Source of the DNA: Kineosporia sp. NBRC 101731
Lineage (GTDB): Bacteria > Actinomycetota > Actinomycetes > Actinomycetales > Kineosporiaceae
Reading direction: 5' to 3'
Assembly: GCF_030269305.1 (NCBI RefSeq)
Contig: NZ_BSTC01000001.1
Coordinates: 881,467 to 945,466, forward strand
DNA length: 64,000 nt
The position numbers were made by a program, and so were the translations under genes. The notes under the pieces were generated by a model, which saw nothing but the letters and a program-made list of their open reading frames with translations, was not told the origin of the DNA and searched no databases. Positions 1-64,000 of this stretch are shown here, piece by piece. Every line of letters starts with the position of its first letter. Within the stretch, counting starts at the first letter, position 1.

Positions 1-26
1 CTTCCGGATATGACGAAATCTGGAAG

Positions 27-725
27 ATGCATGGCGTCATGCTTGTGGTTCCGATTGTTCCTCCCGATGCACCTACAGCCCTGCAATTCGCCCTTCGACT
101 GCGGCGGGATGCGTTGATCAGCGGGATTTGCGAGAACTGTGAAGCCACCTTTGCCATTAAAATTGAGGCAGAGGTTCTTGACGTCCCGCTTGCTGGCCTA
201 TTCTTTCCGCACAGAATCACTTGTCCAGGAAATGACGCGTCTACCAAGAAAATGCTTCAAGGCTATCGCCAGGCTAAACACGATGAGAAATTTGATCTTG
301 CCAGTGCGGCGGCTAGTGAGCGTCTTCGAGAAGATGCGGGGAGCAATGGCGTCGAACTAGACGCTGCCGAGTTCGGAGATCGAATCGAGCAACGGATCGC
401 CGAACTCTTATCACCTCCCGTGCCTGTGTGCGAACACCTTGAAAGTGATCCTGATCAGGTCTGGAGCACTTTTATTGCCCACGCTGACTGGAAGTGTGAT
501 GCGTGTTGGGAACAGGAGCGGCAAGAGGTACTTCGAACTGGCACCAAATTCGACGCGATTGAAGAATTTACATGCGATTTGTGTCGTCGATATGCCCCTA
601 AATCTATTGCAAAGCTGGTAATTCGACATGGCATTTTTCTTCTACGAGGTGGAGCATGTGCTCGCTGCCAGGCCCATGAGGCGAGCCAACGAGCTATTGA
701 TGCAACCGTGAGCGGAGGGAACTAG
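27..725 (+). CDS. Zinc-ribbon protein of unknown function, possibly 5'-truncated
   Basis: The 232-residue protein has four CxxC knuckles (Cys35/38, 157/160, 183/186 and 211/214) plus Cys66, which suggests two zinc ribbons or one treble-clef-like assembly. There is no signal peptide or membrane segment, so it is probably cytoplasmic. The reading frame stays open to the left edge of the window, so the ATG at 27 may not be the true start. It ends 2 bases before vapB, and the GGAGG in its last codons serves as the vapB ribosome site, so the three genes look like one operon. Codon use is less GC-biased than in the chromosomal genes further right, which fits acquired DNA. I do not recognise the family. 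A nucleic-acid-binding or regulatory role is only a guess from the zinc knuckles. Confidence 0.6.
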   Translation: MHGVMLVVPIVPPDAPTALQFALRLRRDALISGICENCEATFAIKIEAEVLDVPLAGLFFPHRITCPGNDASTKKMLQGYRQAKHDEKFDLASAAASERLREDAGSNGVELDAAEFGDRIEQRIAELLSPPVPVCEHLESDPDQVWSTFIAHADWKCDACWEQERQEVLRTGTKFDAIEEFTCDLCRRYAPKSIAKLVIRHGIFLLRGGACARCQAHEASQRAIDATVSGGN

Positions 726-727
726 CT

Positions 728-934
728 ATGGTCGAAAAAGGTACAACTGTTGATGACATCGACAGTGAAAGTCTTGCGGCGGCGCAAAAGATGCTCGGCG
801 TGGCCCGGCCGAGAGACGCCGTTAATCAAGCCCTCAAAGAGGCAGTGAGGCGGAAGATGGTGGAGGAATACGTTGATTTCATGAAGACAAATTTATTAGA
901 CCCAGACGAGAGCATTCGGAATGATGCATGGTAG
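728..934 (+). CDS. vapB: VapB-like antitoxin
   Basis: A 68-residue acidic and basic protein with the layout of type II VapB antitoxins of the DUF2191 kind. The N-terminal part (about 10-45) contains the DNA-binding segment with the 'R-x-A-V-N-x-A-L' helix motif common in this family. The C-terminal tail (about 46-68) would wrap around the toxin. The family neutralises a PIN-domain RNase and represses its own operon. The stop overlaps the toxin start by 7 bases (928-934), the usual antitoxin-first coupling. A GGAGG lies about 10 bases before the ATG. Because the upstream zinc-ribbon gene is so close, this antitoxin may be transcribed from a promoter outside the window. Confidence 0.8.
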   Translation: MVEKGTTVDDIDSESLAAAQKMLGVARPRDAVNQALKEAVRRKMVEEYVDFMKTNLLDPDESIRNDAW

Positions 935-1347
935 TCGCACGGTACATGGCTGACACGAGTGCAAATGCGCGCATTCGACACCAACCAGTTGAGGACAGGC
1001 TCGCTCCGCTGATCGACCGCTATCTCGTGGCTACGTGCGCGGTTCTCAATCTGGAAGCCTTATTTTCGGCACGTAGCCCGGTAGAGTACGAGCAGATTTG
1101 GAACTGGCGGAATAGTATTTTCGAGTACGTCGACACTGATGAAAGTTGTATGCAGCGAGCACAAGAGGTGCAGCGTATTTTGGCCGAGCGCTCGTCGCAT
1201 CGCGTCAAACTGCCAGATCTAATCATCGCGGCTACGGCAGAAGCTCATTCGCTGACGTTATTGCACTACGATAAAGAATTCGACCTCATTGCTTCAGTGA
1301 CTAAACAGTCAGTCGAATGGATAGCTCCACAAGGAAGTCTCGCTTAA
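928..1347 (+). CDS. vapC: VapC-like PIN-domain ribonuclease toxin
   Basis: The 139-residue protein has the four acidic positions expected of a PIN-domain nuclease: Asp9 (in A-D-T-S), Glu43 (N-L-E-A-L), Asp97 (L-P-D-L-I-I-A-A) and Asp115 (H-Y-D-K-E-F-D). Length is typical of VapC. Family members cleave tRNA or rRNA when freed from VapB. Its start overlaps the end of the antitoxin gene; a second ATG at 946 would leave only two residues before Asp9 and is a less likely start. All catalytic positions are present, so it should be active. It ends 4 bases from the convergent kinase gene, leaving no room for a separate terminator. Confidence 0.82.
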   Translation: MVVARYMADTSANARIRHQPVEDRLAPLIDRYLVATCAVLNLEALFSARSPVEYEQIWNWRNSIFEYVDTDESCMQRAQEVQRILAERSSHRVKLPDLIIAATAEAHSLTLLHYDKEFDLIASVTKQSVEWIAPQGSLA

Positions 1348-1351
1348 AACG

Positions 1352-2374
1352 CTATTTTCCGGTTCTGGCTACTCGATCGAGCACGATACTGGCATGCGAG
1401 ATCGCTTCAGATCGCTCGTCAAATACCGCAGAGTCACCGCGAATTGCTCTGTATTTTCCGTCCCCCCGGCGGCGATCCAAACCGAAAGAACTGCGCCCCT
1501 TCTTATTGGGAAAAACCCTTGCGCGCCAGGAGTTTTGCCCATCCGCGCTAGTGCCATCCCAGGTATCCTCGCCCAAAACTTGCCAGGACACTACGGGTCG
1601 CGTCGCTTCTAAAGCATGACGCAATTCGCTAGGCGATTTGTAGCGTCGTTCGGCATTAATATGTAGGGCCTTTTTAATAACCTTCCGAAGTGGATCGTGG
1701 ACGTGCGGCAGATAACTGTCTCGCGCTGGAAAACGGCCAAGCCGGATGAGGTCTATAAGATTATCTCCCCAAGCCTCTGTGTCCATGACTGCATCACTGT
1801 TTACTAGACGGTGCAGCGTAACTCCCATTGCGTAAACATCGCCTTGAACACTGTCGATGTATCCAGGGTCGGCCACGGATTCGGGCGGCAGATGAGTGAC
1901 GTAACCGATTGGCGCTTCGGAAACCTGCTCCTTGCCACATGCCAAACCGAAGTCAGAAACTTTGATCGCTCCCGAGGGGGCCAGCATCAAATTCGCCGGT
2001 TTGATATCGCGGTGAAGCATGTTCCGGTTGTGGAGGAACTCAAGACCACGGCACGCATCCTCGATGGCTGATACGGCGTCCCGAACCGGGAGAGCGGACT
2101 TTCCGTAGCGATCGTGGATGCTTCCGTCCGGCAAAAACTCCATTCTGATCACAGGTACATCAAGGACGTGATCAGCGGAATATACTTGAACAACGTTCGG
2201 ATGTTCGGCAAGCGCCATAGCTTGAGCCTCTGCGAAGATACTTCGCCCACCCAAATCTTCGCCATTTTTGAGGTACTTGGCCGCGCATAGGCGGTTCAGT
2301 GCTTCATCTCGCTCAAGCCAAACTTCTCCGAAGTAGCCGCCACCGAGATACCGAATTCGTTCAAATCCTGTCAC
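1352..2374 (-). CDS. Soluble Hanks-type serine/threonine protein kinase
   Basis: The 340-residue protein carries a complete Hanks kinase core: glycine loop G-G-G-Y-F-G at 11-16, ATP lysine Lys33, helix-C Glu49, catalytic H-R-D-I-K-P-A-N at 121-128 and D-F-G at 141-143. No transmembrane helix or PASTA repeat is present, unlike the PknB-type housekeeping kinases. The last ~80 residues form a separate tail rich in Trp, Arg and Gly. The GTG at 2374 is chosen because a perfect AAGGAGG lies 4 bases before it and it overlaps the stop of the upstream gene (GTGA). The frame extends further upstream, but only into that gene. It is the second gene of a two-gene unit with the RuvC-like protein. Substrates are unknown. 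Kinases in mobile DNA often serve phage defence; that role is inference here. Confidence 0.85.
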   Translation of the reverse strand: MTGFERIRYLGGGYFGEVWLERDEALNRLCAAKYLKNGEDLGGRSIFAEAQAMALAEHPNVVQVYSADHVLDVPVIRMEFLPDGSIHDRYGKSALPVRDAVSAIEDACRGLEFLHNRNMLHRDIKPANLMLAPSGAIKVSDFGLACGKEQVSEAPIGYVTHLPPESVADPGYIDSVQGDVYAMGVTLHRLVNSDAVMDTEAWGDNLIDLIRLGRFPARDSYLPHVHDPLRKVIKKALHINAERRYKSPSELRHALEATRPVVSWQVLGEDTWDGTSADGQNSWRARVFPNKKGRSSFGLDRRRGDGKYRAIRGDSAVFDERSEAISHASIVLDRVARTGK

Positions 2375-2829
2375 GAATCCTCCTTGGGAAGGACGGCAGC
2401 GGCAACAATCACCGGATCGCGGCGAGTACTCGGCGTTTGGACGATGCAAGGGACTTGCTCTAGGGCGACTGTCAGTGCTGCTGCGGTCTTCGCTGAAAAT
2501 TTGGCACGCACAGAGGCTCCATACAGCCTGTCGCAAACGATTCCGCGACTCGTCACAGCCTCCGTTACTACACCCTCGGTCTCTGCTCGCGGCACAACAT
2601 TTCCCTTGCCAACAGATTCCGCTAGGCGCATGGAAACCCTGTCCGGCGACCAGCGCTCCAGCATCTCGTGAACCTCTCGGCGAACCCAGACCAAAGTCTC
2701 GCCACGGTCGGCCGTTTTAGGGGCTTCAACAACCCCGTGGTCTACACGCACAGCGTTTAGCCGTGTCTCGCCTTCCAGAACGGCCCAAGCGATCTTGTCC
2801 CTGCCGCATTTCAAACCTAGAACCTTCAC
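2371..2829 (-). CDS. Small RuvC/DUF3010-like RNase H-fold protein
   Basis: A protein of about 152 residues. It opens with V-L-G-L-K-C-G-R-D-K-I-A-W-A-V, which matches the first strands of RuvC-type RNase H folds (usually V-L-G-I-D-P-G), but the catalytic Asp is replaced by Lys. It ends with R-D-P-V-I-V-A-A-A-V, where RuvC has its D-A-x-x-x-A helix. The overall pattern also recalls DUF3010, a small family of RuvC relatives that lack the nuclease acids. The GTG at 2829 has a GAGAGG six bases upstream; a TTG at 2853 is an alternative giving 160 residues. It is translationally coupled to the kinase and is probably first in that operon. A nucleic-acid-sensing rather than cleaving role is inference. 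Confidence 0.5.
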   Translation of the reverse strand: MKVLGLKCGRDKIAWAVLEGETRLNAVRVDHGVVEAPKTADRGETLVWVRREVHEMLERWSPDRVSMRLAESVGKGNVVPRAETEGVVTEAVTSRGIVCDRLYGASVRAKFSAKTAAALTVALEQVPCIVQTPSTRRDPVIVAAAVLPKEDS

Positions 2830-2881
2830 CCGAACCCTCTCACCATCTATCAAGCCGCAAAGAACCGCGAAGCGGACGGAG

Positions 2882-2903
2882 AATATAAGCTACCTATAGG
2901 TAG
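2882..2903 (-). promoter_or_regulatory. Promoter with palindromic operator before the RuvC-like/kinase pair
   Basis: A perfect 14-base palindrome, ctacctataggtag, lies at 2890-2903. Next to it, on the minus strand, TATATT (2882-2887) can serve as a -10 element. The palindrome would sit between -10 and -35, where a repressor would block transcription. No regulator of this pair is identified. The RuvC-like protein or VapB could bind it. Confidence 0.4.
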
Positions 2904-3197
2904 AGGAAGTCGAAATCAGACTGCTGGCGATCGTTGCATTTGCCCCTCTTGATCCAGAAGAGAGTAATTCGGCAGTGCGCGACACTTGCTGGTGACGTCG
3001 TGCCGGGTGGCCCGTCGGGTCGGCGCCGTAGGTGCCGCATGCCCGGCGGAGCTGCCCGGCGTGGGCTCGCCATCAGTTCAGGTGCGCACTCGTTGACGCT
3101 CCGCTCTGGTGAGGCACGACCGTTCATGCGGCCCGGGTAGGTCTGGCGGCTGAGAGGTCGTCGGTAATTCGGCAACCTCACGTAAGTAGCAAAGACT
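2904..3197. other. Intergenic stretch without a convincing gene
   Basis: Between the RuvC-like promoter and the terminator of the metallopeptidase gene there is about 290 bases with no reading frame of convincing codon use. GC content rises here from the lower-GC left block to the usual high level, so a junction between pieces of different origin may lie inside. No repeat of the tRNA-Lys 3' end was seen. Confidence 0.5.
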
Positions 3198-3230
3198 GAG
3201 GTCAGGAGGCACCGCTGGCCTCCTGACCTC
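3198..3230 (-). terminator. Hairpin terminator after the metallopeptidase gene
   Basis: A perfect 13-base-pair stem (arms 3198-3210 and 3218-3230) with a 7-base loop lies 18 bases beyond the stop codon of the minus-strand metallopeptidase gene. No clear T-tract follows, as is common for actinobacterial terminators. Confidence 0.65.
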
Positions 3231-3248
3231 CTGTGCGGCCGACTGGTG

Positions 3249-4454
3249 TCAGGCTGCGTTGGGCCTGCGCAGCACGATCGGTGCGCCATCCCCGCCGAAG
3301 GTCGGACCGGCCGGCCATAGTTCGGCAAGCTCGGTCGGCGTGAGCGGGTGGTGGTAGCTGGTGCTGAGGACCTTCTTGATGGTCTCGGCGTCGGCGTGGT
3401 CACCAAGGTTCATGAACCAGTCCGTGCCGGCCGTGTACGACCACAGGTAGGAGCGCAGTAGCGGCTCGGTGCCACGGTCGGACAGCAGGTTGCCCACCTG
3501 CTCAAGCGTGAGCCACGGGGCCCGGGCCAGCACGTGTTCGGCAATGTCGCGCAGAGGGAGCTCTGCGTTGATGGCGCGGTGGACCTCGCCGCGCACGATG
3601 TGCATGTAGTGGTTGAGGCGGGCCTTGGCCATGAGTGGCTTGTTGTCCGGCTCGGTGTAGATCGGCCACGCGGTCGCCAGACCTTCCAGAAGGCTCTGGT
3701 AGGGCAGGTGCACCGTGAGCGTGCGGACCCAGTCCACGTCTTCGTTCTCGGCGGTCTGGGTGAAGCTGGAGCACTGCAACGCGTGGCCCAACAGTTCGTG
3801 CTGGGCGAAGAACCGCAGGCCGTCCTCGGTGAACACGGCCGTGCGCTGGTTGAACCGCAGCCGTGAGTGATGGCCGGAGCCGTCGACCCAGAATGACCAG
3901 TAGTCGTCGATGTCCACGACCTGCACGTCCACCGTGTACGTAGCCGTCGTCCCGGTGAGCGCGCGCACGGCGGGTTCGGCCTCGTCCGCCAGGACCTGCA
4001 CCTGGGTCGCTGCCCGCTCCAGCGTCATCGGCGTTTCGAGCTGGAAGACCTCGTCGGCGGTCTTGGGGCCCCAGCTCACGCCCAAGTCGGCGTAGGCGTT
4101 GCGGGCCCGCTCACCCAGTTCCACGACGTAGTCCTCGGACCAGCCGGCCGTGCCGCATCCCTGGGTCGCCCGCATGTAGGCATCCAGCTCGGGACGCTCT
4201 CCCAGCACACAGGACAGGTAGGCCAGGTGGGCGCGGGTGGTCTGCTCGACGTGGGTGTCCCCGTCGGCCTTGGCCTGCTGGTTCAGGGACGTCAGGCGGT
4301 CGTGGACCTCGATCCGGCTACTGGCTGGCCTGACGGGTTCGTTGGTGGGGGCGCAGTCGAAGTCGATGACCTGCCGGCCGCCGCGTGATTCCTCGTAGGC
4401 TCCCCAGGAGCGGACGAGGGATTCGACCTGGTCACGCAGTCGCACGGGGCACAT
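3249..4454 (-). CDS. Predicted cytoplasmic zinc metallopeptidase with HELLGH motif
   Basis: The 401-residue protein contains H-E-L-L-G-H at 219-224 and, about 33 residues later, L-L-E-G-L-A-T-A-W with Glu257 as likely third zinc ligand. The H-E-x-x-x-H spacing is that of dipeptidyl peptidase III (M49) rather than the ordinary HExxH of thermolysin-like enzymes. DUF885 proteins have a related HE..GH pattern. No signal peptide is seen. The gene overlaps the end of the upstream HTH regulator by 23 bases, so the two are coupled and probably work together, possibly with the peptidase acting on the regulator as in ImmA/ImmR systems. That relation is inferred from the pairing only. A strong hairpin follows the stop. 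Confidence 0.65.
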   Translation of the reverse strand: MCPVRLRDQVESLVRSWGAYEESRGGRQVIDFDCAPTNEPVRPASSRIEVHDRLTSLNQQAKADGDTHVEQTTRAHLAYLSCVLGERPELDAYMRATQGCGTAGWSEDYVVELGERARNAYADLGVSWGPKTADEVFQLETPMTLERAATQVQVLADEAEPAVRALTGTTATYTVDVQVVDIDDYWSFWVDGSGHHSRLRFNQRTAVFTEDGLRFFAQHELLGHALQCSSFTQTAENEDVDWVRTLTVHLPYQSLLEGLATAWPIYTEPDNKPLMAKARLNHYMHIVRGEVHRAINAELPLRDIAEHVLARAPWLTLEQVGNLLSDRGTEPLLRSYLWSYTAGTDWFMNLGDHADAETIKKVLSTSYHHPLTPTELAELWPAGPTFGGDGAPIVLRRPNAA

Positions 4455-5376
4455 CCCATCGCAGTGTCACGCTCTGGTTGGACCGCAGGTCGCGGCGGTT
4501 CAGGTCGATCACCGTTGCATTCCCCTCGTTCGCCAAGGACAGACTCTCGGCTGCCGTGATCTCGGAGCCGTCAAGACGCTCTTCAACCGCCGTGCAACCG
4601 CTCAGAGCTTCCACCCCGTTCAGCCTCAGCTGCAACCGAAGTGACTCCGTCGGCAGGAAAACGGTCTGGCGCCAGTACAACTCATCGGCGAACTTGCCGC
4701 CGTTGCAGGTGTAGCCGACGGTCGCGGTCTCGCCGGGGTTGATCGCGGGGAAGATCTGACAGGAGAACTTCACCTGCACGCCGACGTCGTGAATGGTCTT
4801 GATGAAGACGTTGCGGTTGCTGTCGGTCTCCTTGACCTCCAGCGGCCCGGTGACGTGCTTGAACCAGATCTGACGCGTCAGCCCGGTGACCGGGGTGTCT
4901 CCGAGGTTCTCCAGGTGGTGCACCTGGGAAATCGTGACGCCACCGTCCGGACCGACATCGAGGGTCACGTCCAGGCGCCGGTCGACCAGCTCACCGACGG
5001 GGGCCGCGAGTACCTGGCCGTTGCTCGGCGGGGTGGCAACAGCATGCGGGGCGGACGTCGTGGTGCGGTTGGCCTCCAGGGCCTCCCACCTGCGCGGTGC
5101 GAGTCCGAGGAAGCTGCCGGGGATGTGCAGGGCGTCGGCGATGCGTTCCATGACGTCGACGGTTGAGACACGGTCCTTGTTCGCCATGATCCGGCTGACG
5201 CGGGACTGGGTGAGGCCGTCGACGGGTGCGGCGATGCGGTCTTGGCTGGCGCCGTCCCACTGCCGCATCAGGCGGAAGATGTGGCCGAAGTCACGCTCGC
5301 GGCAGGCTGTCTGGAAGTCGGCCCGGGCAAGGAGGTCGTCGCCCACCTGGTAGTCGAGTCGTCCGGGCTTTGCCAC
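4432..5376 (-). CDS. HTH-type regulator coupled to a metallopeptidase
   Basis: The 314-residue protein has an N-terminal Xre/HTH_31-like domain (about 30-95), with the recognition part reading D-G-L-T-Q-S-R-V-S-R-I-M-A-N-K-D-R-V-S. The C-terminal half (about 120-310) is predicted mostly beta strand and contains two or three Cys residues; I do not recognise it. It could be a ligand-sensing or partner-binding domain. The ATG at 5376 is preceded by a purine-rich AAGGGGGAA a few bases away. Its 3' end overlaps the metallopeptidase gene by 23 bases. HTH plus metallopeptidase pairs are familiar in actinobacterial accessory DNA and often control mobile elements or toxins, but the target here is unknown. 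Confidence 0.65.
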   Translation of the reverse strand: MAKPGRLDYQVGDDLLARADFQTACRERDFGHIFRLMRQWDGASQDRIAAPVDGLTQSRVSRIMANKDRVSTVDVMERIADALHIPGSFLGLAPRRWEALEANRTTTSAPHAVATPPSNGQVLAAPVGELVDRRLDVTLDVGPDGGVTISQVHHLENLGDTPVTGLTRQIWFKHVTGPLEVKETDSNRNVFIKTIHDVGVQVKFSCQIFPAINPGETATVGYTCNGGKFADELYWRQTVFLPTESLRLQLRLNGVEALSGCTAVEERLDGSEITAAESLSLANEGNATVIDLNRRDLRSNQSVTLRWDVPRATA

Positions 5377-6025
5377 CGTTCCCCCTTGCTGGCCTGGCCT
5401 ATCAGCTTCGTTGCGATCGGTAGCCGGAAGGTTACCGTGCCCAAGTCAACCCTGTATGACGGGTATGCCGGTTTTCAAGCGCTCGGGCGCTCGGAAAGCT
5501 TTCGGCAACCGCTCGGGGCGCCTGTTGCCGGTCCGGATGTCACCTCAGGTTGGCATAGGCGAAAGGTGCGTTTCCGGTCCTGACCAGCCGAAGCAGGCTT
5601 GCACTACCGACCTTTCCCGGGTCGACGCTCAGGTCCTCGGGAGAGGTCGGCTCCAAGGAAGAGAGTCGACAGGAAGTGAAGCTGTGAATCTGGAGGACGT
5701 GCCCCGACCACGTGAGGCGGATCAGCGGGAATGTATCGGCGGGATACCGGCTTCGGCCGGCGTATCGGCTGGGCACCCTGAACGCATCCGACGCGGTCGG
5801 ACTCGCACGAGGAAGTCCCTGGGGGTAGCTGCGATACCCAGGCAGAAGACTCCCGGCCGCTGAGCGGACCCGGGGCGGCGTCCATATCCCCACCGGCTCC
5901 CTCCGCTGGATGGTGGACGCCGGGGTGCGTGTCGGTCCGATCCGGGCGCGACGAGCCGGCACGCACCCACTCATGAACTGCCCGCGCGGGCAACGACGGG
6001 GAAGGCCCGCGCGGGCTTCCTGATT
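5377..6025. other. Intergenic stretch holding the HTH promoter and a palindrome pair
   Basis: About 650 bases upstream of the HTH gene. Long frames exist on both strands but are rich in Arg, Pro and Ser with poor third-position GC, so I treat them as chance. The part nearest 5377 should contain the promoter of the HTH-metallopeptidase pair. The right end holds the twin palindromes at 5980-6016. Confidence 0.5.
5980..6016. repeat. Two identical self-complementary 12-mers
   Basis: gcccgcgcgggc occurs at 5980-5991 and again at 6005-6016, separated by 13 bases. Each copy is its own palindrome, and the two can also pair with each other into one long stem followed by a short T-rich stretch (ttcctgatttt). 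It could be a transcription terminator, a protein-binding site or a cis site of the mobile element. Confidence 0.5.
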
Positions 6026-6349
6026 TTGGCCAACACTGCGGGGTGCTTTGTGGACGTCGTTGCTCTCGTTATCTTGTTGCGCCACAACGGTATTACCGTT
6101 CGCCGGGCCGCATGGCTGCCCCGCGCTGCTGGGTCCCAGAGCGCCCTGGTCGCTTTTCTGGATCCGACGCGTAATCAGCGTGAGGAAGCTCGCGCGCTTC
6201 TACGACAGGCGCCCGGTGTGGACGCGGTGAAGTTCTCCCACATCACGCCCTGGGTCGTGTTCGTGACTCTCTCGCCGGCTGAACGGCGTCCTACTCGGAC
6301 CGGCCGCCGGGCGGCATCCGCTGCTCTACCTGGCTCAAACGGTCGCTGA
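6026..6349 (+). CDS. Doubtful small protein
   Basis: A TTG-started frame of 107 codons. Its middle reads A-L-V-A-F-L-D-P-T-R-N-Q-R-E-E-A-R-A-L-L, followed by G-V-D-A-V-K-F, a pattern typical of small ferredoxin-like folds such as the FtsX extracellular domain. Third-position GC is only moderate and the end overlaps the 3' part of the opposite XRE gene by 59 bases. No good ribosome site precedes it. It may be a chance frame or a decayed gene fragment. Confidence 0.2.
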   Translation: MANTAGCFVDVVALVILLRHNGITVRRAAWLPRAAGSQSALVAFLDPTRNQREEARALLRQAPGVDAVKFSHITPWVVFVTLSPAERRPTRTGRRAASAALPGSNGR

Positions 6350-6701
6350 GCTGCGCCAACTGGTGCTCGATCCTCATCAGGACGGTCACGACCTGGTCGT
6401 CGGCCGGTGACGGGGTCGGGACTGCCGGTGGGGTCGCGACCAGAATTTTGATCAGGTGGTCCTCGGGCCAGTCCAGCGCGCGGGCCAGCGCCTCCAGGGT
6501 CTTGTTCTGCACGCGCCGGCTGGATCCGTGCTGGATCAGGCGCACGGTCGAGACCGAAACCCCTGACAGGCGCACCAGTTCCTGTTGTCCGATCCTCAAC
6601 GCTGCCATCCGCGCGTTGACCGCTGCTGCGACCGCCTGCCAGTCCTCGCCCTCTACCTGCCCTCGGGACGTGTACACCGATGGCAATCCCCGTTCAGCCA
6701 T
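6291..6701 (-). CDS. XRE-family repressor of the integrative element
   Basis: The 136-residue protein has an HTH_3/XRE domain (about 25-85) with Q-Q-E-L-V-R-L-S-G-V-S-V-S-T-V-R-L-I-Q, and a C-terminal amphipathic helix (about 105-130) that looks like a short coiled coil for dimerisation. The ATG at 6701 is chosen because the upstream extension of the frame is unlike protein and lies in the palindrome-rich promoter region. It is transcribed away from the pra-like gene, with 286 AT-richer bases between them. This is the usual position of the repressor that keeps an AICE integrated (pSAM2 uses KorSA, a GntR-type protein, instead). Direct control of pra is inference. Confidence 0.7.
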   Translation of the reverse strand: MAERGLPSVYTSRGQVEGEDWQAVAAAVNARMAALRIGQQELVRLSGVSVSTVRLIQHGSSRRVQNKTLEALARALDWPEDHLIKILVATPPAVPTPSPADDQVVTVLMRIEHQLAQLSDRLSQVEQRMPPGGRSE

Positions 6702-6761
6702 GCACGAAATCTTAACGGCCTTCCCAGCCTTTTCCTGGCGCCCTCCTGACCTTTTTCGAAG

Positions 6762-6814
6762 CCCATGCCAAGGGTGCATATTTTCGAACTGGATTCATAT
6801 GAACATGGCATGGG
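6762..6814. promoter_or_regulatory. Operator/promoter region between repressor and pra-like gene
   Basis: The region 6702-6987 is clearly richer in A and T than its neighbours. It contains the inverted repeat cccatgcca (6762-6770) / tggcatggg (6806-6814), the palindrome ttcatatgaa (6794-6803) between the arms, and two ttttcgaa copies near 6753 and 6781. This is the likely binding zone of the XRE repressor controlling divergent transcription. Confidence 0.5.
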
Positions 6815-6987
6815 AAATATGTACGTGCGAATTGTACCGCTTGCATAACCGTTGAAGCGCGGTTGCCAACCGGTTCACGATGTTCTCGCAGTTCAGACAG
6901 AGCTGACACCGCAGGGAAAGCACCTTCGCCGTTCATCGGGAATGGCCGGGTGCGGGCGGTTGAATACCGAGAACGGGAGTCACCACA

Positions 6988-7374
6988 ATGGCTGTTGAGG
7001 GCCGCATCAATGTTCGTCACGAGGACGTTTTCGCTCAGCCGATCCTGATTCTTTCGGTCGACCCGGTGGAGGACTTCGACAAGCGCAAGGCAGGGAATGT
7101 CGACCCGCAGGAGCTGGACAAGCAGACCGGGATGCGCCTGTGGGCCGTGAGCCTGCTGGACCCCACCGCCCAGCAGGGACGGCGCGAGATCAAGGTGAAG
7201 ATCGCCGCTGATCAGCAGCCGGTTCCCCCGGCCGGCCTGATGGCCCCGGCGGAGTTCGAGGGCTTGCAGGTGATCCCGTACATGGACTCCAACCGGGCCA
7301 AGCCCCGAGTCGCGATCGCCTACCGGGCAGCAGGTTTCCGCGCCCAGGGACGCCAGCGGGCCTCCGCTGCCTGA
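6988..7374 (+). CDS. pra: Pra-like activator of replication, integration and excision
   Basis: The 128-residue protein matches the pattern of the Pra family of pSAM2-type elements: an N-terminal V-F-A-Q-P-I-L-I-L-S strand segment, a 'V-D-P-V-E-D-F-D' turn, a K-V-K-I-A-A-D segment followed by Q-P-V-P-P, and near the C-terminus F-E-G-L-Q-V-I-P-Y. In pSAM2, Pra turns on rep, xis and int and so starts excision and replication. A GGGAG lies about 10 bases before the ATG. It is the first gene of the plus-strand transfer/replication block and faces away from the XRE repressor. A 10-bp hairpin follows it. Confidence 0.75.
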   Translation: MAVEGRINVRHEDVFAQPILILSVDPVEDFDKRKAGNVDPQELDKQTGMRLWAVSLLDPTAQQGRREIKVKIAADQQPVPPAGLMAPAEFEGLQVIPYMDSNRAKPRVAIAYRAAGFRAQGRQRASAA

Positions 7375-7400
7375 CCCGCTCGCCCGGGGTCTGACGGTCT

Positions 7401-7427
7401 CCCGGTCCGGTCCAACCCCGGACCGGG
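7401..7427 (+). terminator. Hairpin between pra-like gene and the transfer block
   Basis: A perfect 10-base-pair stem, cccggtccgg (7401-7410) with ccggaccggg (7418-7427), and a 7-base loop. There is no T-tract. It could end or attenuate transcription after pra. Confidence 0.5.
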
Positions 7428-7482
7428 GGCCCTTCCCACCACCGCCATCACACGCTGAAACTTTGGGGAGTTGACGTCGCAG

Positions 7483-7689
7483 ATGCGTTCCACCAGTGGA
7501 AAACCCAAGAACCGCGGACCGTTGGCCAAGCCCTGCCGAACCTGCACCGAGGTCCACCCGGTCGGTCGTCTGCACTTCGGGCAGTGCCCGGACTGCGCGC
7601 ACCTGGTCGCGCTGCCGCTGCGCGGTGAGGTCGGGCGGTTCATGTCCTTCACCCGCCAGGACACCGACACCATCGGCGGTGCCGCATGA
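7483..7689 (+). CDS. Small zinc-ribbon protein of the AICE
   Basis: About 68 residues with two knuckles, C-R-T-C and C-P-D-C, separated by 12 residues; this is a compact single zinc ribbon. The ATG at 7483 is used; a TTG at 7471 touches the ggggag purine stretch directly and is a less likely start. The stop overlaps the next start (ATGA), so it belongs to the traB operon. Small Cys-rich proteins are common in this position in AICEs, but their function is unknown. Confidence 0.55.
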   Translation: MRSTSGKPKNRGPLAKPCRTCTEVHPVGRLHFGQCPDCAHLVALPLRGEVGRFMSFTRQDTDTIGGAA

Positions 7690-7970
7690 GGGGCGGCTGC
7701 GGTGGCCAGGACGCGCACCTTCGCCACATGGGCGACCTGTTCGCCACCTGCCACGCCATCGGCCGCGCCGAAATCTTGCTCAACGGAGCCGCGTATCTGG
7801 CAGACGGGCAGCGGCTGGCGTTGCTGCGCGAGGTCCTGCACGACTTGCGCCGTGATCTCGGCCTACCCGCCATCGATCTCCAGCCCCCGGCCACCTCGGC
7901 CACCTCGGCCACCTCGATCACCTCGGCCCTGAACCCGGATGCCGATCCCACGGATGGGAGCACCCTCTGA
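7686..7970 (+). CDS. Small hypothetical AICE protein
   Basis: A 94-residue protein with a helical central part (about 15-65) and a C-terminal tail made of a short repeated unit (A-T-S), encoded by direct repeats of 'ccacctcgg' at about 7890-7925. It overlaps the preceding gene by 4 bases (ATGA) and the traB start by 1 base (TGATG), so it is translated as part of the transfer operon. No domain is recognised. Confidence 0.55.
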   Translation: MRGGCGGQDAHLRHMGDLFATCHAIGRAEILLNGAAYLADGQRLALLREVLHDLRRDLGLPAIDLQPPATSATSATSITSALNPDADPTDGSTL

Positions 7971-9496
7971 TGCTGGTCAACGGAACCCGCGTGGAAGACC
8001 TGGCCGGAACCGGTCTGACCACCCGTCAGCGCTATGTCGTCCCCCTGTGGGTCACCGTGCCGGTCTTCCTCATCCGCCATCTGGCGAAATCGTGCGCATG
8101 GATCGTTCGCCAGATGCGGACGTACTGGGGCCTGTCTCTGCCGGTGATCGTGCTGTTGCTCCTGTGGGCCTACCTCGGCCGACTGGTCGCGGTGACCGCG
8201 CTGACCTGGTGGCTCACCATGGGCCTGATCTGGGCCTACCGGTGGCCGGCGTCCTTCGACACCGCCGTGGCTCAACCGACGCGGGGTGTGTGGCGGTGGT
8301 GGACGAAGTACCAGCGGCGCTGGCATCCGGCGATGGACGGCACTGGCCTGACCCGCACCACAGCGACCCGTGAGGTGTACGTCCCGGCCGTGACCCGCGT
8401 CCGTTCGACACCAGTGGTCGACACGCTGCACCTGCGCCTGCTGCATGGTCAGACGCCGGCCGATGTGGCAGCACAAGCCGAAGGGCTGCGGCACGTGTAC
8501 GCCGCTCACCGGTGCAGCGTGATCGAGGATGCTCCGGGCTCGGTGCGGGTGCTGTTCTACGCCCAAGACCCGCTACGGCGCCTGGTCGCCCCGATGCAAC
8601 CCGCCGTGGTCCCGTCTCTGGATGCTCTGCCGGTGGCGTTGGCCGAGAGTGGAAAGCTTTTCCTGCTGTGGCTTCTGGGCCGTCACGTTCTGATCGCCGG
8701 TGCTTCCGGGGCGGGTAAGGGCTCGGCGGTGTGGTCGATCGTGCGGGCCCTGGCGCCAGCGGTGAACGCGGGAACGGTTCGGCTGCGTGGCGTGGATCCC
8801 AAGGGCGGGATGGAGCTGTTCCCCGGTCGCGCGCTGTTCGGCCGGTACGCCGATGAAGACCTGAGCGACATGCTCGCCCTGCTGGAACAGGCCGTGGCGG
8901 ACATGAACGAGCGCAAGCACCGCCTCAAGGCCGCCGGCCTGCGCGTCTTCACCCCTTCTACGGATGACCCGCTGGAAGTCATCCTCGTCGACGAACTCGC
9001 GTTCCTGACCGCCTACGCCCCCAAAGACATCAAGCTCAAAGTCGCTGCTGCGATGCAGATTCTGCTCTCCCAGGGTCGCGCGGTCGGATTTAGTGTGGTA
9101 GCCGCGTTGCAGGACCCGCGCAAAGAAGTGCTGCCGTTCCGGGACCTGTTCACCTACCGGATCGCGCTGCGGTTGTCGGAGGACTCCCACGTCGACATGG
9201 TCCTCGGGGACGGCGCCCTTGACCGGGGCGCGGCGTGTCATCTGATCCCGGCGAGCCTGCCCGGCATCGGTTACGTCCACGTCGACGGCGCCCACGAGCC
9301 AGTGCGGGTGCGGTTCTCCTACCTGTCCGATGACGACATCGTCGACATGGCGATGCGCTGGCCTGCACCCGAAAACCGCGACTGGACAACCCCGTCCACT
9401 GACGGGCCGGTTCGGGTCGAGGTCCAGGACGTCATCGACCGCGATGACACGTATCCCTTCCGATTCTGGACCCGCGATGAAGGTGACGACGCGTGA
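7970..9496 (+). CDS. traB: TraB/FtsK-like DNA translocase for conjugative transfer
   Basis: The 508-residue protein has two hydrophobic helices near the N-terminus (about 20-95) and then a cytoplasmic FtsK/SpoIIIE-type motor. Walker A G-A-S-G-A-G-K-G lies at about 244-251 and Walker B V-I-L-V-D-E-L at about 335-341. Proteins of this class (TraSA of pSAM2, TraB of Streptomyces plasmids) form a membrane pore and move double-stranded DNA between mycelial cells, without a relaxase. It is coupled to the small gene before it (TGATG) and to the next gene (GTGA). Its length and layout are ordinary for the family, and both nucleotide motifs are intact, so transfer should be possible. Confidence 0.85.
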   Translation: MLVNGTRVEDLAGTGLTTRQRYVVPLWVTVPVFLIRHLAKSCAWIVRQMRTYWGLSLPVIVLLLLWAYLGRLVAVTALTWWLTMGLIWAYRWPASFDTAVAQPTRGVWRWWTKYQRRWHPAMDGTGLTRTTATREVYVPAVTRVRSTPVVDTLHLRLLHGQTPADVAAQAEGLRHVYAAHRCSVIEDAPGSVRVLFYAQDPLRRLVAPMQPAVVPSLDALPVALAESGKLFLLWLLGRHVLIAGASGAGKGSAVWSIVRALAPAVNAGTVRLRGVDPKGGMELFPGRALFGRYADEDLSDMLALLEQAVADMNERKHRLKAAGLRVFTPSTDDPLEVILVDELAFLTAYAPKDIKLKVAAAMQILLSQGRAVGFSVVAALQDPRKEVLPFRDLFTYRIALRLSEDSHVDMVLGDGALDRGAACHLIPASLPGIGYVHVDGAHEPVRVRFSYLSDDDIVDMAMRWPAPENRDWTTPSTDGPVRVEVQDVIDRDDTYPFRFWTRDEGDDA

Positions 9497-10236
9497 GCGA
9501 GAACCCGGCCACCTCAGGAACGGCCATGCCAGAACCCAGCCACATCCCCGAGGCGAGCGGGCAGACCAGCCCGGCCCCCGCCTGGTGGTCCCGCCTCCAG
9601 CGCCCTACGGACCCCAACCACAGCGCCAGTGCCACCCAGCCCGGTCCCGGCCAGGACGTCCCCTCATCCCTGCCGGTGGCGGGAAGCATCGCGGGAGCGG
9701 CCCCGCAACTGGCCATCGCACCAAGTGACTGCGCCGCTGAGCTTGGTCCGGACATGATGAGCCCTGGCGGGGCGCACGCGGGTGAAGACCTTCCAGCTGA
9801 TGAGGCAGAGCCCGTAGACCAGCAGCAGGGCCGAGAGCGCGTTGCGGGCCGACTCGGGGATCTCGTGCACCAGGAGGACGCCGACGGCAAGAACGGCGAT
9901 CATGCCGATGACCTGCAGCGCATCGATCGCGGCGTCCCTCACGCCGGGGACGATACGTCACCCCCATCCCTGATGTGGCCGGAACGCTGGCGCATCACTC
10001 CTGCGGTCGGCGCGATCGTCACCGATGCCGGCGTCACGTTCTCCTTGGCCCCGGCCTCACCGAACGATCACCCGATCCGAGTGCGGTGCACCTCCTGTGA
10101 CTGGGACACCACCGGACCTCAGCCCGAAACGGTCGATGCCGTCCGCGTCCACGCTCTGCGCCACATCGCCGACCCGACCCCTCGGATCTCCCACTTCCCC
10201 GCATGGCTGCTGCCCCGGCTGAAAGGACACCGATGA
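9493..10236 (+). CDS. Hypothetical protein between traB and rep, with odd middle section
   Basis: A 247-codon frame that starts with GTG inside the traB stop (GTGA) and ends inside the rep start (ATGA). The first ~75 residues are Pro/Ser-rich. The last ~85 are protein-like and contain a Cys pair and a W-D-T-T-G motif, resembling the C-terminal zinc-binding domains of AICE proteins. The middle (about residues 75-155) is rich in Asp, Gln and Gly, with poor third-position GC. It looks like the reverse of a real minus-strand gene (9664-9942). Either the plus gene is genuine throughout and overlaps an antisense gene, or the antisense gene was inserted in frame. The outer parts are more certain than the middle. 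Confidence 0.45.
   Translation: MSENPATSGTAMPEPSHIPEASGQTSPAPAWWSRLQRPTDPNHSASATQPGPGQDVPSSLPVAGSIAGAAPQLAIAPSDCAAELGPDMMSPGGAHAGEDLPADEAEPVDQQQGRERVAGRLGDLVHQEDADGKNGDHADDLQRIDRGVPHAGDDTSPPSLMWPERWRITPAVGAIVTDAGVTFSLAPASPNDHPIRVRCTSCDWDTTGPQPETVDAVRVHALRHIADPTPRISHFPAWLLPRLKGHR
9664..9942 (-). CDS. Antisense small membrane protein nested in the transfer operon
   Basis: Read on the minus strand, a 92-residue protein begins at GTG 9942. It has two hydrophobic helices: about 9-27 (V-I-G-M-I-A-V-L-A-V-G-V-L-L-V) and about 37-50 (A-L-L-L-V-Y-G-L-C-L-I). A basic tail follows. Between about 9720 and 9942 nearly every third codon position is G or C on this strand, while the plus strand shows no such bias, so this strand is the better coding candidate there. 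No good ribosome site is seen. A two-helix membrane protein made from an AICE could be an entry-exclusion or spread protein; that is a guess. Confidence 0.4.
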   Translation of the reverse strand: MRDAAIDALQVIGMIAVLAVGVLLVHEIPESARNALSALLLVYGLCLISWKVFTRVRPARAHHVRTKLSGAVTWCDGQLRGRSRDASRHRQG

Positions 10237-11993
10237 CCACCATCCCCACCGCCGCGAGCAACCTCGGGAACCCGATGCAGCCGCAGAAGGCGGCCCTGTC
10301 GAACCTGACCCGTAACAGCCGCGCCGAACGCGCCCGCATGCCCGTAGCCCTGCACGTGGCCGAAGACGTCGCCATCGCCCACGGCGTCTGCGTCCGCCCC
10401 ATCACCCAGCGGGTCACCGACACCCTGACCGGTGAGGTCACCCTCGTCGACCTCCCGTGCGGGGCGACGCTGGCATCCAAGTGTCCGCCCTGTGCCGAGC
10501 GTGCCCGGCGGCTCCGGATGCACCAGTGCCGTGCCGGTTGGCACCTGGATACCGATCCGATCCCGGATGAGGATTCCTCCACGAGCACGCAACAGGACCT
10601 GGTGGCGGTCCGCGCGGACGTCACCGCTGCCCGGGACGGATTCCTTGACCGGGACGACCACGAGGCCGCAGCTGCCGCCAGTGAGACGCTCGACGCGATT
10701 GACGGCGAACTGCACGAGCTGGGTGTGCGTGGACCACTGGAACGGGAACCCGCCGAGACGGTTCGCCGTAAGCGCTCCACCCGCCGGCGTCAGGACGCAC
10801 CGGAACTGCCTCGGCGGGCCATGGCGAAAACAACAGTGGGACAGACTTTCACCGGTACCGATGGGAAGGTTTTCCGGCCCTCGATGTTCGTGACGGTGAC
10901 GCTGCCGTCGTACGGACGGGTGGACCGCAACGGCGTCCCGGTGGATCCGGGCCGCTATGACTACCGACGCGCTGCCAGGGATGCCATTCATTTCCCACGA
11001 CTGATGGACCGACTGGTGCAGAACCTGCGCCGGGTGGCCGGTTTCGATGTCCAATACTTCGCGACCGTCGAGCCTCAGCGACGGCTGGCACCGCACGCTC
11101 ACATCGCGATCCGGGGCACGATGCCCCGTGCCTTGGTCCGGCAGGTCATCGCCGCGACCTATCACCAGGTGTGGTGGCCGGCCGCTGACACCCCGGTCTA
11201 CATCCGGCAGGACGACCTACCCGTCTGGGACGAGGACGCCGACGCTCACGACATCGCCGGAAATCCGATCGGTGACAGCGTCGGCTACCTCGACCCGACC
11301 ACGGCCGCCGTGCTGCCGACCTGGGACGAAGCCCTCGACGACCTCGACGCCGATGACGACCTCGAACCGCAGCACGTGGTCCGGTTCGGCATCCAGTCCG
11401 ACATTCAAGGCCTGCTGTCCGGCTCCCCGGACGCTGACCGGCGCATCGGCTACCTGGCCAAGTACCTGACCAAATCCATGGGCGCCGCCCACGGTGAAGA
11501 CACCGATGCCGCCGTGACCGCCCACGTGGACCGCCTCGTGGCCGCGCTGCGCTTCGAGCCGTGCTCCCCTGGCTGTGCGAACTGGCTGCGCTACGGCATC
11601 CAGCCCAAGAACGCCCGTCCCGGCCTGGTCCCGGGCTCTTGCAAGGCCAAGGCGCATCGCCGCGAACACCTGGGCTACGGCGGCCGGCGTGTCCTCGTCA
11701 GCCGCAAATGGTCGGGCAAGACCCTCACCGATCATCGCCACGAGCGTCGAGCGTTCGTCTTGGCCCTGCTCGGCGTCGACCCCGATGAGGCCACCCGAGG
11801 TGACAAGACCAGCGACCGGTACGTCTGGGAACCGGTCAACCCGAACGAGCTACCCCCGCTCTCGACGCGGCTCCTGCACGCCATCAGTCAACGTCAAATC
11901 TGGCGCGCGGCTTACGAAGGCGCCAAAGACGGCAGTCCGCCGAAGCCTTCTGGTCAGTACACATCCGTTGAGACCAAGGAAGGTGCAGCGTGA
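10233..11993 (+). CDS. repSA: RepSA-like rolling-circle replication initiator
   Basis: The 586-residue protein has a Cys pair C-P-P-C at about 85-88, an HUH motif H-A-H-I-A-I-R at about 288-294 and, at about 405-414, G-Y-L-A-K-Y-L-T-K-S with the tyrosine(s) that would nick DNA. This is the layout of the RepSA initiators of pSAM2-type AICEs, which nick at a double-strand origin and start rolling-circle replication of the excised element. The ATG at 10233 follows GAAAGGA by 5-6 bases and overlaps the preceding stop (ATGA). An in-frame ATG at 10203 would lie inside the previous gene and is rejected. The xis start overlaps its stop. Confidence 0.85.
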   Translation: MTTIPTAASNLGNPMQPQKAALSNLTRNSRAERARMPVALHVAEDVAIAHGVCVRPITQRVTDTLTGEVTLVDLPCGATLASKCPPCAERARRLRMHQCRAGWHLDTDPIPDEDSSTSTQQDLVAVRADVTAARDGFLDRDDHEAAAAASETLDAIDGELHELGVRGPLEREPAETVRRKRSTRRRQDAPELPRRAMAKTTVGQTFTGTDGKVFRPSMFVTVTLPSYGRVDRNGVPVDPGRYDYRRAARDAIHFPRLMDRLVQNLRRVAGFDVQYFATVEPQRRLAPHAHIAIRGTMPRALVRQVIAATYHQVWWPAADTPVYIRQDDLPVWDEDADAHDIAGNPIGDSVGYLDPTTAAVLPTWDEALDDLDADDDLEPQHVVRFGIQSDIQGLLSGSPDADRRIGYLAKYLTKSMGAAHGEDTDAAVTAHVDRLVAALRFEPCSPGCANWLRYGIQPKNARPGLVPGSCKAKAHRREHLGYGGRRVLVSRKWSGKTLTDHRHERRAFVLALLGVDPDEATRGDKTSDRYVWEPVNPNELPPLSTRLLHAISQRQIWRAAYEGAKDGSPPKPSGQYTSVETKEGAA

Positions 11994-12184
11994 ACCCCAC
12001 CCGAATCGCTCCGCTGTGGAGTGTTACAGATGTTTCCGAGTACCTCCAGGTCCCTGTGCAGACGCTGTACTCGTGGCGGTCGCAGGGCGGCGGTCCGCCG
12101 GCCCGGAAGGTGGGCAAGTACCTCCGCTACGTTCCCGAGGACGTCGTCAGCTGGGTCAACGAACTCGGGACGGAGGTGGCTTGA
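11990..12184 (+). CDS. xis: Excisionase (Xis), MerR/HTH_17 fold
   Basis: A 64-residue protein with a single winged helix: W-S-V-T-D-V-S-E-Y-L-Q-V at 9-20, a turn, then T-L-Y-S-W-R-S-Q-G-G-G-P-P-A and a wing with K-Y-L-R-Y. This is the compact HTH_17 form typical of AICE excisionases. It bends att DNA and directs the integrase towards excision. It overlaps rep (4 bases) and int (1 base), so rep, xis and int are translationally coupled and should be made together when Pra is active. Confidence 0.88.
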   Translation: MNPTRIAPLWSVTDVSEYLQVPVQTLYSWRSQGGGPPARKVGKYLRYVPEDVVSWVNELGTEVA

Positions 12185-13338
12185 TGGCGCGTCAGTCTCT
12201 GCCCCTGGGCACCTACGGGAAGGTGAAGACCTGGCAAGACGGCAGCAGCTGGATTGCCCGTGCCCAGTACCGCGATCTGGATGGGGTTGTCCGTCCGGTG
12301 AAGCGTCGGGGGAAGAGTCAGGCTGCGGCGGAGCGGTCGCTGAAAGAGGCGCTGCGGGATCGTCAGACTCCGCTCAAAGACTCGGAGGTGGCGCCTGGGA
12401 CAAAGATCGCGAAGGTCGCCGAATTGTGGCTCGCTGAGATGGAGACGTTGGTTGACGAGGGCACCCGCAGCCCAGGAACCTACGACACATACAAGTCGGT
12501 CTACGGCACCCATGTGAAGCCGGTGCTCGGCTCGCTGACGGTCCGGGAGGTGACGACGCCGGTCGTCGACCGGGTGCTGACGACGATCAAAAAGAAGTCT
12601 TCGAGCCGGGCTCGGACGGCCAAGATCGTGATCAGCGGCATCATGAAGTACGCCGCACGGCACGGTGCCGTCACGGTCAACCCGGTTCGCGAGGTCGGGC
12701 GAATTGACAGCACACCGAAGCGTCGGCCGCGGGCTATGACCGCTGCGGAGCGGAAGCAGTGGCTAGATGCGGTCGAGTCCAGTGAGAAGGCCCGGACCTG
12801 GGACCTTCCCGACCTGACGCGGATGATGCTCGCGACTGGATGCCGGATCGGAGAGTGTCTCGCGATCGGATGGTCAGACGTCGACCTTGAAGAAGAAACC
12901 GTTGACATTGCTTGGCGTCTCGTACGACGAAGCGGCGCGGGGTTGTCACGCTTGTCCTCTACAAAGACTGGGGTGAAGGGGGAGCGGCTAATCCCGCTTC
13001 CGAGCTGGGCGGTGGGCATGCTAAAGCGGCGTCGAGCGGTGATCGCACCCGAAACGGCCCCAATCTTCCCTGACTCCCTTGGGGGATGGCGCGACCCATC
13101 AAACGTACGTCGAGTGTGGCGGGAGATTCGTGATGACGCAGAAATGGGCGATTTGGTCAGCCACACCCTACGAAAGACCGTGGCCAGCTTCCTCGATGAC
13201 GCTGACATCTCGACACGCAAGATCAGTGACCAGCTCGGGCATGCCAAGGTGAGTATGACCCAAGACCGCTACCTAGGGCGACGACTGAGAGACCGCCAGA
13301 CGGCGGATGTGCTCGAAAACGTGATCGACGAGGTCTGA
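12184..13338 (+). CDS. int: Tyrosine-type site-specific integrase
   Basis: The 384-residue protein has an N-terminal AP2-like DNA-binding part (about 10-60), a SAM-like core-binding domain (about 75-175) and a catalytic domain with every expected residue: Arg221 (C-R-I-G-E), Lys261, His327-x-x-Arg330 (S-H-T-L-R), His353 (L-G-H) and Tyr363 (D-R-Y). It should therefore be active. The ATG at 12184 overlaps the xis stop; a longer frame starting at 11575 lies inside rep and is rejected. Family members insert AICEs into the 3' end of tRNA genes. The nearest candidate is the tRNA-Lys at 15491-15563, about 2.1 kb downstream, which is further than usual because the XRE-ImmA module lies between. Confidence 0.9.
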   Translation: MARQSLPLGTYGKVKTWQDGSSWIARAQYRDLDGVVRPVKRRGKSQAAAERSLKEALRDRQTPLKDSEVAPGTKIAKVAELWLAEMETLVDEGTRSPGTYDTYKSVYGTHVKPVLGSLTVREVTTPVVDRVLTTIKKKSSSRARTAKIVISGIMKYAARHGAVTVNPVREVGRIDSTPKRRPRAMTAAERKQWLDAVESSEKARTWDLPDLTRMMLATGCRIGECLAIGWSDVDLEEETVDIAWRLVRRSGAGLSRLSSTKTGVKGERLIPLPSWAVGMLKRRRAVIAPETAPIFPDSLGGWRDPSNVRRVWREIRDDAEMGDLVSHTLRKTVASFLDDADISTRKISDQLGHAKVSMTQDRYLGRRLRDRQTADVLENVIDEV

Positions 13339-13409
13339 CTCCTCCGAAGCGGACACGGCCCTGTCCCCATCGGGCCATCCTGTGACATTGGATCTACGCC
13401 GCGTAATGG

Positions 13410-13451
13410 CTTATGGTTCTGGAACCTCAACTGAGGTCTTGGAACCATAAG
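13410..13451. promoter_or_regulatory. Two-part operator upstream of the XRE-ImmA module
   Basis: A large imperfect inverted repeat: cttatggttctggaacctca (13410-13429) opposes tgaggtcttggaaccataag (13432-13451). Each arm holds its own smaller dyad around ggttc..gaacc. It lies 15 bases before the TTG start of the next gene, so a bound protein would block transcription or early elongation. The XRE-ImmA protein encoded downstream is the obvious candidate to bind it. Confidence 0.55.
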
Positions 13452-13465
13452 TCATAGGAGGTATC

Positions 13466-14182
13466 TTGTCGCAGGACCAGGAACCAGATGATGCGGACGC
13501 CGAGGAGCAGAGTGAACGGGCGCGACGAGCTCGTCTCGAAGAGCAGAACCGTCGCCTGCGTCGCTTCAACCTGGATGTCGACGTCTGTCACCAGATCAAT
13601 GGAGCTCTTTTGACGGAGTACCGGCGGGCCCCTCAGCGAGGATCTGCGGGTGGGCCTGGAAGTTACGCCTATGAGGGCGGGCTTTCGGAGCTGACGGTCC
13701 AGCTCGAAGAGCGGGGCTACGACCGGCACGATGTCGTAAATCTTCCGGTCATGGTGAGCGAGTCCCTCAAGACGGGGGTGGTCATCACTTCAGGTGACGC
13801 CTACACGGGCGTCTGGAACGCAGGAGTGATGCCAAGTACCCGTTACAGGAAGGGCGGGGTAGCTCACCATGCCATTCGGGCAAATCGAATGCCTGGGCAG
13901 GATGTAATCGGCCAGATCCTTTCTAGAGAAGAGCTGCCGCCGGTAGTGGAAGGCTTGGCTGAGCGGGTGGATCGCATCTTGGGAGGTTTCGCGCTCTATT
14001 TGTATCTTTTTCGGATCGACTGGGCGCAGTTGGAAGTTCGCAGCGAGTTTTCTCTTCCTGCTCCGAAGCAGGAGTCGGGGCATATACGACGGTTCCTAGA
14101 TCGTAATGCCATACCTCCGTATCCTATTCCTGAGGGGCGTACCCCGGATCAAGAGGCGGAGATTGATTTTGAAATTGAGTGA
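13466..14182 (+). CDS. Hypothetical partner of the XRE-ImmA protein
   Basis: A 238-residue protein starting at TTG 13466 with an AGGAGG 6 bases upstream. Residues 1-40 are highly charged (E-E-Q-S-E-R-A-R-R-A-R-L-E-E-Q-N-R) and probably form a helix. The rest is globular with no recognised motif, signal peptide or membrane helix. Its stop overlaps the start of the XRE-ImmA gene (GTGA), so the two are made together. Small proteins in this position may be toxins or effectors held in check by the regulator/peptidase. Here there is no sequence evidence beyond the coupling and the operator. Confidence 0.55.
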   Translation: MSQDQEPDDADAEEQSERARRARLEEQNRRLRRFNLDVDVCHQINGALLTEYRRAPQRGSAGGPGSYAYEGGLSELTVQLEERGYDRHDVVNLPVMVSESLKTGVVITSGDAYTGVWNAGVMPSTRYRKGGVAHHAIRANRMPGQDVIGQILSREELPPVVEGLAERVDRILGGFALYLYLFRIDWAQLEVRSEFSLPAPKQESGHIRRFLDRNAIPPYPIPEGRTPDQEAEIDFEIE

Positions 14183-15303
14183 GTGCAATGACCTTCGAAC
14201 CTGCAAGGCTTGTTTTGGCGCGGCGATGGGCCGGATATTCTGCGTCGGCCTTGGCCAAGGCCTTGGGAGTCTCGACCCAGAGCGTACATAACTACGAAGC
14301 CTCCAGGCAGTCTCCGTCTCCCTCGACGCTAGCGCAGATGTCGCAGGTTTTGGGTTTTCCGCGGGCTTTCTTTTCCATGCCGCCTGTAGACGCGGTCTCC
14401 TATGAGCAGGTCAGTTTTCGGGCTAGGACCAAGATGACTGCCAAGGCTCGAGATCACGCCTTAGGGGCCGCTGACCTGGCAGTTTCTCTGCGACTGCACC
14501 TTGAGGGGAAGTATCCACGTCTGCCGTCGGTCGACGTGCCTACCCCTGAGGGTGGGGTGGCTCCTGAGGTCGCCGCCGAGTATGTACGGGCGCGGTGGGG
14601 GTTGGATGCACAATCCCCCGCACCCAACATGGTCCACCTGCTGGAATCTAAGGGCGTTGCCGTATTTGCCGTCCCGTCGGCACATTCGAGCTTGGACGCA
14701 TTTGCATTCTGGCGCAATGAGCGTCCATACGTCTTACTCAGTACGAACAAGAGCGCTGAGAGAAGCCGATTCGATGCTGCGCACGAGTTGGGTCATTTAG
14801 TGCTTCACTCGAGCATTGACGTTGCTGGACCTGACGTTGAGCGGGAGGCTAATGCGTTCGCCTCGGCGTTTCTCATGCCCTCAAGAGGTGTAAGGCGGAG
14901 AATTCGACCAAACAGCAGCACTGAAGAAATTTTAACAGAAAAGAAATATTGGAAGGTGGCGGCGATGGCATTAACCTACCGCTTGCATGCCCTTCAGCTT
15001 CTTTCGGACTGGTCGTATCGCAACAATATTCTTGCTCTGGGGAGGCAGGGGTACCGCTCTGGCGAACCAGCGGGCATGGAACATGAGCGATCCTTGCTTT
15101 TCGCGAAGGTCTTTCTCGGGCAGTCAGGTGCACGGAATTTTAAAGAGGCGGTGGCAGCCACGAACCTCACTCCCGGCGTGATCGGGCAGCTGACGTTCGA
15201 TGTTCGACCCACTCTCGCGGCGAAGCGGCTCGAACCGACGAGCGCCCATCGAGACGAGAACGCAGTCGCTTACGCAGCCCTCCGGGTCGTGAGAGGTTCG
15301 TGA
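14179..15303 (+). CDS. XRE regulator fused to ImmA/IrrE metallopeptidase
   Basis: The 374-residue protein has an XRE helix-turn-helix at about 8-65 (S-A-S-A-L-A-K-A-L-G-V-S-T-Q-S-V-H-N-Y-E) and an ImmA/IrrE peptidase domain with H-E-L-G-H at 202-206 (His202, Glu203, His206) and a downstream R-E-A-N-A-F-A motif supplying the third zinc ligand. Such fusions sense a signal, cut a repressor or themselves, and turn on mobile-element or stress genes. The start is GTG 14179 overlapping the previous stop; ATG 14188 is equally possible. It is the last gene before the tRNA-Lys and so is probably AICE cargo next to the attachment site. The C-terminal ~90 residues are not recognised. Confidence 0.75.
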   Translation: MSAMTFEPARLVLARRWAGYSASALAKALGVSTQSVHNYEASRQSPSPSTLAQMSQVLGFPRAFFSMPPVDAVSYEQVSFRARTKMTAKARDHALGAADLAVSLRLHLEGKYPRLPSVDVPTPEGGVAPEVAAEYVRARWGLDAQSPAPNMVHLLESKGVAVFAVPSAHSSLDAFAFWRNERPYVLLSTNKSAERSRFDAAHELGHLVLHSSIDVAGPDVEREANAFASAFLMPSRGVRRRIRPNSSTEEILTEKKYWKVAAMALTYRLHALQLLSDWSYRNNILALGRQGYRSGEPAGMEHERSLLFAKVFLGQSGARNFKEAVAATNLTPGVIGQLTFDVRPTLAAKRLEPTSAHRDENAVAYAALRVVRGS

Positions 15304-15453
15304 GGGGTAGAGACGGTCCGATCTGCAACGTCGATTCTGCGGCCTGACAGCGGTTACGGTGTGGCGTCAGCCCCCTGCCGTTTGATCCTCCCCCAATCGG
15401 CCAGCTACGAACCGACCTCTGCAAAAACGTCCCAAAAGTGTCCCGAACGAAGA

Positions 15454-15484
15454 AGCAGGCCAGAGTCTGAGACTCTGGCCTGCT
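15454..15484 (-). terminator. Terminator of the tRNA-Lys gene
   Basis: A perfect 14-base-pair stem (15454-15467 with 15471-15484) and a 3-base loop, starting 7 bases past the 3' end of the minus-strand tRNA. On the plus strand it also lies 150 bases past the XRE-ImmA stop, so it could work in both directions. Confidence 0.7.
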
Positions 15485-15490
15485 CTGTTG

Positions 15491-15563
15491 TGGGCCCCCG
15501 GGGGATCGAACCCCGAACCCGCGGATTAAAAGTCCGCTGCTCTGCCGATTGAGCTAGAGGCCC
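15491..15563 (-). tRNA. tRNA-Lys, anticodon UUU
   Basis: On the minus strand the 73 bases fold into a full cloverleaf: acceptor GGGCCTC pairing with GGGGCCC (one G-U), D-arm with GCTC..GAGC, anticodon stem GCGGA/TCCGC around the loop CTTTTAA giving anticodon TTT, and a T-arm CGGGG-TTCGATC-CCCCG. The discriminator base is A and no CCA is encoded. Its 3' end faces the integrative element, which is how tRNA-targeting AICEs sit. Confidence 0.93.
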
Positions 15564-15986
15564 TTGGGACAACACTGACCCGCCCCACAGGTTAGGGCAG
15601 GGACGCCCGATCGGCAGCCGACCGGGGTGCAATCCCTCCGACAGATTACCGTGCGGTAGGCCGAATGGTTGGTCTACCCACGGGTTAGGTGCCGGATCCG
15701 GGCCAAAATCACCTTCTCGCCCGCCTCGTCCCCACCGTCAGCAACCGCAAGGCAACGCAGGGGTATCTCCCGGCAGTGCTCCGCCGGCGAAGGATACCCA
15801 GCCGCTGAGGAGTCACGCCGCAGCCTCCCCGGGCCGGGTCGGCCGCCCGCGCAGGATCCCTAAGGGCAGGTAGTTACGGCCGGGCCGGTGGTAGTGCACC
15901 GGATCTGGCTTGTTGCCATCCGGGTCCAGGTAGGTCAAGGGCTTGCTGGGCGGCGGGTTGTGCCAGATCGATCTGTAGGAACGTGG
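15564..15986. other. Intergenic region with the tRNA promoter and a possible gene remnant
   Basis: About 420 bases without an intact gene. The part next to 15563 should contain the tRNA-Lys promoter. On the minus strand, codons 15815 down to 15986 continue in frame beyond the stop of the decayed dehydrogenase and read like protein (L-D-P-D-G-N-K-P-D-P-V-H-Y-H). This may be a fragment of another or the same lost gene. Confidence 0.4.
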
Positions 15987-16361
15987 TCAGCGTTCTTTGT
16001 GCGATGCGGGGACGAGTACGACCTTGCCGAAGGCGGTGCGGGACTCGGCCAGCTCCATGGCGTCGGCCACTTGATCGAGGGGCATCCGGGCGGCGATCTT
16101 GGCGGTGATGGAACCCCTGGCGAGCAAGGTGAGGACTTCGCCCAGATCGCTTCGGACCCGGGACCGGAACGCCGTGGGCCGCAGGAGGTGGCCCGCCCAC
16201 AGGTCGTAGAAGTAGGCCTTCTTGCCGTTGGGCAGGAGGTGCAGGGCAAAGACGCGGGCGAGGTTGCCCAGGAAAGCCGGCCACAACGACCCGTCCTGGT
16301 TCATCGCTGCCGCGATGGCGTACGAGACCAGGGTTCCACCGGGAGCCAGCAGCTTCCCGCG
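15987..16361 (-). pseudogene. C-terminal remnant of a zinc/NADPH MDR oxidoreductase
   Basis: About 125 residues match the C-terminal half of medium-chain dehydrogenases/quinone reductases: L-L-A-P-G-G-T-L-V-S-Y from the Rossmann fold, then A-R-M-P-L-D-Q-V-A-D-A-M-E-L and F-G-K-V-V-L-V-P at the end. A full protein would have about 320-340 residues. The N-terminal catalytic half and the first part of the nucleotide-binding domain are missing. The frame runs upstream into the GGDEF-EAL gene, where the sequence is no longer MDR-like, so the break is next to that gene's stop codon. It is probably not functional. Confidence 0.7.
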
Positions 16362-16366
16362 GCTGC

Positions 16367-18367
16367 TCAGGAAGCGCGGTCCGGAGCCTTCGTCACGGAC
16401 TTCAGGATGAAGTCCGAGGCCTGTGCCGCCGGCATCGGCCGGGCGAAGTAGTATCCCTGTGCCCGCTGGCACCCGAGCAAGGTCAATTCGTTGGCCTGGT
16501 AGGGAGTTTCAATGCCTTCGGCGATCGTGTCGAGGTGCAGGGCCTGGCCGAGGCGGATGACGGCCTCGGCCACCGCCGAACCCTCGGGCTGGCCGTTCAG
16601 CTTCGCCACGAAGCTCTGGTCCAGCTTCAGAATGTCGACCGGCAGCTGGGTCAGGTAGCTGATGCTGGAGTAGCCGGTGCCGAAATCGTCGACGGCTATC
16701 CGGATCCCGGTGTCGCGCAGCTCCTGCAGCTGGCGCAGGGCGGCGGAGTCCTTGACCAGGGCCGTCTCGGTGACCTCCAGTACGAGGCCGGTCGGGTCGT
16801 AGTCGGTCCGGGCCAGCACCTCGAGGATCTCCTCGACCAGGTGAGGGCGTTCCAGCTGGCGGGGCGACACGTTGACGCTCACGGAGAGGGCCGGGATCCG
16901 GTCACGCCACTCGCGGACCTGCCGGCAGGACTGCTCCAGCACGCTCATGCCCAGCCCGTGGATCAGGCCGGTCTCCTCGGCGATCGGGATGAACAGGCCG
17001 GGGGAGAGCATGCCGCGGGTGGGGTGGCGCCAGCGGATCAGGGCCTCCAGGCCCACCAGATCTCCGCTGCTCAGGTCCATGATCGGCTGGTAGTAGGCCT
17101 CGATCTGCTGGTCCGCGACGGCCCGGCGCAGGTCTTCGCGCAGTTCCACGAGCTGCTCGTCCGCCTCCAGCCCGCCGCCGTCGGCGAAGAGCTGCCAGCT
17201 GTGGGTGCCGGCCCGCTTGCTGGCGTACATCGCGAGGTCGGCCTGGTGCAGTACTTCGCGTTCGGCGGCGGAGTCCGAGCCCTGGGGAAAGGCGTGGACG
17301 GCGATGCCGATGCTGGTCCGGACCTGGACCGGCCGACCGAGGACGTTCAGCGGTGCGGACAGGCCGGCCCGGATCCGCTCGGCGATGGCCACCGCCTCGG
17401 TGGCGCTCTCCAGACCCTCGATGATCATGGCGAACTCGTCGCCGCCCAGGCGCACCACGGTGTCCGAGCTGCGCACCGACTCGCCCAGGACATCGGCGAA
17501 ATGCTGGAGCACCTGGTCGCCGCCGACGTGCCCGAGGGTGTCGTTGATCTGCTTGAACCCGTCCAGGTCGAGCAGCATCACCGCCACCTCCCGGCCGGAC
17601 TCCGCAGACCGGTCGGCCGCCCGGGGCAGCACCTCGGCCAGCATCAGCCGGTTGGCCAGGCCGGTCAGCGGGTCGGTCAGGTTCATCCTGCGACTGCGCC
17701 GCAGCGCGAGCAGGCCCCGCACCGTGACGCCGAGCAGGGTCAGTGCCATCAGGACCGCCAGCACCGTGAGGGCCACCGTGAGGTCACGGGACCGGGCGTA
17801 CGAACGGCGGGCGGCGAGCATCTCGGCCTCGGAGTCGGCGTCGACGCTCGCGTGCAGCCGTCTCAGCGCGGTCTGGGCGGTGCGGGTGAGCGGAGCGGTG
17901 AGGTACTCCCGCAGTTCGAGGAAGGTGTCGGCGTCGCTGGGGAAGTCGGAAGCGACCGGCAGCAGCTCGCGCTGGAACACGGCCCGGTACTCGTACAGCG
18001 CGTTGGCGAACAGGGTCCGGTCGGTGTCCAGGTTCGTGGCGGGAAGGGCCGCGAAGCCCTTCCACGACGCATCGATCTGAGCGTTCGCCGCGGCGATGCG
18101 GCTCAGGACCTGGTCGAGGCCTTCCTCGTCGTCGGCCAGGACCAGGTTGTCGACCTCGTAGAGGACCTGCTCGTAGCCCAGGCTCACCTCGTTCAGCGCC
18201 TGACCGGCCAGCTGGTTGTTGCGGTAGATCTCTTCCAGACGGTCCTGGGTACTGCCGACCTGCCGCACGGCCATCACACCGAGCACGATCAGCACGGCGC
18301 ACAGCAGCGTCACGACAGCCGTGAGGTACCCGGCGACCGGCCGGTTCCTCGACACCCCGAGCGCCAC
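16367..18367 (-). CDS. Membrane GGDEF-EAL cyclic-di-GMP protein
   Basis: The 666-residue protein has a membrane helix at about 12-35, an extracytoplasmic helical sensor (about 40-195, 4-helix-bundle-like), a second helix at about 197-217, a GGDEF domain (about 225-390) with intact G-G-D-E-F near 308, and an EAL domain (about 405-655) with E-A-L near 438, D-D-F-G-T-G-Y-S and A-E-G-I-E-T. Both active sites look complete, so it could make and break c-di-GMP, with the sensor deciding which dominates. It starts with GTG at 18367. No partner gene is adjacent; its 3' end abuts the MDR remnant. Confidence 0.88.
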   Translation of the reverse strand: MALGVSRNRPVAGYLTAVVTLLCAVLIVLGVMAVRQVGSTQDRLEEIYRNNQLAGQALNEVSLGYEQVLYEVDNLVLADDEEGLDQVLSRIAAANAQIDASWKGFAALPATNLDTDRTLFANALYEYRAVFQRELLPVASDFPSDADTFLELREYLTAPLTRTAQTALRRLHASVDADSEAEMLAARRSYARSRDLTVALTVLAVLMALTLLGVTVRGLLALRRSRRMNLTDPLTGLANRLMLAEVLPRAADRSAESGREVAVMLLDLDGFKQINDTLGHVGGDQVLQHFADVLGESVRSSDTVVRLGGDEFAMIIEGLESATEAVAIAERIRAGLSAPLNVLGRPVQVRTSIGIAVHAFPQGSDSAAEREVLHQADLAMYASKRAGTHSWQLFADGGGLEADEQLVELREDLRRAVADQQIEAYYQPIMDLSSGDLVGLEALIRWRHPTRGMLSPGLFIPIAEETGLIHGLGMSVLEQSCRQVREWRDRIPALSVSVNVSPRQLERPHLVEEILEVLARTDYDPTGLVLEVTETALVKDSAALRQLQELRDTGIRIAVDDFGTGYSSISYLTQLPVDILKLDQSFVAKLNGQPEGSAVAEAVIRLGQALHLDTIAEGIETPYQANELTLLGCQRAQGYYFARPMPAAQASDFILKSVTKAPDRAS

Positions 18368-18605
18368 GACCAGTACCCCGTTCCCTCCGGCGACTGCTCT
18401 TCATCGGCGGTCCGGGAGGGATTCTTGACCTTGGGCCCGGTGAAGAACGAAAAGAGCCCCGTGGCATGGGGGTACAAGGCCTGAGCCGGGCGGGTTTCCC
18501 CGCCTCGGTTCTCTCAAGCGCGGGTGCCCCACGCTCCGACTCCTAGCAGGACTGAGTGTCGGCCGGAACCCGCTGCCGAATCATCATGACCCGAAAGGTT
18601 CTTCC

Positions 18606-20849
18606 ATGGCGTGGCACTTGTTCCGGTTGGGACGCTGGTCGTTCCGTCACCGGCGGATCGTCGCGGGTTTCTGGCTCGCCGTTCTGGTTCTCATGGGGGT
18701 GGGATCATCCACCCTCGCCGGTGCGACGAACGACAACTTCTCCCTGCCCGGGCTGGAGTCGACCGATGCGTTCAGTCTGATCGAGGAGCGCAGCCCCGGT
18801 GCCTCACCGGACGGTGCCACGGCCCGTCTGGTCTTCGAGGCGCCGGAAGGCCAGACCCTCAAGCAGAACGAGAAGGCGATCACTGCGGCCCTCGCGACGG
18901 TCACGACGGACGACGTGCAGTCGATCGCAGACCCGTTCACCTCCGGCACGGTCTCGGAGAACGGCCGGGTCGGGTACGCCACCGTCACCTACTCCACGTC
19001 GTCCGTCGATCTGACCGACGCGGACAAGGACGCCCTCGAGGCGGGTAAGAGCGCGGCCGAGGACGCCGGTCTGACCACCGCGATCGGTGGGGACGCCCTG
19101 GTCGCCGAGGCGGCCGCTCCGACTGCCGAGATCATCGGTGTGGTGGTCGCTTTCGTCGTTCTGATCGTCACCTTTGGCTCGCTGGTCGCGGCCGGGATGC
19201 CGCTGCTCACAGCCATCATCGGGGTCGGGATCGGTGCGGCGGGCATCACCACGCTGACCGGATTCGTCGAGCTGAGCTCCACCACCCCGGCGCTGGGCTC
19301 GATGCTGGGGCTGGCCGTCGGCATCGACTACGCCCTGTTCATCATGTCCCGCTACCAGCACGAGGTGAGGTCCGGGCGAGCCCCGGAGGAAGCGGCCGGG
19401 GTCGCGGTCGGAACGGCCGGCTCGGCCGTGGTGTTCGCCGGTCTCACCGTGGTGATCGCCCTGGCCGGGCTGTCGGTCACGGGCGTCAGCTTCCTCACCC
19501 AGATGGGTATCGCCGGGGCCGCGATGGTCGCCGTCGCCGTGATCATCGCCCTCACCCTGCTGCCCGCCTTCCTCGGGTTCGCCGGGAAGCGGGTGCTCAA
19601 GGGCGGCATCAAGGGCCTCAAGCAGAGGGACGCCGAGGGTGACGGCACCGTACGCACCAACGGTTTGCGCTGGGTCGAGGCAGTGAGCCGGCACAAGGTG
19701 GTCGCCCTGATCGGCGGCGTCGCCCTGGCCGCCGTCATCTCCATCCCGGTGACGAAGATGGAACTGGCGATCCCGGACGACGCCACGGCCCCCGCCGGCA
19801 GTGACACCAACATCGCCTACAACCTGATCGCCGACAATTTCGGCGCCGGCGCCAACGGCCCCCTGGTCGTGGTGGTCGACACCATCGACGCCACCGATCC
19901 CGTCGCCGCGGTGAACACCGTGGTGACGAAGCTCCAGGCCATCGACACCGACGTGGCCGCAGTGGTGCCGCCGGTGACCAGCGACAGCGCCGAGGCGACG
20001 GCAGCCTTCGAACAGCAGCTGGACGCCGTGCACTTCGCCACCGTCACGGTGATCCCGGAGAGCGGCCCCTCCGAAGCCTCCACCAAAGACCTGGTGCAGG
20101 CCATCCGGGACGATCTCTCCTCGTTGCCGGGCGACACCGGTGCGACAGCCATGGTTACCGGCCAGACCGCCGTCGGCGTGGACATCTCGCAGAAACTGCT
20201 CGACGTGTTCCCGCTCTACCTGATCGTGGTGGTGGGCCTGGCGTTCATCCTGCTGATCCTGGTGTTCCGCTCGATCCTGGTACCGCTCAAGGCCGCCCTG
20301 GGCTTCCTGCTCTCGGTCGGGGTCGCGCTGGGTTCCACGGTGGCCGTGTTCCAGTGGGGCTGGCTGAACAACCTGATCGGCCTGGACGTCACCACCCCGG
20401 TGGTGTTCATCCTGCCCCTGCTGCTCACCGGTGTGCTGTTCGGCCTGGCCATGGACTACGAGGTCTTCCTCGTGACCCGCATGCGCGAGGCCTACGTGCA
20501 CGGGACTGAGGCCCGGCAGGCCGTGATCGAGGGCTTCTCGCACAGCGCCCGCGTGGTGGTGGCGGCCGCGATCATCATGTTCGGCGTGTTCGCGGGCTTC
20601 GCCCTCGGCGACGACGTGATGATCAAGACCATCGGATTCGGCCTGGCCGTAGGCGTCATCGCCGACGCCTTCCTGGTGCGCATGCTCATCGTCCCGGCCG
20701 TGATGGCCATCGCGGGCAAGGGCATCTGGTGGCTGCCGACGTGGCTCGAGCGGGCCCTGCCCGACTTCGACATCGAGGGCGAGGCCCTGACCGAGAAGCT
20801 CGGGCAGCCCGCCGGTTCAGCAGAACACCCGGTGCCCGCGGAGCACTGA
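18606..20849 (+). CDS. MMPL/RND-family transporter
   Basis: The 747-residue protein has the two-fold MMPL layout: one N-terminal helix (about 15-38), a periplasmic-type loop (40-175), five helices (about 176-325), a second single helix (about 370), a second loop and a final set of five helices (about 530-700). The D-Y-A-L-F and D-Y-E-V-F sequences in the two halves contain the Asp-Tyr pairs of proton relay. Family members export lipids, peptides or drugs using the proton gradient. A GAAAGG lies about 7 bases before the ATG. No regulator or lipid synthesis gene is adjacent, so the substrate cannot be predicted. Confidence 0.85.
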   Translation: MAWHLFRLGRWSFRHRRIVAGFWLAVLVLMGVGSSTLAGATNDNFSLPGLESTDAFSLIEERSPGASPDGATARLVFEAPEGQTLKQNEKAITAALATVTTDDVQSIADPFTSGTVSENGRVGYATVTYSTSSVDLTDADKDALEAGKSAAEDAGLTTAIGGDALVAEAAAPTAEIIGVVVAFVVLIVTFGSLVAAGMPLLTAIIGVGIGAAGITTLTGFVELSSTTPALGSMLGLAVGIDYALFIMSRYQHEVRSGRAPEEAAGVAVGTAGSAVVFAGLTVVIALAGLSVTGVSFLTQMGIAGAAMVAVAVIIALTLLPAFLGFAGKRVLKGGIKGLKQRDAEGDGTVRTNGLRWVEAVSRHKVVALIGGVALAAVISIPVTKMELAIPDDATAPAGSDTNIAYNLIADNFGAGANGPLVVVVDTIDATDPVAAVNTVVTKLQAIDTDVAAVVPPVTSDSAEATAAFEQQLDAVHFATVTVIPESGPSEASTKDLVQAIRDDLSSLPGDTGATAMVTGQTAVGVDISQKLLDVFPLYLIVVVGLAFILLILVFRSILVPLKAALGFLLSVGVALGSTVAVFQWGWLNNLIGLDVTTPVVFILPLLLTGVLFGLAMDYEVFLVTRMREAYVHGTEARQAVIEGFSHSARVVVAAAIIMFGVFAGFALGDDVMIKTIGFGLAVGVIADAFLVRMLIVPAVMAIAGKGIWWLPTWLERALPDFDIEGEALTEKLGQPAGSAEHPVPAEH

Positions 20850-20864
20850 GCCCGCGACCGGTCA

Positions 20865-20912
20865 CTGCGGCGATCATGCACATCCCGCCCGGGACGGGCA
20901 TGATCGCCGCAG
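20865..20912 (+). terminator. Terminator after the MMPL gene
   Basis: A perfect 15-base-pair inverted repeat (20865-20879 with 20898-20912) enclosing a second small hairpin (tcccg/cggga at 20883-20894), 15 bases after the transporter stop. It shares the gatcatgc core with the repeat at 22940-23057. Confidence 0.65.
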
Positions 20913-20942
20913 ACCCCGCCGGATGAACGAGGCCGACAAACC

Positions 20943-22385
20943 ATGATCACGAACCACCTGCCGACCGGTGAGAACCCGCTGGGTCGGCTGAGCCGTTTCG
21001 ACGGCTCGACCTTCCATACCGTGCCCGAGGGCAGCGTCGACGCGCCGTTCGTGCACGTCTTCGTCCACGGCTGGCAGCCGGGATTCCAGCGCCAGGAACG
21101 TCTCCACGCCCTCACCGACGTGCTCCACGCCCTCCCGGCCTGGGACCCGCGCCTCACCGACGCCACCGGCCGCACCCTGATCTCCTACTACCAGGCACTG
21201 CTGGACGCCTTGGTATCTCTGGGACCTGACCACTGCGTCCTCTGGTATTCATGGTTGGACGAATCCGCCACGGACACCGACCTTCTGCTGGCCTTCCGTT
21301 CCCGGCAGGCGACCCAGATCAACGGCCGGCGGCTGGCCCTGGCCCTGCAACAGGCATCGGGACGGCCCGATGCCCGGTTACAGCTCATCGGGCACAGTCA
21401 CGGCAGCGCCGTGGCGGTGCACGCGGCGGTCTCGCTGGGCCGGCCCCCGGAACAGATCACGCTGCTGGACGCCCCGGAGAGCGCGATGACCCGGATCGGT
21501 GGTGCGGCCGACCTCATCGACGCGGTCCTGCCCCGGCTGGCACCCGGCCGCGACGGTGACACGCCCTTCGTCGACTCGTACACCAGCGTTTTCGGCCGGC
21601 CCTACCACCGCAAGCCCGGGCTGTCCGCGGTCGTGGACGTGGCTCTCACCCCGGGCCGTCCACCGATGCGTGACCCGCGCCGGGCCATCAACTGGGCCCA
21701 CCTGTACGCCGTTGAATGGTATGCACTTTCGGTGCTCGATCCGGACCGCGCAGTGGGCTACGGCTGGTCTCCGCTGACCGGCGCCGACCCATCGGCCCGG
21801 TCGGCGCTGTCGTCGTCCTACTACTCGGTCCTCCCACGTCGCCCGCTCGATCTGCGCTCCCGTCGCGACCTTCCGCAGACCCCGGCGGCGCGACGGATGG
21901 CGGCGCTGCCGATGCAGCACACCCCGGTCGTCGGTGCTGAGCTGTACCTGAGCCCGCAGGCTCCGGACGCCGCGCTGATCCTGAACAGCGTGCCCGGTGA
22001 CTTCCTCGTCGAGTTCGACCTCGAGATCGAGGAAGGCGACGAGAACGTGCAGATCCAGATCGCGGTGGACGCGGTGCCCGCCTTCGTGGCACAGACCCGC
22101 TTCCCGGTCCCGCAGGCCGGCCGTTACGTGATGCTCTCCGACGGCCGGCCCGGCGAGCATCTGCTCACCGCCACGATGACCGGTAGCGGATCGGCGGTCT
22201 CGATCACCGGGGTCAGCATGGTCAACTGGCGCGGCGCCGACGAGGGCTTCTCCTTCCAGCGCACCGCCTGGGCGATCTTCTCGGCCGGGGCCGTGACGGG
22301 CGGCATCGCCACCGCGTTCACCCTGATCACCGCGAGCTGGACCGTCCGCCGGGTTCTGTCCCGGATCACCCGTCGGCACCGGTGA
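20943..22385 (+). CDS. Alpha/beta-hydrolase (lipase-like) with C-terminal membrane anchor
   Basis: The 480-residue protein has an oxyanion-type H-G-W segment near residue 42, the nucleophile elbow G-H-S-H-G with Ser152, and later L-L-D-A-P-E and N-W-A-H-L-Y supplying possible acid and base residues. The region 310-430 is a beta-rich domain, and a hydrophobic helix at about 440-465 followed by Arg-rich residues suggests a C-terminal tail anchor. No N-terminal signal peptide is seen, so the catalytic domain is probably cytoplasmic. The terminator before it makes an independent promoter likely. Substrate unknown; esterase or lipase activity is inferred from the fold. Confidence 0.65.
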   Translation: MITNHLPTGENPLGRLSRFDGSTFHTVPEGSVDAPFVHVFVHGWQPGFQRQERLHALTDVLHALPAWDPRLTDATGRTLISYYQALLDALVSLGPDHCVLWYSWLDESATDTDLLLAFRSRQATQINGRRLALALQQASGRPDARLQLIGHSHGSAVAVHAAVSLGRPPEQITLLDAPESAMTRIGGAADLIDAVLPRLAPGRDGDTPFVDSYTSVFGRPYHRKPGLSAVVDVALTPGRPPMRDPRRAINWAHLYAVEWYALSVLDPDRAVGYGWSPLTGADPSARSALSSSYYSVLPRRPLDLRSRRDLPQTPAARRMAALPMQHTPVVGAELYLSPQAPDAALILNSVPGDFLVEFDLEIEEGDENVQIQIAVDAVPAFVAQTRFPVPQAGRYVMLSDGRPGEHLLTATMTGSGSAVSITGVSMVNWRGADEGFSFQRTAWAIFSAGAVTGGIATAFTLITASWTVRRVLSRITRRHR

Positions 22386-22404
22386 ACTGCACCAGGATGG
22401 ACGG

Positions 22405-22947
22405 GTGACGCAGAGCCTCGAACTCCTCCTCGATCCACAGCTCGACGCCGCCGTTCGTGAGCAGTGGCAGCGGCTGATCGACGCCGGGCTGCCCAGCCAG
22501 GGCCGGCACACCGGCTCCAGCAATGCCCCGCACATCACTCTCACGGTCGCGAGCAGTGTTCCGGAGCCGATGGAGGACGAGCTTCACGACCTGGTCGGGA
22601 GGGTTCCGGTCCGGATCGGGCTGGGTGGGCTGCAGTGTTTCGGGAGACCGGACGGCCGGCAGATCATCGTGCGCCCGATCGTGGTGAACCAGGATCTCCT
22701 GCGGCTCCAGGAAGAGGCGGCCCGGCGCTTCGACGGGCTGCCCGGTACCGATCGGCGCCTGACCCCGGGGCACTGGTCGCCGCACGTCACGCTCGGGCAC
22801 AAGTTCACGCCGCAACAGGTGGGCGAGGCGATCGAGGTGCTCGGGCCGATGAGCGAACGGGAGGGCGAGGCGATAGCCCTACGCCGCTGGAACTCTGACG
22901 CTCGACAGGCCTGGCTCCTCGGCCCCTCCAACAAACCTTCTCCGTGA
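22405..22947 (+). CDS. 2'-5' RNA ligase-like 2H phosphoesterase
   Basis: The 180-residue protein has the two H-x-T signatures of the 2H superfamily: P-H-I-T-L-T near residue 36 and P-H-V-T-L-G near residue 132. Members open cyclic phosphates or 2'-5' bonds in RNA and nucleotides. It starts with GTG 19 bases after the hydrolase gene, so the two may form an operon. The stop codon TGA is itself part of the long inverted repeat that follows. The cellular substrate is not predictable from sequence. Confidence 0.75.
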   Translation: MTQSLELLLDPQLDAAVREQWQRLIDAGLPSQGRHTGSSNAPHITLTVASSVPEPMEDELHDLVGRVPVRIGLGGLQCFGRPDGRQIIVRPIVVNQDLLRLQEEAARRFDGLPGTDRRLTPGHWSPHVTLGHKFTPQQVGEAIEVLGPMSEREGEAIALRRWNSDARQAWLLGPSNKPSP

Positions 22948-23057
22948 TCATGCAAATCCCCCAGCCTTCGGCCGGGAGGTGCCCCCACTCCCCAGTGTTC
23001 TAGAACTCTGACGCTGAGAGTTCTAGAACTCCGGGGAGGTTTTGCATGATCACGGAG
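22940..23057. terminator. Bidirectional terminator made of a long inverted repeat
   Basis: ctccgtgatcatgcaaa (22940-22956) is perfectly matched by its complement at 23041-23057. Between them lie further dyads built on agttctagaact (about 22994-23031). It separates two convergent genes and overlaps the stop codon of the plus-strand one. On the plus strand a run of T follows (23060-23066). Confidence 0.75.
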
Positions 23058-23063
23058 GGTTTT

Positions 23064-25583
23064 TTAGCCGGCGGCTATGCGGCGTAGGGCTTTGATGCCC
23101 GGCAGGAGGAAGTACTCCCCGCCCCGGCAGGTGACGATCTGGTTCGGCTGTTCGACGAACGCCGGGTTGGGGCCCTGGACCACGAACTTGCAGCCGTTCG
23201 GGGCGGCCCCGGAGATGACGTCGCGGTCGGCGCCCAGGCGGAAGGAGTTGCCGTCACTCATCCAGTGCGCCTGCACGAACTCGAACTGCCGGTGGATGTC
23301 GCCGACCAGGGCGACGAAGAGCAGGCCGCGCTCGTCGTGGTCGCCGGCGTCGGAGGGGGCGGGTTCCCCGGCCCAGAGCTGGGCAGAAACCGGCTTCCCG
23401 TAGGGAATTCCGCGCCGTAGCATGCGGTGCCGCAGGGCCAGGGTGCCCTCCAGCTCGGCACTGCGACCCTCGATGCGGTCGGGATCGGGGTCGGTGGGGC
23501 GGGAGTCGCGGGGATTCGCCCGGCGCACGTGGGCGCCGACCGGGCAGCCGAAGCCCTCGGGGTCGCCGGCCTGGTAGTCGAAGGTGGACTTCGCCAGGGC
23601 CGGGCGCGGGCCGTCGGTGGACAGGGTGATCGGGGTGCCGTCGCGCCAGCGCCCCATGATCTTGGCCGCCGCCAGTTCTTTCGGGTCGGTACCGGTGGGC
23701 ACCCGGGAGGCCAGGTTGCTGGCGAGGTCCTGCGTGAGGGCCTCGAAACCGGCCACGTCCTGCTCCAGCTTGCGCCACACCAGGTAACTGCCGTTCAGGC
23801 CGACGCTGGTGGCCAGGTTCGCGCCGGCCGTGTCGCCGTCGATGTCGCGGTAGCCCAGAAGCGCTTCGCCGGGCGGTAGTTCGGCGGTGTGGCGGCCGGT
23901 GGTGACGCCGTGCACGCGGGGCTGGGACAGGCCGTCGACGAACCCGAAGTGTTCCCGGAACCCGGCGGCGCGGGCACCGTCCGGGCCGGGCGCGTCGGCG
24001 ATGCGTCCGGCCTCGACGGTGTCGAGCACGACCAGACCCGAGCTCTCGTCCGGGAGAAGGCCCGGCCGGGAGGCCAGTTCGGCGTCCAGAACCTCGTGCG
24101 TCGGGGCGGAGACCATGAGGAGCAGGTGGAGGTCCTGAGTCTGGGTGAACGGGCCCTGCCAGGTGTCGGTGCCGGTTCCGGGGATCAGGCCGGCCTCGCG
24201 CGACGCCATACCGGCGCTGAACTCGGCCGGAAAACCGGTGAGCTCGGCCGTCGGCAGGCCGAAGGCCTGCAGGCCCGCGTAGCTGAGGGCCACGTGCACG
24301 GCGAAAGTAGGTGAACTGGGCCGTTTCTGGGTCGGGGTACCGGCGTCGGCGCCCTCCACGTCACGTTCCAGCCGGTCCACCAGGTGCTCGGCCCAGCCGG
24401 CGGTGGGGATCTCGTCGACGATCCGGCCCAGCCAGGACCGCGCCGAGGCGGAGTCGGTCACCCGCAGCATCAGGTGACGCGCCGCGTGGTGACGTGGGTA
24501 GCCGGAGGTGACGAGGTTCTGGACGTCGGTGAGGTCGGGATCGGTGAGCTGCGCGCCGGTGCCCAGCCGCTGGATCGTGCCCCGTTCCGGATCGGCCTGG
24601 GCCGGTACGGGTCGCTTTTCGGGGTAGCGCAGGGGCAGGGCGCCGGCCGGCGTGCGCACCCGGTCGGACTTGCGGTGCCCGTAACGGGTGGCGGGCAGGC
24701 TGAGGTCGCCCGGGGTGAGGTCGGCCAGGTCGTCGTCGAGGGTGCTGAGCAGGTTCTCGGCGGAGGTCTCGTCCAGGGGCGTTCGGGGCCGATCGGGCCG
24801 GTCGTGGGCGGGCTCGGCGGTGGCCGCCTCCCAGGCCTCCCGCAGGCGCACGGCCAGCTCGGCATCGGTCAGGCCGTCGGTCTCCACCGCCAGCGCGGCC
24901 ACCCTCCGGCGCACCTCCAGGGCGTTGCGCACGTCTTCCACCGAGGGCTCGGCGTCGCTGGCCGAGAACACGTACCCCGAGCGCAGGCTGTGTTCCTCGA
25001 GGAACCGGGCGAAGGCCTCGCGGTCGGCCCGGCCCGGGTAGCCCTCGCAGAGCTGCCAGATCTCGTCGGCCCGCTCGCCCAGGCCGACGCGCAGCCGTTC
25101 GGCGTAGTCGGCCTGGTCGTGTGCGGCGCTGTGGCCCGCGCCGTCGTAGCTGGCGGTGAAGAGCAGGTAGGAGGTCTCCGGCCGGTCCACCTCCTGCGGC
25201 CGCCCGCCGTGCATGACGAGGTCGAGAAGCTTGGCGCCCCGGCCCATCCGGTGACGGTCGGGCCGGGCCTGCGGGCGGAACTCGTGGCTCGGCATCACGG
25301 CCAGGCGGGCGAAGTGGGTGCCGGGCACGTCGAGGAACGGGCTGGACCCACCCCGGATCCGGGCCAGGTTGCGCTGCAGCGCAACCACGGCGTCGTCGGG
25401 CACCCGGGCCAGCACGGTGATCACGCGCTGCCGCGAGCCACGGGGCGGATTGATGTACTCGTGCACCAGCCCGGGGGGCAGGCGGCGCACCAGGGCACCC
25501 GGGAGCACACGGCCCAGAAGGCGGTGGGGTTTCCGGGCCGTCGGTGAGGCAAGGGACGTGGGTGAAGTGGGGGAAGTGGGCAT
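23064..25583 (-). CDS. Large DyP-type peroxidase with N-terminal extension
   Basis: The 839-residue protein contains a DyP-type heme peroxidase domain in its last ~450 residues: the G-x-x-D-G motif as G-F-V-D-G near 547 (catalytic Asp), G-A-H-V-R-R-A-N-P-R with the proximal heme His near 682, and the C-terminal G-C-K-F-V-V-Q-G region. DyPs oxidise dyes, lignin-like phenols and related substrates with peroxide. About 330 residues precede it, much longer than ordinary DyPs. Residues about 85-240 share spacing and motifs with the neighbouring 25615-26292 protein. No Tat signal is seen. The partner gene lies 31 bases upstream, so they form an operon. Confidence 0.8.
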   Translation of the reverse strand: MPTSPTSPTSLASPTARKPHRLLGRVLPGALVRRLPPGLVHEYINPPRGSRQRVITVLARVPDDAVVALQRNLARIRGGSSPFLDVPGTHFARLAVMPSHEFRPQARPDRHRMGRGAKLLDLVMHGGRPQEVDRPETSYLLFTASYDGAGHSAAHDQADYAERLRVGLGERADEIWQLCEGYPGRADREAFARFLEEHSLRSGYVFSASDAEPSVEDVRNALEVRRRVAALAVETDGLTDAELAVRLREAWEAATAEPAHDRPDRPRTPLDETSAENLLSTLDDDLADLTPGDLSLPATRYGHRKSDRVRTPAGALPLRYPEKRPVPAQADPERGTIQRLGTGAQLTDPDLTDVQNLVTSGYPRHHAARHLMLRVTDSASARSWLGRIVDEIPTAGWAEHLVDRLERDVEGADAGTPTQKRPSSPTFAVHVALSYAGLQAFGLPTAELTGFPAEFSAGMASREAGLIPGTGTDTWQGPFTQTQDLHLLLMVSAPTHEVLDAELASRPGLLPDESSGLVVLDTVEAGRIADAPGPDGARAAGFREHFGFVDGLSQPRVHGVTTGRHTAELPPGEALLGYRDIDGDTAGANLATSVGLNGSYLVWRKLEQDVAGFEALTQDLASNLASRVPTGTDPKELAAAKIMGRWRDGTPITLSTDGPRPALAKSTFDYQAGDPEGFGCPVGAHVRRANPRDSRPTDPDPDRIEGRSAELEGTLALRHRMLRRGIPYGKPVSAQLWAGEPAPSDAGDHDERGLLFVALVGDIHRQFEFVQAHWMSDGNSFRLGADRDVISGAAPNGCKFVVQGPNPAFVEQPNQIVTCRGGEYFLLPGIKALRRIAAG

Positions 25584-25614
25584 GGCTCGGCTCCGTAAAA
25601 GCTCGCGAAAAGTT

Positions 25615-26292
25615 CTACAGGTCGCGCTGGACGTCGGCGAGCAGGCCGCGCCAGGCGCGCACCAGCTGCGCGTCGTCGAGTTCCTGCGGTCGGGGGAGAC
25701 GTTCGGTCAGCCCCGCGCGCACCCGCAGGGCGGACGCGATCTCGGTGGCCGTGGCGCCCGGATAGGCGGAGAAGTAGTGCGCCAGCCGCCAGTCGTTGCC
25801 ACGGATGTAATCGGTGAACGGCCGGGGCGGCATCGGCCCGGGGAAGCCGAAGGCCGAGCCCCAGAGCAGAACCATCTTCTGCGGGGTGGCCCGGGAGAAG
25901 ACGTCGATGTAGTCCAGCCACGAGCCGTTGAAATTGCTCACGAACATCAGGTAGCTGTACCGGCGCTTCCGCGACTCGCCCGGGAACCGGTCGACCATCA
26001 CCCAGTACGCGACGTGGATGAACGAGAGCCGACGCAGGGTGCTGTCGGGGCCCGACCATGACTTCAGCCGCAGCACGGCGCGCACCAGCGGGGACCAGAA
26101 ACGGGGGAGCGGGGTGAAGGTGGTCAGCCCGGTGGCGCGGCCGGACCGGTTGGCGGCGATGATGTCGAGTTCTCCGTGATCGGTGGGATCCGGATGGTCT
26201 TCGAGCGTCCCTGCCCCGTGACCGAGCCCGGCGCTCAGGCGCTGGAGCCTGCCGACCGGTGCCACCGGGTCGCCGTCCTGTTGCGACCACAT
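25615..26292 (-). CDS. Partner protein of the DyP peroxidase
   Basis: A 225-residue protein without signal peptide or membrane helix. It has Y-S-Y-L-M-F-V-S-N-F-N-G at 112-123 and H93 about 20 residues before that. The DyP N-terminal region has T-S-Y-L-L-F-T-A-S-Y-D-G at 137-148 with His90, and both continue with a Y-P motif and an I-x-x-A-L-x-x-R-like helix. I conclude both carry the same, unnamed ferredoxin-like domain. The ATG follows AAGGAGGGG by 6 bases. It is the first gene of the DyP operon and faces away from the LuxR-type regulator. Function unknown; substrate delivery or oligomer contact with the peroxidase is plausible. Confidence 0.6.
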   Translation of the reverse strand: MWSQQDGDPVAPVGRLQRLSAGLGHGAGTLEDHPDPTDHGELDIIAANRSGRATGLTTFTPLPRFWSPLVRAVLRLKSWSGPDSTLRRLSFIHVAYWVMVDRFPGESRKRRYSYLMFVSNFNGSWLDYIDVFSRATPQKMVLLWGSAFGFPGPMPPRPFTDYIRGNDWRLAHYFSAYPGATATEIASALRVRAGLTERLPRPQELDDAQLVRAWRGLLADVQRDL

Positions 26293-26538
26293 ATGGCCCC
26301 CTCCTTGGGAAATGAATTCCGGATTGCTCTCGTCCTGACGGGCCGATCACCGTAGAGTGTTCATGTAATTACCGAACGCAATACCGGTAGTGGAAGAAAG
26401 GCCCGACCCCCTGACGCTAGGGGGCGGGCGGACGGTCCGCTTCGGGGTTGGACCCTGGGGTATTCACATCACCCGATGGGGCGCACCCAGGGCTCAGAAC
26501 GTGCTAAACCAGTTTGAATCCTCACATAGACTCGGCGA
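26293..26538. promoter_or_regulatory. Divergent promoter region between DyP operon and LuxR regulator
   Basis: 246 bases separate the two divergent starts. The AT-richer segment around 26355-26390 (ttcatgtaattaccgaac) probably contains promoter elements. No convincing dyad was seen. Confidence 0.35.
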
Positions 26539-29304
26539 ATGGTATTCGGGCGGATCACCGAACGAGTGGTGATCGACGAACTGCTCAGCGGCGTGCGGGA
26601 AGGCCGCGGGGCGGCTCTCGTGATCCATGGCGAGGCCGGTATCGGCAAGAGCACCCTTCTGGGGTATGCGCACGAGCAGGCCAAGGGCATGCGGGTGCTG
26701 TCGGTGCGCGGCTTCGAATCCGAGTCCGAAATCCCCTTCGCCGGCCTGGCCGACCTGATCCGCCCGGTGCTGCCGCTGCTCGAGGTGCTCCCGCCGCCGC
26801 AGGCCGCAGCCCTGCAGAGCGCGCTCTCCCTCGGCCCCCCGGTGGCCGGTGACCGGTTCTCCGTCTGCGCCGCCACCGTCGGGGTGCTGGCCGCCGCGGC
26901 CGCCGACACGCCCCTGCTGGTGGTGATCGACGACCTGCAGTGGCTCGACGTCTCCTCCCGGGAGGCTGTGCTGTTCGCCGGGCGGCGCCTGGCCAACGAC
27001 GGCATCGGCCTGCTCGTCGCCCTGCGCACCGAACCCGATCGCGCACCCCACGAGCGCGCCCTCGACCGGCAGTACGCGGGCCTCCCGCAGATGGCCGTGT
27101 CGGGCCTGGGGCAGTCCGACGCCCGCGACCTCTGCCATGTGCTGCGTCCTTCCGCCTCGCCCGAGGAGATCGAGCAGATCTACTCGGACACGGCCGGGAA
27201 CCCCCTGGGCATCCAGGAACTCTGCGGGGCGCTGGGCCGGCCTGTCGCCGGGGGCCCCACGGTGCCCGCCCAGTCGTCCCGGCTCACCCAGACGCTGGCC
27301 GCCCGGCTGAGCCAGATGCCCGGGCGCACCCGCCAGGCCCTGCTGCTGGTGGCGGCCGCCGGGGGCGGGCGCACCGACGTGGTGCGCCGGGCCGCCGGGG
27401 TGATCGGGCTGGAACTGGCCGACTTCGCCCCGGCCGAGGACGCCGGCCTGTTGCTCGCGGACGACGAGCAGGTCGACTTCCGGCACCCCCTGATGCGGTC
27501 GGTGCTCAACTCCGCCTCCACCCTGCACGAGCGCACCGCCGCGCACTCGGCGCTGGCCCAGGCGCTGGCCCAGGTGCCCGGCGAGGCCGCCGCCGACGCT
27601 CGCGCCTGGCATCTGGCCCAGGCCGCGCTCCCGCCGGACGACCAGGTCAGCGCCCTGTTGGCCGAGGCCGGTACCCGGGCCCGCTTCCGCGGCGGAAACC
27701 GGGAGGCCGCTAAAGCTTTCGAGCAGGCGGCGCGGTTCGGCACGGCGGCCGCCAGGCCCGCCCTGTTGCTGCGCGCGGCGCGGTGCTGGCAGCTGGCGGG
27801 ACGCACCGGGAAGATGATCCCGCTGCTCGACGAGGCCCTGGCCCTCACCACCGATCCGAAGCTGCGCGCCCTGATCCGGCACATGCGCGGTTACGTGCGG
27901 ATGTGGCGTGCGCTTCCGCGGGACGGCCTGACCGAGATGATCGACGGCGCCAACGAGGCGGAGAAGGTCGACGCGGCCCGCGCCTCGCTGATGTACGCCG
28001 ACGCCGCGATCGCCCACTTCATGCTCGGTGAACCGGTCGAACTGCTGGCCGCCACCCAGCGCGCGTTCGAGCTGAGCGAGGGCACCGAGGGCGTGGCCCA
28101 GCTGGTCGCGGCCGTGGCCTACAGCGGTTCGCTGGTCATCAACGGCCACCGGGCGGAAGGCCAGTCGTTGCTGTCCCAGGTGGTGCCGCTGCTGCTGGAG
28201 GTCCCGCCCCTGCCCCGGGCGCAGGAGTTCGCGCACGCCGCGTTCATCGCGATGTGGCTGGAGGACTACCCCCTGGCCGAGCAACTGCTCGACGCGATCA
28301 TCACCGAGGCCCGGGCCAACGGCGCGCTCGGCGTGCTGCCCCAGGCGCTCTCGATCGCCTCGGAGCTGGCCTTCCGGCAGGGCCGCTGGCGTCAGGCCCA
28401 GGCCTACGCCGACGAGAGTGTCGAGTTGGCCAAGGAGACCCGGCAGGCCAATGTCTACGGCCTCTACTTCGTGGCCCGCAACCACGCCGTGCACGGCCGG
28501 GCCAAGGCCGCGCACACGATGATCGACCTGACCAACGACGTGCTGGGCCGCTACGAGGCCACCGGGCTGCTGTTCCAGACCACCCACGTGCTGGGCCTCC
28601 TGGCGCTCGGCGACGGGGAGCTGGACGAGGCCGTCGCCCGCCTGGAGGAGACCGGCCGCCTGCCCGTCGCCGTGCACACGAAAGACCAGAGCATCGTGCC
28701 CTGGGCCTTCGACCTGGTCGAGGCCTACGCCCGGGCCGGCCGCACCCACGACGCGCAGGCCCTGCTCGACGAGATCGCCGTGGACGAGGCCCCGCCCGGC
28801 TGCCGCTCCGACCTGCTGATCGCCCGGACCTGGCGCTGCCGGGGCCTCCTGGCCACCGGGAAGGTCCCGGTGGCCGAGGCCTTCGAGCTGGCCCTGGCCG
28901 CGCACGACCGGCTGCCGATGCCCTTCGAGCGGGCCCGCACGCTGCTCTACTTCGGCGAGCGCCTGCGCCGGGGCCGCCAGCGCGCCGAGGCCCGTACCCA
29001 CCTGCGTCAGGCCCTGGAGATCTTCGAGCAGCTCGACGCCCCCAGCTGGGCCGGCCGGGCCCGCAACGAGCTCAAGGCCACCGGTGAGACCCTGGCCCGG
29101 GGCACCGGTATCGCGGCCGAACTCACCCCGCAGGAACTACAGGTCGCGCTCGTCGTGGCTCGCGGCACCAGTAACTCCGAGGCGGCCGCAGCGCTGTTCC
29201 TGAGTCAGAAGACGATCGAGTACCACCTGAGCAACGTCTACCGGAAGACCGGGCTGCGCTCGCGGGCCGAGCTCATCGCCCAGTTCGCCGACGCGCCCGG
29301 GTGA
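26539..29304 (+). CDS. LuxR-family ATPase regulator (LAL/MalT type)
   Basis: The 921-residue protein has an N-terminal STAND-type ATPase with Walker A G-E-A-G-I-G-K-S-T at 31-39 and Walker B V-V-I-D-D-L-Q-W-L-D at about 131-140. A long helical TPR-like region (about 300-840) follows, then a C-terminal LuxR helix-turn-helix (about 855-915: L-T-P-Q-E-L-Q-V-A ... K-T-I-E-Y-H-L-S-N-V-Y). These large activators bind an inducer and ATP, then activate transcription. It lies divergently next to the DyP operon, which is the natural candidate target, but the sequence shows no operator. No clear ribosome site precedes the ATG. Confidence 0.85.
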   Translation: MVFGRITERVVIDELLSGVREGRGAALVIHGEAGIGKSTLLGYAHEQAKGMRVLSVRGFESESEIPFAGLADLIRPVLPLLEVLPPPQAAALQSALSLGPPVAGDRFSVCAATVGVLAAAAADTPLLVVIDDLQWLDVSSREAVLFAGRRLANDGIGLLVALRTEPDRAPHERALDRQYAGLPQMAVSGLGQSDARDLCHVLRPSASPEEIEQIYSDTAGNPLGIQELCGALGRPVAGGPTVPAQSSRLTQTLAARLSQMPGRTRQALLLVAAAGGGRTDVVRRAAGVIGLELADFAPAEDAGLLLADDEQVDFRHPLMRSVLNSASTLHERTAAHSALAQALAQVPGEAAADARAWHLAQAALPPDDQVSALLAEAGTRARFRGGNREAAKAFEQAARFGTAAARPALLLRAARCWQLAGRTGKMIPLLDEALALTTDPKLRALIRHMRGYVRMWRALPRDGLTEMIDGANEAEKVDAARASLMYADAAIAHFMLGEPVELLAATQRAFELSEGTEGVAQLVAAVAYSGSLVINGHRAEGQSLLSQVVPLLLEVPPLPRAQEFAHAAFIAMWLEDYPLAEQLLDAIITEARANGALGVLPQALSIASELAFRQGRWRQAQAYADESVELAKETRQANVYGLYFVARNHAVHGRAKAAHTMIDLTNDVLGRYEATGLLFQTTHVLGLLALGDGELDEAVARLEETGRLPVAVHTKDQSIVPWAFDLVEAYARAGRTHDAQALLDEIAVDEAPPGCRSDLLIARTWRCRGLLATGKVPVAEAFELALAAHDRLPMPFERARTLLYFGERLRRGRQRAEARTHLRQALEIFEQLDAPSWAGRARNELKATGETLARGTGIAAELTPQELQVALVVARGTSNSEAAAALFLSQKTIEYHLSNVYRKTGLRSRAELIAQFADAPG

Positions 29305-29353
29305 CCCGCGTCGTCCATCAGTAAAAGCAGTAAAAGCAGTAAAGGCACAGAAC

Positions 29354-29401
29354 GAAAAAATGAGGGACGCCGACGGGCCCCTGATCCCGTCGACGTCCCT
29401 C
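29354..29401 (-). terminator. Intrinsic terminator of the sigma-factor gene
   Basis: A 16-base-pair stem (29362-29377 with 29386-29401) followed on the minus strand by A then six T. The single non-Watson-Crick pair is a G-U only in minus-strand RNA, which confirms the direction. Confidence 0.8.
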
Positions 29402-29462
29402 TCCCCCTGCTCGCGCGGGATCACACCCTCCACGGTGCCCCGCGCGCCCCCACGAAACGTTT

Positions 29463-30089
29463 TCAGCGCCAGGCCTGAGCATCCAGGCCGGACTCCTCGA
29501 GGCGCTTACGCAGCCGGGTCAGGTACCGCCCCCGGGTCGGGCCGATGCTGCCGATGGCCATCCCGGTCTCCTTCGAGATCTCCGCGTAGGCCGGGCGGTC
29601 CGAGCCGGTCACCGCGCGCAGCAGGTGGGCGCCACGGGTGGGCAGTTCGTCGACGAAGTCCCAGAGCACCTGGGTCATCGCGTCGTCCGTGACCTGCTTC
29701 TCCGGGGTCGGGTTGGACTCGTCCGGCACCGCGGCGAAGAACTCGTCCGAGGTGCCGACCTCACGACCCCGGCGGCGGATCAGGCGCAGGCACTCGCGCT
29801 TGGCGGTGGTGGTGAGCCAGGCCCCGACCCGCTCCGGGTCGTTCAGCCGGTTCAGGTTCTCGACCAGGCGTAGCCAGGTCATCTGCACCGCGTCACCGGC
29901 GTCGGCCTCACTGAGCCGGAAGCCGCGCACTGCGGCCCAGACCTGGCGCTGGTGGCGCTCCACGAGCTCCTCGTAGGCCCGCCGGTCACCGCGACGGGCA
30001 GCCAGGACCAGGTCCGAGACGGTGCGTTCGGCGCCGGCCGCGTACAGCCGCCGGCGGTCGGTCTCTTCGATCACGTCGAGAACGGTCAT
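29463..30089 (-). CDS. Sigma-70 family (ECF-like) RNA polymerase sigma factor
   Basis: The 208-residue protein has region 2 at about 25-95 (D-A-G-D-A-V-Q-M-T-W-L-R-L-V) and region 4 at about 140-200 with helix-turn-helix (Y-A-E-I-S-K-E-T-G-M-A-I-G-S-I-G-P-T-R-G). Region 3 is missing, as in ECF factors. No anti-sigma gene is adjacent, so control may be at expression or by an unlinked partner. A well-formed intrinsic terminator follows. It is divergent from the large membrane-protein gene at 30398. Confidence 0.85.
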   Translation of the reverse strand: MTVLDVIEETDRRRLYAAGAERTVSDLVLAARRGDRRAYEELVERHQRQVWAAVRGFRLSEADAGDAVQMTWLRLVENLNRLNDPERVGAWLTTTAKRECLRLIRRRGREVGTSDEFFAAVPDESNPTPEKQVTDDAMTQVLWDFVDELPTRGAHLLRAVTGSDRPAYAEISKETGMAIGSIGPTRGRYLTRLRKRLEESGLDAQAWR

Positions 30090-30397
30090 GGCTCTGGCCT
30101 CCGGGAAGTTCGTGGAAGTACACCGAAAACGCTAGAGACCAAGGACCCGGGGCGGATCAGGGTCAGACCCCAGGGTGATGCGCCGACCCGAGGTGGTCAC
30201 CCCAGGGAGCCGATCATGATTCAGCGGATCCTCCAGGGTTACTTGCGGGATGACGGACGGGTTCCCCGGGGTGCTGATACGGGCACGCACAGTGACGCAA
30301 TGGCCACGGCCCATGCCGATACGCCAGAATCGTCCTTCCGCCGGGTGACGTCGGCGGTCATCTGGTGGTCGGTTCGGATTAGGAGCGTCATCGCGCC
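30090..30397. other. Divergent intergenic region
   Basis: 308 bases between the sigma gene and the membrane-protein gene. It should contain both promoters. Frames present on either strand have poor codon bias. I see no clear dyad or repeat. Confidence 0.4.
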
Positions 30398-32764
30398 ATG
30401 GGCACCATGCGCCGTCCTCCCGGGGTACTCGCCGGGGCACCGGTCTCCCCGGTCACTTCTGACGTGCGTCCTTCGCGCCCCTCCAGAACGCCGTCCAGAA
30501 CCCCGCGGGCGTCCCGCCCGCAGGCCGCGGCCCGGAAGAAACCCCGAGGCAGAATCGGTATCGCACGGTCGCTGGCCGGCTGGACGGCCCTGCCCGTGCT
30601 GGTCGCCGCGGCCCTCGTGCCGGGGGTGCGGCCGGGCTCCCTGGCCCTGCTGTGGGCCGCCTACGTGGTGCTGCTCTGGTTCGTCGCGGCCCGCACCAAG
30701 ACCGTGTCGTGGTCGTACGTGGTGCTCCTGTTGCTGGGCTCCGTGCCCTGGGCCGTGCTCGTCGGCCTGGCCGCCTGGGGGCTGGAGGAGACCCTGGGGT
30801 CGTCACTGCCCGTGGCGGCGCACGCATCGGTGATGGCCGCTGTCGCCCAGCAGTCCCTGCTGCTCATCCCGCTGCTCCTGCTCGCCGTGCTGGCACCCAC
30901 CCGGGCCCGGCGGTTCTCGATGGCCGACTGGCTGCTCACCGGGGTCGTGCTCGGTGCCGGGTTCGAGCTCACCTACACGCTGCTGGTGCCACAGACCGCG
31001 CCCGGCTTCTCGTTCAGTCTGTTCGCCGGCGCGCTGCCCGGTCTTCCGGGGCAGCAGGTGCTCACCGGGCTGGGTGGTGGTGCGCTGGGCTTCGCGGTGG
31101 CGGCCCGCCGGCACGCCAACAAAGCTTCGCTCTCGCTGCCCGGCCGGCTGCTGTGGCTCGGCCTGACCGCGCTGCTGCCCCTGCTGGTCTGGTGGCTGGC
31201 GGTCAGTGCGCAGACCGTGGCCACCCTGGGCGCCGACACCACCTCGGTGCCGCCGGAACTGGTCGCGGGCTGGCGGGCCGGTCTCGAGGGCGCGGCCCTG
31301 GGCTGGTTCCTGGTCGCCCTGATGGGGCTCGCCCTCCTGGTCGACGCGGGCCGGCTGCGTAACGCCGCCGAACTGGAACCCGACCCGATTCCCCACCCCT
31401 TCCACCCGGTGCAGGCCGCCGACTCCTGGGCCGGGCGGGCCACCCGCTGGGCCGGGACCAGTGAGACCCGCACGGTCACGGCCCTGGTCTGGCTGGTCGC
31501 CACCGCCTGTTCGGTCGTCGCCTTCGCCGGGCGCGACCTGGGTGTGGTGTTCGCCGCCGTGCGGCGCAGCGGCCGGGGCTCCGGCGCCGCCCGCTGGACG
31601 GCTATCAGCCGGGGCCGGGCCGCCGGGGTGATGGTGCGCTGGGTGCGGGCCGAGGCGATCGGGCTGGCCGCCGACCCCGCCACCCGGGGTGCCCTGCTGC
31701 GGAACCGGCTGTCCGCCGTTGCCGGTCTGCTCGTGCTGGCCGCCACCGTGGCGCTGCTCGGGCCGTACTGGGCCGGCCAGATCGACGACCGGCCCCTGAC
31801 CGGCCTGACCGGGCCGGCCGGGGAGCTGCCGGGTGCCGCCTGGCCCGCCGATGCCCTGGGCCGGCCCGGTCCGGACGGCTTCGCCGGCACGTTCTGGATC
31901 GTGCAGCTGGTCGCCGTCCTGGTGCTGCTGGCCGGTGCCGCCGACTGGTCGGCCCTGGGCTACCGCAACACCTTCCTGAGCCGCCGCCCGGTTCCTCAGG
32001 GACGCGCGTCCATCGGTGAATATCTCCGCGGTACCGGACTTTCCGGGGCCATCGTCGATCTGGCCTGTCTGCTCGCCGGCACCCTGCCGAGCCGTGCCGA
32101 GACCCATCCCTCCGGCAGCGCCATCCGCGCGGCGATCGGTGACTTCCGGGCCGACCCGCGATCGTTCATCGAGCGGCGCCGCCGTCAGATCCGGGCCGGG
32201 AAGGTCCAGATCGATGACGAGGACGATGAGCCCGACGTGCTCCCCGCGGTGCGCCGGCGTCAGCCGGGCGAGGAGCTGCCGGCACTGAAACTGGCCGACG
32301 GCCGCCTGCTCTCCCCACTCAGCCCGGATGCCGAACGGGAGTTCACGGCTCATCTGAACGGTCTCGACCGCTACGAGCCGGAGCCCGAGGGAGAGGGGGC
32401 ACGGTGGCGGGTACAGCAGTGCGGCCGGTACGAGTTCCGGGTGTCGGGTCGGCCGGAGATCTGGTCGTCCGGCACCACCGAACGCTCGCTGCGGTACGGG
32501 CTGTGCGTGTTCGGCCTCTGGTACTCCGGCGGCTCGTCGTGGCAGGTCTCCGCCGGCCTTCCGTCGGTGCTGCCCGACATGGTGCGGCACCGCGCCGATC
32601 TCGAACTCGACCGCCGGCTGATCGAATTCACCACGGTGGTCAACTATCCGGGTAACCCGTTCCGCGCCGTCGAGGTCGTGGTCAGCGACCAGCGGGTGGC
32701 CGAGTCGGTGCAGGCGCGGATGGACCGGCTGGCCATCCCCGGGATCGTGGTGGTGGCGCAGTGA
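30398..32764 (+). CDS. Polytopic membrane protein with soluble C-terminal domain, possible toxin-like fusion
   Basis: The 788-residue protein has a basic Pro/Arg-rich N-terminus, about eight hydrophobic helices between 50 and 310, two further helices (about 365-385 and 440-460), another near 510-525, and a soluble C-terminal part (about 570-788). The first membrane block resembles PrsW intramembrane proteases in outline (D-W-L-L-T-G-V-V-L-G-A-G-F-E-L-T-Y at 178-194), but the usual Glu pair and His are absent, so activity is unlikely. The C-terminus (about 650-788, W-R-V-Q-Q-C-G-R-Y-E-F ... V-V-V-S-D-Q-R) recalls restriction-endonuclease-fold toxin domains of polymorphic toxins, although I see no D-x-K catalytic pair. 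Both resemblances are by eye. A coupled small gene follows. Confidence 0.5.
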   Translation: MGTMRRPPGVLAGAPVSPVTSDVRPSRPSRTPSRTPRASRPQAAARKKPRGRIGIARSLAGWTALPVLVAAALVPGVRPGSLALLWAAYVVLLWFVAARTKTVSWSYVVLLLLGSVPWAVLVGLAAWGLEETLGSSLPVAAHASVMAAVAQQSLLLIPLLLLAVLAPTRARRFSMADWLLTGVVLGAGFELTYTLLVPQTAPGFSFSLFAGALPGLPGQQVLTGLGGGALGFAVAARRHANKASLSLPGRLLWLGLTALLPLLVWWLAVSAQTVATLGADTTSVPPELVAGWRAGLEGAALGWFLVALMGLALLVDAGRLRNAAELEPDPIPHPFHPVQAADSWAGRATRWAGTSETRTVTALVWLVATACSVVAFAGRDLGVVFAAVRRSGRGSGAARWTAISRGRAAGVMVRWVRAEAIGLAADPATRGALLRNRLSAVAGLLVLAATVALLGPYWAGQIDDRPLTGLTGPAGELPGAAWPADALGRPGPDGFAGTFWIVQLVAVLVLLAGAADWSALGYRNTFLSRRPVPQGRASIGEYLRGTGLSGAIVDLACLLAGTLPSRAETHPSGSAIRAAIGDFRADPRSFIERRRRQIRAGKVQIDDEDDEPDVLPAVRRRQPGEELPALKLADGRLLSPLSPDAEREFTAHLNGLDRYEPEPEGEGARWRVQQCGRYEFRVSGRPEIWSSGTTERSLRYGLCVFGLWYSGGSSWQVSAGLPSVLPDMVRHRADLELDRRLIEFTTVVNYPGNPFRAVEVVVSDQRVAESVQARMDRLAIPGIVVVAQ

Positions 32765-33183
32765 TCGAGGCGATGCTCACGCCCAACGGCGGCCGTTTCC
32801 GGTTCGACCCGGCGCTGCTGGCCGACCTGGCCCCGCACGTCTGGCCCGACGCCGTGCAGGTGCGGGCCCAGGGGCAGGTGGCCGACATCCTCGGGTCGTA
32901 CCTGCACCTGCCCGGGCTGCACCAGCCCGGCAGCGCCCGCGGGGTGGTGCTCGGCCTGCACCGCAGCGGTGAGGCGATCGGCATCAGTTCCGGCACCGCG
33001 CAGAACGCGGCCGACGTGATCGCCTGGATCTGCGCGGTCAGCCGGGTGCCGCAGCCGCACGAGGCCGGTCACGTGCTGCTGATCGACTGGATGCCCGACC
33101 CACTGCCGCTGTCCCCGTCCACCACGGCCGAGGAGCTGCTGAGATTCCGGGCGATGCTGCGCAGTTCGTTCTTCAACGGCTAG
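32761..33183 (+). CDS. Small protein coupled to the membrane/toxin-like protein
   Basis: A 140-residue soluble protein starting with GTG inside the previous stop codon (GTGA), so its translation depends on the membrane protein. It has no signal peptide, Cys pair or known motif; the centre alternates strands and helices (G-V-V-L-G-L-H-R-S-G-E-A-I-G). Position and size fit an immunity protein of a toxin pair, but this rests on gene order alone. It could equally be a structural partner. It ends 8 bases before the convergent VIT gene. Confidence 0.5.
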   Translation: MIEAMLTPNGGRFRFDPALLADLAPHVWPDAVQVRAQGQVADILGSYLHLPGLHQPGSARGVVLGLHRSGEAIGISSGTAQNAADVIAWICAVSRVPQPHEAGHVLLIDWMPDPLPLSPSTTAEELLRFRAMLRSSFFNG

Positions 33184-33191
33184 GGCGTGTC

Positions 33192-33932
33192 CTAGAGGGT
33201 GGTGCCGACCAGGCTCCCGACCAGGTAGGTGACCACCATGGCGAGGGCGCCGCCGACCACCACCCGCACGATCGCCCGGCGCCGCCCGGAACCGCCTAGC
33301 GTCGCACTCACCCCACCGGTGAGCGCCAGCGCGAGCAACACCACCAGAAACGTCACCGGTACCCGCGCCTGCAGGGGCGGCAGCACAATGGCGAGCGTGG
33401 GCAGAGCCGCACCCAGGGTGAAGCTCAGGGCCGACGCGCCCGCGGCCACCGTAGGGCTGGTGAGTGCGCCGGGGTCGAGGTGAAGTTCGGCATCGGCGTG
33501 GGCCGCGAATGCGTCATGTGCCGACAGTTCCACGGCCACCTGCTGCGCGGTCTGCTCGCTCAGGCCCTTCTGCCGGTAAAATCCCGCCAGTTCTTGCAGT
33601 TCACCTTCGGGATCGTCTTCCAGCTCACGCATCTCCTGAGCCAGCACGCTGCGCTCGCTGTCGCGCTGGCTGCTGACCGACACGTACTCACCCAGCCCCA
33701 TCGACACCGCTCCGGACACCAGGCCGGCCACCGCGGCGGTCAGGATGGCCGAACGGTCGTCGGTGGCTCCCGCGACGCCGACCACCAGGCCAGCGGTGGA
33801 GACGATGCCGTCGTTCGCGCCGAGCACACCGGCGCGCAGCCAGTTCAGCCGGCTCAGACGGGAGCCGGGATGAGGTTCGCCGCCATGCGGCCCAGTGGAC
33901 ACGGCGGAATCACACCACATTTCTTCTTTCAT
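33192..33932 (-). CDS. VIT/CCC1-family metal transporter
   Basis: The 246-residue protein starts its core with N-W-L-R-A-G-V-L-G-A-N-D-G-I-V-S-T-A, the hallmark of the vacuolar iron transporter family. Five hydrophobic helices (about 40-60, 65-85, 165-185, 190-210, 225-245) surround a charged cytoplasmic helical segment (95-155) rich in Glu and His that binds metal in plant VIT1. It probably moves Fe2+ or Mn2+ out of the cytoplasm. An inverted repeat lies just upstream. It is convergent with the small gene at 32761. Confidence 0.8.
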   Translation of the reverse strand: MKEEMWCDSAVSTGPHGGEPHPGSRLSRLNWLRAGVLGANDGIVSTAGLVVGVAGATDDRSAILTAAVAGLVSGAVSMGLGEYVSVSSQRDSERSVLAQEMRELEDDPEGELQELAGFYRQKGLSEQTAQQVAVELSAHDAFAAHADAELHLDPGALTSPTVAAGASALSFTLGAALPTLAIVLPPLQARVPVTFLVVLLALALTGGVSATLGGSGRRRAIVRVVVGGALAMVVTYLVGSLVGTTL

Positions 33933-33951
33933 TGTCTAACAACGCTTTTCA

Positions 33952-33974
33952 GGTGAGGTAAGCCATTCCTCACC
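33952..33974. promoter_or_regulatory. Inverted repeat upstream of the VIT gene
   Basis: ggtgagg (33952-33958) and cctcacc (33968-33974) flank taagccatt, 20 bases upstream of the transporter start. Position and the AGG..CCT arms recall metal-repressor boxes (DtxR/IdeR class), but the match to their consensus is weak. Confidence 0.35.
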
Positions 33975-34080
33975 CATCTGCCGGCTCATACGTGTGCGGA
34001 GGGTGACGACTCCAGGGCCGATCGGGCTGAACCGGCGGTACCTCCTACACCTGGGCCGGAACCGGGGCGAAGGTCAGCGC

Positions 34081-35013
34081 ATGATGGAGGGGGTGAGAAC
34101 TGCCGTCATCGTGGACGACGACCCGGAGGTCCGGATGATTCTGCGCGCTGCGCTGGAGTCGACCGGATTCACGGTCTTCGAGGCGACGACGGGGCACGAG
34201 GCGGTGGTTCGCGTCCGGGAGCACAATCCCGACCTGGTCACCCTCGACCTGGTCCTTCCCGGCTTCGACGGGGTCGAGGTGTGTCGCCGGATCCGGGAAC
34301 TGACCGACGCCTACATCGTGATGATCACGGCGAGTTCCGACGAGGCCGACCGGTTGGTCGGGCTCGCCACCGGTGCGGACGACTACGTGACCAAACCGTT
34401 CAGTCCGCGCGAGGTGCAGGCCCGGGTCGCCGCGATGTTCCGCCGACCGCGGCGCGTGGCCCGCACCGGGTCCAGGGACCCCGGCGAGGAGCTGGTGTTC
34501 GGCCGTCGCAGCTATCTCGACGCGGCCCCCCGGCACAGCGTCCCGCTCCAGAGCACTTCCTCGGAGGGCCGGCACGTCTATGCGGTGCCGGGCGGCGAGA
34601 CTGTGCCCGACGTCCCGCCCTGGGGCCCTTCCATGCTCTCCGGCGCGGACGAGGACGACCCCGGTCTCCTGCGGCACGGGCACCTGGCCATCGATGTCGA
34701 GGGGCGCACCGCGACCTACGCCGGTACCGAGCTCCCGCTCACGAAGATCGAGTTCGACCTGCTCGCCACGATGACCGGGAACCCGCGCCGGGTCTGGCGC
34801 CGCGAGACCCTGCTCAACATCGTCTGGGGCGGGCAGTGGTCGGACCATCACGTGGTCGAGGTCCACATCGGCAACCTGCGCCGCAAGCTCGCCGACGTCG
34901 CGGGAGCGGGCCTGCCCATCATCAAGACCGTGCGCGGCATCGGCTACCGGATGGCCCCGGTCGACCCGGCCCAGTCGTCGGGACATCACGCCGGCCTGCC
35001 CACCACCTACTGA
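34081..35013 (+). CDS. OmpR/PhoB-type response regulator with long linker
   Basis: The ~310-residue protein has a receiver domain (about 5-120) with the acidic pocket D12-D13-D14, phospho-acceptor Asp56, Thr83 and Lys105, then an unusually long linker (about 125-205), then a winged-helix DNA-binding domain (about 205-300: R-R-E-T-L-L-N-I-V-W ... V-R-G-I-G-Y-R). ATG 34081 is used, with GAAGG 8-9 bases upstream; GTG 34093 is another option, and an earlier ATG at 33994 gives a non-homologous lead. No histidine kinase lies next to it, so it is an orphan here. Tandem hairpins follow. Confidence 0.85.
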   Translation: MMEGVRTAVIVDDDPEVRMILRAALESTGFTVFEATTGHEAVVRVREHNPDLVTLDLVLPGFDGVEVCRRIRELTDAYIVMITASSDEADRLVGLATGADDYVTKPFSPREVQARVAAMFRRPRRVARTGSRDPGEELVFGRRSYLDAAPRHSVPLQSTSSEGRHVYAVPGGETVPDVPPWGPSMLSGADEDDPGLLRHGHLAIDVEGRTATYAGTELPLTKIEFDLLATMTGNPRRVWRRETLLNIVWGGQWSDHHVVEVHIGNLRRKLADVAGAGLPIIKTVRGIGYRMAPVDPAQSSGHHAGLPTTY

Positions 35014-35068
35014 GGTGGGGGGCGTCGTCCCCCATTTGAGGTGAGTGTCGTTGCTCCCTCTACGAAAT

Positions 35069-35094
35069 GAGGGACGACGTCCCTCACCTTTTTG
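35069..35094 (+). terminator. Intrinsic terminator of the response-regulator gene
   Basis: gagggac-gac-gtccctc (35069-35085) followed by acctttttgtt. A second hairpin built on ggggg/ccccc lies just upstream (about 35016-35034). Confidence 0.8.
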
Positions 35095-35123
35095 TTCGTG
35101 ATCACGGAGGGTTGGGGGGAACT

Positions 35124-35588
35124 TCAGAGGAAGGGGCAGTTCGCGGAGCCGGTCGTGACCGGGGCGCTCGTCCAGTTGCTGTAGACCGCCTGGATCCGGA
35201 ACTGGTAGGTGTTCGGTGTCAACAGGCCGTTGCGCACGACGTTCACGGTCCAGGTCGTGGTGGCTCGCCCGGAGATGCTGACCGCGGTCTGGGGCGTTCC
35301 GTTCAGGACAGGGGTGATGACGTATCCGGTCGCGTAGATCGACGTCGTCACGGACCAGGTGAGTTTCATCGTGGGTTGAACGAAAATGATGATGCCGCAG
35401 GTGCTGTTGTCCGCGGTCACCGAGATGGTGGCCGGGGCGGCCAGGGTGGCCGTGCTCGCCGTGGTGCTCGCCACGGCGGTGATCTGGAACGCCGCCCGGG
35501 CCTGGAGCGGCGCGAGCAGCACGAAGATGATCGCGGCCAGGGCGATCAGGATCGGCCGGCGGCGCAGGCCACTCAGCGAGGCGGTCAT
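35124..35588 (-). CDS. Secreted beta-rich protein of the TasA/SipW operon
   Basis: A 154-residue protein with a clear signal peptide: basic L-R-R-R, a hydrophobic stretch (about 12-28) and A-R-A-A as likely cleavage site. The mature part is Ser/Thr/Val/Ala-rich and beta-like, with two Cys (about 64 and 151) that could form one disulfide. Its start overlaps the SipW-like gene (ATGA), so it is a candidate matrix or surface component processed with the TasA-like protein. No catalytic motif is seen. Confidence 0.6.
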   Translation of the reverse strand: MTASLSGLRRRPILIALAAIIFVLLAPLQARAAFQITAVASTTASTATLAAPATISVTADNSTCGIIIFVQPTMKLTWSVTTSIYATGYVITPVLNGTPQTAVSISGRATTTWTVNVVRNGLLTPNTYQFRIQAVYSNWTSAPVTTGSANCPFL

Positions 35589-36373
35589 CGGGTAGGTTCC
35601 TTCGCGAAAGGGCTCTGGTGGTATTGGATGTCGTGTGGGTCGGGTTGCTTGTTGCTGCGCCGGCGCGGTGTCCAGATGATCGAGAGGGCCAGGACGGCGC
35701 CGACGACGGGTGCCACGTACACGGTGACCCGGGCGACCCCCGGCTCGCGGAAGAAACGGATGCCCTCACCGATCTTCGGGATCACCGTGTCGACCCGCCA
35801 CATCGTGCCGCTGGTGAAGTTGGCGGTCCACGGGTCGTTCGAGGGATTCGCGTCGCCCTTGGTCTGAACGGTGACGCTGCCGTTCGTCTCGGTGGTCACC
35901 GTGATGATGCGGTGGCTGACGATGCGGTGATCCTCGACCGGGATCCGGTAGGTGATGATGTCGCCGGGCTTCAGGTCGTAGATCGAGGTGCGGGTGTCCA
36001 CGGCCACGTCGCCCGGGTTGATCGTGGGCACCATGCTGCCGGTCAGCATGGTCATGGTCTGGTACGGGAACAGGTGGGGTCCGACGGCGAGGAACAGGAA
36101 CAACGCGAAAGCCACTGTGCTGAGTACATTCCCGATCTGATACGAGAGCACTCCGACGATTCTGCGGAAGTGGGCGGCAGGGCCGTCGGGCACCAGGGTG
36201 ACGGCCGGAGTTGCCTGCCCCTCACCACCAGAACCAGTGCCAGAACCACAGCCCGCACCGAGCCTCAGCCCAGCCGCCCGGCCTGTTCCGTGCACGATCT
36301 CGTCGAAGGAGACGGAGTCGGGTGAAACCGGGCCGGGGAGGTCGCGGACCGGCGCGGTGGCGACCACGACCAT
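35585..36373 (-). CDS. sipW: SipW-type signal peptidase I
   Basis: The 262-residue protein has a hydrophobic helix at about 80-98 followed by the nucleophile motif L-T-G-S-M-V-P-T with Ser113, and V-S-H-R with His154 as the general base. The Ser-His arrangement (not Ser-Lys) is that of the ER/SipW-type signal peptidases. A second hydrophobic helix lies near 223-240. SipW enzymes cleave TasA-like fibre proteins, and such a protein is encoded 65 bases upstream. It is coupled to the downstream secreted-protein gene. The Gly/Ser-rich N-terminal 70 residues are an extension of unknown use. Confidence 0.8.
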   Translation of the reverse strand: MVVVATAPVRDLPGPVSPDSVSFDEIVHGTGRAAGLRLGAGCGSGTGSGGEGQATPAVTLVPDGPAAHFRRIVGVLSYQIGNVLSTVAFALFLFLAVGPHLFPYQTMTMLTGSMVPTINPGDVAVDTRTSIYDLKPGDIITYRIPVEDHRIVSHRIITVTTETNGSVTVQTKGDANPSNDPWTANFTSGTMWRVDTVIPKIGEGIRFFREPGVARVTVYVAPVVGAVLALSIIWTPRRRSNKQPDPHDIQYHQSPFAKEPTR

Positions 36374-36438
36374 GTCCTCGACCTCCCCGGGCGGGTAGAG
36401 CTGGCAATCCTTACTGTCGGCCGGTAGGCGGGCGGAAT

Positions 36439-37059
36439 TTACTTGTTCGTGGCGGTCCGCTGGGTACCGAGGAAGGTGAAGCCGATGGTGCTGCTCTGGT
36501 TCTGCAACGAGTTGTCCGCCGTACTCGGCAGGGTCAGCGTGACCTTGAGATGGTCGGTGGTTCCGGCGGTCAGGGCGTTGAGGTTGGTCAGGGCCAGGTT
36601 CGCACCGATCACCGGGGTGCTGGCGAGGACCGCGGTGGTGGTCCCGCCGCAGGTGTAGGTGAAGGCGGGGGAGGTGCCGGCCTCGGTCCAGGCGGTGGAG
36701 CAGTTGTCGATCTTCAGCTGCAGGCCCATCGACGAGCTGGTGTCCAGCAGGCTGCTCGACGTGGCCGCGGTGGTCAGGGCCACGCTGGCCAGGTTCTGGG
36801 TACCGGAGTTGGTGAGGTCCACCGCGCGCTGCATGGTGTCGCCCGGCACCAGGCCGGTGGCGCCCAGGGTCAGGCGGTTCGCGGCGGAACCGGCGGTGCC
36901 GAGGGCGATGGTGACCGTACCGGTCGCGACGGTGGTGCTGGCCGAGGTCGAGCTGGTGAAGGTACCGAAGGTGCCCAGACCGGCCACGGCGGCCGCCGAG
37001 CCGAGGACGGCGACGGAGGCAACGACCTTGCCGGTCATCGTGGTCAGTCCGAGCTTCAT
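36439..37059 (-). CDS. TasA/camelysin-like secreted fibre protein
   Basis: A 206-residue protein with a signal peptide (K-V-V-A-S-V-A-V-L-G-S) ending around G-T-F-G-T-F-T-S-S-T, followed by T-T-V-A-T-G-T-V-T-I, the start pattern of the TasA/CalY/spore-coat-associated N family. The mature chain is Ser/Thr-rich, beta-like and contains two Cys. In Bacillus these proteins form amyloid-like biofilm fibres after SipW cleavage. It is the first gene of the three-gene operon, so all three products are probably exported and assembled together. Confidence 0.75.
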   Translation of the reverse strand: MKLGLTTMTGKVVASVAVLGSAAAVAGLGTFGTFTSSTSASTTVATGTVTIALGTAGSAANRLTLGATGLVPGDTMQRAVDLTNSGTQNLASVALTTAATSSSLLDTSSSMGLQLKIDNCSTAWTEAGTSPAFTYTCGGTTTAVLASTPVIGANLALTNLNALTAGTTDHLKVTLTLPSTADNSLQNQSSTIGFTFLGTQRTATNK

Positions 37060-37106
37060 ATGCCGTGCTCTCCTTGCTGGGCAGGGGTGGGTACCCCTAA
37101 CGAGTC

Positions 37107-37138
37107 GGCGGGGCGGTTCTGTTCAGAACCGCCCCGCC
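37107..37138 (-). terminator. Terminator of the oxidoreductase pair
   Basis: A perfect 15-base-pair stem (37107-37121 with 37124-37138) around a 2-base centre, 35 bases past the stop of the flavin reductase gene. No T-tract. Confidence 0.7.
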
Positions 37139-37173
37139 CGCAAGGTTTCCGCAAGGAACCCTCAGCCCTCGGA

Positions 37174-37963
37174 TCAGCCCGGACCGAACCTCTCGATCCG
37201 CACGTCCGCGGCGGGCAGGCCCAGGGTCACCAGCAGCTGGGAGGCGTGCTCGGTGAAACCCGCCGAACCACACACGTAGGCCGTGGCTCCGGGCACCGCG
37301 GCCAGCAGGGGCTCCAGGTCGGCCGCGGTCAGCCGGCCCACCGGGCGCCCGTCGGCGTCAGGCGCCTGCCGGGTGTGGATCACCGTGGTCTCCGGGCCGT
37401 ACTCACCTGGGTAATACAGATCCTCCGGCCGGCGCACCGACACCAGCAGGCGCAGGGGAACCGGTTCGCCCTGGGCGTGCCAGTAGCGCCGCATCGCCAT
37501 CAGCGGCACCACACCCGACCCGCCCCCGAGCAGCAGGGCCGGGGTGTCGCCGCGCCAGACGAACCAGCCGCCGAACGGTCCACGGACCTCGACCTCGTCG
37601 CCGACCCCGATCTCCTCGTGCAGGTACGGGGAGACCTCGCCGTCGTCGATGCGCTCGACGGTGAGCTCCACCTCGGAGCCGTTCCCGGGGGCGGAGGCGA
37701 TGCTGTAGGAACGCTGCGCGGTGGAGCCGTCGGGAGCGGTGAGCCGCACGTCGTAGTGCTGGCCGGGAACATGCCGGTCGACGTTCTCGCCCCGGATCGC
37801 GAGCCGGAAGGTCCTGGCCCGGGCGGTCTCGTCCCGGACCTGGGTCACGACCGCCGGGAGCCAGAGACGACGGGCCCCGGAGGGTGGGACCCGCCGCGTC
37901 ACCGGGCCCAGCGTGGGCAGCGCCGGCAGAGAAGCCGGCAGAGAAGGAAGTGCGGGAAGGCCG

Positions 37964-37971
<8 letters not shown>
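37174..37971 (-). CDS. Ferredoxin-NADP reductase-like FAD/NAD(P)-binding oxidoreductase
   Basis: The 265-residue protein has the FAD-binding R-S-Y-S-I-A-S motif (R-x-Y-S) at about 93-99, a G-P-F-G-G phosphate loop near 135, and a NAD(P)-binding G-G-G-S-G-V-V-P-L near 155; the end has Y-V-C-G-S-A-G-F, typical of flavodoxin-like reductase domains. GTG 37971 is used: it overlaps the stop of the preceding molybdopterin gene by 8 bases, whereas the frame further upstream lies inside that gene. The pair should pass electrons between NAD(P)H, FAD and the molybdopterin enzyme. The last ~20 residues lack an Fe-S cluster motif. Confidence 0.8.
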
Positions 37972-38563
<592 letters not shown>

Positions 38564-38696
38564 GTCGCTTCCTCTCGCAGATTCTTGGGGTACGGCAAAT
38601 TTAATCGAACACCTCAGCATCGTTGCAGGTGACGGCATTCCCGGCTACATCTATCGAATTTGGTCCGAAGTTTCGGGTAGCGCTATCCGTGACCGG

Positions 38697-39992
38697 ATGC
38701 GCACTATGGTCGGCGTGTCGATCGAAGACCTCGCCCAGGCGGCTGGTCCGGTGGCAGGAACGGTGAGTGATCCCTTGGACGGTCAGCCACTCACCGAGTC
38801 CGATGCCGAAGGCTGGATCCCCCGAACCTGTTTCAAGTGTGGCCCACCGCGCACGGTGGGTATCGAGCTGGAATATCTGATTCACCGCGACGTGGACCCG
38901 CCGGAGCATCTGGCGCCGGACAAACTGAAACTGCTGCACGACGACATCCAGACCCAGGCGCTACGATCCGGATTCACGGTCGAGCCCGGTGGGCAGGTCG
39001 AGCTCAGCTCCCTCCCGGCCGATGATCTTCCCGGTGCGATCGCCGACCTGACAGCAGATCTCGAGAAGCTGACCGCCGTCGCGAGTCGCCACGGGGCCCG
39101 GCTGACCGGAACCGGTATCGACTCCCTCCCCCTGCCCGTCCGGTACCTGCAGGAACCCCGATATGCCGCGATGGAGGAGTATTTCGATCGCACCGGCTCG
39201 GCCGGGCGGGTCATGATGCGCGCCAGCGCCTCGGTCCAGGTCAACATCGAGGCCGCGCGCATCGGATCCGGTCCCGGTGATTTCGACCGGCGCTGGGAAC
39301 TGCTGCACGCGATCGGTCCCGCCACCGCCGCCGCGTTCGGCCGGCCCACCCGGCACCCCGTCGCCGACCCCCGTCTGAAGGGCTATCGCCTTCTGCGTCA
39401 GGGAATCTGGCGCCGCCTCGACCCGGCGCGCTGCCACGCACCCGTCCCGACCTCCGGTGAAACGCTTCAGGAGGCCTACACCCGCTGGGTTCTCGACGCC
39501 CCCGTCCTGGCGGTGCGGCGAAACGGCCGCCCCTGGACGGCGCCGCGCGACCTGACCTTCCGCCAGTGGTTGCGTGAGGGTGCCCGGGCCGTGCCGGACG
39601 CCACCGCGCCCACCCTCGAGGACCTGAAGTTCCACCTGACCACGCTGTTCCCGCCGGTGCGGGCACGGGGGTTCTACGAGGTGCGCTACCTCGACCAGCA
39701 GCCCGGCCCCGGGTGGCGGGTGGCGGCCGCCACGGTCGCCGCGCTGATGCAGGACGACTCCGCCGGTGACGCCGCGCTGGAGGCCTGCGAGCCGGTGCGC
39801 GACGCCTGGGAGCTCGCCGCCCGTGAGGGCCTGGCGAACGACCGGGTGCGCGAGGCGGCCCGGAAGGTGCTGGAGCACGCCGCGCAGGCCCTGGACCGGG
39901 ACGGGATGGGCGAACTGGCCCAGCAGACCTCCGAGTACCTCGACCGCGTGGCCCTGACCGAACCGAGCGCAGTGGAGGAGCGACCGTGGTGA
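38697..39992 (+). CDS. egtA: EgtA, glutamate-cysteine ligase of ergothioneine synthesis
   Basis: About 431 residues with the GCS2-type ligase fold: V-G-I-E-L-E-Y near residue 49, G-G-Q-V-E-L-S-S near 98 and, further on, L-P-L-P-V-R-Y. It makes gamma-glutamylcysteine, the sulfur donor for EgtB. The start is uncertain: ATG 38697, ATG 38706 and GTG 38715 are in frame with no clear ribosome site, so the message may be leaderless. It overlaps egtB by 7 bases and is followed by egtC and egtD, the usual actinobacterial order. No egtE-like gene follows. Confidence 0.9.
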   Translation: MRTMVGVSIEDLAQAAGPVAGTVSDPLDGQPLTESDAEGWIPRTCFKCGPPRTVGIELEYLIHRDVDPPEHLAPDKLKLLHDDIQTQALRSGFTVEPGGQVELSSLPADDLPGAIADLTADLEKLTAVASRHGARLTGTGIDSLPLPVRYLQEPRYAAMEEYFDRTGSAGRVMMRASASVQVNIEAARIGSGPGDFDRRWELLHAIGPATAAAFGRPTRHPVADPRLKGYRLLRQGIWRRLDPARCHAPVPTSGETLQEAYTRWVLDAPVLAVRRNGRPWTAPRDLTFRQWLREGARAVPDATAPTLEDLKFHLTTLFPPVRARGFYEVRYLDQQPGPGWRVAAATVAALMQDDSAGDAALEACEPVRDAWELAAREGLANDRVREAARKVLEHAAQALDRDGMGELAQQTSEYLDRVALTEPSAVEERPW

Positions 39993-41332
39993 ACCCCGAT
40001 CTGGGTCCGGCGGAGCTGGACGACGCCCAGTTGCGCGAACGCCTGGCCGCCGACCTGATCCGCGCCCGCGCCCGTACCCAGCAGCTGACCGACGTGGACG
40101 ACACCGAGCTCACCCACCAGCACTCGCCGCTGATGTCGCCGCTGGTCTGGGACCTGGCACACATCGGCAACCAGGAGGAGCTGTGGCTGCTGCGGGACGT
40201 GGCCGGGCGCGATCCCCTGCTGCCCGAGACCGTGGACCAGCTCTACGACGCGTTCCAGTACCCCCGCAAGGACCGGCCGAAGCTCCCCCTGCTGGAGGCC
40301 GGGCCGTCCCGTCAGTACGTGGACGGCGTGCGCAGCAAGGTGCTCGACGTGCTGGAGCGGATCCCGCTGAACGGGCGCCCGCTGCTGAACCGGGGGTTCG
40401 CCTTCGGCATGATCGTGCAGCACGAACAGCAGCACGACGAGACCATGCTGGCCACCCACCAGTTGCGCACCGGAGAGGCGCTGCTGAGCGCACCGCGGCC
40501 ACCGCGGGCGTCCGCCAAGAATCTCCCGCCCGAGGTTCTGGTGCCGGGCGGCCCCTTCACCATGGGCACCGACGTCGAGCCCTGGGCCCTCGACAACGAG
40601 CGTCCGGCCCACGCCGTCGACGTGCCGGCCTTCTTCATCGACACCACCCCGGTGACCAACCGCGCCTACCGGGACTTCGTCGAGGACGGCGGCTACGACG
40701 ATCCGCGCTGGTGGGACCCGCGGGGCTGGGCGTACCGGCAGCAGACCGGGCTGAGCGCCCCGCAGTTCTGGAACCGCGAGGCAAACACCTGGACCCGGCG
40801 GGTTTTCGGGCGTACTGAACCGCTTCACGACGACCAGCCGGTGGTGCACGTCAACTGGTACGAGGCCGACGCGTACGCGCGTTGGGCCGGTCGCCGGCTG
40901 CCGACCGAACCGGAGTGGGAGAAAGCGGCCCGTTTCGACCCGGTGTCCGGGCGCTCGCGGCGTTTTCCCTGGGGCGACGAGGAACCGTCCGCCGAGCACG
41001 CCAATCTCGGTCAGCGGTATCTGGAACCGGCCGAGGTGGGAGCGTACCCGGCAGGGCGGTCCGCCCTCGGGGTGCACCAGCTGATGGGCGATGTCTGGGA
41101 GTGGACCTCGAGCACGTTCAACGGTTACGACGGATTCCGGGCCTGGCCGTACCGGGAGTACTCGGAGGTCTTCTTCGGGCCGGACTACCGGGTGCTGCGC
41201 GGCGGCTCGTTCGGGTCCGACCCCTCGGCCGTGCGGGCCACGTTCCGCAACTGGGACTACCCGATCCGGCGGCAGATCTTCAGCGGTTTCCGGTGCGCCC
41301 GGGACCTGACCGCCGCCGAGAAAGATGTGTAG
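39986..41332 (+). CDS. egtB: EgtB, iron-dependent sulfoxide synthase
   Basis: The 448-residue protein has a DinB-like N-terminal domain with iron ligands His59 (D-L-A-H), His146 and His150 (H-E-Q-Q-H) and a C-terminal formylglycine-generating-enzyme-type domain (about 175-445, ending in F-R-C-A-R-D). It joins gamma-glutamylcysteine to hercynine using oxygen. GTG 39986 overlaps the egtA stop. It overlaps egtC by 8 bases. All metal ligands and the usual length are present. Confidence 0.93.
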   Translation: MVNPDLGPAELDDAQLRERLAADLIRARARTQQLTDVDDTELTHQHSPLMSPLVWDLAHIGNQEELWLLRDVAGRDPLLPETVDQLYDAFQYPRKDRPKLPLLEAGPSRQYVDGVRSKVLDVLERIPLNGRPLLNRGFAFGMIVQHEQQHDETMLATHQLRTGEALLSAPRPPRASAKNLPPEVLVPGGPFTMGTDVEPWALDNERPAHAVDVPAFFIDTTPVTNRAYRDFVEDGGYDDPRWWDPRGWAYRQQTGLSAPQFWNREANTWTRRVFGRTEPLHDDQPVVHVNWYEADAYARWAGRRLPTEPEWEKAARFDPVSGRSRRFPWGDEEPSAEHANLGQRYLEPAEVGAYPAGRSALGVHQLMGDVWEWTSSTFNGYDGFRAWPYREYSEVFFGPDYRVLRGGSFGSDPSAVRATFRNWDYPIRRQIFSGFRCARDLTAAEKDV

Positions 41333-42059
41333 ACACCTCGCCTACGTCGGCCCGGAACTGAGGATCGGGGAACTCGTCACCGATCCGCCGCACGCCCTCA
41401 CCCGCCAGGCCTGGGCCCCGCGCCGGCAGACCCACGGGATCATGAATGTGGACGGTTTCGGGCTCGGCTGGTACGCGCCGGGCGATCCCCAGCCGGCCCG
41501 GCACCGCGGCGACGGGCCGGTCTGGGGCGACGAGACCTTCGCCGACCTGGCCCGCACCGTGCGGACCACCGGGCTGCTCGCGGCCGTCCGCTCCGGCACC
41601 GAGGGCATGGTGTCGGGGCGGGGGGCGGCCGCACCGTTCCGCGACGGTCCCTGGCTGTTCAGCCACAACGGCGCCCTGCCGGGCTGGCCGGGTTCGGGAG
41701 CCGAACTGGTGAAGGACCTCGAACCGGCGCGTCTCCTGCGGCTCGACGCGCCCACCGACGCCGCCGCGCTCTGGGCCCTGACCCTCGACCGGCTGGACGC
41801 GGGCCACACCCCGGAGCAGGCCCTGCGGCACGTGGTGCGGCGCACACTCGAGACCACCGGAGGGCGGGTGAACCTGCTGCTCACCGACGGCCGGCGGATT
41901 GCCGGCAGCGCACAGGGCGCGAGCCTCTCCTACCGCCGCACCCACGGCGGGGTGGTGGTGGCCTCCGAGGCGTACGACGACCAGGACGGCTGGCACGACG
42001 TGCCGGACGGGCAGCTGATCACGGTGGAGGACGGCGACATCGCGCTGAATCCGCTCTAG
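41325..42059 (+). CDS. egtC: EgtC, gamma-glutamyl hercynylcysteine sulfoxide amidase
   Basis: The 244-residue protein is a class II glutamine amidotransferase. It begins M-C-R-H-L-A-Y with the N-terminal Cys2 nucleophile exposed after Met removal, and has the conserved F-S-H-N-G-A-L-P and G-F-G-L-G-W-Y segments. It removes the glutamyl group from the EgtB product. It overlaps egtB by 8 bases, so the operon is tightly coupled. Confidence 0.92.
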   Translation: MCRHLAYVGPELRIGELVTDPPHALTRQAWAPRRQTHGIMNVDGFGLGWYAPGDPQPARHRGDGPVWGDETFADLARTVRTTGLLAAVRSGTEGMVSGRGAAAPFRDGPWLFSHNGALPGWPGSGAELVKDLEPARLLRLDAPTDAAALWALTLDRLDAGHTPEQALRHVVRRTLETTGGRVNLLLTDGRRIAGSAQGASLSYRRTHGGVVVASEAYDDQDGWHDVPDGQLITVEDGDIALNPL

Positions 42060-42075
42060 AGCAGAAAAGGATCTC

Positions 42076-43068
42076 ATGGACTACGGTTTCACCGATCACC
42101 TGCCCGAGGACTTCGCCGACGGGAGCCTGCGCGCCGACGTGCTGGCCGGATTCGGGGCGACGCCGAAATGGCTTCCACCGAAATGGTTCTACGACAAGAA
42201 CGGCAGCGAGCTGTTCGAGGACATCACCCGGCTGCCGGAGTACTACCCGACCCGCAGCGAGCGGGCGATCCTCCAGGCGGACGCGGCCGGTATCGTCGGC
42301 CGGTCCGGTGCCCGGCACCTGGTGGAGCTGGGGTCGGGGTCGTCGGAGAAGACCCGGTTGCTGCTCGATCAGCTGGATCAGGACCGGGCCGTCTACACCG
42401 CGCTCGATGTCAGTGGGAGCGCGCTGCGGCAGGCCGCCCAGGCGCTGCGCATCGCCTATCCCAGGTTGCGGATAGAGGCTGTCCGGGCGGACTTCGAGCA
42501 GCATCTCACCGCGGTGCTACGTGACGGCCGGGACGAGGGGCACCGGATCGTCGCCTTCCTCGGCGGGACGATCGGCAACCTGCGCCCCGAACAGCGTCAG
42601 GCCTTCCTCTCGGCCGTGCGGGACGGTCTGGGACCCACGGACTCGTTCCTGCTCGGCGCCGACCTGGTGAAGTCGCCCGCCGTGCTGGTGCCCGCCTACG
42701 ACGACGCGGCCGGAGTGACCGCGGCGTTCAACCTGAACCTGCTGCGGGTGCTGAATGACCGGCTGGGAGCCGATTTCGACCCAGAAGCCTTCGAGCACCG
42801 GGCGTTCTGGAACGAGTCGGAGGCCTGGATCGAGATGCGGCTGCGCGCCCGGGACGACCTCACCGTGCGGTTCGCCGATCTCGACCTCACTGTCGAGTTC
42901 GGCGCGGGCGAGGAACTACGCACCGAGATCTCCGCCAAGTTCACCCGTAACTGCCTCGAAGAAGAGCTCACAACGGCTGGTTTCACCCCGGAGGGCTGGT
43001 GGACCGACCCGGACGGCCGGTTCTCGCTCTCCCTGTGGAAGCCTCTTCAGGACGACTCGAGTTCTTGA
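42076..43068 (+). CDS. egtD: EgtD, L-histidine N-alpha-methyltransferase
   Basis: The 330-residue protein has the SAM-binding [12 protein letters not shown] motif near residues 76-87 and the F-L-G-G-T-I-G-N-L segment typical of EgtD. It trimethylates histidine to hercynine, the first step of the pathway. An AAAAGGA lies 8 bases before the ATG. Its 3' end overlaps the convergent chemoreceptor gene by 22 bases, so there is no terminator between them. Confidence 0.93.
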
Positions 43069-44585
43069 GCCATCCGGGCCTGGATCTCCAGGATCTCCTG
43101 GATCCGGTTCTGCACCGAGTCCATCTGGCCGATGATCTCGCTGGTGCTCTGGATGCCGGTGGCCACGGAGCGGGCGTTCGTCTGGATCGCGGCGATCTGG
43201 TCGGACACCTGTCCCGTGGCTCGGGCAGTCTCCTGGGCCAGCTGCTTCACCTCGTCCGCGACCACGGCGAAGCCCTTACCGGCGTCCCCGGCCCGGGCCG
43301 CCTCGATCGTGGCGTTCAGGGCCAGGAGGTTCGTCTGGTCGGCAATGCTGGAGATGATCTTGATGACGTCGCCGATCGCCGCGGACGCCGCACCCAGGCT
43401 CTCCACCTCGCCGGTCATCGCCCCGGCCCGGTCCACGGCCTCGCCGGCCACCCGGGTGGCGTCCTGGGTGGCGCCGCGCAGCTGCTGAACCGTTTCGAAA
43501 AGAGCTCGGGCGCCGGATTTCTCGGACTCGGCCCGGCGGAGTGACTCCAGCCGCTGGGAGACCAGCTGCTGCACGTTGCGCAGGGCGCCCATCCGCGACT
43601 CGGACAGCTCGATCGTCTCGGTGGTGAAGAAATCCATCGTGCCGATCACCCGGCCGGCGATGATGATCGGGAAGCAGATGCCCGACTTCACCCCGGCCCG
43701 GCCCGCGGCGGGAGCCCGCACGCAGTCGGTCAGGTCGGCCAGGTTCTTCACGAAGACCAGGTCGCGCGCCCGCCAGGCGCGGCCCGAGAGGCCCACCCCC
43801 TCTGCGAAGCTCGCGGCCAGGGTGACCTGGCGGAACTCGTCGCCGGCGGATCCCGACTCCAGCTCGAACCGCAAGACGTCCTCGCCCTCGGCAATGGCCC
43901 AGAAGGAGCCGTAGGCCCAGCCGAACGAGGCGCGTACGGCCTCCAGGGCCGCCCGGGTGCAGCCGGCCTCGTCGACGACCTGGTTCAGGGTGCTGACCAC
44001 CTCGGTGACGGCCAGCCGGTCGTCGGCGACCTCCTGCAGCTGGGCCTGGGCGATCGCCCGGTACACCGCCATGTCGGCGAGTTTGGCGATCTCGACGATC
44101 TTCTCGCGGCGGCCGGGATTCGGGGCGATCGGGGTGGAACAGAAGTACTCCAGCACGCCACGGACCTGGCCCTGGTTGCGGACCGGGTAGAACATGCCGG
44201 CCACCATGCCGAGCTTCTCCGCGGCCTGGGCCCGGACCGATCCGGTCGCGGTGTTCAGGTCGTCGACGAAGATCGTGTCACCGGAACGGTAGGCGCGGCC
44301 GACCAGGCTGGCGTCCACCGAATTGCGCTTGCCCGGGAAGGCTGCCGACATGGCGCCCGCGATCTTGCCCGACTCGTGGATCAGCCGGAGCTCGCCCTCG
44401 TCCAGCAGCCAGGCGGCGCCGTAGTCCACGCCGCTGGCCCGCACGAACGCGTCCACCGAGATGCGGTAGGCGCTCTCCTCGTTGGTCACCGACTCCAGCG
44501 CCTCGATGACCTCCGCGTACGTCTCCACGTCACGAGGCGCGGTGAACTCTGTTGTCCCGCCGGCGCGCCTTCTGCCCAACACCAC
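43047..44585 (-). CDS. Soluble chemoreceptor with two GAF domains
   Basis: The 512-residue protein has two GAF-like domains (about 30-170 and 195-335; similar G-R-A-Y / G-R-A-W segments) and a C-terminal methyl-accepting signalling domain with the conserved hairpin tip [16 protein letters not shown] near 425. No membrane helix is seen, so it should sense a cytoplasmic ligand or redox/light state. Such proteins pass the signal to CheA/CheW, which are not in the window. The gene runs convergently into egtD with a 22-base overlap. Confidence 0.85.
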
Positions 44586-44673
44586 GGATTCCCCATTCCC
44601 CAGTCTGTAGTGGCGCGCAGCGCCACTCGTCAGGGGATCGGATCGTGAGGTGCCGAGCTTGAACCCCGAGCGA

Positions 44674-44722
44674 GGACGCGCGTCCTCAAGTTCTCTTTTC
44701 CGGAACTCGAGGACACGCGTCC
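44674..44722 (-). terminator. Terminator of ppc
   Basis: A 20-base stem (44674-44693 with 44703-44722) and a 9-base loop just after the ppc stop. Two positions do not pair on the plus strand but form G-U pairs in minus-strand RNA, so the hairpin belongs to ppc. Confidence 0.75.
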
Positions 44723-44735
44723 ACCGGGGAACCGA

Positions 44736-47609
44736 TCAGCCGGTGTTGCGCAGCCCGGCGGCGATGCCGTTGATCGTGAGCAGCAGTGCCCGCTGCAGAT
44801 CCGGGTCGGGCGTGATGCCTGATGCCGAGGCCTGACGCGAGCGGGCCAGCAGCGAGATCTGCAGGGCGTGCAGCGGAGCCAGGTAGGTGTCACGCAGCTC
44901 CAGCGTGCGGCGCAGCACGGGCGACGCGGCGAGCAGCTGGTCGCGCCCGGTGACCCGCAGCACCTCCTGCACCGTGCGCTCGTGCTCGGCCTCGATCACG
45001 GCGAAGAGCTTGGCGGCCTCCGGGTTCGGGCCGTCGCCCACCAGCGTGCGCACGTAGCGACCGGCGATCTGCAGGTCGGTCTTCGCCAGCGTCATCTGCA
45101 CGTTCGACAGGAACGTGCGGAAGAAGTGCCAGGAGCCGTACATCTGCTTGAGCGTGTCCTCGCGGCCGTCCTCCCGGGCCGCCGCCAGGCCGCTGCCGAC
45201 CCCGAACCAGCCGGGCAGGTTCATCCGCGACTGGGTCCAGCCGAACACCCACGGAATGGCCCGCAGATCGTCGAGACCACCCGGGCCACCGGGCCGGCGC
45301 GAGGGCCGGGAACCGATGTTCAGGTTGCCCAGCTCGTCCACCGGGGTGGCGGTGACGAAGAACGGCACCAGCAGCGGGTCACGCACCAGCGACCGGTAGG
45401 CGACCTGGGCCGATCCGGCGACCAGGTCCATGGTGCTGTTCCAGCCGTTCAGCACGTCGTCCGGAAGGCGCGAGGTGCGGTGCAGCACCGAGGCTTCCAG
45501 CACCGCGGCGAGCGCGAGCTCGATGTTCTCGCGGCCCAGCTGCGGCAGTGTGTACTTGTCCGAGATCACCTCGCCCTGCTCGGTGACCTTGATCGGCCCG
45601 TTCAGGCTGCCGTACGGCTGGGACAGGATCGCCTCGCCGGTCGGGCCACCCCCGCGTCCGACCGAGCCGCCGCGGCCGTGGAACAGCCGCAGCACCACGC
45701 CGTGCTGGGCGGCGACGTCGCGCAGCGCCCGCTGGGCGCGGTGGATCTGCCACTGGGAGGCCGCGATCCCGGCGTCCTTGGAGCTGTCCGAGTAGCCCAG
45801 CATGATCTCCTGGACCTCGCCGCGGGCGGTGACCACCCGGCGGTAGGCGGCGTCGGAGAGCAGCGCGTCCATCAGCGGGCCGGCGGCCTCGAGCTCGGTC
45901 ACCGTCTCGAAGAGCGGCACGAAGCCGATCTTCGCCCAGGCCGGGGCCTCGTCGCTGCCGGTGTCGACCAGCCCGGCCTCCCGGGCCAGCACGACCACGG
46001 CCAGGATGTCGTCGATGTCCTGCGCCATCGAGACGATGTAGCTCTCGATCACGTCGGGGCCGAACTTCTGCAGGGCCCGGCGGATGGTGTGGAACAGATC
46101 GAGGACGCCCGCGGCGGGCTGGGGGAGGGTGTCCACGCCCGCGCCGATCAGGGGGCGGCGGTGGGCGAGCTCCTTGGACAGCACCTGGATCCGGGTGGGC
46201 CGTTCCAGTTCGGCGTAGGGCTGCTCGAGCTCCCCCAGCCGGTCGAACAGCGTGGCCAGGGCGGCGTGGTGCCGGCCGGCGTGCTCGCGGATGTCGAGCG
46301 TGGCCATGCCCATCCCGACGGCCACGGCGGTGCGCAGCAGGCGCAGCACCGGGCCGTTGGCGATCAGGGCGCCGTCGTGGGCCAGCAGCGAGTCGCGGAT
46401 CAGTTCCAGGTCGGCGATGACCTCGTCGAATCCCAGGTAGTCGCGGCCGGGCTCGTGCGGGGTGCCGTTGTCCAGCCGGTCGCGGGTGCGGGACAGACGC
46501 ACCCGGATGTAGCTGAGCTTGAGCCGGTAGGGCTCCTCGTAGTTCAGCCCGATGAAGGCCGCGTAGGCGCCCGGCAGGGCCAGGCGGTCGGCCTCCAGGC
46601 TGGTCTTCAGCTCGTCGCTGACCGAGACGACGCGGGTGGACGAGGCCAGGTCGAGCACCAGTTCGTCGACCGCCGAGATCAGCTCGCGCAGGCCGAAGTC
46701 GTGCTGCAGGCCGAGCACGTCGAGCGTGACCTGGGGGGTGACGTTCGGGTTGCCGTCCCGGTCGCCGCCGGCCCAGGTGCCGAAGCGCAGCGGCCGGGCG
46801 CCGGCGGGCAGCTCGATGCCGATCCCGGCCAGCTGCAGGTCGAGCTCCTCCAGCAGGTCGGGCACGACCTGGGCGGTGAGGGTCTGCAGGTAGTAGATCG
46901 CCGTGCGGGCCTCGTCGGTCGGCTTGGGCCGCTCGGTGCGCAGTTCGTCGGTCTGCCAGAGCAGGTCGACCAGCTCGGCCAGCCGGCGGTGGGTCCGGGA
47001 CACGTCGACGGCCCGCCCGCGCGGGTCTTCCTGCTCGAGGATCAGGTCGGCGATCTTGCGCAGCAGGTCGAGCACCGAGCGGCGGCTGGCCTCGGTGGGG
47101 TGCGCGGTGAACACCGGTCGCAGCTCGACCCGGGCCAGGATCTCCTTGACCAGTTCCGGGTCGATGTCGCCGGAGTCGATGGCCTTGCCGATCCGGCCGA
47201 CCGTGGCCTGCAGCGGGCCCTCGGGGCGGGCCGTCAGCTCCTGCCAGCGGTGCAGCTGCTCGGTGATGTTGGCCAGCTGGAAGTAGGCGGTGAAGGCCCG
47301 GCCCAGCACGATCGCGGTCGGGTCGTCCAGACCGCTCAGCAGGGTGTGGAGCTCACCGTCGTCGGGCTGCCGGGCCAGCACCCGGACCTGTTCGACCAGG
47401 GCCAGCAGCTCGGGGCCCTCGTGCCGGGTCAGGGCCTCGCCGAGCAGGGTGGAGAGCTGCCGGACCGAGGCCCGCAGGGCTGTGTGCTGCTCGTCGGAGG
47501 CCACGCCACCGGCGAACTGACCGACATCGGGCTCCCGGTGATCGGCGTCCACCATCTGCTGGACGTCGGCCTCGCTGGGGCTCTGGGGCGGGGCGGAATC
47601 GTCGCTCAT
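44736..47609 (-). CDS. ppc: Phosphoenolpyruvate carboxylase
   Basis: The 957-residue protein has the family signatures: F-T-A-H-P-T-E-A-S-R-R near 168 with the catalytic His, G-Y-S-D-S-S-K-D near 607, and F-H-G-R-G-G-S-V-G-R-G-G-G near 642. It ends in the conserved G-I-A-A-G-L-R-N-T-G. It adds bicarbonate to PEP to make oxaloacetate, refilling the TCA cycle. Its ATG overlaps the stop of the SARP regulator gene (ATGA), which is unusual for this housekeeping gene. A strong hairpin follows. Confidence 0.95.
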   Translation of the reverse strand: MSDDSAPPQSPSEADVQQMVDADHREPDVGQFAGGVASDEQHTALRASVRQLSTLLGEALTRHEGPELLALVEQVRVLARQPDDGELHTLLSGLDDPTAIVLGRAFTAYFQLANITEQLHRWQELTARPEGPLQATVGRIGKAIDSGDIDPELVKEILARVELRPVFTAHPTEASRRSVLDLLRKIADLILEQEDPRGRAVDVSRTHRRLAELVDLLWQTDELRTERPKPTDEARTAIYYLQTLTAQVVPDLLEELDLQLAGIGIELPAGARPLRFGTWAGGDRDGNPNVTPQVTLDVLGLQHDFGLRELISAVDELVLDLASSTRVVSVSDELKTSLEADRLALPGAYAAFIGLNYEEPYRLKLSYIRVRLSRTRDRLDNGTPHEPGRDYLGFDEVIADLELIRDSLLAHDGALIANGPVLRLLRTAVAVGMGMATLDIREHAGRHHAALATLFDRLGELEQPYAELERPTRIQVLSKELAHRRPLIGAGVDTLPQPAAGVLDLFHTIRRALQKFGPDVIESYIVSMAQDIDDILAVVVLAREAGLVDTGSDEAPAWAKIGFVPLFETVTELEAAGPLMDALLSDAAYRRVVTARGEVQEIMLGYSDSSKDAGIAASQWQIHRAQRALRDVAAQHGVVLRLFHGRGGSVGRGGGPTGEAILSQPYGSLNGPIKVTEQGEVISDKYTLPQLGRENIELALAAVLEASVLHRTSRLPDDVLNGWNSTMDLVAGSAQVAYRSLVRDPLLVPFFVTATPVDELGNLNIGSRPSRRPGGPGGLDDLRAIPWVFGWTQSRMNLPGWFGVGSGLAAAREDGREDTLKQMYGSWHFFRTFLSNVQMTLAKTDLQIAGRYVRTLVGDGPNPEAAKLFAVIEAEHERTVQEVLRVTGRDQLLAASPVLRRTLELRDTYLAPLHALQISLLARSRQASASGITPDPDLQRALLLTINGIAAGLRNTG

Positions 47610-50600
47610 GGGCTTGAGTCTGCCGCAAGCTCCTCGTCGTCCGGGAGGGTCATCCGTTGGTGAAGAATCCGAGGTGCCGGTGCTCCCGGTTCCGGGATCT
47701 GAACAACCAGTCCGACATGTGGGACGAATCGGGGTTCCTCGGGGGGTGCGCCCCGCACCCAGGCGGTGCCCCAGGAGGCCGGTGCGCCGAGCCCGGTCAG
47801 CACCGCGAAAGGCACCGCAGCCCCGGTCTCGGTGTCGATCAGGTCGTGCCGACCCGGGCCGGTGCGCTCCAGCTCGGCCTCGGTGGCAGCCAGCACCTCG
47901 CGGGTCAGCCGGCCCACCACCGCCATACCCCGCGCCTCCCGCCAGGCCCGGCCGGTCGCCAGCAAGCGCACGGCCGCACGCCGGTCACCCTCAGCCAGCG
48001 CGACCGCCCCGAGCAGGCTGACGGTGTCGGGCAGGGTGATCAGCTGCCCGGCCTCGTACATCAGCGGCAGCGCGGCCCGTAGCGCCGTGCCCGCCGCGTC
48101 CGGCCCGCCCAGCCGCAGCTGCACCAGGCCGGTGCCGGCCAGGACGTCGGCCCGCAGAGGCACCGACTGCCCACTGCCGGCCGCGGCCGCCGCCTCGGCC
48201 AGCAGATTGCTCGCGCGGACCGCGTCGTCCTGGTCGGCGGCCACCGCGGCCAGGTTCACCAGTGCCACGGCCAGGTTGCTCGAGGCCTGCTCGACCTGCG
48301 ACCAGGCCCGGAACGACTCGAACAGCGACTCGGCCGCGTCCGGGTGCCCGGTCTCGTCGAGCAGCTCACCGTGCTCGTTGCCCAGCCGCACCACCAGGGC
48401 CCAGGCCCCGGCCCGGCGGGCGGCCAGCAGCGCCTCCTCGACCAGGGTCAGGGCGTGGGCGGGCAGACCGGAGTACCGGGCGGCGACCGAGCGGGCGGCC
48501 AGGGTGCGGGCGGTCAGCTCGCCGTCGTCGATCGCGCGGGCGGCCTGGTAGGCGCCGTTCAGGGCGGGCTGCGCCCGTTCCAGGTCGGCGCCGACCAGCG
48601 CCAGGTTGCCCGCCATCAGCAGCAGCCGGGCGCGCTCGTGCTCGGAGGTGGCGGCGCCCCGCGCGGCCTCCACCCAGTGGTCGGCCTGCCGCAGACGTCC
48701 GGTGTAGAACCAGTGGCCGAGCAGACTCAGCACCAGGCCCACCAGCAGGCTGCCGTCGCGGGCCGTGGCCGCGTGCTCCAGGGCGGCGGTCAGGTTGGCC
48801 GACTCCGACTCCAGGGCCAGCAGCACCGGGGAGTCGGGGTTGCGGCCGGGCTCGTCGGCGGCCTGGCGGGCCAGGCCGGCGAAGTACCGCGCGTGCCGGT
48901 CGGAGACGGCCCGGCGCTGCTCGGGAGGCCGGGCCGCCAGCATCTGGGCGGCGTACTCGCGGATCGTGGCGAGCATGCCGAAGCGACCGGAACCGTCGGC
49001 CAGCACCAGGCTGTGATCGACGAGACGGTCCAGCTCGGCCAGGGCCCCGGCCTCGCACACCGCCTCCATGGCCTCGAGGGTCCAGCCGCCGCTGAACACC
49101 GACAGGTCGGCCAGCAGCCGCACGCTCCGATCGGGCAGCCGGGCCATCGCCTCGTCCAGCAGGGCCTGCAGGCTGCGCTGGCGTTCGGGCAGGTCGGACG
49201 GGCCGTGCCGGAGCAGCTCCAGCCGTCCGGCCGGGCGCAGGCGCCGCCGCATCTCCTCCGGGGACAGGGTGCGGATGCGGGCCGCGGCCAGCTCGATCGC
49301 CAGCGGGTGCCCGTCGAGCAGGTCGCAGACCGCGCCCACCTCGTCCGCGTTCACACTGCTCACCTCGAAGCCGGGCAGCACGGCCGCGGCCCGGTCGCGG
49401 AACAGCCGCACGGCGTCGGGCGGGGCCAGCGGGGGGACGGGCAGCAGGTGTTCGCCGCGCAGGCGCAGCGCCGTGCGGCTCGTGGTCAGCACACTCAGCG
49501 AGCCGGCCCGGTCGAGCAGCTCGGCCACCACCCCGGCGGCCGAGGGCGGGGCCTGCTCCATCTCGTCCAGCACGAGCAGCGTCGGCTCCTCGTCCAGCGC
49601 CGCCGCCACGAGCTCGGGCAGCGGCCTTTCCTGGCGGCCGCTGTGCCCCAGGGCGCGGCCGATCGCGGTCAGTAGTTCCTCGGGGCCCCGCACGCCGTCC
49701 AGGCCGGTCAGCACCGTGCGGCGCCCCGGAGCCGTGCGGTGGGCGATCTCCAGAGCCAGCCGGGTCTTCCCGATCCCGCCCGGCCCGATCACCGTGATCA
49801 GCCGGGTGCCGCGGGCCAGCAGGTCGTGGGCGGCCCGGAGTTCGGGGTCGCGGCCGATCAAGCCGGTGCGGGGACGCGGGGGACTGCGGCGGCGGGCCGG
49901 GGTCAGGGAGGTCGCGTGGCGCAGCACCTCGGCCTGCAGGTCACGCAGTGCGGGAGAGGGATCCACCCCCAGCTCCTCGTCCAGACGGCGCTGGGCCGCG
50001 GAGAAGGCGGCCAGCGCGTCGGCCTGCCGTCCGGACCGGTAGAGCGCCGTCATCAGCTGGCCGGTGAAACGTTCGTCCAGCGGGTGGCTGCGCACCAGTT
50101 CCTGCAGCTCGGGCACGATCGCGGCGTCCAGGCCGAGGGCCGCGTCGGCGTCCAGCCGGGCTGCCAGCGCCGACAGCCGCTGACCTTCCAGCCGGACCCG
50201 GTGCACCTCACCGATGCTGCTGGTCAGGTCGGTCAGGGCGGGCCCGCGCCAGAGGCCGAGGGCCGCCCGCAACTCGCGGGCGGCGGACCGGGGGTCGCCG
50301 GCCGCCAGCGCGGCCTGCCCGGTGGCCGCGGCCTGCTCGAAGCGGTGCAGGTCGATGGCCTCGGCCGGCACGTCGAGCAGATAGCCCTGCGAGGTGCTGC
50401 GCAGCACCGAGTCGGGGCCCAGTACCCGGCGCAACCGGGACACGTAGACCTGCATGGTGTTGACGGCGCCCCGGGGCGCCGCCTCGTCCCACAGCTGATC
50501 GATGAGGCGCTCGGTCGAGATCGGGGTGCGGGCCGACAGAGCGAGCAGAATGAATACGGCCCGTGATTGGCGGCCACCGAGAGTGACTGATGTTCCGTCG

Positions 50601-50668
50601 TCGGTGACGTCCAGCGGGCCGAGGAGCCGAATCGCAAGACGAGAGGGAACGTCCTGACGGAGTGTCAT
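47606..50668 (-). CDS. SARP-family regulator with NB-ARC ATPase and TPR region
   Basis: About 1020 residues: an OmpR-like DNA-binding domain (about 10-95), a bacterial transcriptional activation domain (about 100-245), an NB-ARC ATPase starting with G-P-G-G-I-G-K-T-R near 295 and V-L-D-E-M near 365, and a helical TPR-like C-terminal half. This is the AfsR/SARP layout. Members activate secondary-metabolite or stress genes, and the ATPase controls assembly. The start ATG 50668 is used; GTG 50692 is a second option. It is translated together with ppc, which follows directly. No biosynthetic cluster is in the window. Confidence 0.85.
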   Translation of the reverse strand: MTLRQDVPSRLAIRLLGPLDVTDDGTSVTLGGRQSRAVFILLALSARTPISTERLIDQLWDEAAPRGAVNTMQVYVSRLRRVLGPDSVLRSTSQGYLLDVPAEAIDLHRFEQAAATGQAALAAGDPRSAARELRAALGLWRGPALTDLTSSIGEVHRVRLEGQRLSALAARLDADAALGLDAAIVPELQELVRSHPLDERFTGQLMTALYRSGRQADALAAFSAAQRRLDEELGVDPSPALRDLQAEVLRHATSLTPARRRSPPRPRTGLIGRDPELRAAHDLLARGTRLITVIGPGGIGKTRLALEIAHRTAPGRRTVLTGLDGVRGPEELLTAIGRALGHSGRQERPLPELVAAALDEEPTLLVLDEMEQAPPSAAGVVAELLDRAGSLSVLTTSRTALRLRGEHLLPVPPLAPPDAVRLFRDRAAAVLPGFEVSSVNADEVGAVCDLLDGHPLAIELAAARIRTLSPEEMRRRLRPAGRLELLRHGPSDLPERQRSLQALLDEAMARLPDRSVRLLADLSVFSGGWTLEAMEAVCEAGALAELDRLVDHSLVLADGSGRFGMLATIREYAAQMLAARPPEQRRAVSDRHARYFAGLARQAADEPGRNPDSPVLLALESESANLTAALEHAATARDGSLLVGLVLSLLGHWFYTGRLRQADHWVEAARGAATSEHERARLLLMAGNLALVGADLERAQPALNGAYQAARAIDDGELTARTLAARSVAARYSGLPAHALTLVEEALLAARRAGAWALVVRLGNEHGELLDETGHPDAAESLFESFRAWSQVEQASSNLAVALVNLAAVAADQDDAVRASNLLAEAAAAAGSGQSVPLRADVLAGTGLVQLRLGGPDAAGTALRAALPLMYEAGQLITLPDTVSLLGAVALAEGDRRAAVRLLATGRAWREARGMAVVGRLTREVLAATEAELERTGPGRHDLIDTETGAAVPFAVLTGLGAPASWGTAWVRGAPPEEPRFVPHVGLVVQIPEPGAPAPRILHQRMTLPDDEELAADSSP

Positions 50669-50821
50669 CGGACGTAAACGTACCGATGTCACGGGTGGGT
50701 TCAGGGGAGATTCACGATCGTGTCAGCCCACTCGTGCAGTATCGGCGTGCGGGCCGGTGGTCCTCCGGTGAGATTCCGGTGGTCCTGGAACGGACGGGAC
50801 CGTCCCGCCGGTCCGCACCAG

Positions 50822-50856
50822 ATCTCATCGGCATGTCGCATCTCATCGGCATGTCG
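50822..50856. repeat. Two copies of a 17-base direct repeat
   Basis: atctcatcggcatgtcg is found at 50822-50838 and 50840-50856, an 18-base period. It lies about 155 bases upstream of the SARP start and could be a pair of activator sites. Confidence 0.6.
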
Positions 50857-50901
50857 TGCAAAGCGTGCCTCGCGATCATGTAAAGACTCTGCGTGCAAGG
50901 G

Positions 50902-50936
50902 CGTCCGAGGGCTGTCCGAGGGCTGTCCGAGGGCCT
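50902..50936. repeat. Three-copy tandem repeat of gtccgagggct
   Basis: The 11-base unit gtccgagggct (last copy gtccgagggcc) repeats three times without gaps between about 50903 and 50935. SARP-type proteins bind short direct repeats with an 11-base period, so it could be a self-control site. Confidence 0.5.
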
Positions 50937-51230
50937 TCGAGTGACGTAATTCTCGTGCTGCACGCAGACTGCATCGATCGCCGAATCCCAGGTTCCGCAG
51001 GTGGGATTGGCGATCACGGGTCCGGCCTGATCACGGTAGGTCCCGGGTCGCATCCGAGGGGTTCGCGAAGCTCCCGGCGAGGGGCGTTCGGCGGGCTCTG
51101 ATCTTTGTCGTAAATCACTGTAACGCTGAGACTTTGCTGAAAACTGGCGAATAATGGGCGTTCCGGTTCGCGCGGCGGGTATCGAATGGGAGAAACTGTT
51201 CGCTGGCCGACTGCGTAAGACCGGAGATCA

Positions 51231-52376
51231 ATGACCGACAGACAGTATCCGCCGCGAAGCGCCGGTGACCACGGATCGACGACCGCTCATCACGGGCGGG
51301 ATCCCGGGCCGGTCGGCGAGACCGAAGAACCGAAGAAGCCCAAGCTCCCCGTCAACGTCATCCAGGTCAGCGCCAGTGCGGGTGCTGCGGTGACCTCCGC
51401 CATCGCCGCCTCGTACTTCGGGGTCGGTGGCACCATCGCGGGCGCCGCGTTCGGGTCCGTCGTGTCGACGGTGGCCGGTGCTTTCTACAGCGACACTCTG
51501 GGTAAGGCGCACAAGGTCGTCGCGACCACGACTGCCGTTGTCGTGCAGCGATTCCCGGGTGACATGCCACAGGCCGAGAGCATTCACCGGATGAACGGCC
51601 CGGCGGGGCTGCCGGTCGCCGACTCGCTGAACCGGGTGGGTTCCGAAGACACCCGTCACGTCGACGTCGAGCACATGCAGGTGCCGATCAACGACGAGAC
51701 CCAGGTGATGAACCCGGTCGGCGACGATGCTACGCGGATGATGCCGCCGGTCACCGGCGCGGGTGGCAACCCGTCGTACCAGCAGCACACGCGCGTGCAG
51801 GGGGCTTATCAGCCGCAGGCCGAACACCGCTCCCAGACCTACCGGGCGTCGGGTGCTGCCGGTCGCGCGAGTGCCCGCCGGGCTGAGCCGCAGGAGCAAA
51901 TCTGGTGGAAAAAGCCGGGTTTCCTGCTGACCGGAATCTCCCTGGCCGGCTTCCTGATCGCCCTGGTCGTCATTCAGGGTACGGAAACCGCTATCGATCG
52001 ACCGCTTTCGGGTGGTAAGAAAGGCACCACCACGATCAGCAAGTTCGTGAACAGCGACAGCACGGACGACGACACCTCCACCCCGACCGAGTCCGCTACC
52101 CCCAGTGAGGCCGTCACCCCGACCGAGTCCGCCGCGCCGACCGCGACCGACAGCGAGACGGTGGTCCCGACCGAGACCGTGGCGCCGACCGAGACGGTGG
52201 CGCCGACCGCCACCGACACCGCTCCCGACACGGGTAGCGGCGACGTGCAGCCGACCGACCAGACGCAGAGCACCGACGCCCCCACCGACGGCAGCGCCGA
52301 CGGTAGTGCTGACGGCAGCGCCGACACCGGTGACGCCGGTGCCGACGCCCAGGTGCAGGAGCAGAGCACGCCCTGA
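51231..52376 (+). CDS. Membrane protein with Thr/Pro-rich C-terminal tail
   Basis: The 381-residue protein has a charged N-terminus, a Gly/Ala-rich hydrophobic stretch (about 46-85), a Gln/Arg-rich loop (about 95-220), one good transmembrane helix (about 226-248) and then ~130 residues rich in Thr, Ser, Pro, Asp and Glu, which should lie outside the cell. Such tails are often glycosylated or form spacers in the wall. I do not recognise the family. It precedes the peptidase-ABC gene by 94 bases in the same direction. Confidence 0.55.
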   Translation: MTDRQYPPRSAGDHGSTTAHHGRDPGPVGETEEPKKPKLPVNVIQVSASAGAAVTSAIAASYFGVGGTIAGAAFGSVVSTVAGAFYSDTLGKAHKVVATTTAVVVQRFPGDMPQAESIHRMNGPAGLPVADSLNRVGSEDTRHVDVEHMQVPINDETQVMNPVGDDATRMMPPVTGAGGNPSYQQHTRVQGAYQPQAEHRSQTYRASGAAGRASARRAEPQEQIWWKKPGFLLTGISLAGFLIALVVIQGTETAIDRPLSGGKKGTTTISKFVNSDSTDDDTSTPTESATPSEAVTPTESAAPTATDSETVVPTETVAPTETVAPTATDTAPDTGSGDVQPTDQTQSTDAPTDGSADGSADGSADTGDAGADAQVQEQSTP

Positions 52377-52470
52377 CCTGCGGTACCCCGTACGGGTCGT
52401 CGGCCTCGCGGCCGGCGGCCCGTGCCGTAGTTTGGCTCTGCATCCATACCCGTAGGAGCAGGAGTCCCGG

Positions 52471-55233
52471 TTGGCCGCCCGATTACGCTCCCGCCGGATC
52501 CTGCTGCCGCTGCTCTTGGTGGTGGTGCTCGCCATCTGGTTCGCCGGGGCCCGCGCCGGTTCCTCCGAGGCCGGCTTCACGCAGCAGAACCTCCAGGTCA
52601 GCGGCACCCCCGAGAGCGACGGTGACCCGGTCGACCTGGACGCCACGCTCTATCTGCCCGAACGCACCCCGGCCCCCGCGGTGCTGCTCGCCCACGGTTT
52701 CGGCGGGAGCAAGGCCAGCGTCGTGAGTGATGCCGAAGACCTCGCCGAGCGTGGCTACGTGGTGCTCACCTACAGCGCTCGCGGGATGGGTTCCTCCGGC
52801 GGGCTGATCCACCTCGACAGCCCGGACTACGAGGTGAAGGACGGGCAGCGGATGCTCGACCAGCTCGCCGGGCGTCCTGAGGTGCAGACCGACCGCAGCG
52901 GTGACCCGGTGGTCGGCGTGGTCGGTGCCTCCTACGGCGGCGCGCTGGCCCTGATGCTCGCGGGCACCGACGACCGGGTCGACGCGATCGTCCCGATGAT
53001 CACCTGGAACGACCTGCGGCAGGCCCTGTTCCCACAGCCCACGAAAACCGGCGGGACCGGCGTCTTCAAGAAGCAGTGGACGGCCTCGCTGCTCGGCTCC
53101 ACGCTGATCGGATCCGGGGGTTCCCTGGGCACCACACCGTCGGCCGACCAGCTGAAGAACCTCGCCGAGGGCGACACCCAGCAGGCCCTGTGCGGGCGCC
53201 TGGCCGAAGACCTCTGCCAAGGCTACGTGCAGACCGCGACCACCGGCGAGCCCACGGCCGACCTGCTCGACCTGCTCGGGAAGTCCAGCCCGGCGCGGGT
53301 CGCCTCGAAGATCACCGTCCCGTCGCTGCTGATCCAGGGGCAGCAGGACTCCCTGTTCCCGCTCTCCGAGGCCGACGCGAACGCCCGGGCCATCGCGGCG
53401 GCGGGTGGCGACGTGAAGCTGTACTGGGACACCGGCGGGCACGACGCGGGCTTCGACACCGAACCACTGCGCCCCGTCGTGGCCGATTTCCTCGACTCCG
53501 CGCTCTCGGGGGGTTCGCTCGCCGGCACACCCGGTTTTCAGGTCGAGGTGGCCTCCGGTGCGCTCGCCTCCGACACCACCGCACCTACCTCCCAATTGAG
53601 GACGTCGACGCTGGCACCGGGGGTGCCCTCACGGGACGCGTCGGGTCGGGTCCGGGAGAGCAGCGCCCCGCTCACCCAGCTGAAGCTGAGTGGCGCCGGT
53701 CAGTTCGCCCTGGCCCCGCCCGGTGCGACGCCCGCGGCCATCACCTCGCTGCCGGGAGCCGGGGCGTTGCTGAGTGCGCTGGGGTCGACCGGTTCTTCCC
53801 TCAACCTGAACGCTCTGCCCGGTGAGTCGGCGACGTTCCAGACCGAGCCGCTGACCCGGGCCCTCACCGTCACCGGCTCGCCCCGGGTGACGGTCGGCAT
53901 CGCCTCGTCCGCGAAGGAAGCCACCCTGTTCGCCTCGGTCGTCGACGTGGACGAGGACGGCGGCACCACTCTTCCCTCGCAGCTCGTCGCGCCGATCCGG
54001 GTGACCGGACTCGGCGCCGGCTCGACTCAGGATGTGACGATCGACCTGCCCTCGGTGGTGCGGGACATCCCGGCCGGCCACCGGCTTCGGGTGGTGCTGA
54101 GTACCACCGATCAGGCCTACGCCATGCCCCAGGAAGCGCGCCTGTATCGGGTGTCCCTGGCCGGCGACGGGATGCTGACGATCCCGCAGGCCCGGTTCAC
54201 GGTGACCGACGCCGGTTCGGCGGTGCCCTGGGGCGGCGTGATCGGTGTGGCCGGTGGGGTGGCCCTGATCCTGCTGCTGTTCCTCGTCCTCCATCGACGC
54301 AAACTCAGTGGGAAACCCGACGGGACACTGACCGACACACCCATCGCGATCGAGGGGCTGGGCAAGGCCTACGGTGACGGGTTCCGCGCGGTCAGCGACC
54401 TGAGTTTCCGGGTCGAACGGGGCCAGGTACTGGGGCTTCTCGGCCCGAACGGCGCCGGTAAGACGACCACACTGCGCATGCTGATGGGCCTGATCCTGCC
54501 CTCGGAGGGGCGTATCCGGATCTTCGGCCACGAGGTGCGGCCCGGGGCTCCGGTGCTGTCGCGGCTGGGTTCGTTCATCGAGGGCCCGGGATTCCTGCCG
54601 CACCTGTCGGGCCGCGACAACCTGTCCCTGTACTGGCGTTCCACGGGGCGCACGGCCGATCCGTACCTCGAGGTGGCGCTGGAGATCGCCGGTCTGGGCG
54701 ACGACGTGGACCGCAAGGTGCGCACCTACAGCCAGGGCATGCGGCAGCGGCTGGCCATCGCCCAGGCCATGCTCGGCCTGCCCGACCTGCTGGTGCTCGA
54801 CGAGCCCACGAACGGGCTCGATCCGCCGCAGATCCGCGAGATGCGCGAGGTGCTCGGCCGTTACGCGGCCACCGGACGCACCGTGGTGGTGTCCAGCCAC
54901 CTGCTCGCCGAGGTCGAGCAGTCGTGCAGTCACGTGGTCGTCATGGCCGCCGGGCGGCTGGTGGCCCACGGACGCGTGGACGAGTTGGTCGGTGACGGCG
55001 CGTCGGTCACGGTCGAGGTGGACTCGCTGTTGAAGGGGGCCGAGGTAGCGAAGGCGGTCGCGGGGGTGGACGAGGTCCGCGTCGTCGACGGAGTTCTCGT
55101 CGTGCGCGCCGACCTGCAGGCTCGCGCCGACCTGGTGCGGGACCTGGTGCTGGCCGGGGTCGCGGTCTCCCGGGTGGCGCCGTCGCGCGGCCTGGAAGAG
55201 ACGTTCCTGGCTCTGGTGGGGGAGGAGGCCTGA
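52471..55233 (+). CDS. Fusion of S15/X-Pro-type peptidase and ABC transporter ATPase
   Basis: The 920-residue protein begins with a signal-anchor helix (about 6-24) and an alpha/beta-hydrolase domain (about 45-340) with H-G-F-G-G near 72 and G-A-S-Y-G-G, nucleophile Ser154. It continues with a beta-rich segment like the X-Pro peptidase C-terminal domain (about 350-570), a membrane helix (about 583-608) and an ABC ATPase (about 620-850) with Walker A G-P-N-G-A-G-K-T at 658-665 and V-L-D-E-P-T-N-G near 776. The hydrolase lies outside and the ATPase inside. TTG 52471 has AGGAG upstream. The permease gene follows with a 1-base overlap. Confidence 0.75.
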   Translation: MAARLRSRRILLPLLLVVVLAIWFAGARAGSSEAGFTQQNLQVSGTPESDGDPVDLDATLYLPERTPAPAVLLAHGFGGSKASVVSDAEDLAERGYVVLTYSARGMGSSGGLIHLDSPDYEVKDGQRMLDQLAGRPEVQTDRSGDPVVGVVGASYGGALALMLAGTDDRVDAIVPMITWNDLRQALFPQPTKTGGTGVFKKQWTASLLGSTLIGSGGSLGTTPSADQLKNLAEGDTQQALCGRLAEDLCQGYVQTATTGEPTADLLDLLGKSSPARVASKITVPSLLIQGQQDSLFPLSEADANARAIAAAGGDVKLYWDTGGHDAGFDTEPLRPVVADFLDSALSGGSLAGTPGFQVEVASGALASDTTAPTSQLRTSTLAPGVPSRDASGRVRESSAPLTQLKLSGAGQFALAPPGATPAAITSLPGAGALLSALGSTGSSLNLNALPGESATFQTEPLTRALTVTGSPRVTVGIASSAKEATLFASVVDVDEDGGTTLPSQLVAPIRVTGLGAGSTQDVTIDLPSVVRDIPAGHRLRVVLSTTDQAYAMPQEARLYRVSLAGDGMLTIPQARFTVTDAGSAVPWGGVIGVAGGVALILLLFLVLHRRKLSGKPDGTLTDTPIAIEGLGKAYGDGFRAVSDLSFRVERGQVLGLLGPNGAGKTTTLRMLMGLILPSEGRIRIFGHEVRPGAPVLSRLGSFIEGPGFLPHLSGRDNLSLYWRSTGRTADPYLEVALEIAGLGDDVDRKVRTYSQGMRQRLAIAQAMLGLPDLLVLDEPTNGLDPPQIREMREVLGRYAATGRTVVVSSHLLAEVEQSCSHVVVMAAGRLVAHGRVDELVGDGASVTVEVDSLLKGAEVAKAVAGVDEVRVVDGVLVVRADLQARADLVRDLVLAGVAVSRVAPSRGLEETFLALVGEEA

Positions 55234-56138
55234 TGCCCGCGACCGGTCATTCGGAAGGGCTGGAGCACCTGCCCCCGCCCTCAGATGTGGTGTCACCCGA
55301 CGGTTCCGCACCGGGTTACAGCGCCCGGCGCACCCTCGGCCTGCGGGTCGAGGCCCGGCGTCAGCTCACCCGGCGGCGCACCCAGATCTCGCTCGGTTTC
55401 CTCGTCGTGCTGCCGTTCATCCTGGTCGCCGCCTTCAGTTTCGGTGAGCCCGGCAACGGCAACCCGCAGACCGCCCTCGTCGACCTGGCCACCAGTGGCG
55501 CCGCGAACTTCACGGTCTTCACGCTGTTCGTCAGCTCGGGCTTCCTGCTCGTCGTGATCGTGGCCCTGTTCGCCGGCGACACCGTGGCCAGCGAGGCGAG
55601 CTGGTCGAGCCTGCGCTACCTGCTGGCCGTCCCCGTACCCCGTTCCGTGCTGCTGCGCCGGAAACTCACGGTGGCGCTGGGGTATTGCCTCTTCGCCCTG
55701 GTGCTGCTGCCCGCCGTGACCTATCTCGTCGGTGGGGTCTTCTACGGCTGGTCACCCCTGAAGACCCCGCTCGGCGGAACCATCGAGGGCTCGGAACTGG
55801 CTGTGCGACTGGCGATCGCGGTCGGCTACATCGCGGTGTCCCTGCTGTTCGTGGCCGCGCTCGCCTTCCTCGTCGGGGTCTACACGGATGCTCCGCTGGG
55901 TGCCGTGGGCGGTGCCGTGATGCTGGTGATCCTCTCCAACATCCTTGACTCCATCACGGCTCTCGGCGACTGGCGGCGTTTCCTGCCCACCCACTACTCC
56001 CTTGCCTGGACCGACGTCCTCAGTTCCGAACTGATCTGGAATGCCATGGTGAGAGGCGCACTTTGGTCGATCGGGTACAGCGCGGTGCTGCTCGCCTGGG
56101 CCTGGTGGCACTTCGATCGCAAAGACATCACGAGCTGA
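55233..56138 (+). CDS. ABC transporter permease of the peptidase-ABC fusion
   Basis: The 301-residue protein has about six hydrophobic helices (about 55-72, 95-115, 145-165, 190-212, 218-238, 275-292) and a charged N-terminus. This is the ABC-2/exporter type of permease with no binding-protein partner, which suggests export. It overlaps the fusion gene by one base (TGATG), so both are made together. The transported substrate is unknown; it may be a peptide cut by the external hydrolase domain. Confidence 0.75.
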   Translation: MPATGHSEGLEHLPPPSDVVSPDGSAPGYSARRTLGLRVEARRQLTRRRTQISLGFLVVLPFILVAAFSFGEPGNGNPQTALVDLATSGAANFTVFTLFVSSGFLLVVIVALFAGDTVASEASWSSLRYLLAVPVPRSVLLRRKLTVALGYCLFALVLLPAVTYLVGGVFYGWSPLKTPLGGTIEGSELAVRLAIAVGYIAVSLLFVAALAFLVGVYTDAPLGAVGGAVMLVILSNILDSITALGDWRRFLPTHYSLAWTDVLSSELIWNAMVRGALWSIGYSAVLLAWAWWHFDRKDITS

Positions 56139-56160
56139 AACATCTCCCGAACGGGTTAAA

Positions 56161-56177
56161 GCGGCTTGTCAAGCCGC
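56161..56177 (+). terminator. Short hairpin after the permease gene
   Basis: gcggctt (56161-56167) pairs with aagccgc (56171-56177) around gtc, 22 bases past the stop. No T-tract. Confidence 0.5.
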
Positions 56178-56255
56178 CGATGTAGTGGCGCGACGTCATG
56201 TCGCTCAAGCCACGCAGAATCCGGATGAACGCCCGGATACCACCCAGGAGGCACA

Positions 56256-58760
56256 GTGCCCTCGAATAACACCACTGCGGCGACGAAGCCGGCCGGCGAC
56301 CGGGTCGCCCGGCCGGTGCCGAAGCGCACCTCCACCCCGAAGCGAGCTGTGGCCGCGGCGAAGTCGGCCGCCACCCCGCGGAGCACGGCCCGCCCGGCGG
56401 CGAAGAAGACCTCCACCCCGCGCCCGGCCACCCGGCCGGTTGCCGCGAAGAAGACTGCTCGCACGACGACCACCTCGCGCCGGACGACCGCATCGGGTGC
56501 GACATCCACCCGCCGGGCCGTCACCCCCAGGACCACGACCCGCAAGGCAGCGGCCACCACGGCCGCGCCCGCGCCAGCGACCACAGCTGCGAAGAAAGCG
56601 ACGACGGCGCGCTCGGCCGCGAAGACCACGACGGCCAGGCCGGGGAGCAAGGCGCCGGCGACGAAGAAGGCCACTGCCACTACGCGTTCGGTTGTCAAGA
56701 CGTCTGCGGGCAGGGCAGCGACGGCGAAGAAGACGGCAACGGCGAAGAAGACCGCAACGAAGACCGCGACGGCAACGAAGACGGCGAAGAAGACGGCGAC
56801 GAAGGCTGCGACGGCGAAGAAGACCGCAACGAAGGCCGCGACGGCAACGAAGACGGCGAAGAAGACGGCGACGAAGGCTGCGACGGCGAAGAGGACCGCG
56901 ACGGCCGCTAGCCCGACCGCTCGTAAGGCAGCAAGCACCCGTCCCGTCAAGCAGGCAGCGGTCAAGAAGACCGTCTCCAAGGCTGCTGCGAAGAAGACGG
57001 TCACGCCGCGTTCGGCGGCGAAGCCGTCAGCCACGAAGCCGACCACGCGGAAGGCAGCGACCACTCGTCCCGCGGTGACGACTACGCGGAATGCAGCGGG
57101 CGCGCGTCCGGCGGCGACGCGCAAGACGGCGAGTACGCGTCCGGCGACGACGCGGAAGACAGCGAGCACGCGCCCGGCCGCCCCGGCGACGGCGAGGAGC
57201 ACCCCCGGCTCGGCAGCGAAGACCGCGCCGAGAAAGACCACTGCGACGCGAGCTGCGACGAAGACCGTCGTGAGGAAGACCGCCACGACTCGTCCGGCAG
57301 CGAAGTCGGCGGCAGCGAAGTCGGCGGCAGCGAAGACGGCCGCAGCGAAGACCGCGGCAACGAAGACCGCGCTGAGAAAGACCACTGCGACGCGAGCTGC
57401 GACGAAGACCGTCGTGAGGGAGACCGCCACGACTCGTCCGGCAGCGAAGACGCCGGCAACGAGGACGGCTGCACGGACTCCTGCGGCCCGGAAGACCGCC
57501 GCTCCACGCGTAGCGGCGAGGACGTCTACCCCGCGTGCGTCGGCCCAGAGGACCACGCGTTCGACGGCGACAGCGGCGGCCGGCAAGACGGTCACATCGC
57601 GTCCGGCCGCCAAGACGGCGACGGCGAAGAAGATGCCCGCGACGCGTCCGGCCGCCAAGATGGCGACGAGGAAGACATCCGCCACTCGTCCGGCCACGAA
57701 AGGGCCGGTGAGGAAGTCGGCCCCGGCGCGTCCGGCTGCGAAGACAGCAGCGGGGAAGACCGCCACCGCGCAACGATCCGCTCAAGCAGCTGTCACGAAG
57801 TCGGTCACGACGAGTCCGGCGGTCAGGACCGCGACAAAGAGGACGACTACCACGGGTTCTGTCGCGAAGGCCCCGACGAGGAAGACGGCTACCAGGAAAA
57901 CAGCCACCACGGGTCAGGCCACCCAGGCTACGGCCGGGAAGCCCTCTTCATCCCGTTCGGCGATGAAGACCGGCGGCGGAAGGGCCACCGGCGCTGCGAG
58001 TCGGACCGCCAGGAGCACGGCCGGGAAGACTGCCTCATCCCGTTCGGCGGTGACGACTGTTGCCAGAAAGACCGACGCCGCACGTCCTGCTCCGCGCAAG
58101 ACCGACGCCACGGGTCCGGCCACGAAGGACGCGAGCACCGGTCGTCCGTCGGTGAAGTCATCCACCGCCACACCGGCCTCGGCCGGGACGGTTGCCAAGA
58201 GGTCAGCTTCGGCCGGGACGGTTGCGAAGAGGTCGGCCTCGGTCGGGACGGTAGCGAAGCGGTTGTCCAGGCCAGCAACCGTCGCGAAGAGGTCGGCCTC
58301 GGCCGGGACGGTTGCCCAGCGCTCGGCCTCGTCCGGGACGGTCGTCAAGCGGTCGAGCACGGCCTCGTCGACCGGTCCAGGCACGACCACCGCGAACACG
58401 ACGGCGAAGGAGGCCTGGTCCCCGGCCGTGGCCACGCCCGACATCTCCGCCATGCCGGAGTCCACGACCATGCCGGTGCAGCGGACCGTTCCTGAGCCGA
58501 CCCCGGCGGCCGTCTCCGTAGAACTGGCCTCGGATGATCGGCCCTCCAGGTCCTGGCCGAACCCGATCACCTCGCCGACCGCCACCGCGGGGGTGCATGC
58601 CGCCGAGACCGGTACCGCATCGTCGGGTGACGCCACCGCTCCGTCCAGCACCTCGTCCTCCCGGCAGATCGCACCGGACCGTTCGGCCCGGGAGAGCACT
58701 ACACAGGAGGACGTACGGGACGCACGGGAACAGGAATCAGAGAGAGTTCCGAGCGCCTGA
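56256..58760 (+). CDS. Histone H1-like Lys/Ala/Thr-repeat protein
   Basis: An 834-residue protein built almost wholly of Ala, Thr, Lys, Arg, Ser and Pro. Residues 1-490 hold many K-K-T-A-T and K-T-A-A-K units. DNA-level tandem repeats occur at about 56710-56900 (unit with K-K-T-A-T-K) and a near duplicate at about 57225-57300 and 57360-57440. Around 58180-58350 there are seven S-A-S-A-G-T-V-A-K-R type units. The last 100 residues are less basic. GTG 56256 follows AGGAGGCACA. Histone H1-like tails bind DNA; that is the likely role. The length could vary between strains. Confidence 0.65.
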   Translation: MPSNNTTAATKPAGDRVARPVPKRTSTPKRAVAAAKSAATPRSTARPAAKKTSTPRPATRPVAAKKTARTTTTSRRTTASGATSTRRAVTPRTTTRKAAATTAAPAPATTAAKKATTARSAAKTTTARPGSKAPATKKATATTRSVVKTSAGRAATAKKTATAKKTATKTATATKTAKKTATKAATAKKTATKAATATKTAKKTATKAATAKRTATAASPTARKAASTRPVKQAAVKKTVSKAAAKKTVTPRSAAKPSATKPTTRKAATTRPAVTTTRNAAGARPAATRKTASTRPATTRKTASTRPAAPATARSTPGSAAKTAPRKTTATRAATKTVVRKTATTRPAAKSAAAKSAAAKTAAAKTAATKTALRKTTATRAATKTVVRETATTRPAAKTPATRTAARTPAARKTAAPRVAARTSTPRASAQRTTRSTATAAAGKTVTSRPAAKTATAKKMPATRPAAKMATRKTSATRPATKGPVRKSAPARPAAKTAAGKTATAQRSAQAAVTKSVTTSPAVRTATKRTTTTGSVAKAPTRKTATRKTATTGQATQATAGKPSSSRSAMKTGGGRATGAASRTARSTAGKTASSRSAVTTVARKTDAARPAPRKTDATGPATKDASTGRPSVKSSTATPASAGTVAKRSASAGTVAKRSASVGTVAKRLSRPATVAKRSASAGTVAQRSASSGTVVKRSSTASSTGPGTTTANTTAKEAWSPAVATPDISAMPESTTMPVQRTVPEPTPAAVSVELASDDRPSRSWPNPITSPTATAGVHAAETGTASSGDATAPSSTSSSRQIAPDRSARESTTQEDVRDAREQESERVPSA

Positions 58761-58935
58761 TCTTCGGGGAGAGGCCGGTGCCCGCGTCGTGCGGATGCCG
58801 GCCTTTTCGCTGTTCAGAAGGCTGTGGACGTGGGCCGGGAGGGGTATTCCGCAACGGTGCGCATTCGGTCGGTTCCGGCGGTGTGAACTTCGTTGCGTCG
58901 GTCGTGGGCTGCACGAGAGCGCGAGCGGTGGAAGC

Positions 58936-59571
58936 ATGACCCGAATGACCTCAGGTGGCTACCGTCCCCGGCGCCCGGCCTTCTTCGGCCCGGCGGTGAT
59001 GGACACGTTCCAGGGTGGTCCTGACCCGGCCCAGCGGATCGAGGCAGCTCACCGCACGGCCGCGGCTCTGGTCGACCACGCCCGCAGCAGCAATGACCCG
59101 GACGCGACGGCCCGCATCGTCGCGCTGGCCGACATCTACGGTCTCGACGAGATCGCGGAGCTGTGGGCCGCCCGCCCCGCGCAGAGCCTTCCCGGTGCGC
59201 TCTGGCGGATCTACGCGCTCCAGGCGGGCATCCGCCGCGACCCGGTGGGCCTGGCCCGGGCCTTCGACGAGGGGCGCCACCGGGCGCCGGTGCACGAGGC
59301 GGTAGCCGGGGTAGCCGATCCGCCGGGGCCGGCCGAAGTGCAGGACATGTCCGACGCGATCCTCGGCGGTGCCTTCACCGGTGACCTGGCCGACGCGCTG
59401 GAGCGGGCCGCCGCCTTCTGCCATGTGGTGGCCACCGGCTGGGCCGTGCAGGCCGACCTGCGCCTGAACGCTGACGACCACAGCCTCACCCGCTCGGCCG
59501 GTGACCTGGCCCGCACCGGCACCGAATTGGAGCTGGCGGCCAAGATGTGGCGCAACGGAGAACTGAGCTGA
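58936..59571 (+). CDS. Conserved-looking hypothetical protein upstream of pstS
   Basis: A 211-residue helical, soluble protein with A-A-A-L-V-D-H-A-R-S and L-W-R-I-Y-A-L-Q-A-G motifs and no known domain. The ATG at 58936 has GGTGGAAG 1-5 bases upstream; the frame extends further left but with poor protein character. It lies 641 bases before pstS and a terminator separates them, so it is probably not in the phosphate operon. No function is suggested. Confidence 0.6.
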   Translation: MTRMTSGGYRPRRPAFFGPAVMDTFQGGPDPAQRIEAAHRTAAALVDHARSSNDPDATARIVALADIYGLDEIAELWAARPAQSLPGALWRIYALQAGIRRDPVGLARAFDEGRHRAPVHEAVAGVADPPGPAEVQDMSDAILGGAFTGDLADALERAAAFCHVVATGWAVQADLRLNADDHSLTRSAGDLARTGTELELAAKMWRNGELS

Positions 59572-60212
59572 CCAAGCGGGGCGAAACCGGCCCGCCGGGG
59601 GAACAGCGGGCGCCCCGTCATGAGTTAATAGATCTCGTGACGCCCTTCGGGGTCTCACCGGGCGTCGGACTGCGGTAGCCCCGGGTCCCATTTGAAGCCG
59701 CCTAGAGCGGCCGTTGCACCGTGAGGTGCTCCCGGTCCGGCGTCCCGAGACGTGCACATGATCGGCGCCGTCCCCTTCAAGGGGCCGGCGCCGATCGCTC
59801 TTTTGCGGCCGGACCTCACGCTCGATAACCGTCGGGGCGGGCAATCCTCAAGATCATTACGAACCGGTCACGCATGACATCCGTCTGTGATCTCCACTCT
59901 CCGCAGTCGAAACACTGGCCGGAGGGGGCCCAAACGGGCACCAGCCGGTCGAGAGCAGCCGAATGAGTGACGCAGCGTGCTCAGGATCTAGCCTTTCCGA
60001 GTGTCGTTCACTTGGAAGTCGCCGTGTGGTCTAGACCTCTTTGCCTGATGTCGAGGGTTCGTTTGGTGCCCGTTAACCATCGACCGCAGATCGCTTCACT
60101 TCCGCTCCCTACCGTCTGTGGCGGGCATCCAACCGTGCCCCGGCGCCGCGCCCATCGCAGCGCCTGCAGAACTGGCTGGGCTTCGTTCCCGGCTCCATGA
60201 AAGGGAATCCCT
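59572..60212. other. Leader region upstream of pstS
   Basis: About 640 bases with a terminator near the left end and no gene of good codon bias. The right part (about 59990-60190) should contain the pst promoter and phosphate-control sites. I see gttcacttgga at about 60007 and ggttcgtttggtgcccgttaa around 60057, which loosely recall the 11-base direct repeats of PHO boxes; neither is convincing. Confidence 0.4.
59760..59804 (+). terminator. Terminator downstream of the 58936 gene
   Basis: gatcggcgccg (59760-59770) pairs with cggcgccgatc (59786-59796) and inside it cccc pairs with gggg, giving about 15 base pairs; gctctttt follows. Confidence 0.7.
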
Positions 60213-61322
60213 TTGAAGCTCTCCAAGCACGTCGCGCTCACCAGTGTGGCGCTGGCAGGCGCCCTCGCGCTGACCGCCTGTGGCTCGGATGACAACAGCA
60301 CCGGCAGCAGCGGCTCCGACGAGACCGGCACCTCGGTCAGCGGCACGCTGAACGGTGAGGGCTCCTCCGCCCAGAAGAACGCCATCGAAGAGGTCATCTC
60401 CACCTTCGGTGACGACAACCCGGACGCCACGGTCAACTACAACCCGACCGGCTCGGGCGACGGTGTCAAGAACTTCATCGCCAAGCAGGTCGACTTCGCC
60501 GGTTCCGACTCGGCCCTGAAGACCGAGGCCGTGGACGGCGTGGTCGAGGCCGACGCCGCCGCCGAGCGCTGTGGCGGCAACCCGGCGTGGAACCTTCCGC
60601 TGGTGGCCGGCCCCATCGCCATTGCCTACAACCTTCCCGGTGTCGAGGGCCTGACCCTCACCCCCGATGTCGCCTCCGAGATCTTCCTCGGTGAGATCAA
60701 GACCTGGAACGACCCCAAGATCGCCGCGATCAACGAGGGCGTCACGCTCCCCTCCACCGCGATCTCCGTGTTCTTCCGCTCGGACGAGTCCGGCACCACC
60801 GAGAACTTCCAGAAGTACCTGTCCGGTTCCGCCCCGAAGGCCTGGACCGCTGAGCCGTCGAAGGTGTGGCCGGGCAAGGTCGGCGAGGGTCGCGCCAAGT
60901 CCGACGGTGTGGCCCAGGGCGTGAAGAGCGTCGAGGGTGGCATCACCTACGCCGAGTGGAGCTACGCGACCTCCAACAACCTGGGTGTCGCCAAGATCGA
61001 CAACGGTGCGGGCGCCGTCGAGCTGACCGGTGAGAGTGCGGGCGCGGCCCTGACCGCGGCCGAGGTCGCCGGTGAGGGCAACGACCTCAAGCTGAAGCTC
61101 GACTACGCCACCCAAACCGCGGGTACCTACCCGATCGTCCTGGTGACGTACGAGATCGTCTGCTCGAAGGGCCTGGACGCCGACAAGACGACGCTGCTGA
61201 AGGCTTTCCTGAAGCACTTCGCGAGCGCCGACACCCAGACGGGTCTCCAGGAGGCCGGCTACGCGCCGCTCCCCGCCGAGATCCAGACCAAGGTGAACAC
61301 CGCGATCGACGCCATCTCCTGA
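60213..61322 (+). CDS. pstS: PstS, phosphate-binding lipoprotein
   Basis: The 369-residue protein has a lipoprotein signal ending in L-T-A-C (Cys23). Beyond it are the PstS phosphate-binding features: G-S-G-D-G near 87-91, D-F-A-G-S-D near 101-106 and R-S-D-E-S-G-T-T near 193-200. TTG 60213 is preceded by AAAGGGA. It captures phosphate outside the membrane and passes it to PstCA. It is the first gene of the pst operon, with pstC 184 bases downstream. Confidence 0.93.
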   Translation: MKLSKHVALTSVALAGALALTACGSDDNSTGSSGSDETGTSVSGTLNGEGSSAQKNAIEEVISTFGDDNPDATVNYNPTGSGDGVKNFIAKQVDFAGSDSALKTEAVDGVVEADAAAERCGGNPAWNLPLVAGPIAIAYNLPGVEGLTLTPDVASEIFLGEIKTWNDPKIAAINEGVTLPSTAISVFFRSDESGTTENFQKYLSGSAPKAWTAEPSKVWPGKVGEGRAKSDGVAQGVKSVEGGITYAEWSYATSNNLGVAKIDNGAGAVELTGESAGAALTAAEVAGEGNDLKLKLDYATQTAGTYPIVLVTYEIVCSKGLDADKTTLLKAFLKHFASADTQTGLQEAGYAPLPAEIQTKVNTAIDAIS

Positions 61323-61506
61323 CCCTCTAGGGTCTGCAGCAACAGCAAAGACCGACGCCCCGTGGCTCCCGGTCCCGTCCCGTGAGGGGCGGCATCGGGG
61401 ACACGGGGCTGCAGTTCGTTCACCCGGGTGGGAGCCAGAGCCGATGGAGTCGGTCCGGCTTCCCTCCACCCAGTCCCGAAAGCCCTCTAGCCCCGAGGAT
61501 CCACGG

Positions 61507-62481
61507 ATGTCCACCATCACCGGCCATTCCGAGCTCGACGCCGAGCCATCCGGCGACTCAGCTTCCACCGGTAGGCGCGGCGACCGCATCTTCAGCGGGC
61601 TGGCCACCGGCTCCGGCGTCTTCATCATCGTCCTGGTCGTCGCCGTCGCGGTGTTCCTGCTCAGCCAGGCCATTCCGGCTCTGCTCGACAACAAGGCCAA
61701 CTTCCTTTTCGACCGGGTCTGGGAGGTGAACGACAGCGAACTGCGGTTCGGCATTCCCGACCTGCTGTACGTCACCGTTGTCTCGTCCCTGGTCGCCATG
61801 CTCATTGCGGTGCCGATCGCGATCCTGGTGGCGCTCTTCCTCACCCAGTACGCGCCGGCCCGGCTGGCCGCGCCGTTCGGCTACCTGGTCGACCTGCTGG
61901 CCGCCGTGCCCTCGATCGTCTACGGCCTCTGGGGCTTCTTCGTCTTCCGGGAGTACGTGGAGCCCGTGCAGAACTGGCTGGCCGACTACTTCGGCTGGAC
62001 GAAACTGCTCGAGGAGCCGGTCTCTCTCGGCACGGTGTTCCTGGCCTCGATCGTGCTGGCGATCATGATCCTGCCGATCGTGACCGCCATCTCCCGTGAG
62101 GTCTTCGCCCAGACGCCCGCGACCCACAAGGAAGCCGCCCTGGCTCTGGGCGCCACCCGCTGGGAGATGATCCGCACCGCCGTCATCCCGTTCGGGACGC
62201 CGGGCGTCATCTCCGCCGCGATGCTCGGCCTGGGCCGCGCGCTGGGTGAGACCATCGCGGTCACGATCATCGTCAGCACTAACCCCGGCGCGTTCCGCTT
62301 CTCCCTGTTCTCCGGTGGCGAGACCTTCGCCTCGAAGATCGCGAACAACGCGGGTGAGCTGGGCTCCTCGACCAAGGCCGGTGCCTACATCGCCGCCGGG
62401 CTGGTGCTGTTCGTCCTCACCTTCCTGGTCAATGCAGCGGCCCGGATCATCATCGAGCGCAGGAAGGCCTTCTCCGAGTGA
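61507..62481 (+). CDS. pstC: PstC, phosphate ABC transporter permease
   Basis: The 324-residue protein has about six transmembrane helices and the EAA-type loop E-A-A-L-A-L-G-A-T-R-W-E-M-I that contacts PstB. ATG 61507 follows GAGG by 8 bases; an earlier ATG at 61444 would add an unlikely lead. It overlaps pstA by 4 bases. Confidence 0.92.
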   Translation: MSTITGHSELDAEPSGDSASTGRRGDRIFSGLATGSGVFIIVLVVAVAVFLLSQAIPALLDNKANFLFDRVWEVNDSELRFGIPDLLYVTVVSSLVAMLIAVPIAILVALFLTQYAPARLAAPFGYLVDLLAAVPSIVYGLWGFFVFREYVEPVQNWLADYFGWTKLLEEPVSLGTVFLASIVLAIMILPIVTAISREVFAQTPATHKEAALALGATRWEMIRTAVIPFGTPGVISAAMLGLGRALGETIAVTIIVSTNPGAFRFSLFSGGETFASKIANNAGELGSSTKAGAYIAAGLVLFVLTFLVNAAARIIIERRKAFSE

Positions 62482-63386
62482 GCGCGCTGACGCAAGACAC
62501 CCTGTCCCCCGCTCCGGCTTCCCCGATCGACAAGCCGAGCGCTTCTCGGGCCGTCAAGGACAAGCTCGCCACGGTCGCGGTCTGGACCGCCTTCGGTATC
62601 GCGATCATTCCGCTGGTCTGGATCCTCTACACGGTCATCGACCGGGGTGCCGGCCTGCTGTTCGACCCCCACTGGTGGACGAACTCCCAGCGCGGCATCG
62701 TCGCCCGGGTCGCGGGCGGCGGCGCCTACCACGCCATCATCGGCACGTTGCTACAGGCGGTCGTCACGGCGGTCATCGCAGTCCCGATCGCGGTCTTCAC
62801 CGCGATCTACCTGGTCGAATACGGCCGGGGAAAGCTGGCCCGCACGGTCAGCTTCATGGTCGACATCCTCACCGGTATCCCCTCGATCGTGGCCGCGCTG
62901 TTCATCTACGCGGTCTGGGTGACCACCTTCGGTCTGGAGCGGGTCGGCTTCGCGGTCTGCCTGGCCCTGGTGCTGCTGATGATCCCGGTCGTGGTGCGCT
63001 CCACCGAGGAGATGCTGAAGCTCGTCCCGAACGAGCTGCGCGAGGCGTCGTACGCGCTCGGCGTGCCGAAGTGGAAGACGATCTTCAAGATCGTGCTGCC
63101 GACCTCCTTCAGCGGCATCGTCACCGGCGTGCTGCTGGGCCTGGCCCGCATCATGGGTGAGACCGCGCCGCTGCTGATCCTCGGCCCGTACTCGAAGTCG
63201 ATCAACACCGACCTCTTCGGCGGGTTCATGGCCGCTCTGCCGACGATGATCAACCAGGACCGGGTCGAGTCCTACGCCCCTGCCCTGAACCGGGTCTGGG
63301 CCGCCGCGCTCACGCTGATCGTGCTGGTGATGGTGCTCAACATCGCCGGTCGCGTCATCGCCCGCCGCAGCAAGGTCAGCCGCTAG
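62478..63386 (+). CDS. pstA: PstA, phosphate ABC transporter permease
   Basis: The 302-residue protein has six membrane helices and the EAA loop [18 protein letters not shown] 62478 lies inside the pstC stop, so both permeases are made in balance. The G-I-P-S-I-V-A-A-L segment is typical of PstA. Confidence 0.92.
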
Positions 63387-63457
63387 GGCCATCGCCCGTC
63401 ATCCACCATCCGTACCCGGGCTCTCCCCGAAGCCCGGACAGCAAGGGAGTGCATCCG

Positions 63458-64000
<543 letters not shown>

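Follow-up and report, generated by a model that had tools for sequence, protein, structure and literature searches.

Why should a serine hydrolase and the ATPase of an ABC transporter share one polypeptide, and what would such a protein do? The question is raised by a gene and its downstream neighbour at positions 52471-56138 of the window (the whole stretch of DNA that was analysed, 64,000 nucleotides).

One chain from hydrolase to ABC ATPase

An earlier note on this DNA had described a single chain reaching from a hydrolase to a full ABC ATPase. The reading frame at 52471-55233 is indeed uninterrupted, and Pfam recognises Peptidase_S15 (E-value 2.5e-18), PepX_C (3.4e-13) and ABC_tran (4e-29) within it. 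The stop-to-stop frame comes to 925 aa against 920 aa for the open reading frame, so there is hardly space for an earlier start. The features are as follows.

52471-55233, + strand: fusion protein of 920 aa with a TTG start (helix, alpha/beta hydrolase, PepX_C, helix, ABC ATPase)
52486-52557, + strand: N-terminal hydrophobic helix, residues 6-29, with basic residues before it; signal anchor or cleavable signal (hydropathy 2.38; helix in the AlphaFold model)
52621-53376, + strand: Peptidase_S15-type alpha/beta hydrolase, residues 51-302, with nucleophile Ser154 and acid Asp293 (Pfam; conserved residues)
53191-53217, + strand: cysteine pair region C241...C249 (CGRLAEDLC), probable disulfide (row conservation)
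53440-53442, + strand: His324 of the triad, in GGHD (115/115 rows)
53815-54135, + strand: PepX_C beta-sandwich, residues 449-555 (Pfam)
54229-54291, + strand: second transmembrane helix, residues 587-607, followed by basic LHRRKLSGK (hydropathy and AlphaFold; 115/115 rows)
54394-54813, + strand: ABC ATPase core (ABC_tran), residues 642-781 (Pfam; conserved residues)
55233-56138, + strand: ABC-2 type permease of 301 aa with about six helices (Pfam and hydropathy; start overlaps the fusion stop)

The PepX-like beta domain of the earlier note is PF08530, which scores 50.4 bits over residues 449-555 against a cut-off of 22.5. The ATPase has Walker A at residues 658-666, the signature at 753-760, Walker B from 773 and the H-loop His810 just past the core. 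Conservation was followed in 115 rows, which are the best matches to the hydrolase of the window and so favour fused proteins; they hold three same-gene pairs from two collections, leaving 112 distinct. Residues K664, S754, G756, D777, E778 and H810 are kept in every row that reaches them (113 or 114 of 115), in line with the note's description of the ATPase as complete.

The permease had likewise been placed in overlap with the fusion, and in the sequence TGATG its ATG and the TGA of the fusion have one base in common. Its Pfam matches, ABC2_membrane_4 and ABC2_membrane_2, lie slightly over the curated cut-offs (PF12730, 31.2 bits against 27; PF12679, 29.9 bits against 27.2), and hydrophobic peaks occur at residues 52, 95, 152, 195 and 226, with a weaker one at 271 (1.23). 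Compared by sequence with solved structures, the permease gave no convincing match (best E 0.1), which we count against our preferred explanation. At the level of sequence, the architecture, the intact active sites, the adjacent permease and the conservation are established.

Membrane topology and the active site

The earlier note had seen a single membrane helix and overlooked the N-terminal one. There are two in the fusion, at residues 9-27 and 589-607 by hydropathy (threshold for helix calls, 1.6); the AlphaFold model places them at 6-29 and 587-607. A further hydropathy peak at 147-165 (1.75) was rejected as a membrane helix, as it corresponds to a core strand (148-153) and a helix (155-166) of the model. 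The first helix was found in 113 of the 115 rows and fell below 1.6 in the other two; in 41 further rows the first helix was below threshold in six and the second in one (1.59). Mean net charge across the 115 rows was +4.24 before and -0.81 after helix 1, and -0.17 before and +1.9 after helix 2. C241 and C249, a probable disulfide, are kept in 115/115 rows; both are replaced in 3 of the 41 further rows (L155, L173 and L179, all of one genus code), a joint loss that may be a single event. In unfused relatives, an N-terminal segment exceeded the hydropathy threshold in 11 of 14 cases, and the other three came near it (1.43-1.58).

With the ATPase inside and two membrane helices in the chain, the hydrolase would lie outside. 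The helix layout, the flanking charges, the cysteine pair and the signal-like N-termini of unfused kin agree, and on these signals the hydrolase is very probably extracellular and the ATPase cytoplasmic; the same four features disfavour a cytoplasmic hydrolase. The placement proposed earlier thus stands as far as sequence goes, although it is fixed by two helices, the N-terminal one included, and not by one. The N-terminal helix is possibly a cleavable signal.

Ser154, correctly named before as the nucleophile, lies within GASYGG and is kept in 115/115 rows. The triad S154-D293-H324 is complete in all 115, and in 94/94 after thinning to <90% identity; for 80 loci part of the D293 conservation is built in, since this residue belongs to one of the two patterns used in the scan. 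Seven of seven further fused rows (L142-L147 and L149), six of them from outside the class, also carry the triad, and S154 is unmatched in 2 of the 41 further rows (L188 and L190), where the front part is absent from the frame. Gene decay is ruled out by the intact key residues. Neither of the refuting conditions named in the earlier note, an incomplete triad or a cytoplasmic hydrolase, was borne out as far as the sequence shows.

The nucleophile elbow GxSYxG and the Ser-Asp-His triad place the fusion among S15/CocE-type hydrolases. The earlier note had gone further and called it an S15/X-Pro-type peptidase; the S15-type fold holds up, but the closest solved structure is the lipase PaL (8yzn; Z 31.8, 2.8 A, 453 aligned), followed by the cocaine esterase CocE (4p08 and 1l7r; both Z 27.4 and 3.0 A, 474 and 476 aligned) and only then by X-Pro dipeptidyl aminopeptidase (6nff, Z 25.8, 3.4 A, 450 aligned; 1lns, Z 25.3, 3.5 A, 453 aligned). 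Given this order, the name peptidase is not established, and the fold alone leaves the substrate undecided among those of a predicted esterase, lipase or peptidase. The S15 family includes esterases as well, according to PMC11878206; a literature search for the PaL structure found no paper on it among its ten best matches. The fusion has in common with PaL, CocE and the X-Pro peptidase the two-domain fold (S15-type hydrolase plus PepX_C sandwich) and the nucleophile motif GxSYGG. It differs from them in its CGR...C cysteine pair and in its setting: they are without an ABC domain, whereas in the fusion a membrane helix lies on either side of the hydrolase and the same chain runs on into an ABC ATPase.

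Distribution and origin of the fusion

Of 296 genomes sampled from the class, at least 72 have the fusion. A match was found in 107 of the 296, of which 72 carry the fusion, 10 an unfused relative only and 17 no fusion that was seen (two of these, G285 and G135, are cut by contig ends); eight matching genomes lie outside this tally (G038, G056, G073, G089, G103, G124, G236 and G287). The 72 comprise 30 that include the genome studied here, a further 39 (L188 and L190 with their broken front among them), G030 and G067, and G078. The gene is present in 6/6 genomes of the genus, and at least 582 relatives, fused or not, were confirmed. Recurrence across many genomes rules out chance or misassembly as the source of the fusion. 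In a genus with small genomes (1.3-1.4 Mb) a match was present in 5 of 61 genomes, in one of them (G348) as two pieces on two contigs. Matches in such genomes had suggested a core, essential function, a notion dropped given the 5/61; presence this patchy implies that the function is dispensable, and we count it against our preferred explanation.

In the 115-row set the hydrolase is fused in 113 loci, and the remaining two are cut by a contig end. A same-strand permease follows in 111/111 fused loci that reach far enough. Among 110 loci other than that of the window, a start codon in the permease frame overlaps the fusion stop in 71 (65 by four bases, six by one); it was not seen in the other 39, a further point against our preferred explanation.

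A split version, with adjacent separate hydrolase and ATPase genes, was looked for: an ABC frame was seen in 0/14 unfused loci. A second set of 18 loci without the fusion held one separate ABC frame (L202); two of the 18, L165 and L199, stop at a contig end and count neither way, and another, L210, is an additional copy in a fusion-bearing genome. A quick tree was built from 45 rows, without the duplicate rows L141 and L148. In it 13 of 14 unfused rows grouped in a single starred clade with divergent fused rows around it; the fourteenth (L129), on a very long branch, stood apart, so that the fusion label needs two changes. As an origin, one fission and one fusion are both possible on this evidence. 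Pairwise identities of hydrolase and permease correlate at r 0.92 (3003 pairs), compared with 0.86 for either against the ATPase. The co-divergence of hydrolase and permease hints weakly at a common substrate; most of the correlation is due to shared ancestry.

These patterns bear on a reading in which the ATPase chain is only a tether, anchoring a general surface esterase or peptidase whose activity is unrelated to transport or merely co-regulated with it. Unfused relatives with signal-like N-termini, most of which share the catalytic motifs, suggest that the enzyme can act alone. Yet no complete locus of the fusion-favouring 115-row set has lost the link, six loci beyond the class keep it too, and hydrolase and permease diverge together; we regard a mere tether as distinctly unlikely.

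A predicted exporter with its own hydrolase

The best matches of the ATPase part are ABCA lipid transporters. It also matches Rv1218c, named as a multidrug efflux ATPase, over almost its full length, and NosF is among its closest solved bacterial ATPases. Pfam showed no NosD domain in the fusion or permease; the neighbours were covered through single representatives. In NCBIfam, drrA and lantibiotic-protection models come out on top, with the best 25 of 213 matches all under their cut-offs. The fusion thus resembles the DrrAB, Rv1217c-Rv1218c, NosFY and ABCA exporters in having a complete ATPase with a C-terminal extension, its ATPase matching ABCA3/4/7, NosF and Rv1218c and its permease ABC2_membrane_2 and _4. 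To our knowledge, none of these systems has an extracellular enzyme on its ATPase chain.

The likeness to drug-efflux ATPases would fit self-protection or detoxification, the pair exporting an antimicrobial or toxic ester that the outer hydrolase destroys. However, the NCBIfam matches in question are those below cut-off, and no biosynthetic or resistance partner is prominent among the conserved neighbours, which makes this reading very unlikely. Apart from the permease, the genes most often found nearby are those for TerC, RES, wHTH, S9 peptidase, PALP and UvrB, a pattern that resembles ordinary conserved gene order on the chromosome. Peptide substrates encoded nearby in relatives, for which the earlier note had proposed a search, did not emerge: no conserved cargo or small peptide gene was found among 1079 clustered genes from 78 named loci and the window, in an analysis that called neighbour genes only from 90 aa up and recovered the permease in just 52 of these loci, and that may therefore have passed over a short peptide. 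Cluster names rest on one representative each, and L052 and L096 were dropped, no main gene having been called there.

That no conserved cargo gene was found also speaks for mechanotransmission. In this reading nothing would be transported; ATP binding and hydrolysis, relayed through the helices, would switch the extracellular hydrolase between open and closed states or shift its position, much as MacB-type systems perform work outside the cell on energy supplied from inside (the principle is described in PMC5985334). The hydrolase is joined by a single helix to the ATPase and not to the permease, an odd arrangement for mere placement on the exit side, and the closeness of NosF points the same way. 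Against this, the permease matches ABC2_membrane families only, with no MacB/FtsX-type domain among Pfam matches up to E 1, and the joints flanking helix 2 (581-586 and 606-613) have pLDDT <50 in the AlphaFold model, suggesting a loose link and not a rigid lever. We consider mechanotransmission unlikely. An ATP-driven extracellular enzyme, in which the ATPase mechanically gates the covalently joined surface hydrolase via one helix and the ABC-2 permease and no cargo is exported, seems to us decidedly doubtful; were it true, the energy state of the cell would control surface hydrolysis.

Our preferred reading, to which we assign a probability of roughly one half, is an exporter of the ABC-2 type with an extracellular hydrolase built into its ATPase subunit, which would process cargo on exit; such processing had already been proposed in the earlier note and is an inference. 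One transporter would consist of two copies each of fusion and permease, and cytoplasmic ATP hydrolysis would drive the permease to move a small compound, perhaps hydrophobic, acylated or peptidyl; the outward direction is suggested by the ABC-2 class. The tethered serine hydrolase would then cut an ester or amide bond of the cargo on the exit side, candidate cuts being deacylation, ester cleavage and trimming of an N-terminal residue. Such a cut would release, activate or inactivate the compound and block its return.

Protease and exporter are joined in one chain, with processing of cargo, in the C39 peptidase-containing ABC transporters. Their protease is of the cysteine type and faces the cytoplasm; the fusion has a serine hydrolase outside. 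Pfam, followed to E 1, showed no C39 domain in the fusion or permease and assigned the peptidase-like domain to S15. A second parallel is Myxococcus Q1D520 (TC 3.A.1.145), described in PMC3924187 as an ABC-2 permease that carries an M1 aminopeptidase; the authors of that paper propose that it exports an amino acid, one of its derivatives or some product of amino acid metabolism. On that description, both proteins link an ABC-2 exporter covalently to a peptidase-type hydrolase, but Q1D520 carries a zinc peptidase at the C-terminus of the permease and the present fusion a serine hydrolase at the N-terminus of the ATPase. Among the 10-20 best matches of searches in the open PMC literature (subscription papers and preprints not covered) we found no functional study of, or paper on, the fusion, and nothing on it appears in passages of PMC2605481, PMC6593405 and PMC6767563. 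One annotated member record carries just the name 'alpha/beta fold hydrolase', which gives no hint of its ATPase half.

Looking ahead, S154, E778 and a permease knock-out offer handles that separate hydrolysis, ATP use and transport. If the exporter reading is true, a widespread actinobacterial export system would combine transport and extracellular processing in one machine, the covalent link meaning that the two steps belong together, and a large gene family (at least 582 relatives, fused or not) would gain a testable function.

Gene layout and membrane topology

The fusion gene, the permease gene and a third gene lie on the same strand of the window.

51231-52376, forward strand: 381-residue protein without a Pfam match, containing hydrophobic stretches and a tail rich in Thr, Pro and Glu
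52471-55233, forward strand: open reading frame of the fusion, 920 residues, TTG start
55233-56138, forward strand: permease, with ABC2_membrane_4 and ABC2_membrane_2 matches slightly over the Pfam cut-offs

The stop-to-stop frame of the fusion (925 residues) extends only five codons upstream of the TTG. Pfam places Peptidase_S15 at residues 51-302, PepX_C at 449-555 and ABC_tran at 642-781, confirming the coordinates, Ser154 and domain order proposed in an earlier note, as well as the overlapping permease, whose ATG shares one base with the fusion TGA (TGATG). The single membrane helix proposed there was an undercount, because the N-terminus forms a second hydrophobic helix. Hydropathy puts this helix at residues 9-27 (2.38) and the other at 589-607 (2.81); in the AlphaFold model (mean pLDDT 87.3, pTM 0.67) they span 6-29 and 587-607.

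We aligned 115 fusion proteins, 112 of them distinct, comprising that of the window, 34 from genomes and 80 from further loci. The first helix is present in 113 and the second in all. Mean net charge falls from +4.24 ahead of helix 1 to -0.81 behind it and rises from -0.17 to +1.9 across helix 2, indicating the order inside, outside, inside. Helix 1 could serve either as a signal anchor or as a signal that is cleaved off (ARA-GSS, read by eye, stands where it ends); in either case the hydrolase would lie opposite the ATPase and, since the ATPase must be inside, outside the cell membrane. Unfused relatives of about 600 residues have signal-like N-termini, with 11 of 14 passing the hydropathy threshold.

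The only two cysteines in the window's hydrolase part, C241 and C249, are both kept in all 115 aligned fusions and in 13 of 14 unfused relatives. Among 41 further fusions both are replaced in three (L155, L173 and L179), where the catalytic residues are kept, and none has just one exchanged for another residue (the first is a gap in L190). The three losses may be a single event; one genus code is common to all three loci. Being kept together and lost together is the pattern expected of a disulfide. Disulfides form outside, and the pattern, "what a disulfide looks like", suggests an external hydrolase. Together with the two helices, their flanking charges and the signal-like N-termini of unfused kin, it supports the proposal that hydrolase and ATPase occupy opposite sides of the membrane.

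Active site and kind of hydrolase

The catalytic triad, on whose completeness the earlier note had staked its reading, is intact: S154, D293 and H324 occur in 115/115 aligned fusions, in 94/94 after thinning to <90% identity and in 7/7 further fused rows (six from beyond the class), D293 being partly built in for 80 loci through a scan pattern and S154 and H324 belonging to neither pattern. Key residues of the Walker A, signature, Walker B and H-loop motifs are kept in every row reaching them. At L188 (genome G237) and L190 (G257) the front hydrolase part lies outside the open frame of the rest, which could reflect sequencing error or decay.

Modelled alone (pLDDT 88.7, pTM 0.90), the hydrolase is closest, among solved structures, to the PaL lipase (8yzn; Z 31.8, 2.8 Å, 453 aligned), also first in a sequence profile search (E 5.6e-32). 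Next come cocaine esterase (Z 27.4, 3.0 Å, 474-476 aligned), X-Pro dipeptidyl aminopeptidases (6nff, Z 25.8; 1lns, Z 25.3) and alpha-amino acid ester hydrolase (1mpx, Z 25.1), the last three structures scoring close to one another and to single-domain esterases of the same structure listing. Cocaine esterases belong to the S15 family, according to an excerpt of PMC11878206. Thus the S15 and PepX_C assignment stands and the name "peptidase" is not established: the structure ranking, the profile match to PaL and the place of cocaine esterases within S15 suggest that the bond cleaved may be ester, lipid or peptide, peptidase being one option and "not the leading one".

Pairing with the permease and neighbouring genes

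The hydrolase is fused in 113/115 loci, the other two being cut by a contig end, and in 111/111 fused loci with room a permease match lies on the same strand (distance to the fusion was not enforced). A start codon in the permease frame overlaps the fusion stop in 71/110 loci. Across 3003 pairs, mean identity is higher for the ATPase (0.73) than for the hydrolase (0.53) or the permease (0.54); identities of the latter two correlate with each other at 0.92, and either one with the ATPase at 0.86. Much of this is owed to common descent, and the excess is a weak hint of a common substrate.

In gene clusters from 78 loci plus the window, the fusion recurs at 78 loci and the permease at 52, as detected by a simple gene caller, followed by a divergent TerC (30), RES-domain (27), wHTH (26), S9 peptidase (24), PALP enzyme (23) and UvrB (22) genes, which looks like chromosomal synteny. 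The S9 prolyl-oligopeptidase-like gene (L085:6366-8297 and 23 other loci) lies 2-4 genes upstream, on the opposite strand in 23/24. The search for nearby peptide substrates suggested earlier returned no conserved peptide or biosynthetic partner of at least 90 residues in these 78 loci and the window. A homologue of the 381-residue protein stands immediately upstream of the fusion in 5/5 congeners, and the two genes may form one operon in this genus.

Downstream of the permease, an 834-residue Ala/Lys/Thr-rich, histone-H1-like low-complexity frame spans 56256-58760 (forward strand; coding strand uncertain, since the opposite strand also has long open frames). G+C is 0.570 in window positions 1-4000 and 0.607 in 12001-16000, possibly foreign DNA, and 0.66-0.73 in other 4-kb blocks.

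Distribution and proposed role

The fusion occurs in 6/6 genomes of the genus and in at least 72 of the 296 genomes sampled from the class, with matches at E 1e-20 in 107 of the 296; in the phylum sample 36/296 match at 1e-30. Six loci beyond the class (L143-L147 and L149) likewise join hydrolase and ATPase. Holders include Streptomyces, Micromonospora, Actinoplanes, Pseudonocardia, Lentzea, Rhodococcus, Geodermatophilus and one Acidimicrobiales MAG. The system is dispensable: one small-genome genus has a match in 5/61 genomes.

The architecture is already in databases under a partial name: one annotated Tsukamurella plasmid record labels the fusion 'alpha/beta fold hydrolase' and calls the gene that follows 'ABC transporter permease'. 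We found no study of this fusion in the open PMC literature. To our knowledge, joining the enzyme to the ATPase instead of the permease is unusual. That the hydrolase is merely tethered through the ATPase chain seems improbable, and mechanotransmission to it is unlikely, if slightly less so. Myxococcus offers a partial precedent in an ABC-2 permease that is itself fused to an M1 aminopeptidase (described in an excerpt of PMC3924187), so that the enzyme is carried by the permease rather than the ATPase.

Looking at function, a role in detoxification is the least probable we considered. We favour, with a probability of about one half, an ABC-2 exporter that would move its cargo out, with the hydrolase acting on that cargo at the exit side. 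Sequence kin of the ATPase part include ABCA lipid transporters, NosF and, over almost its full length, Rv1218c; with a lipase as the nearest kin of the enzyme, we would guess that the cargo is acylated or lipid-like.
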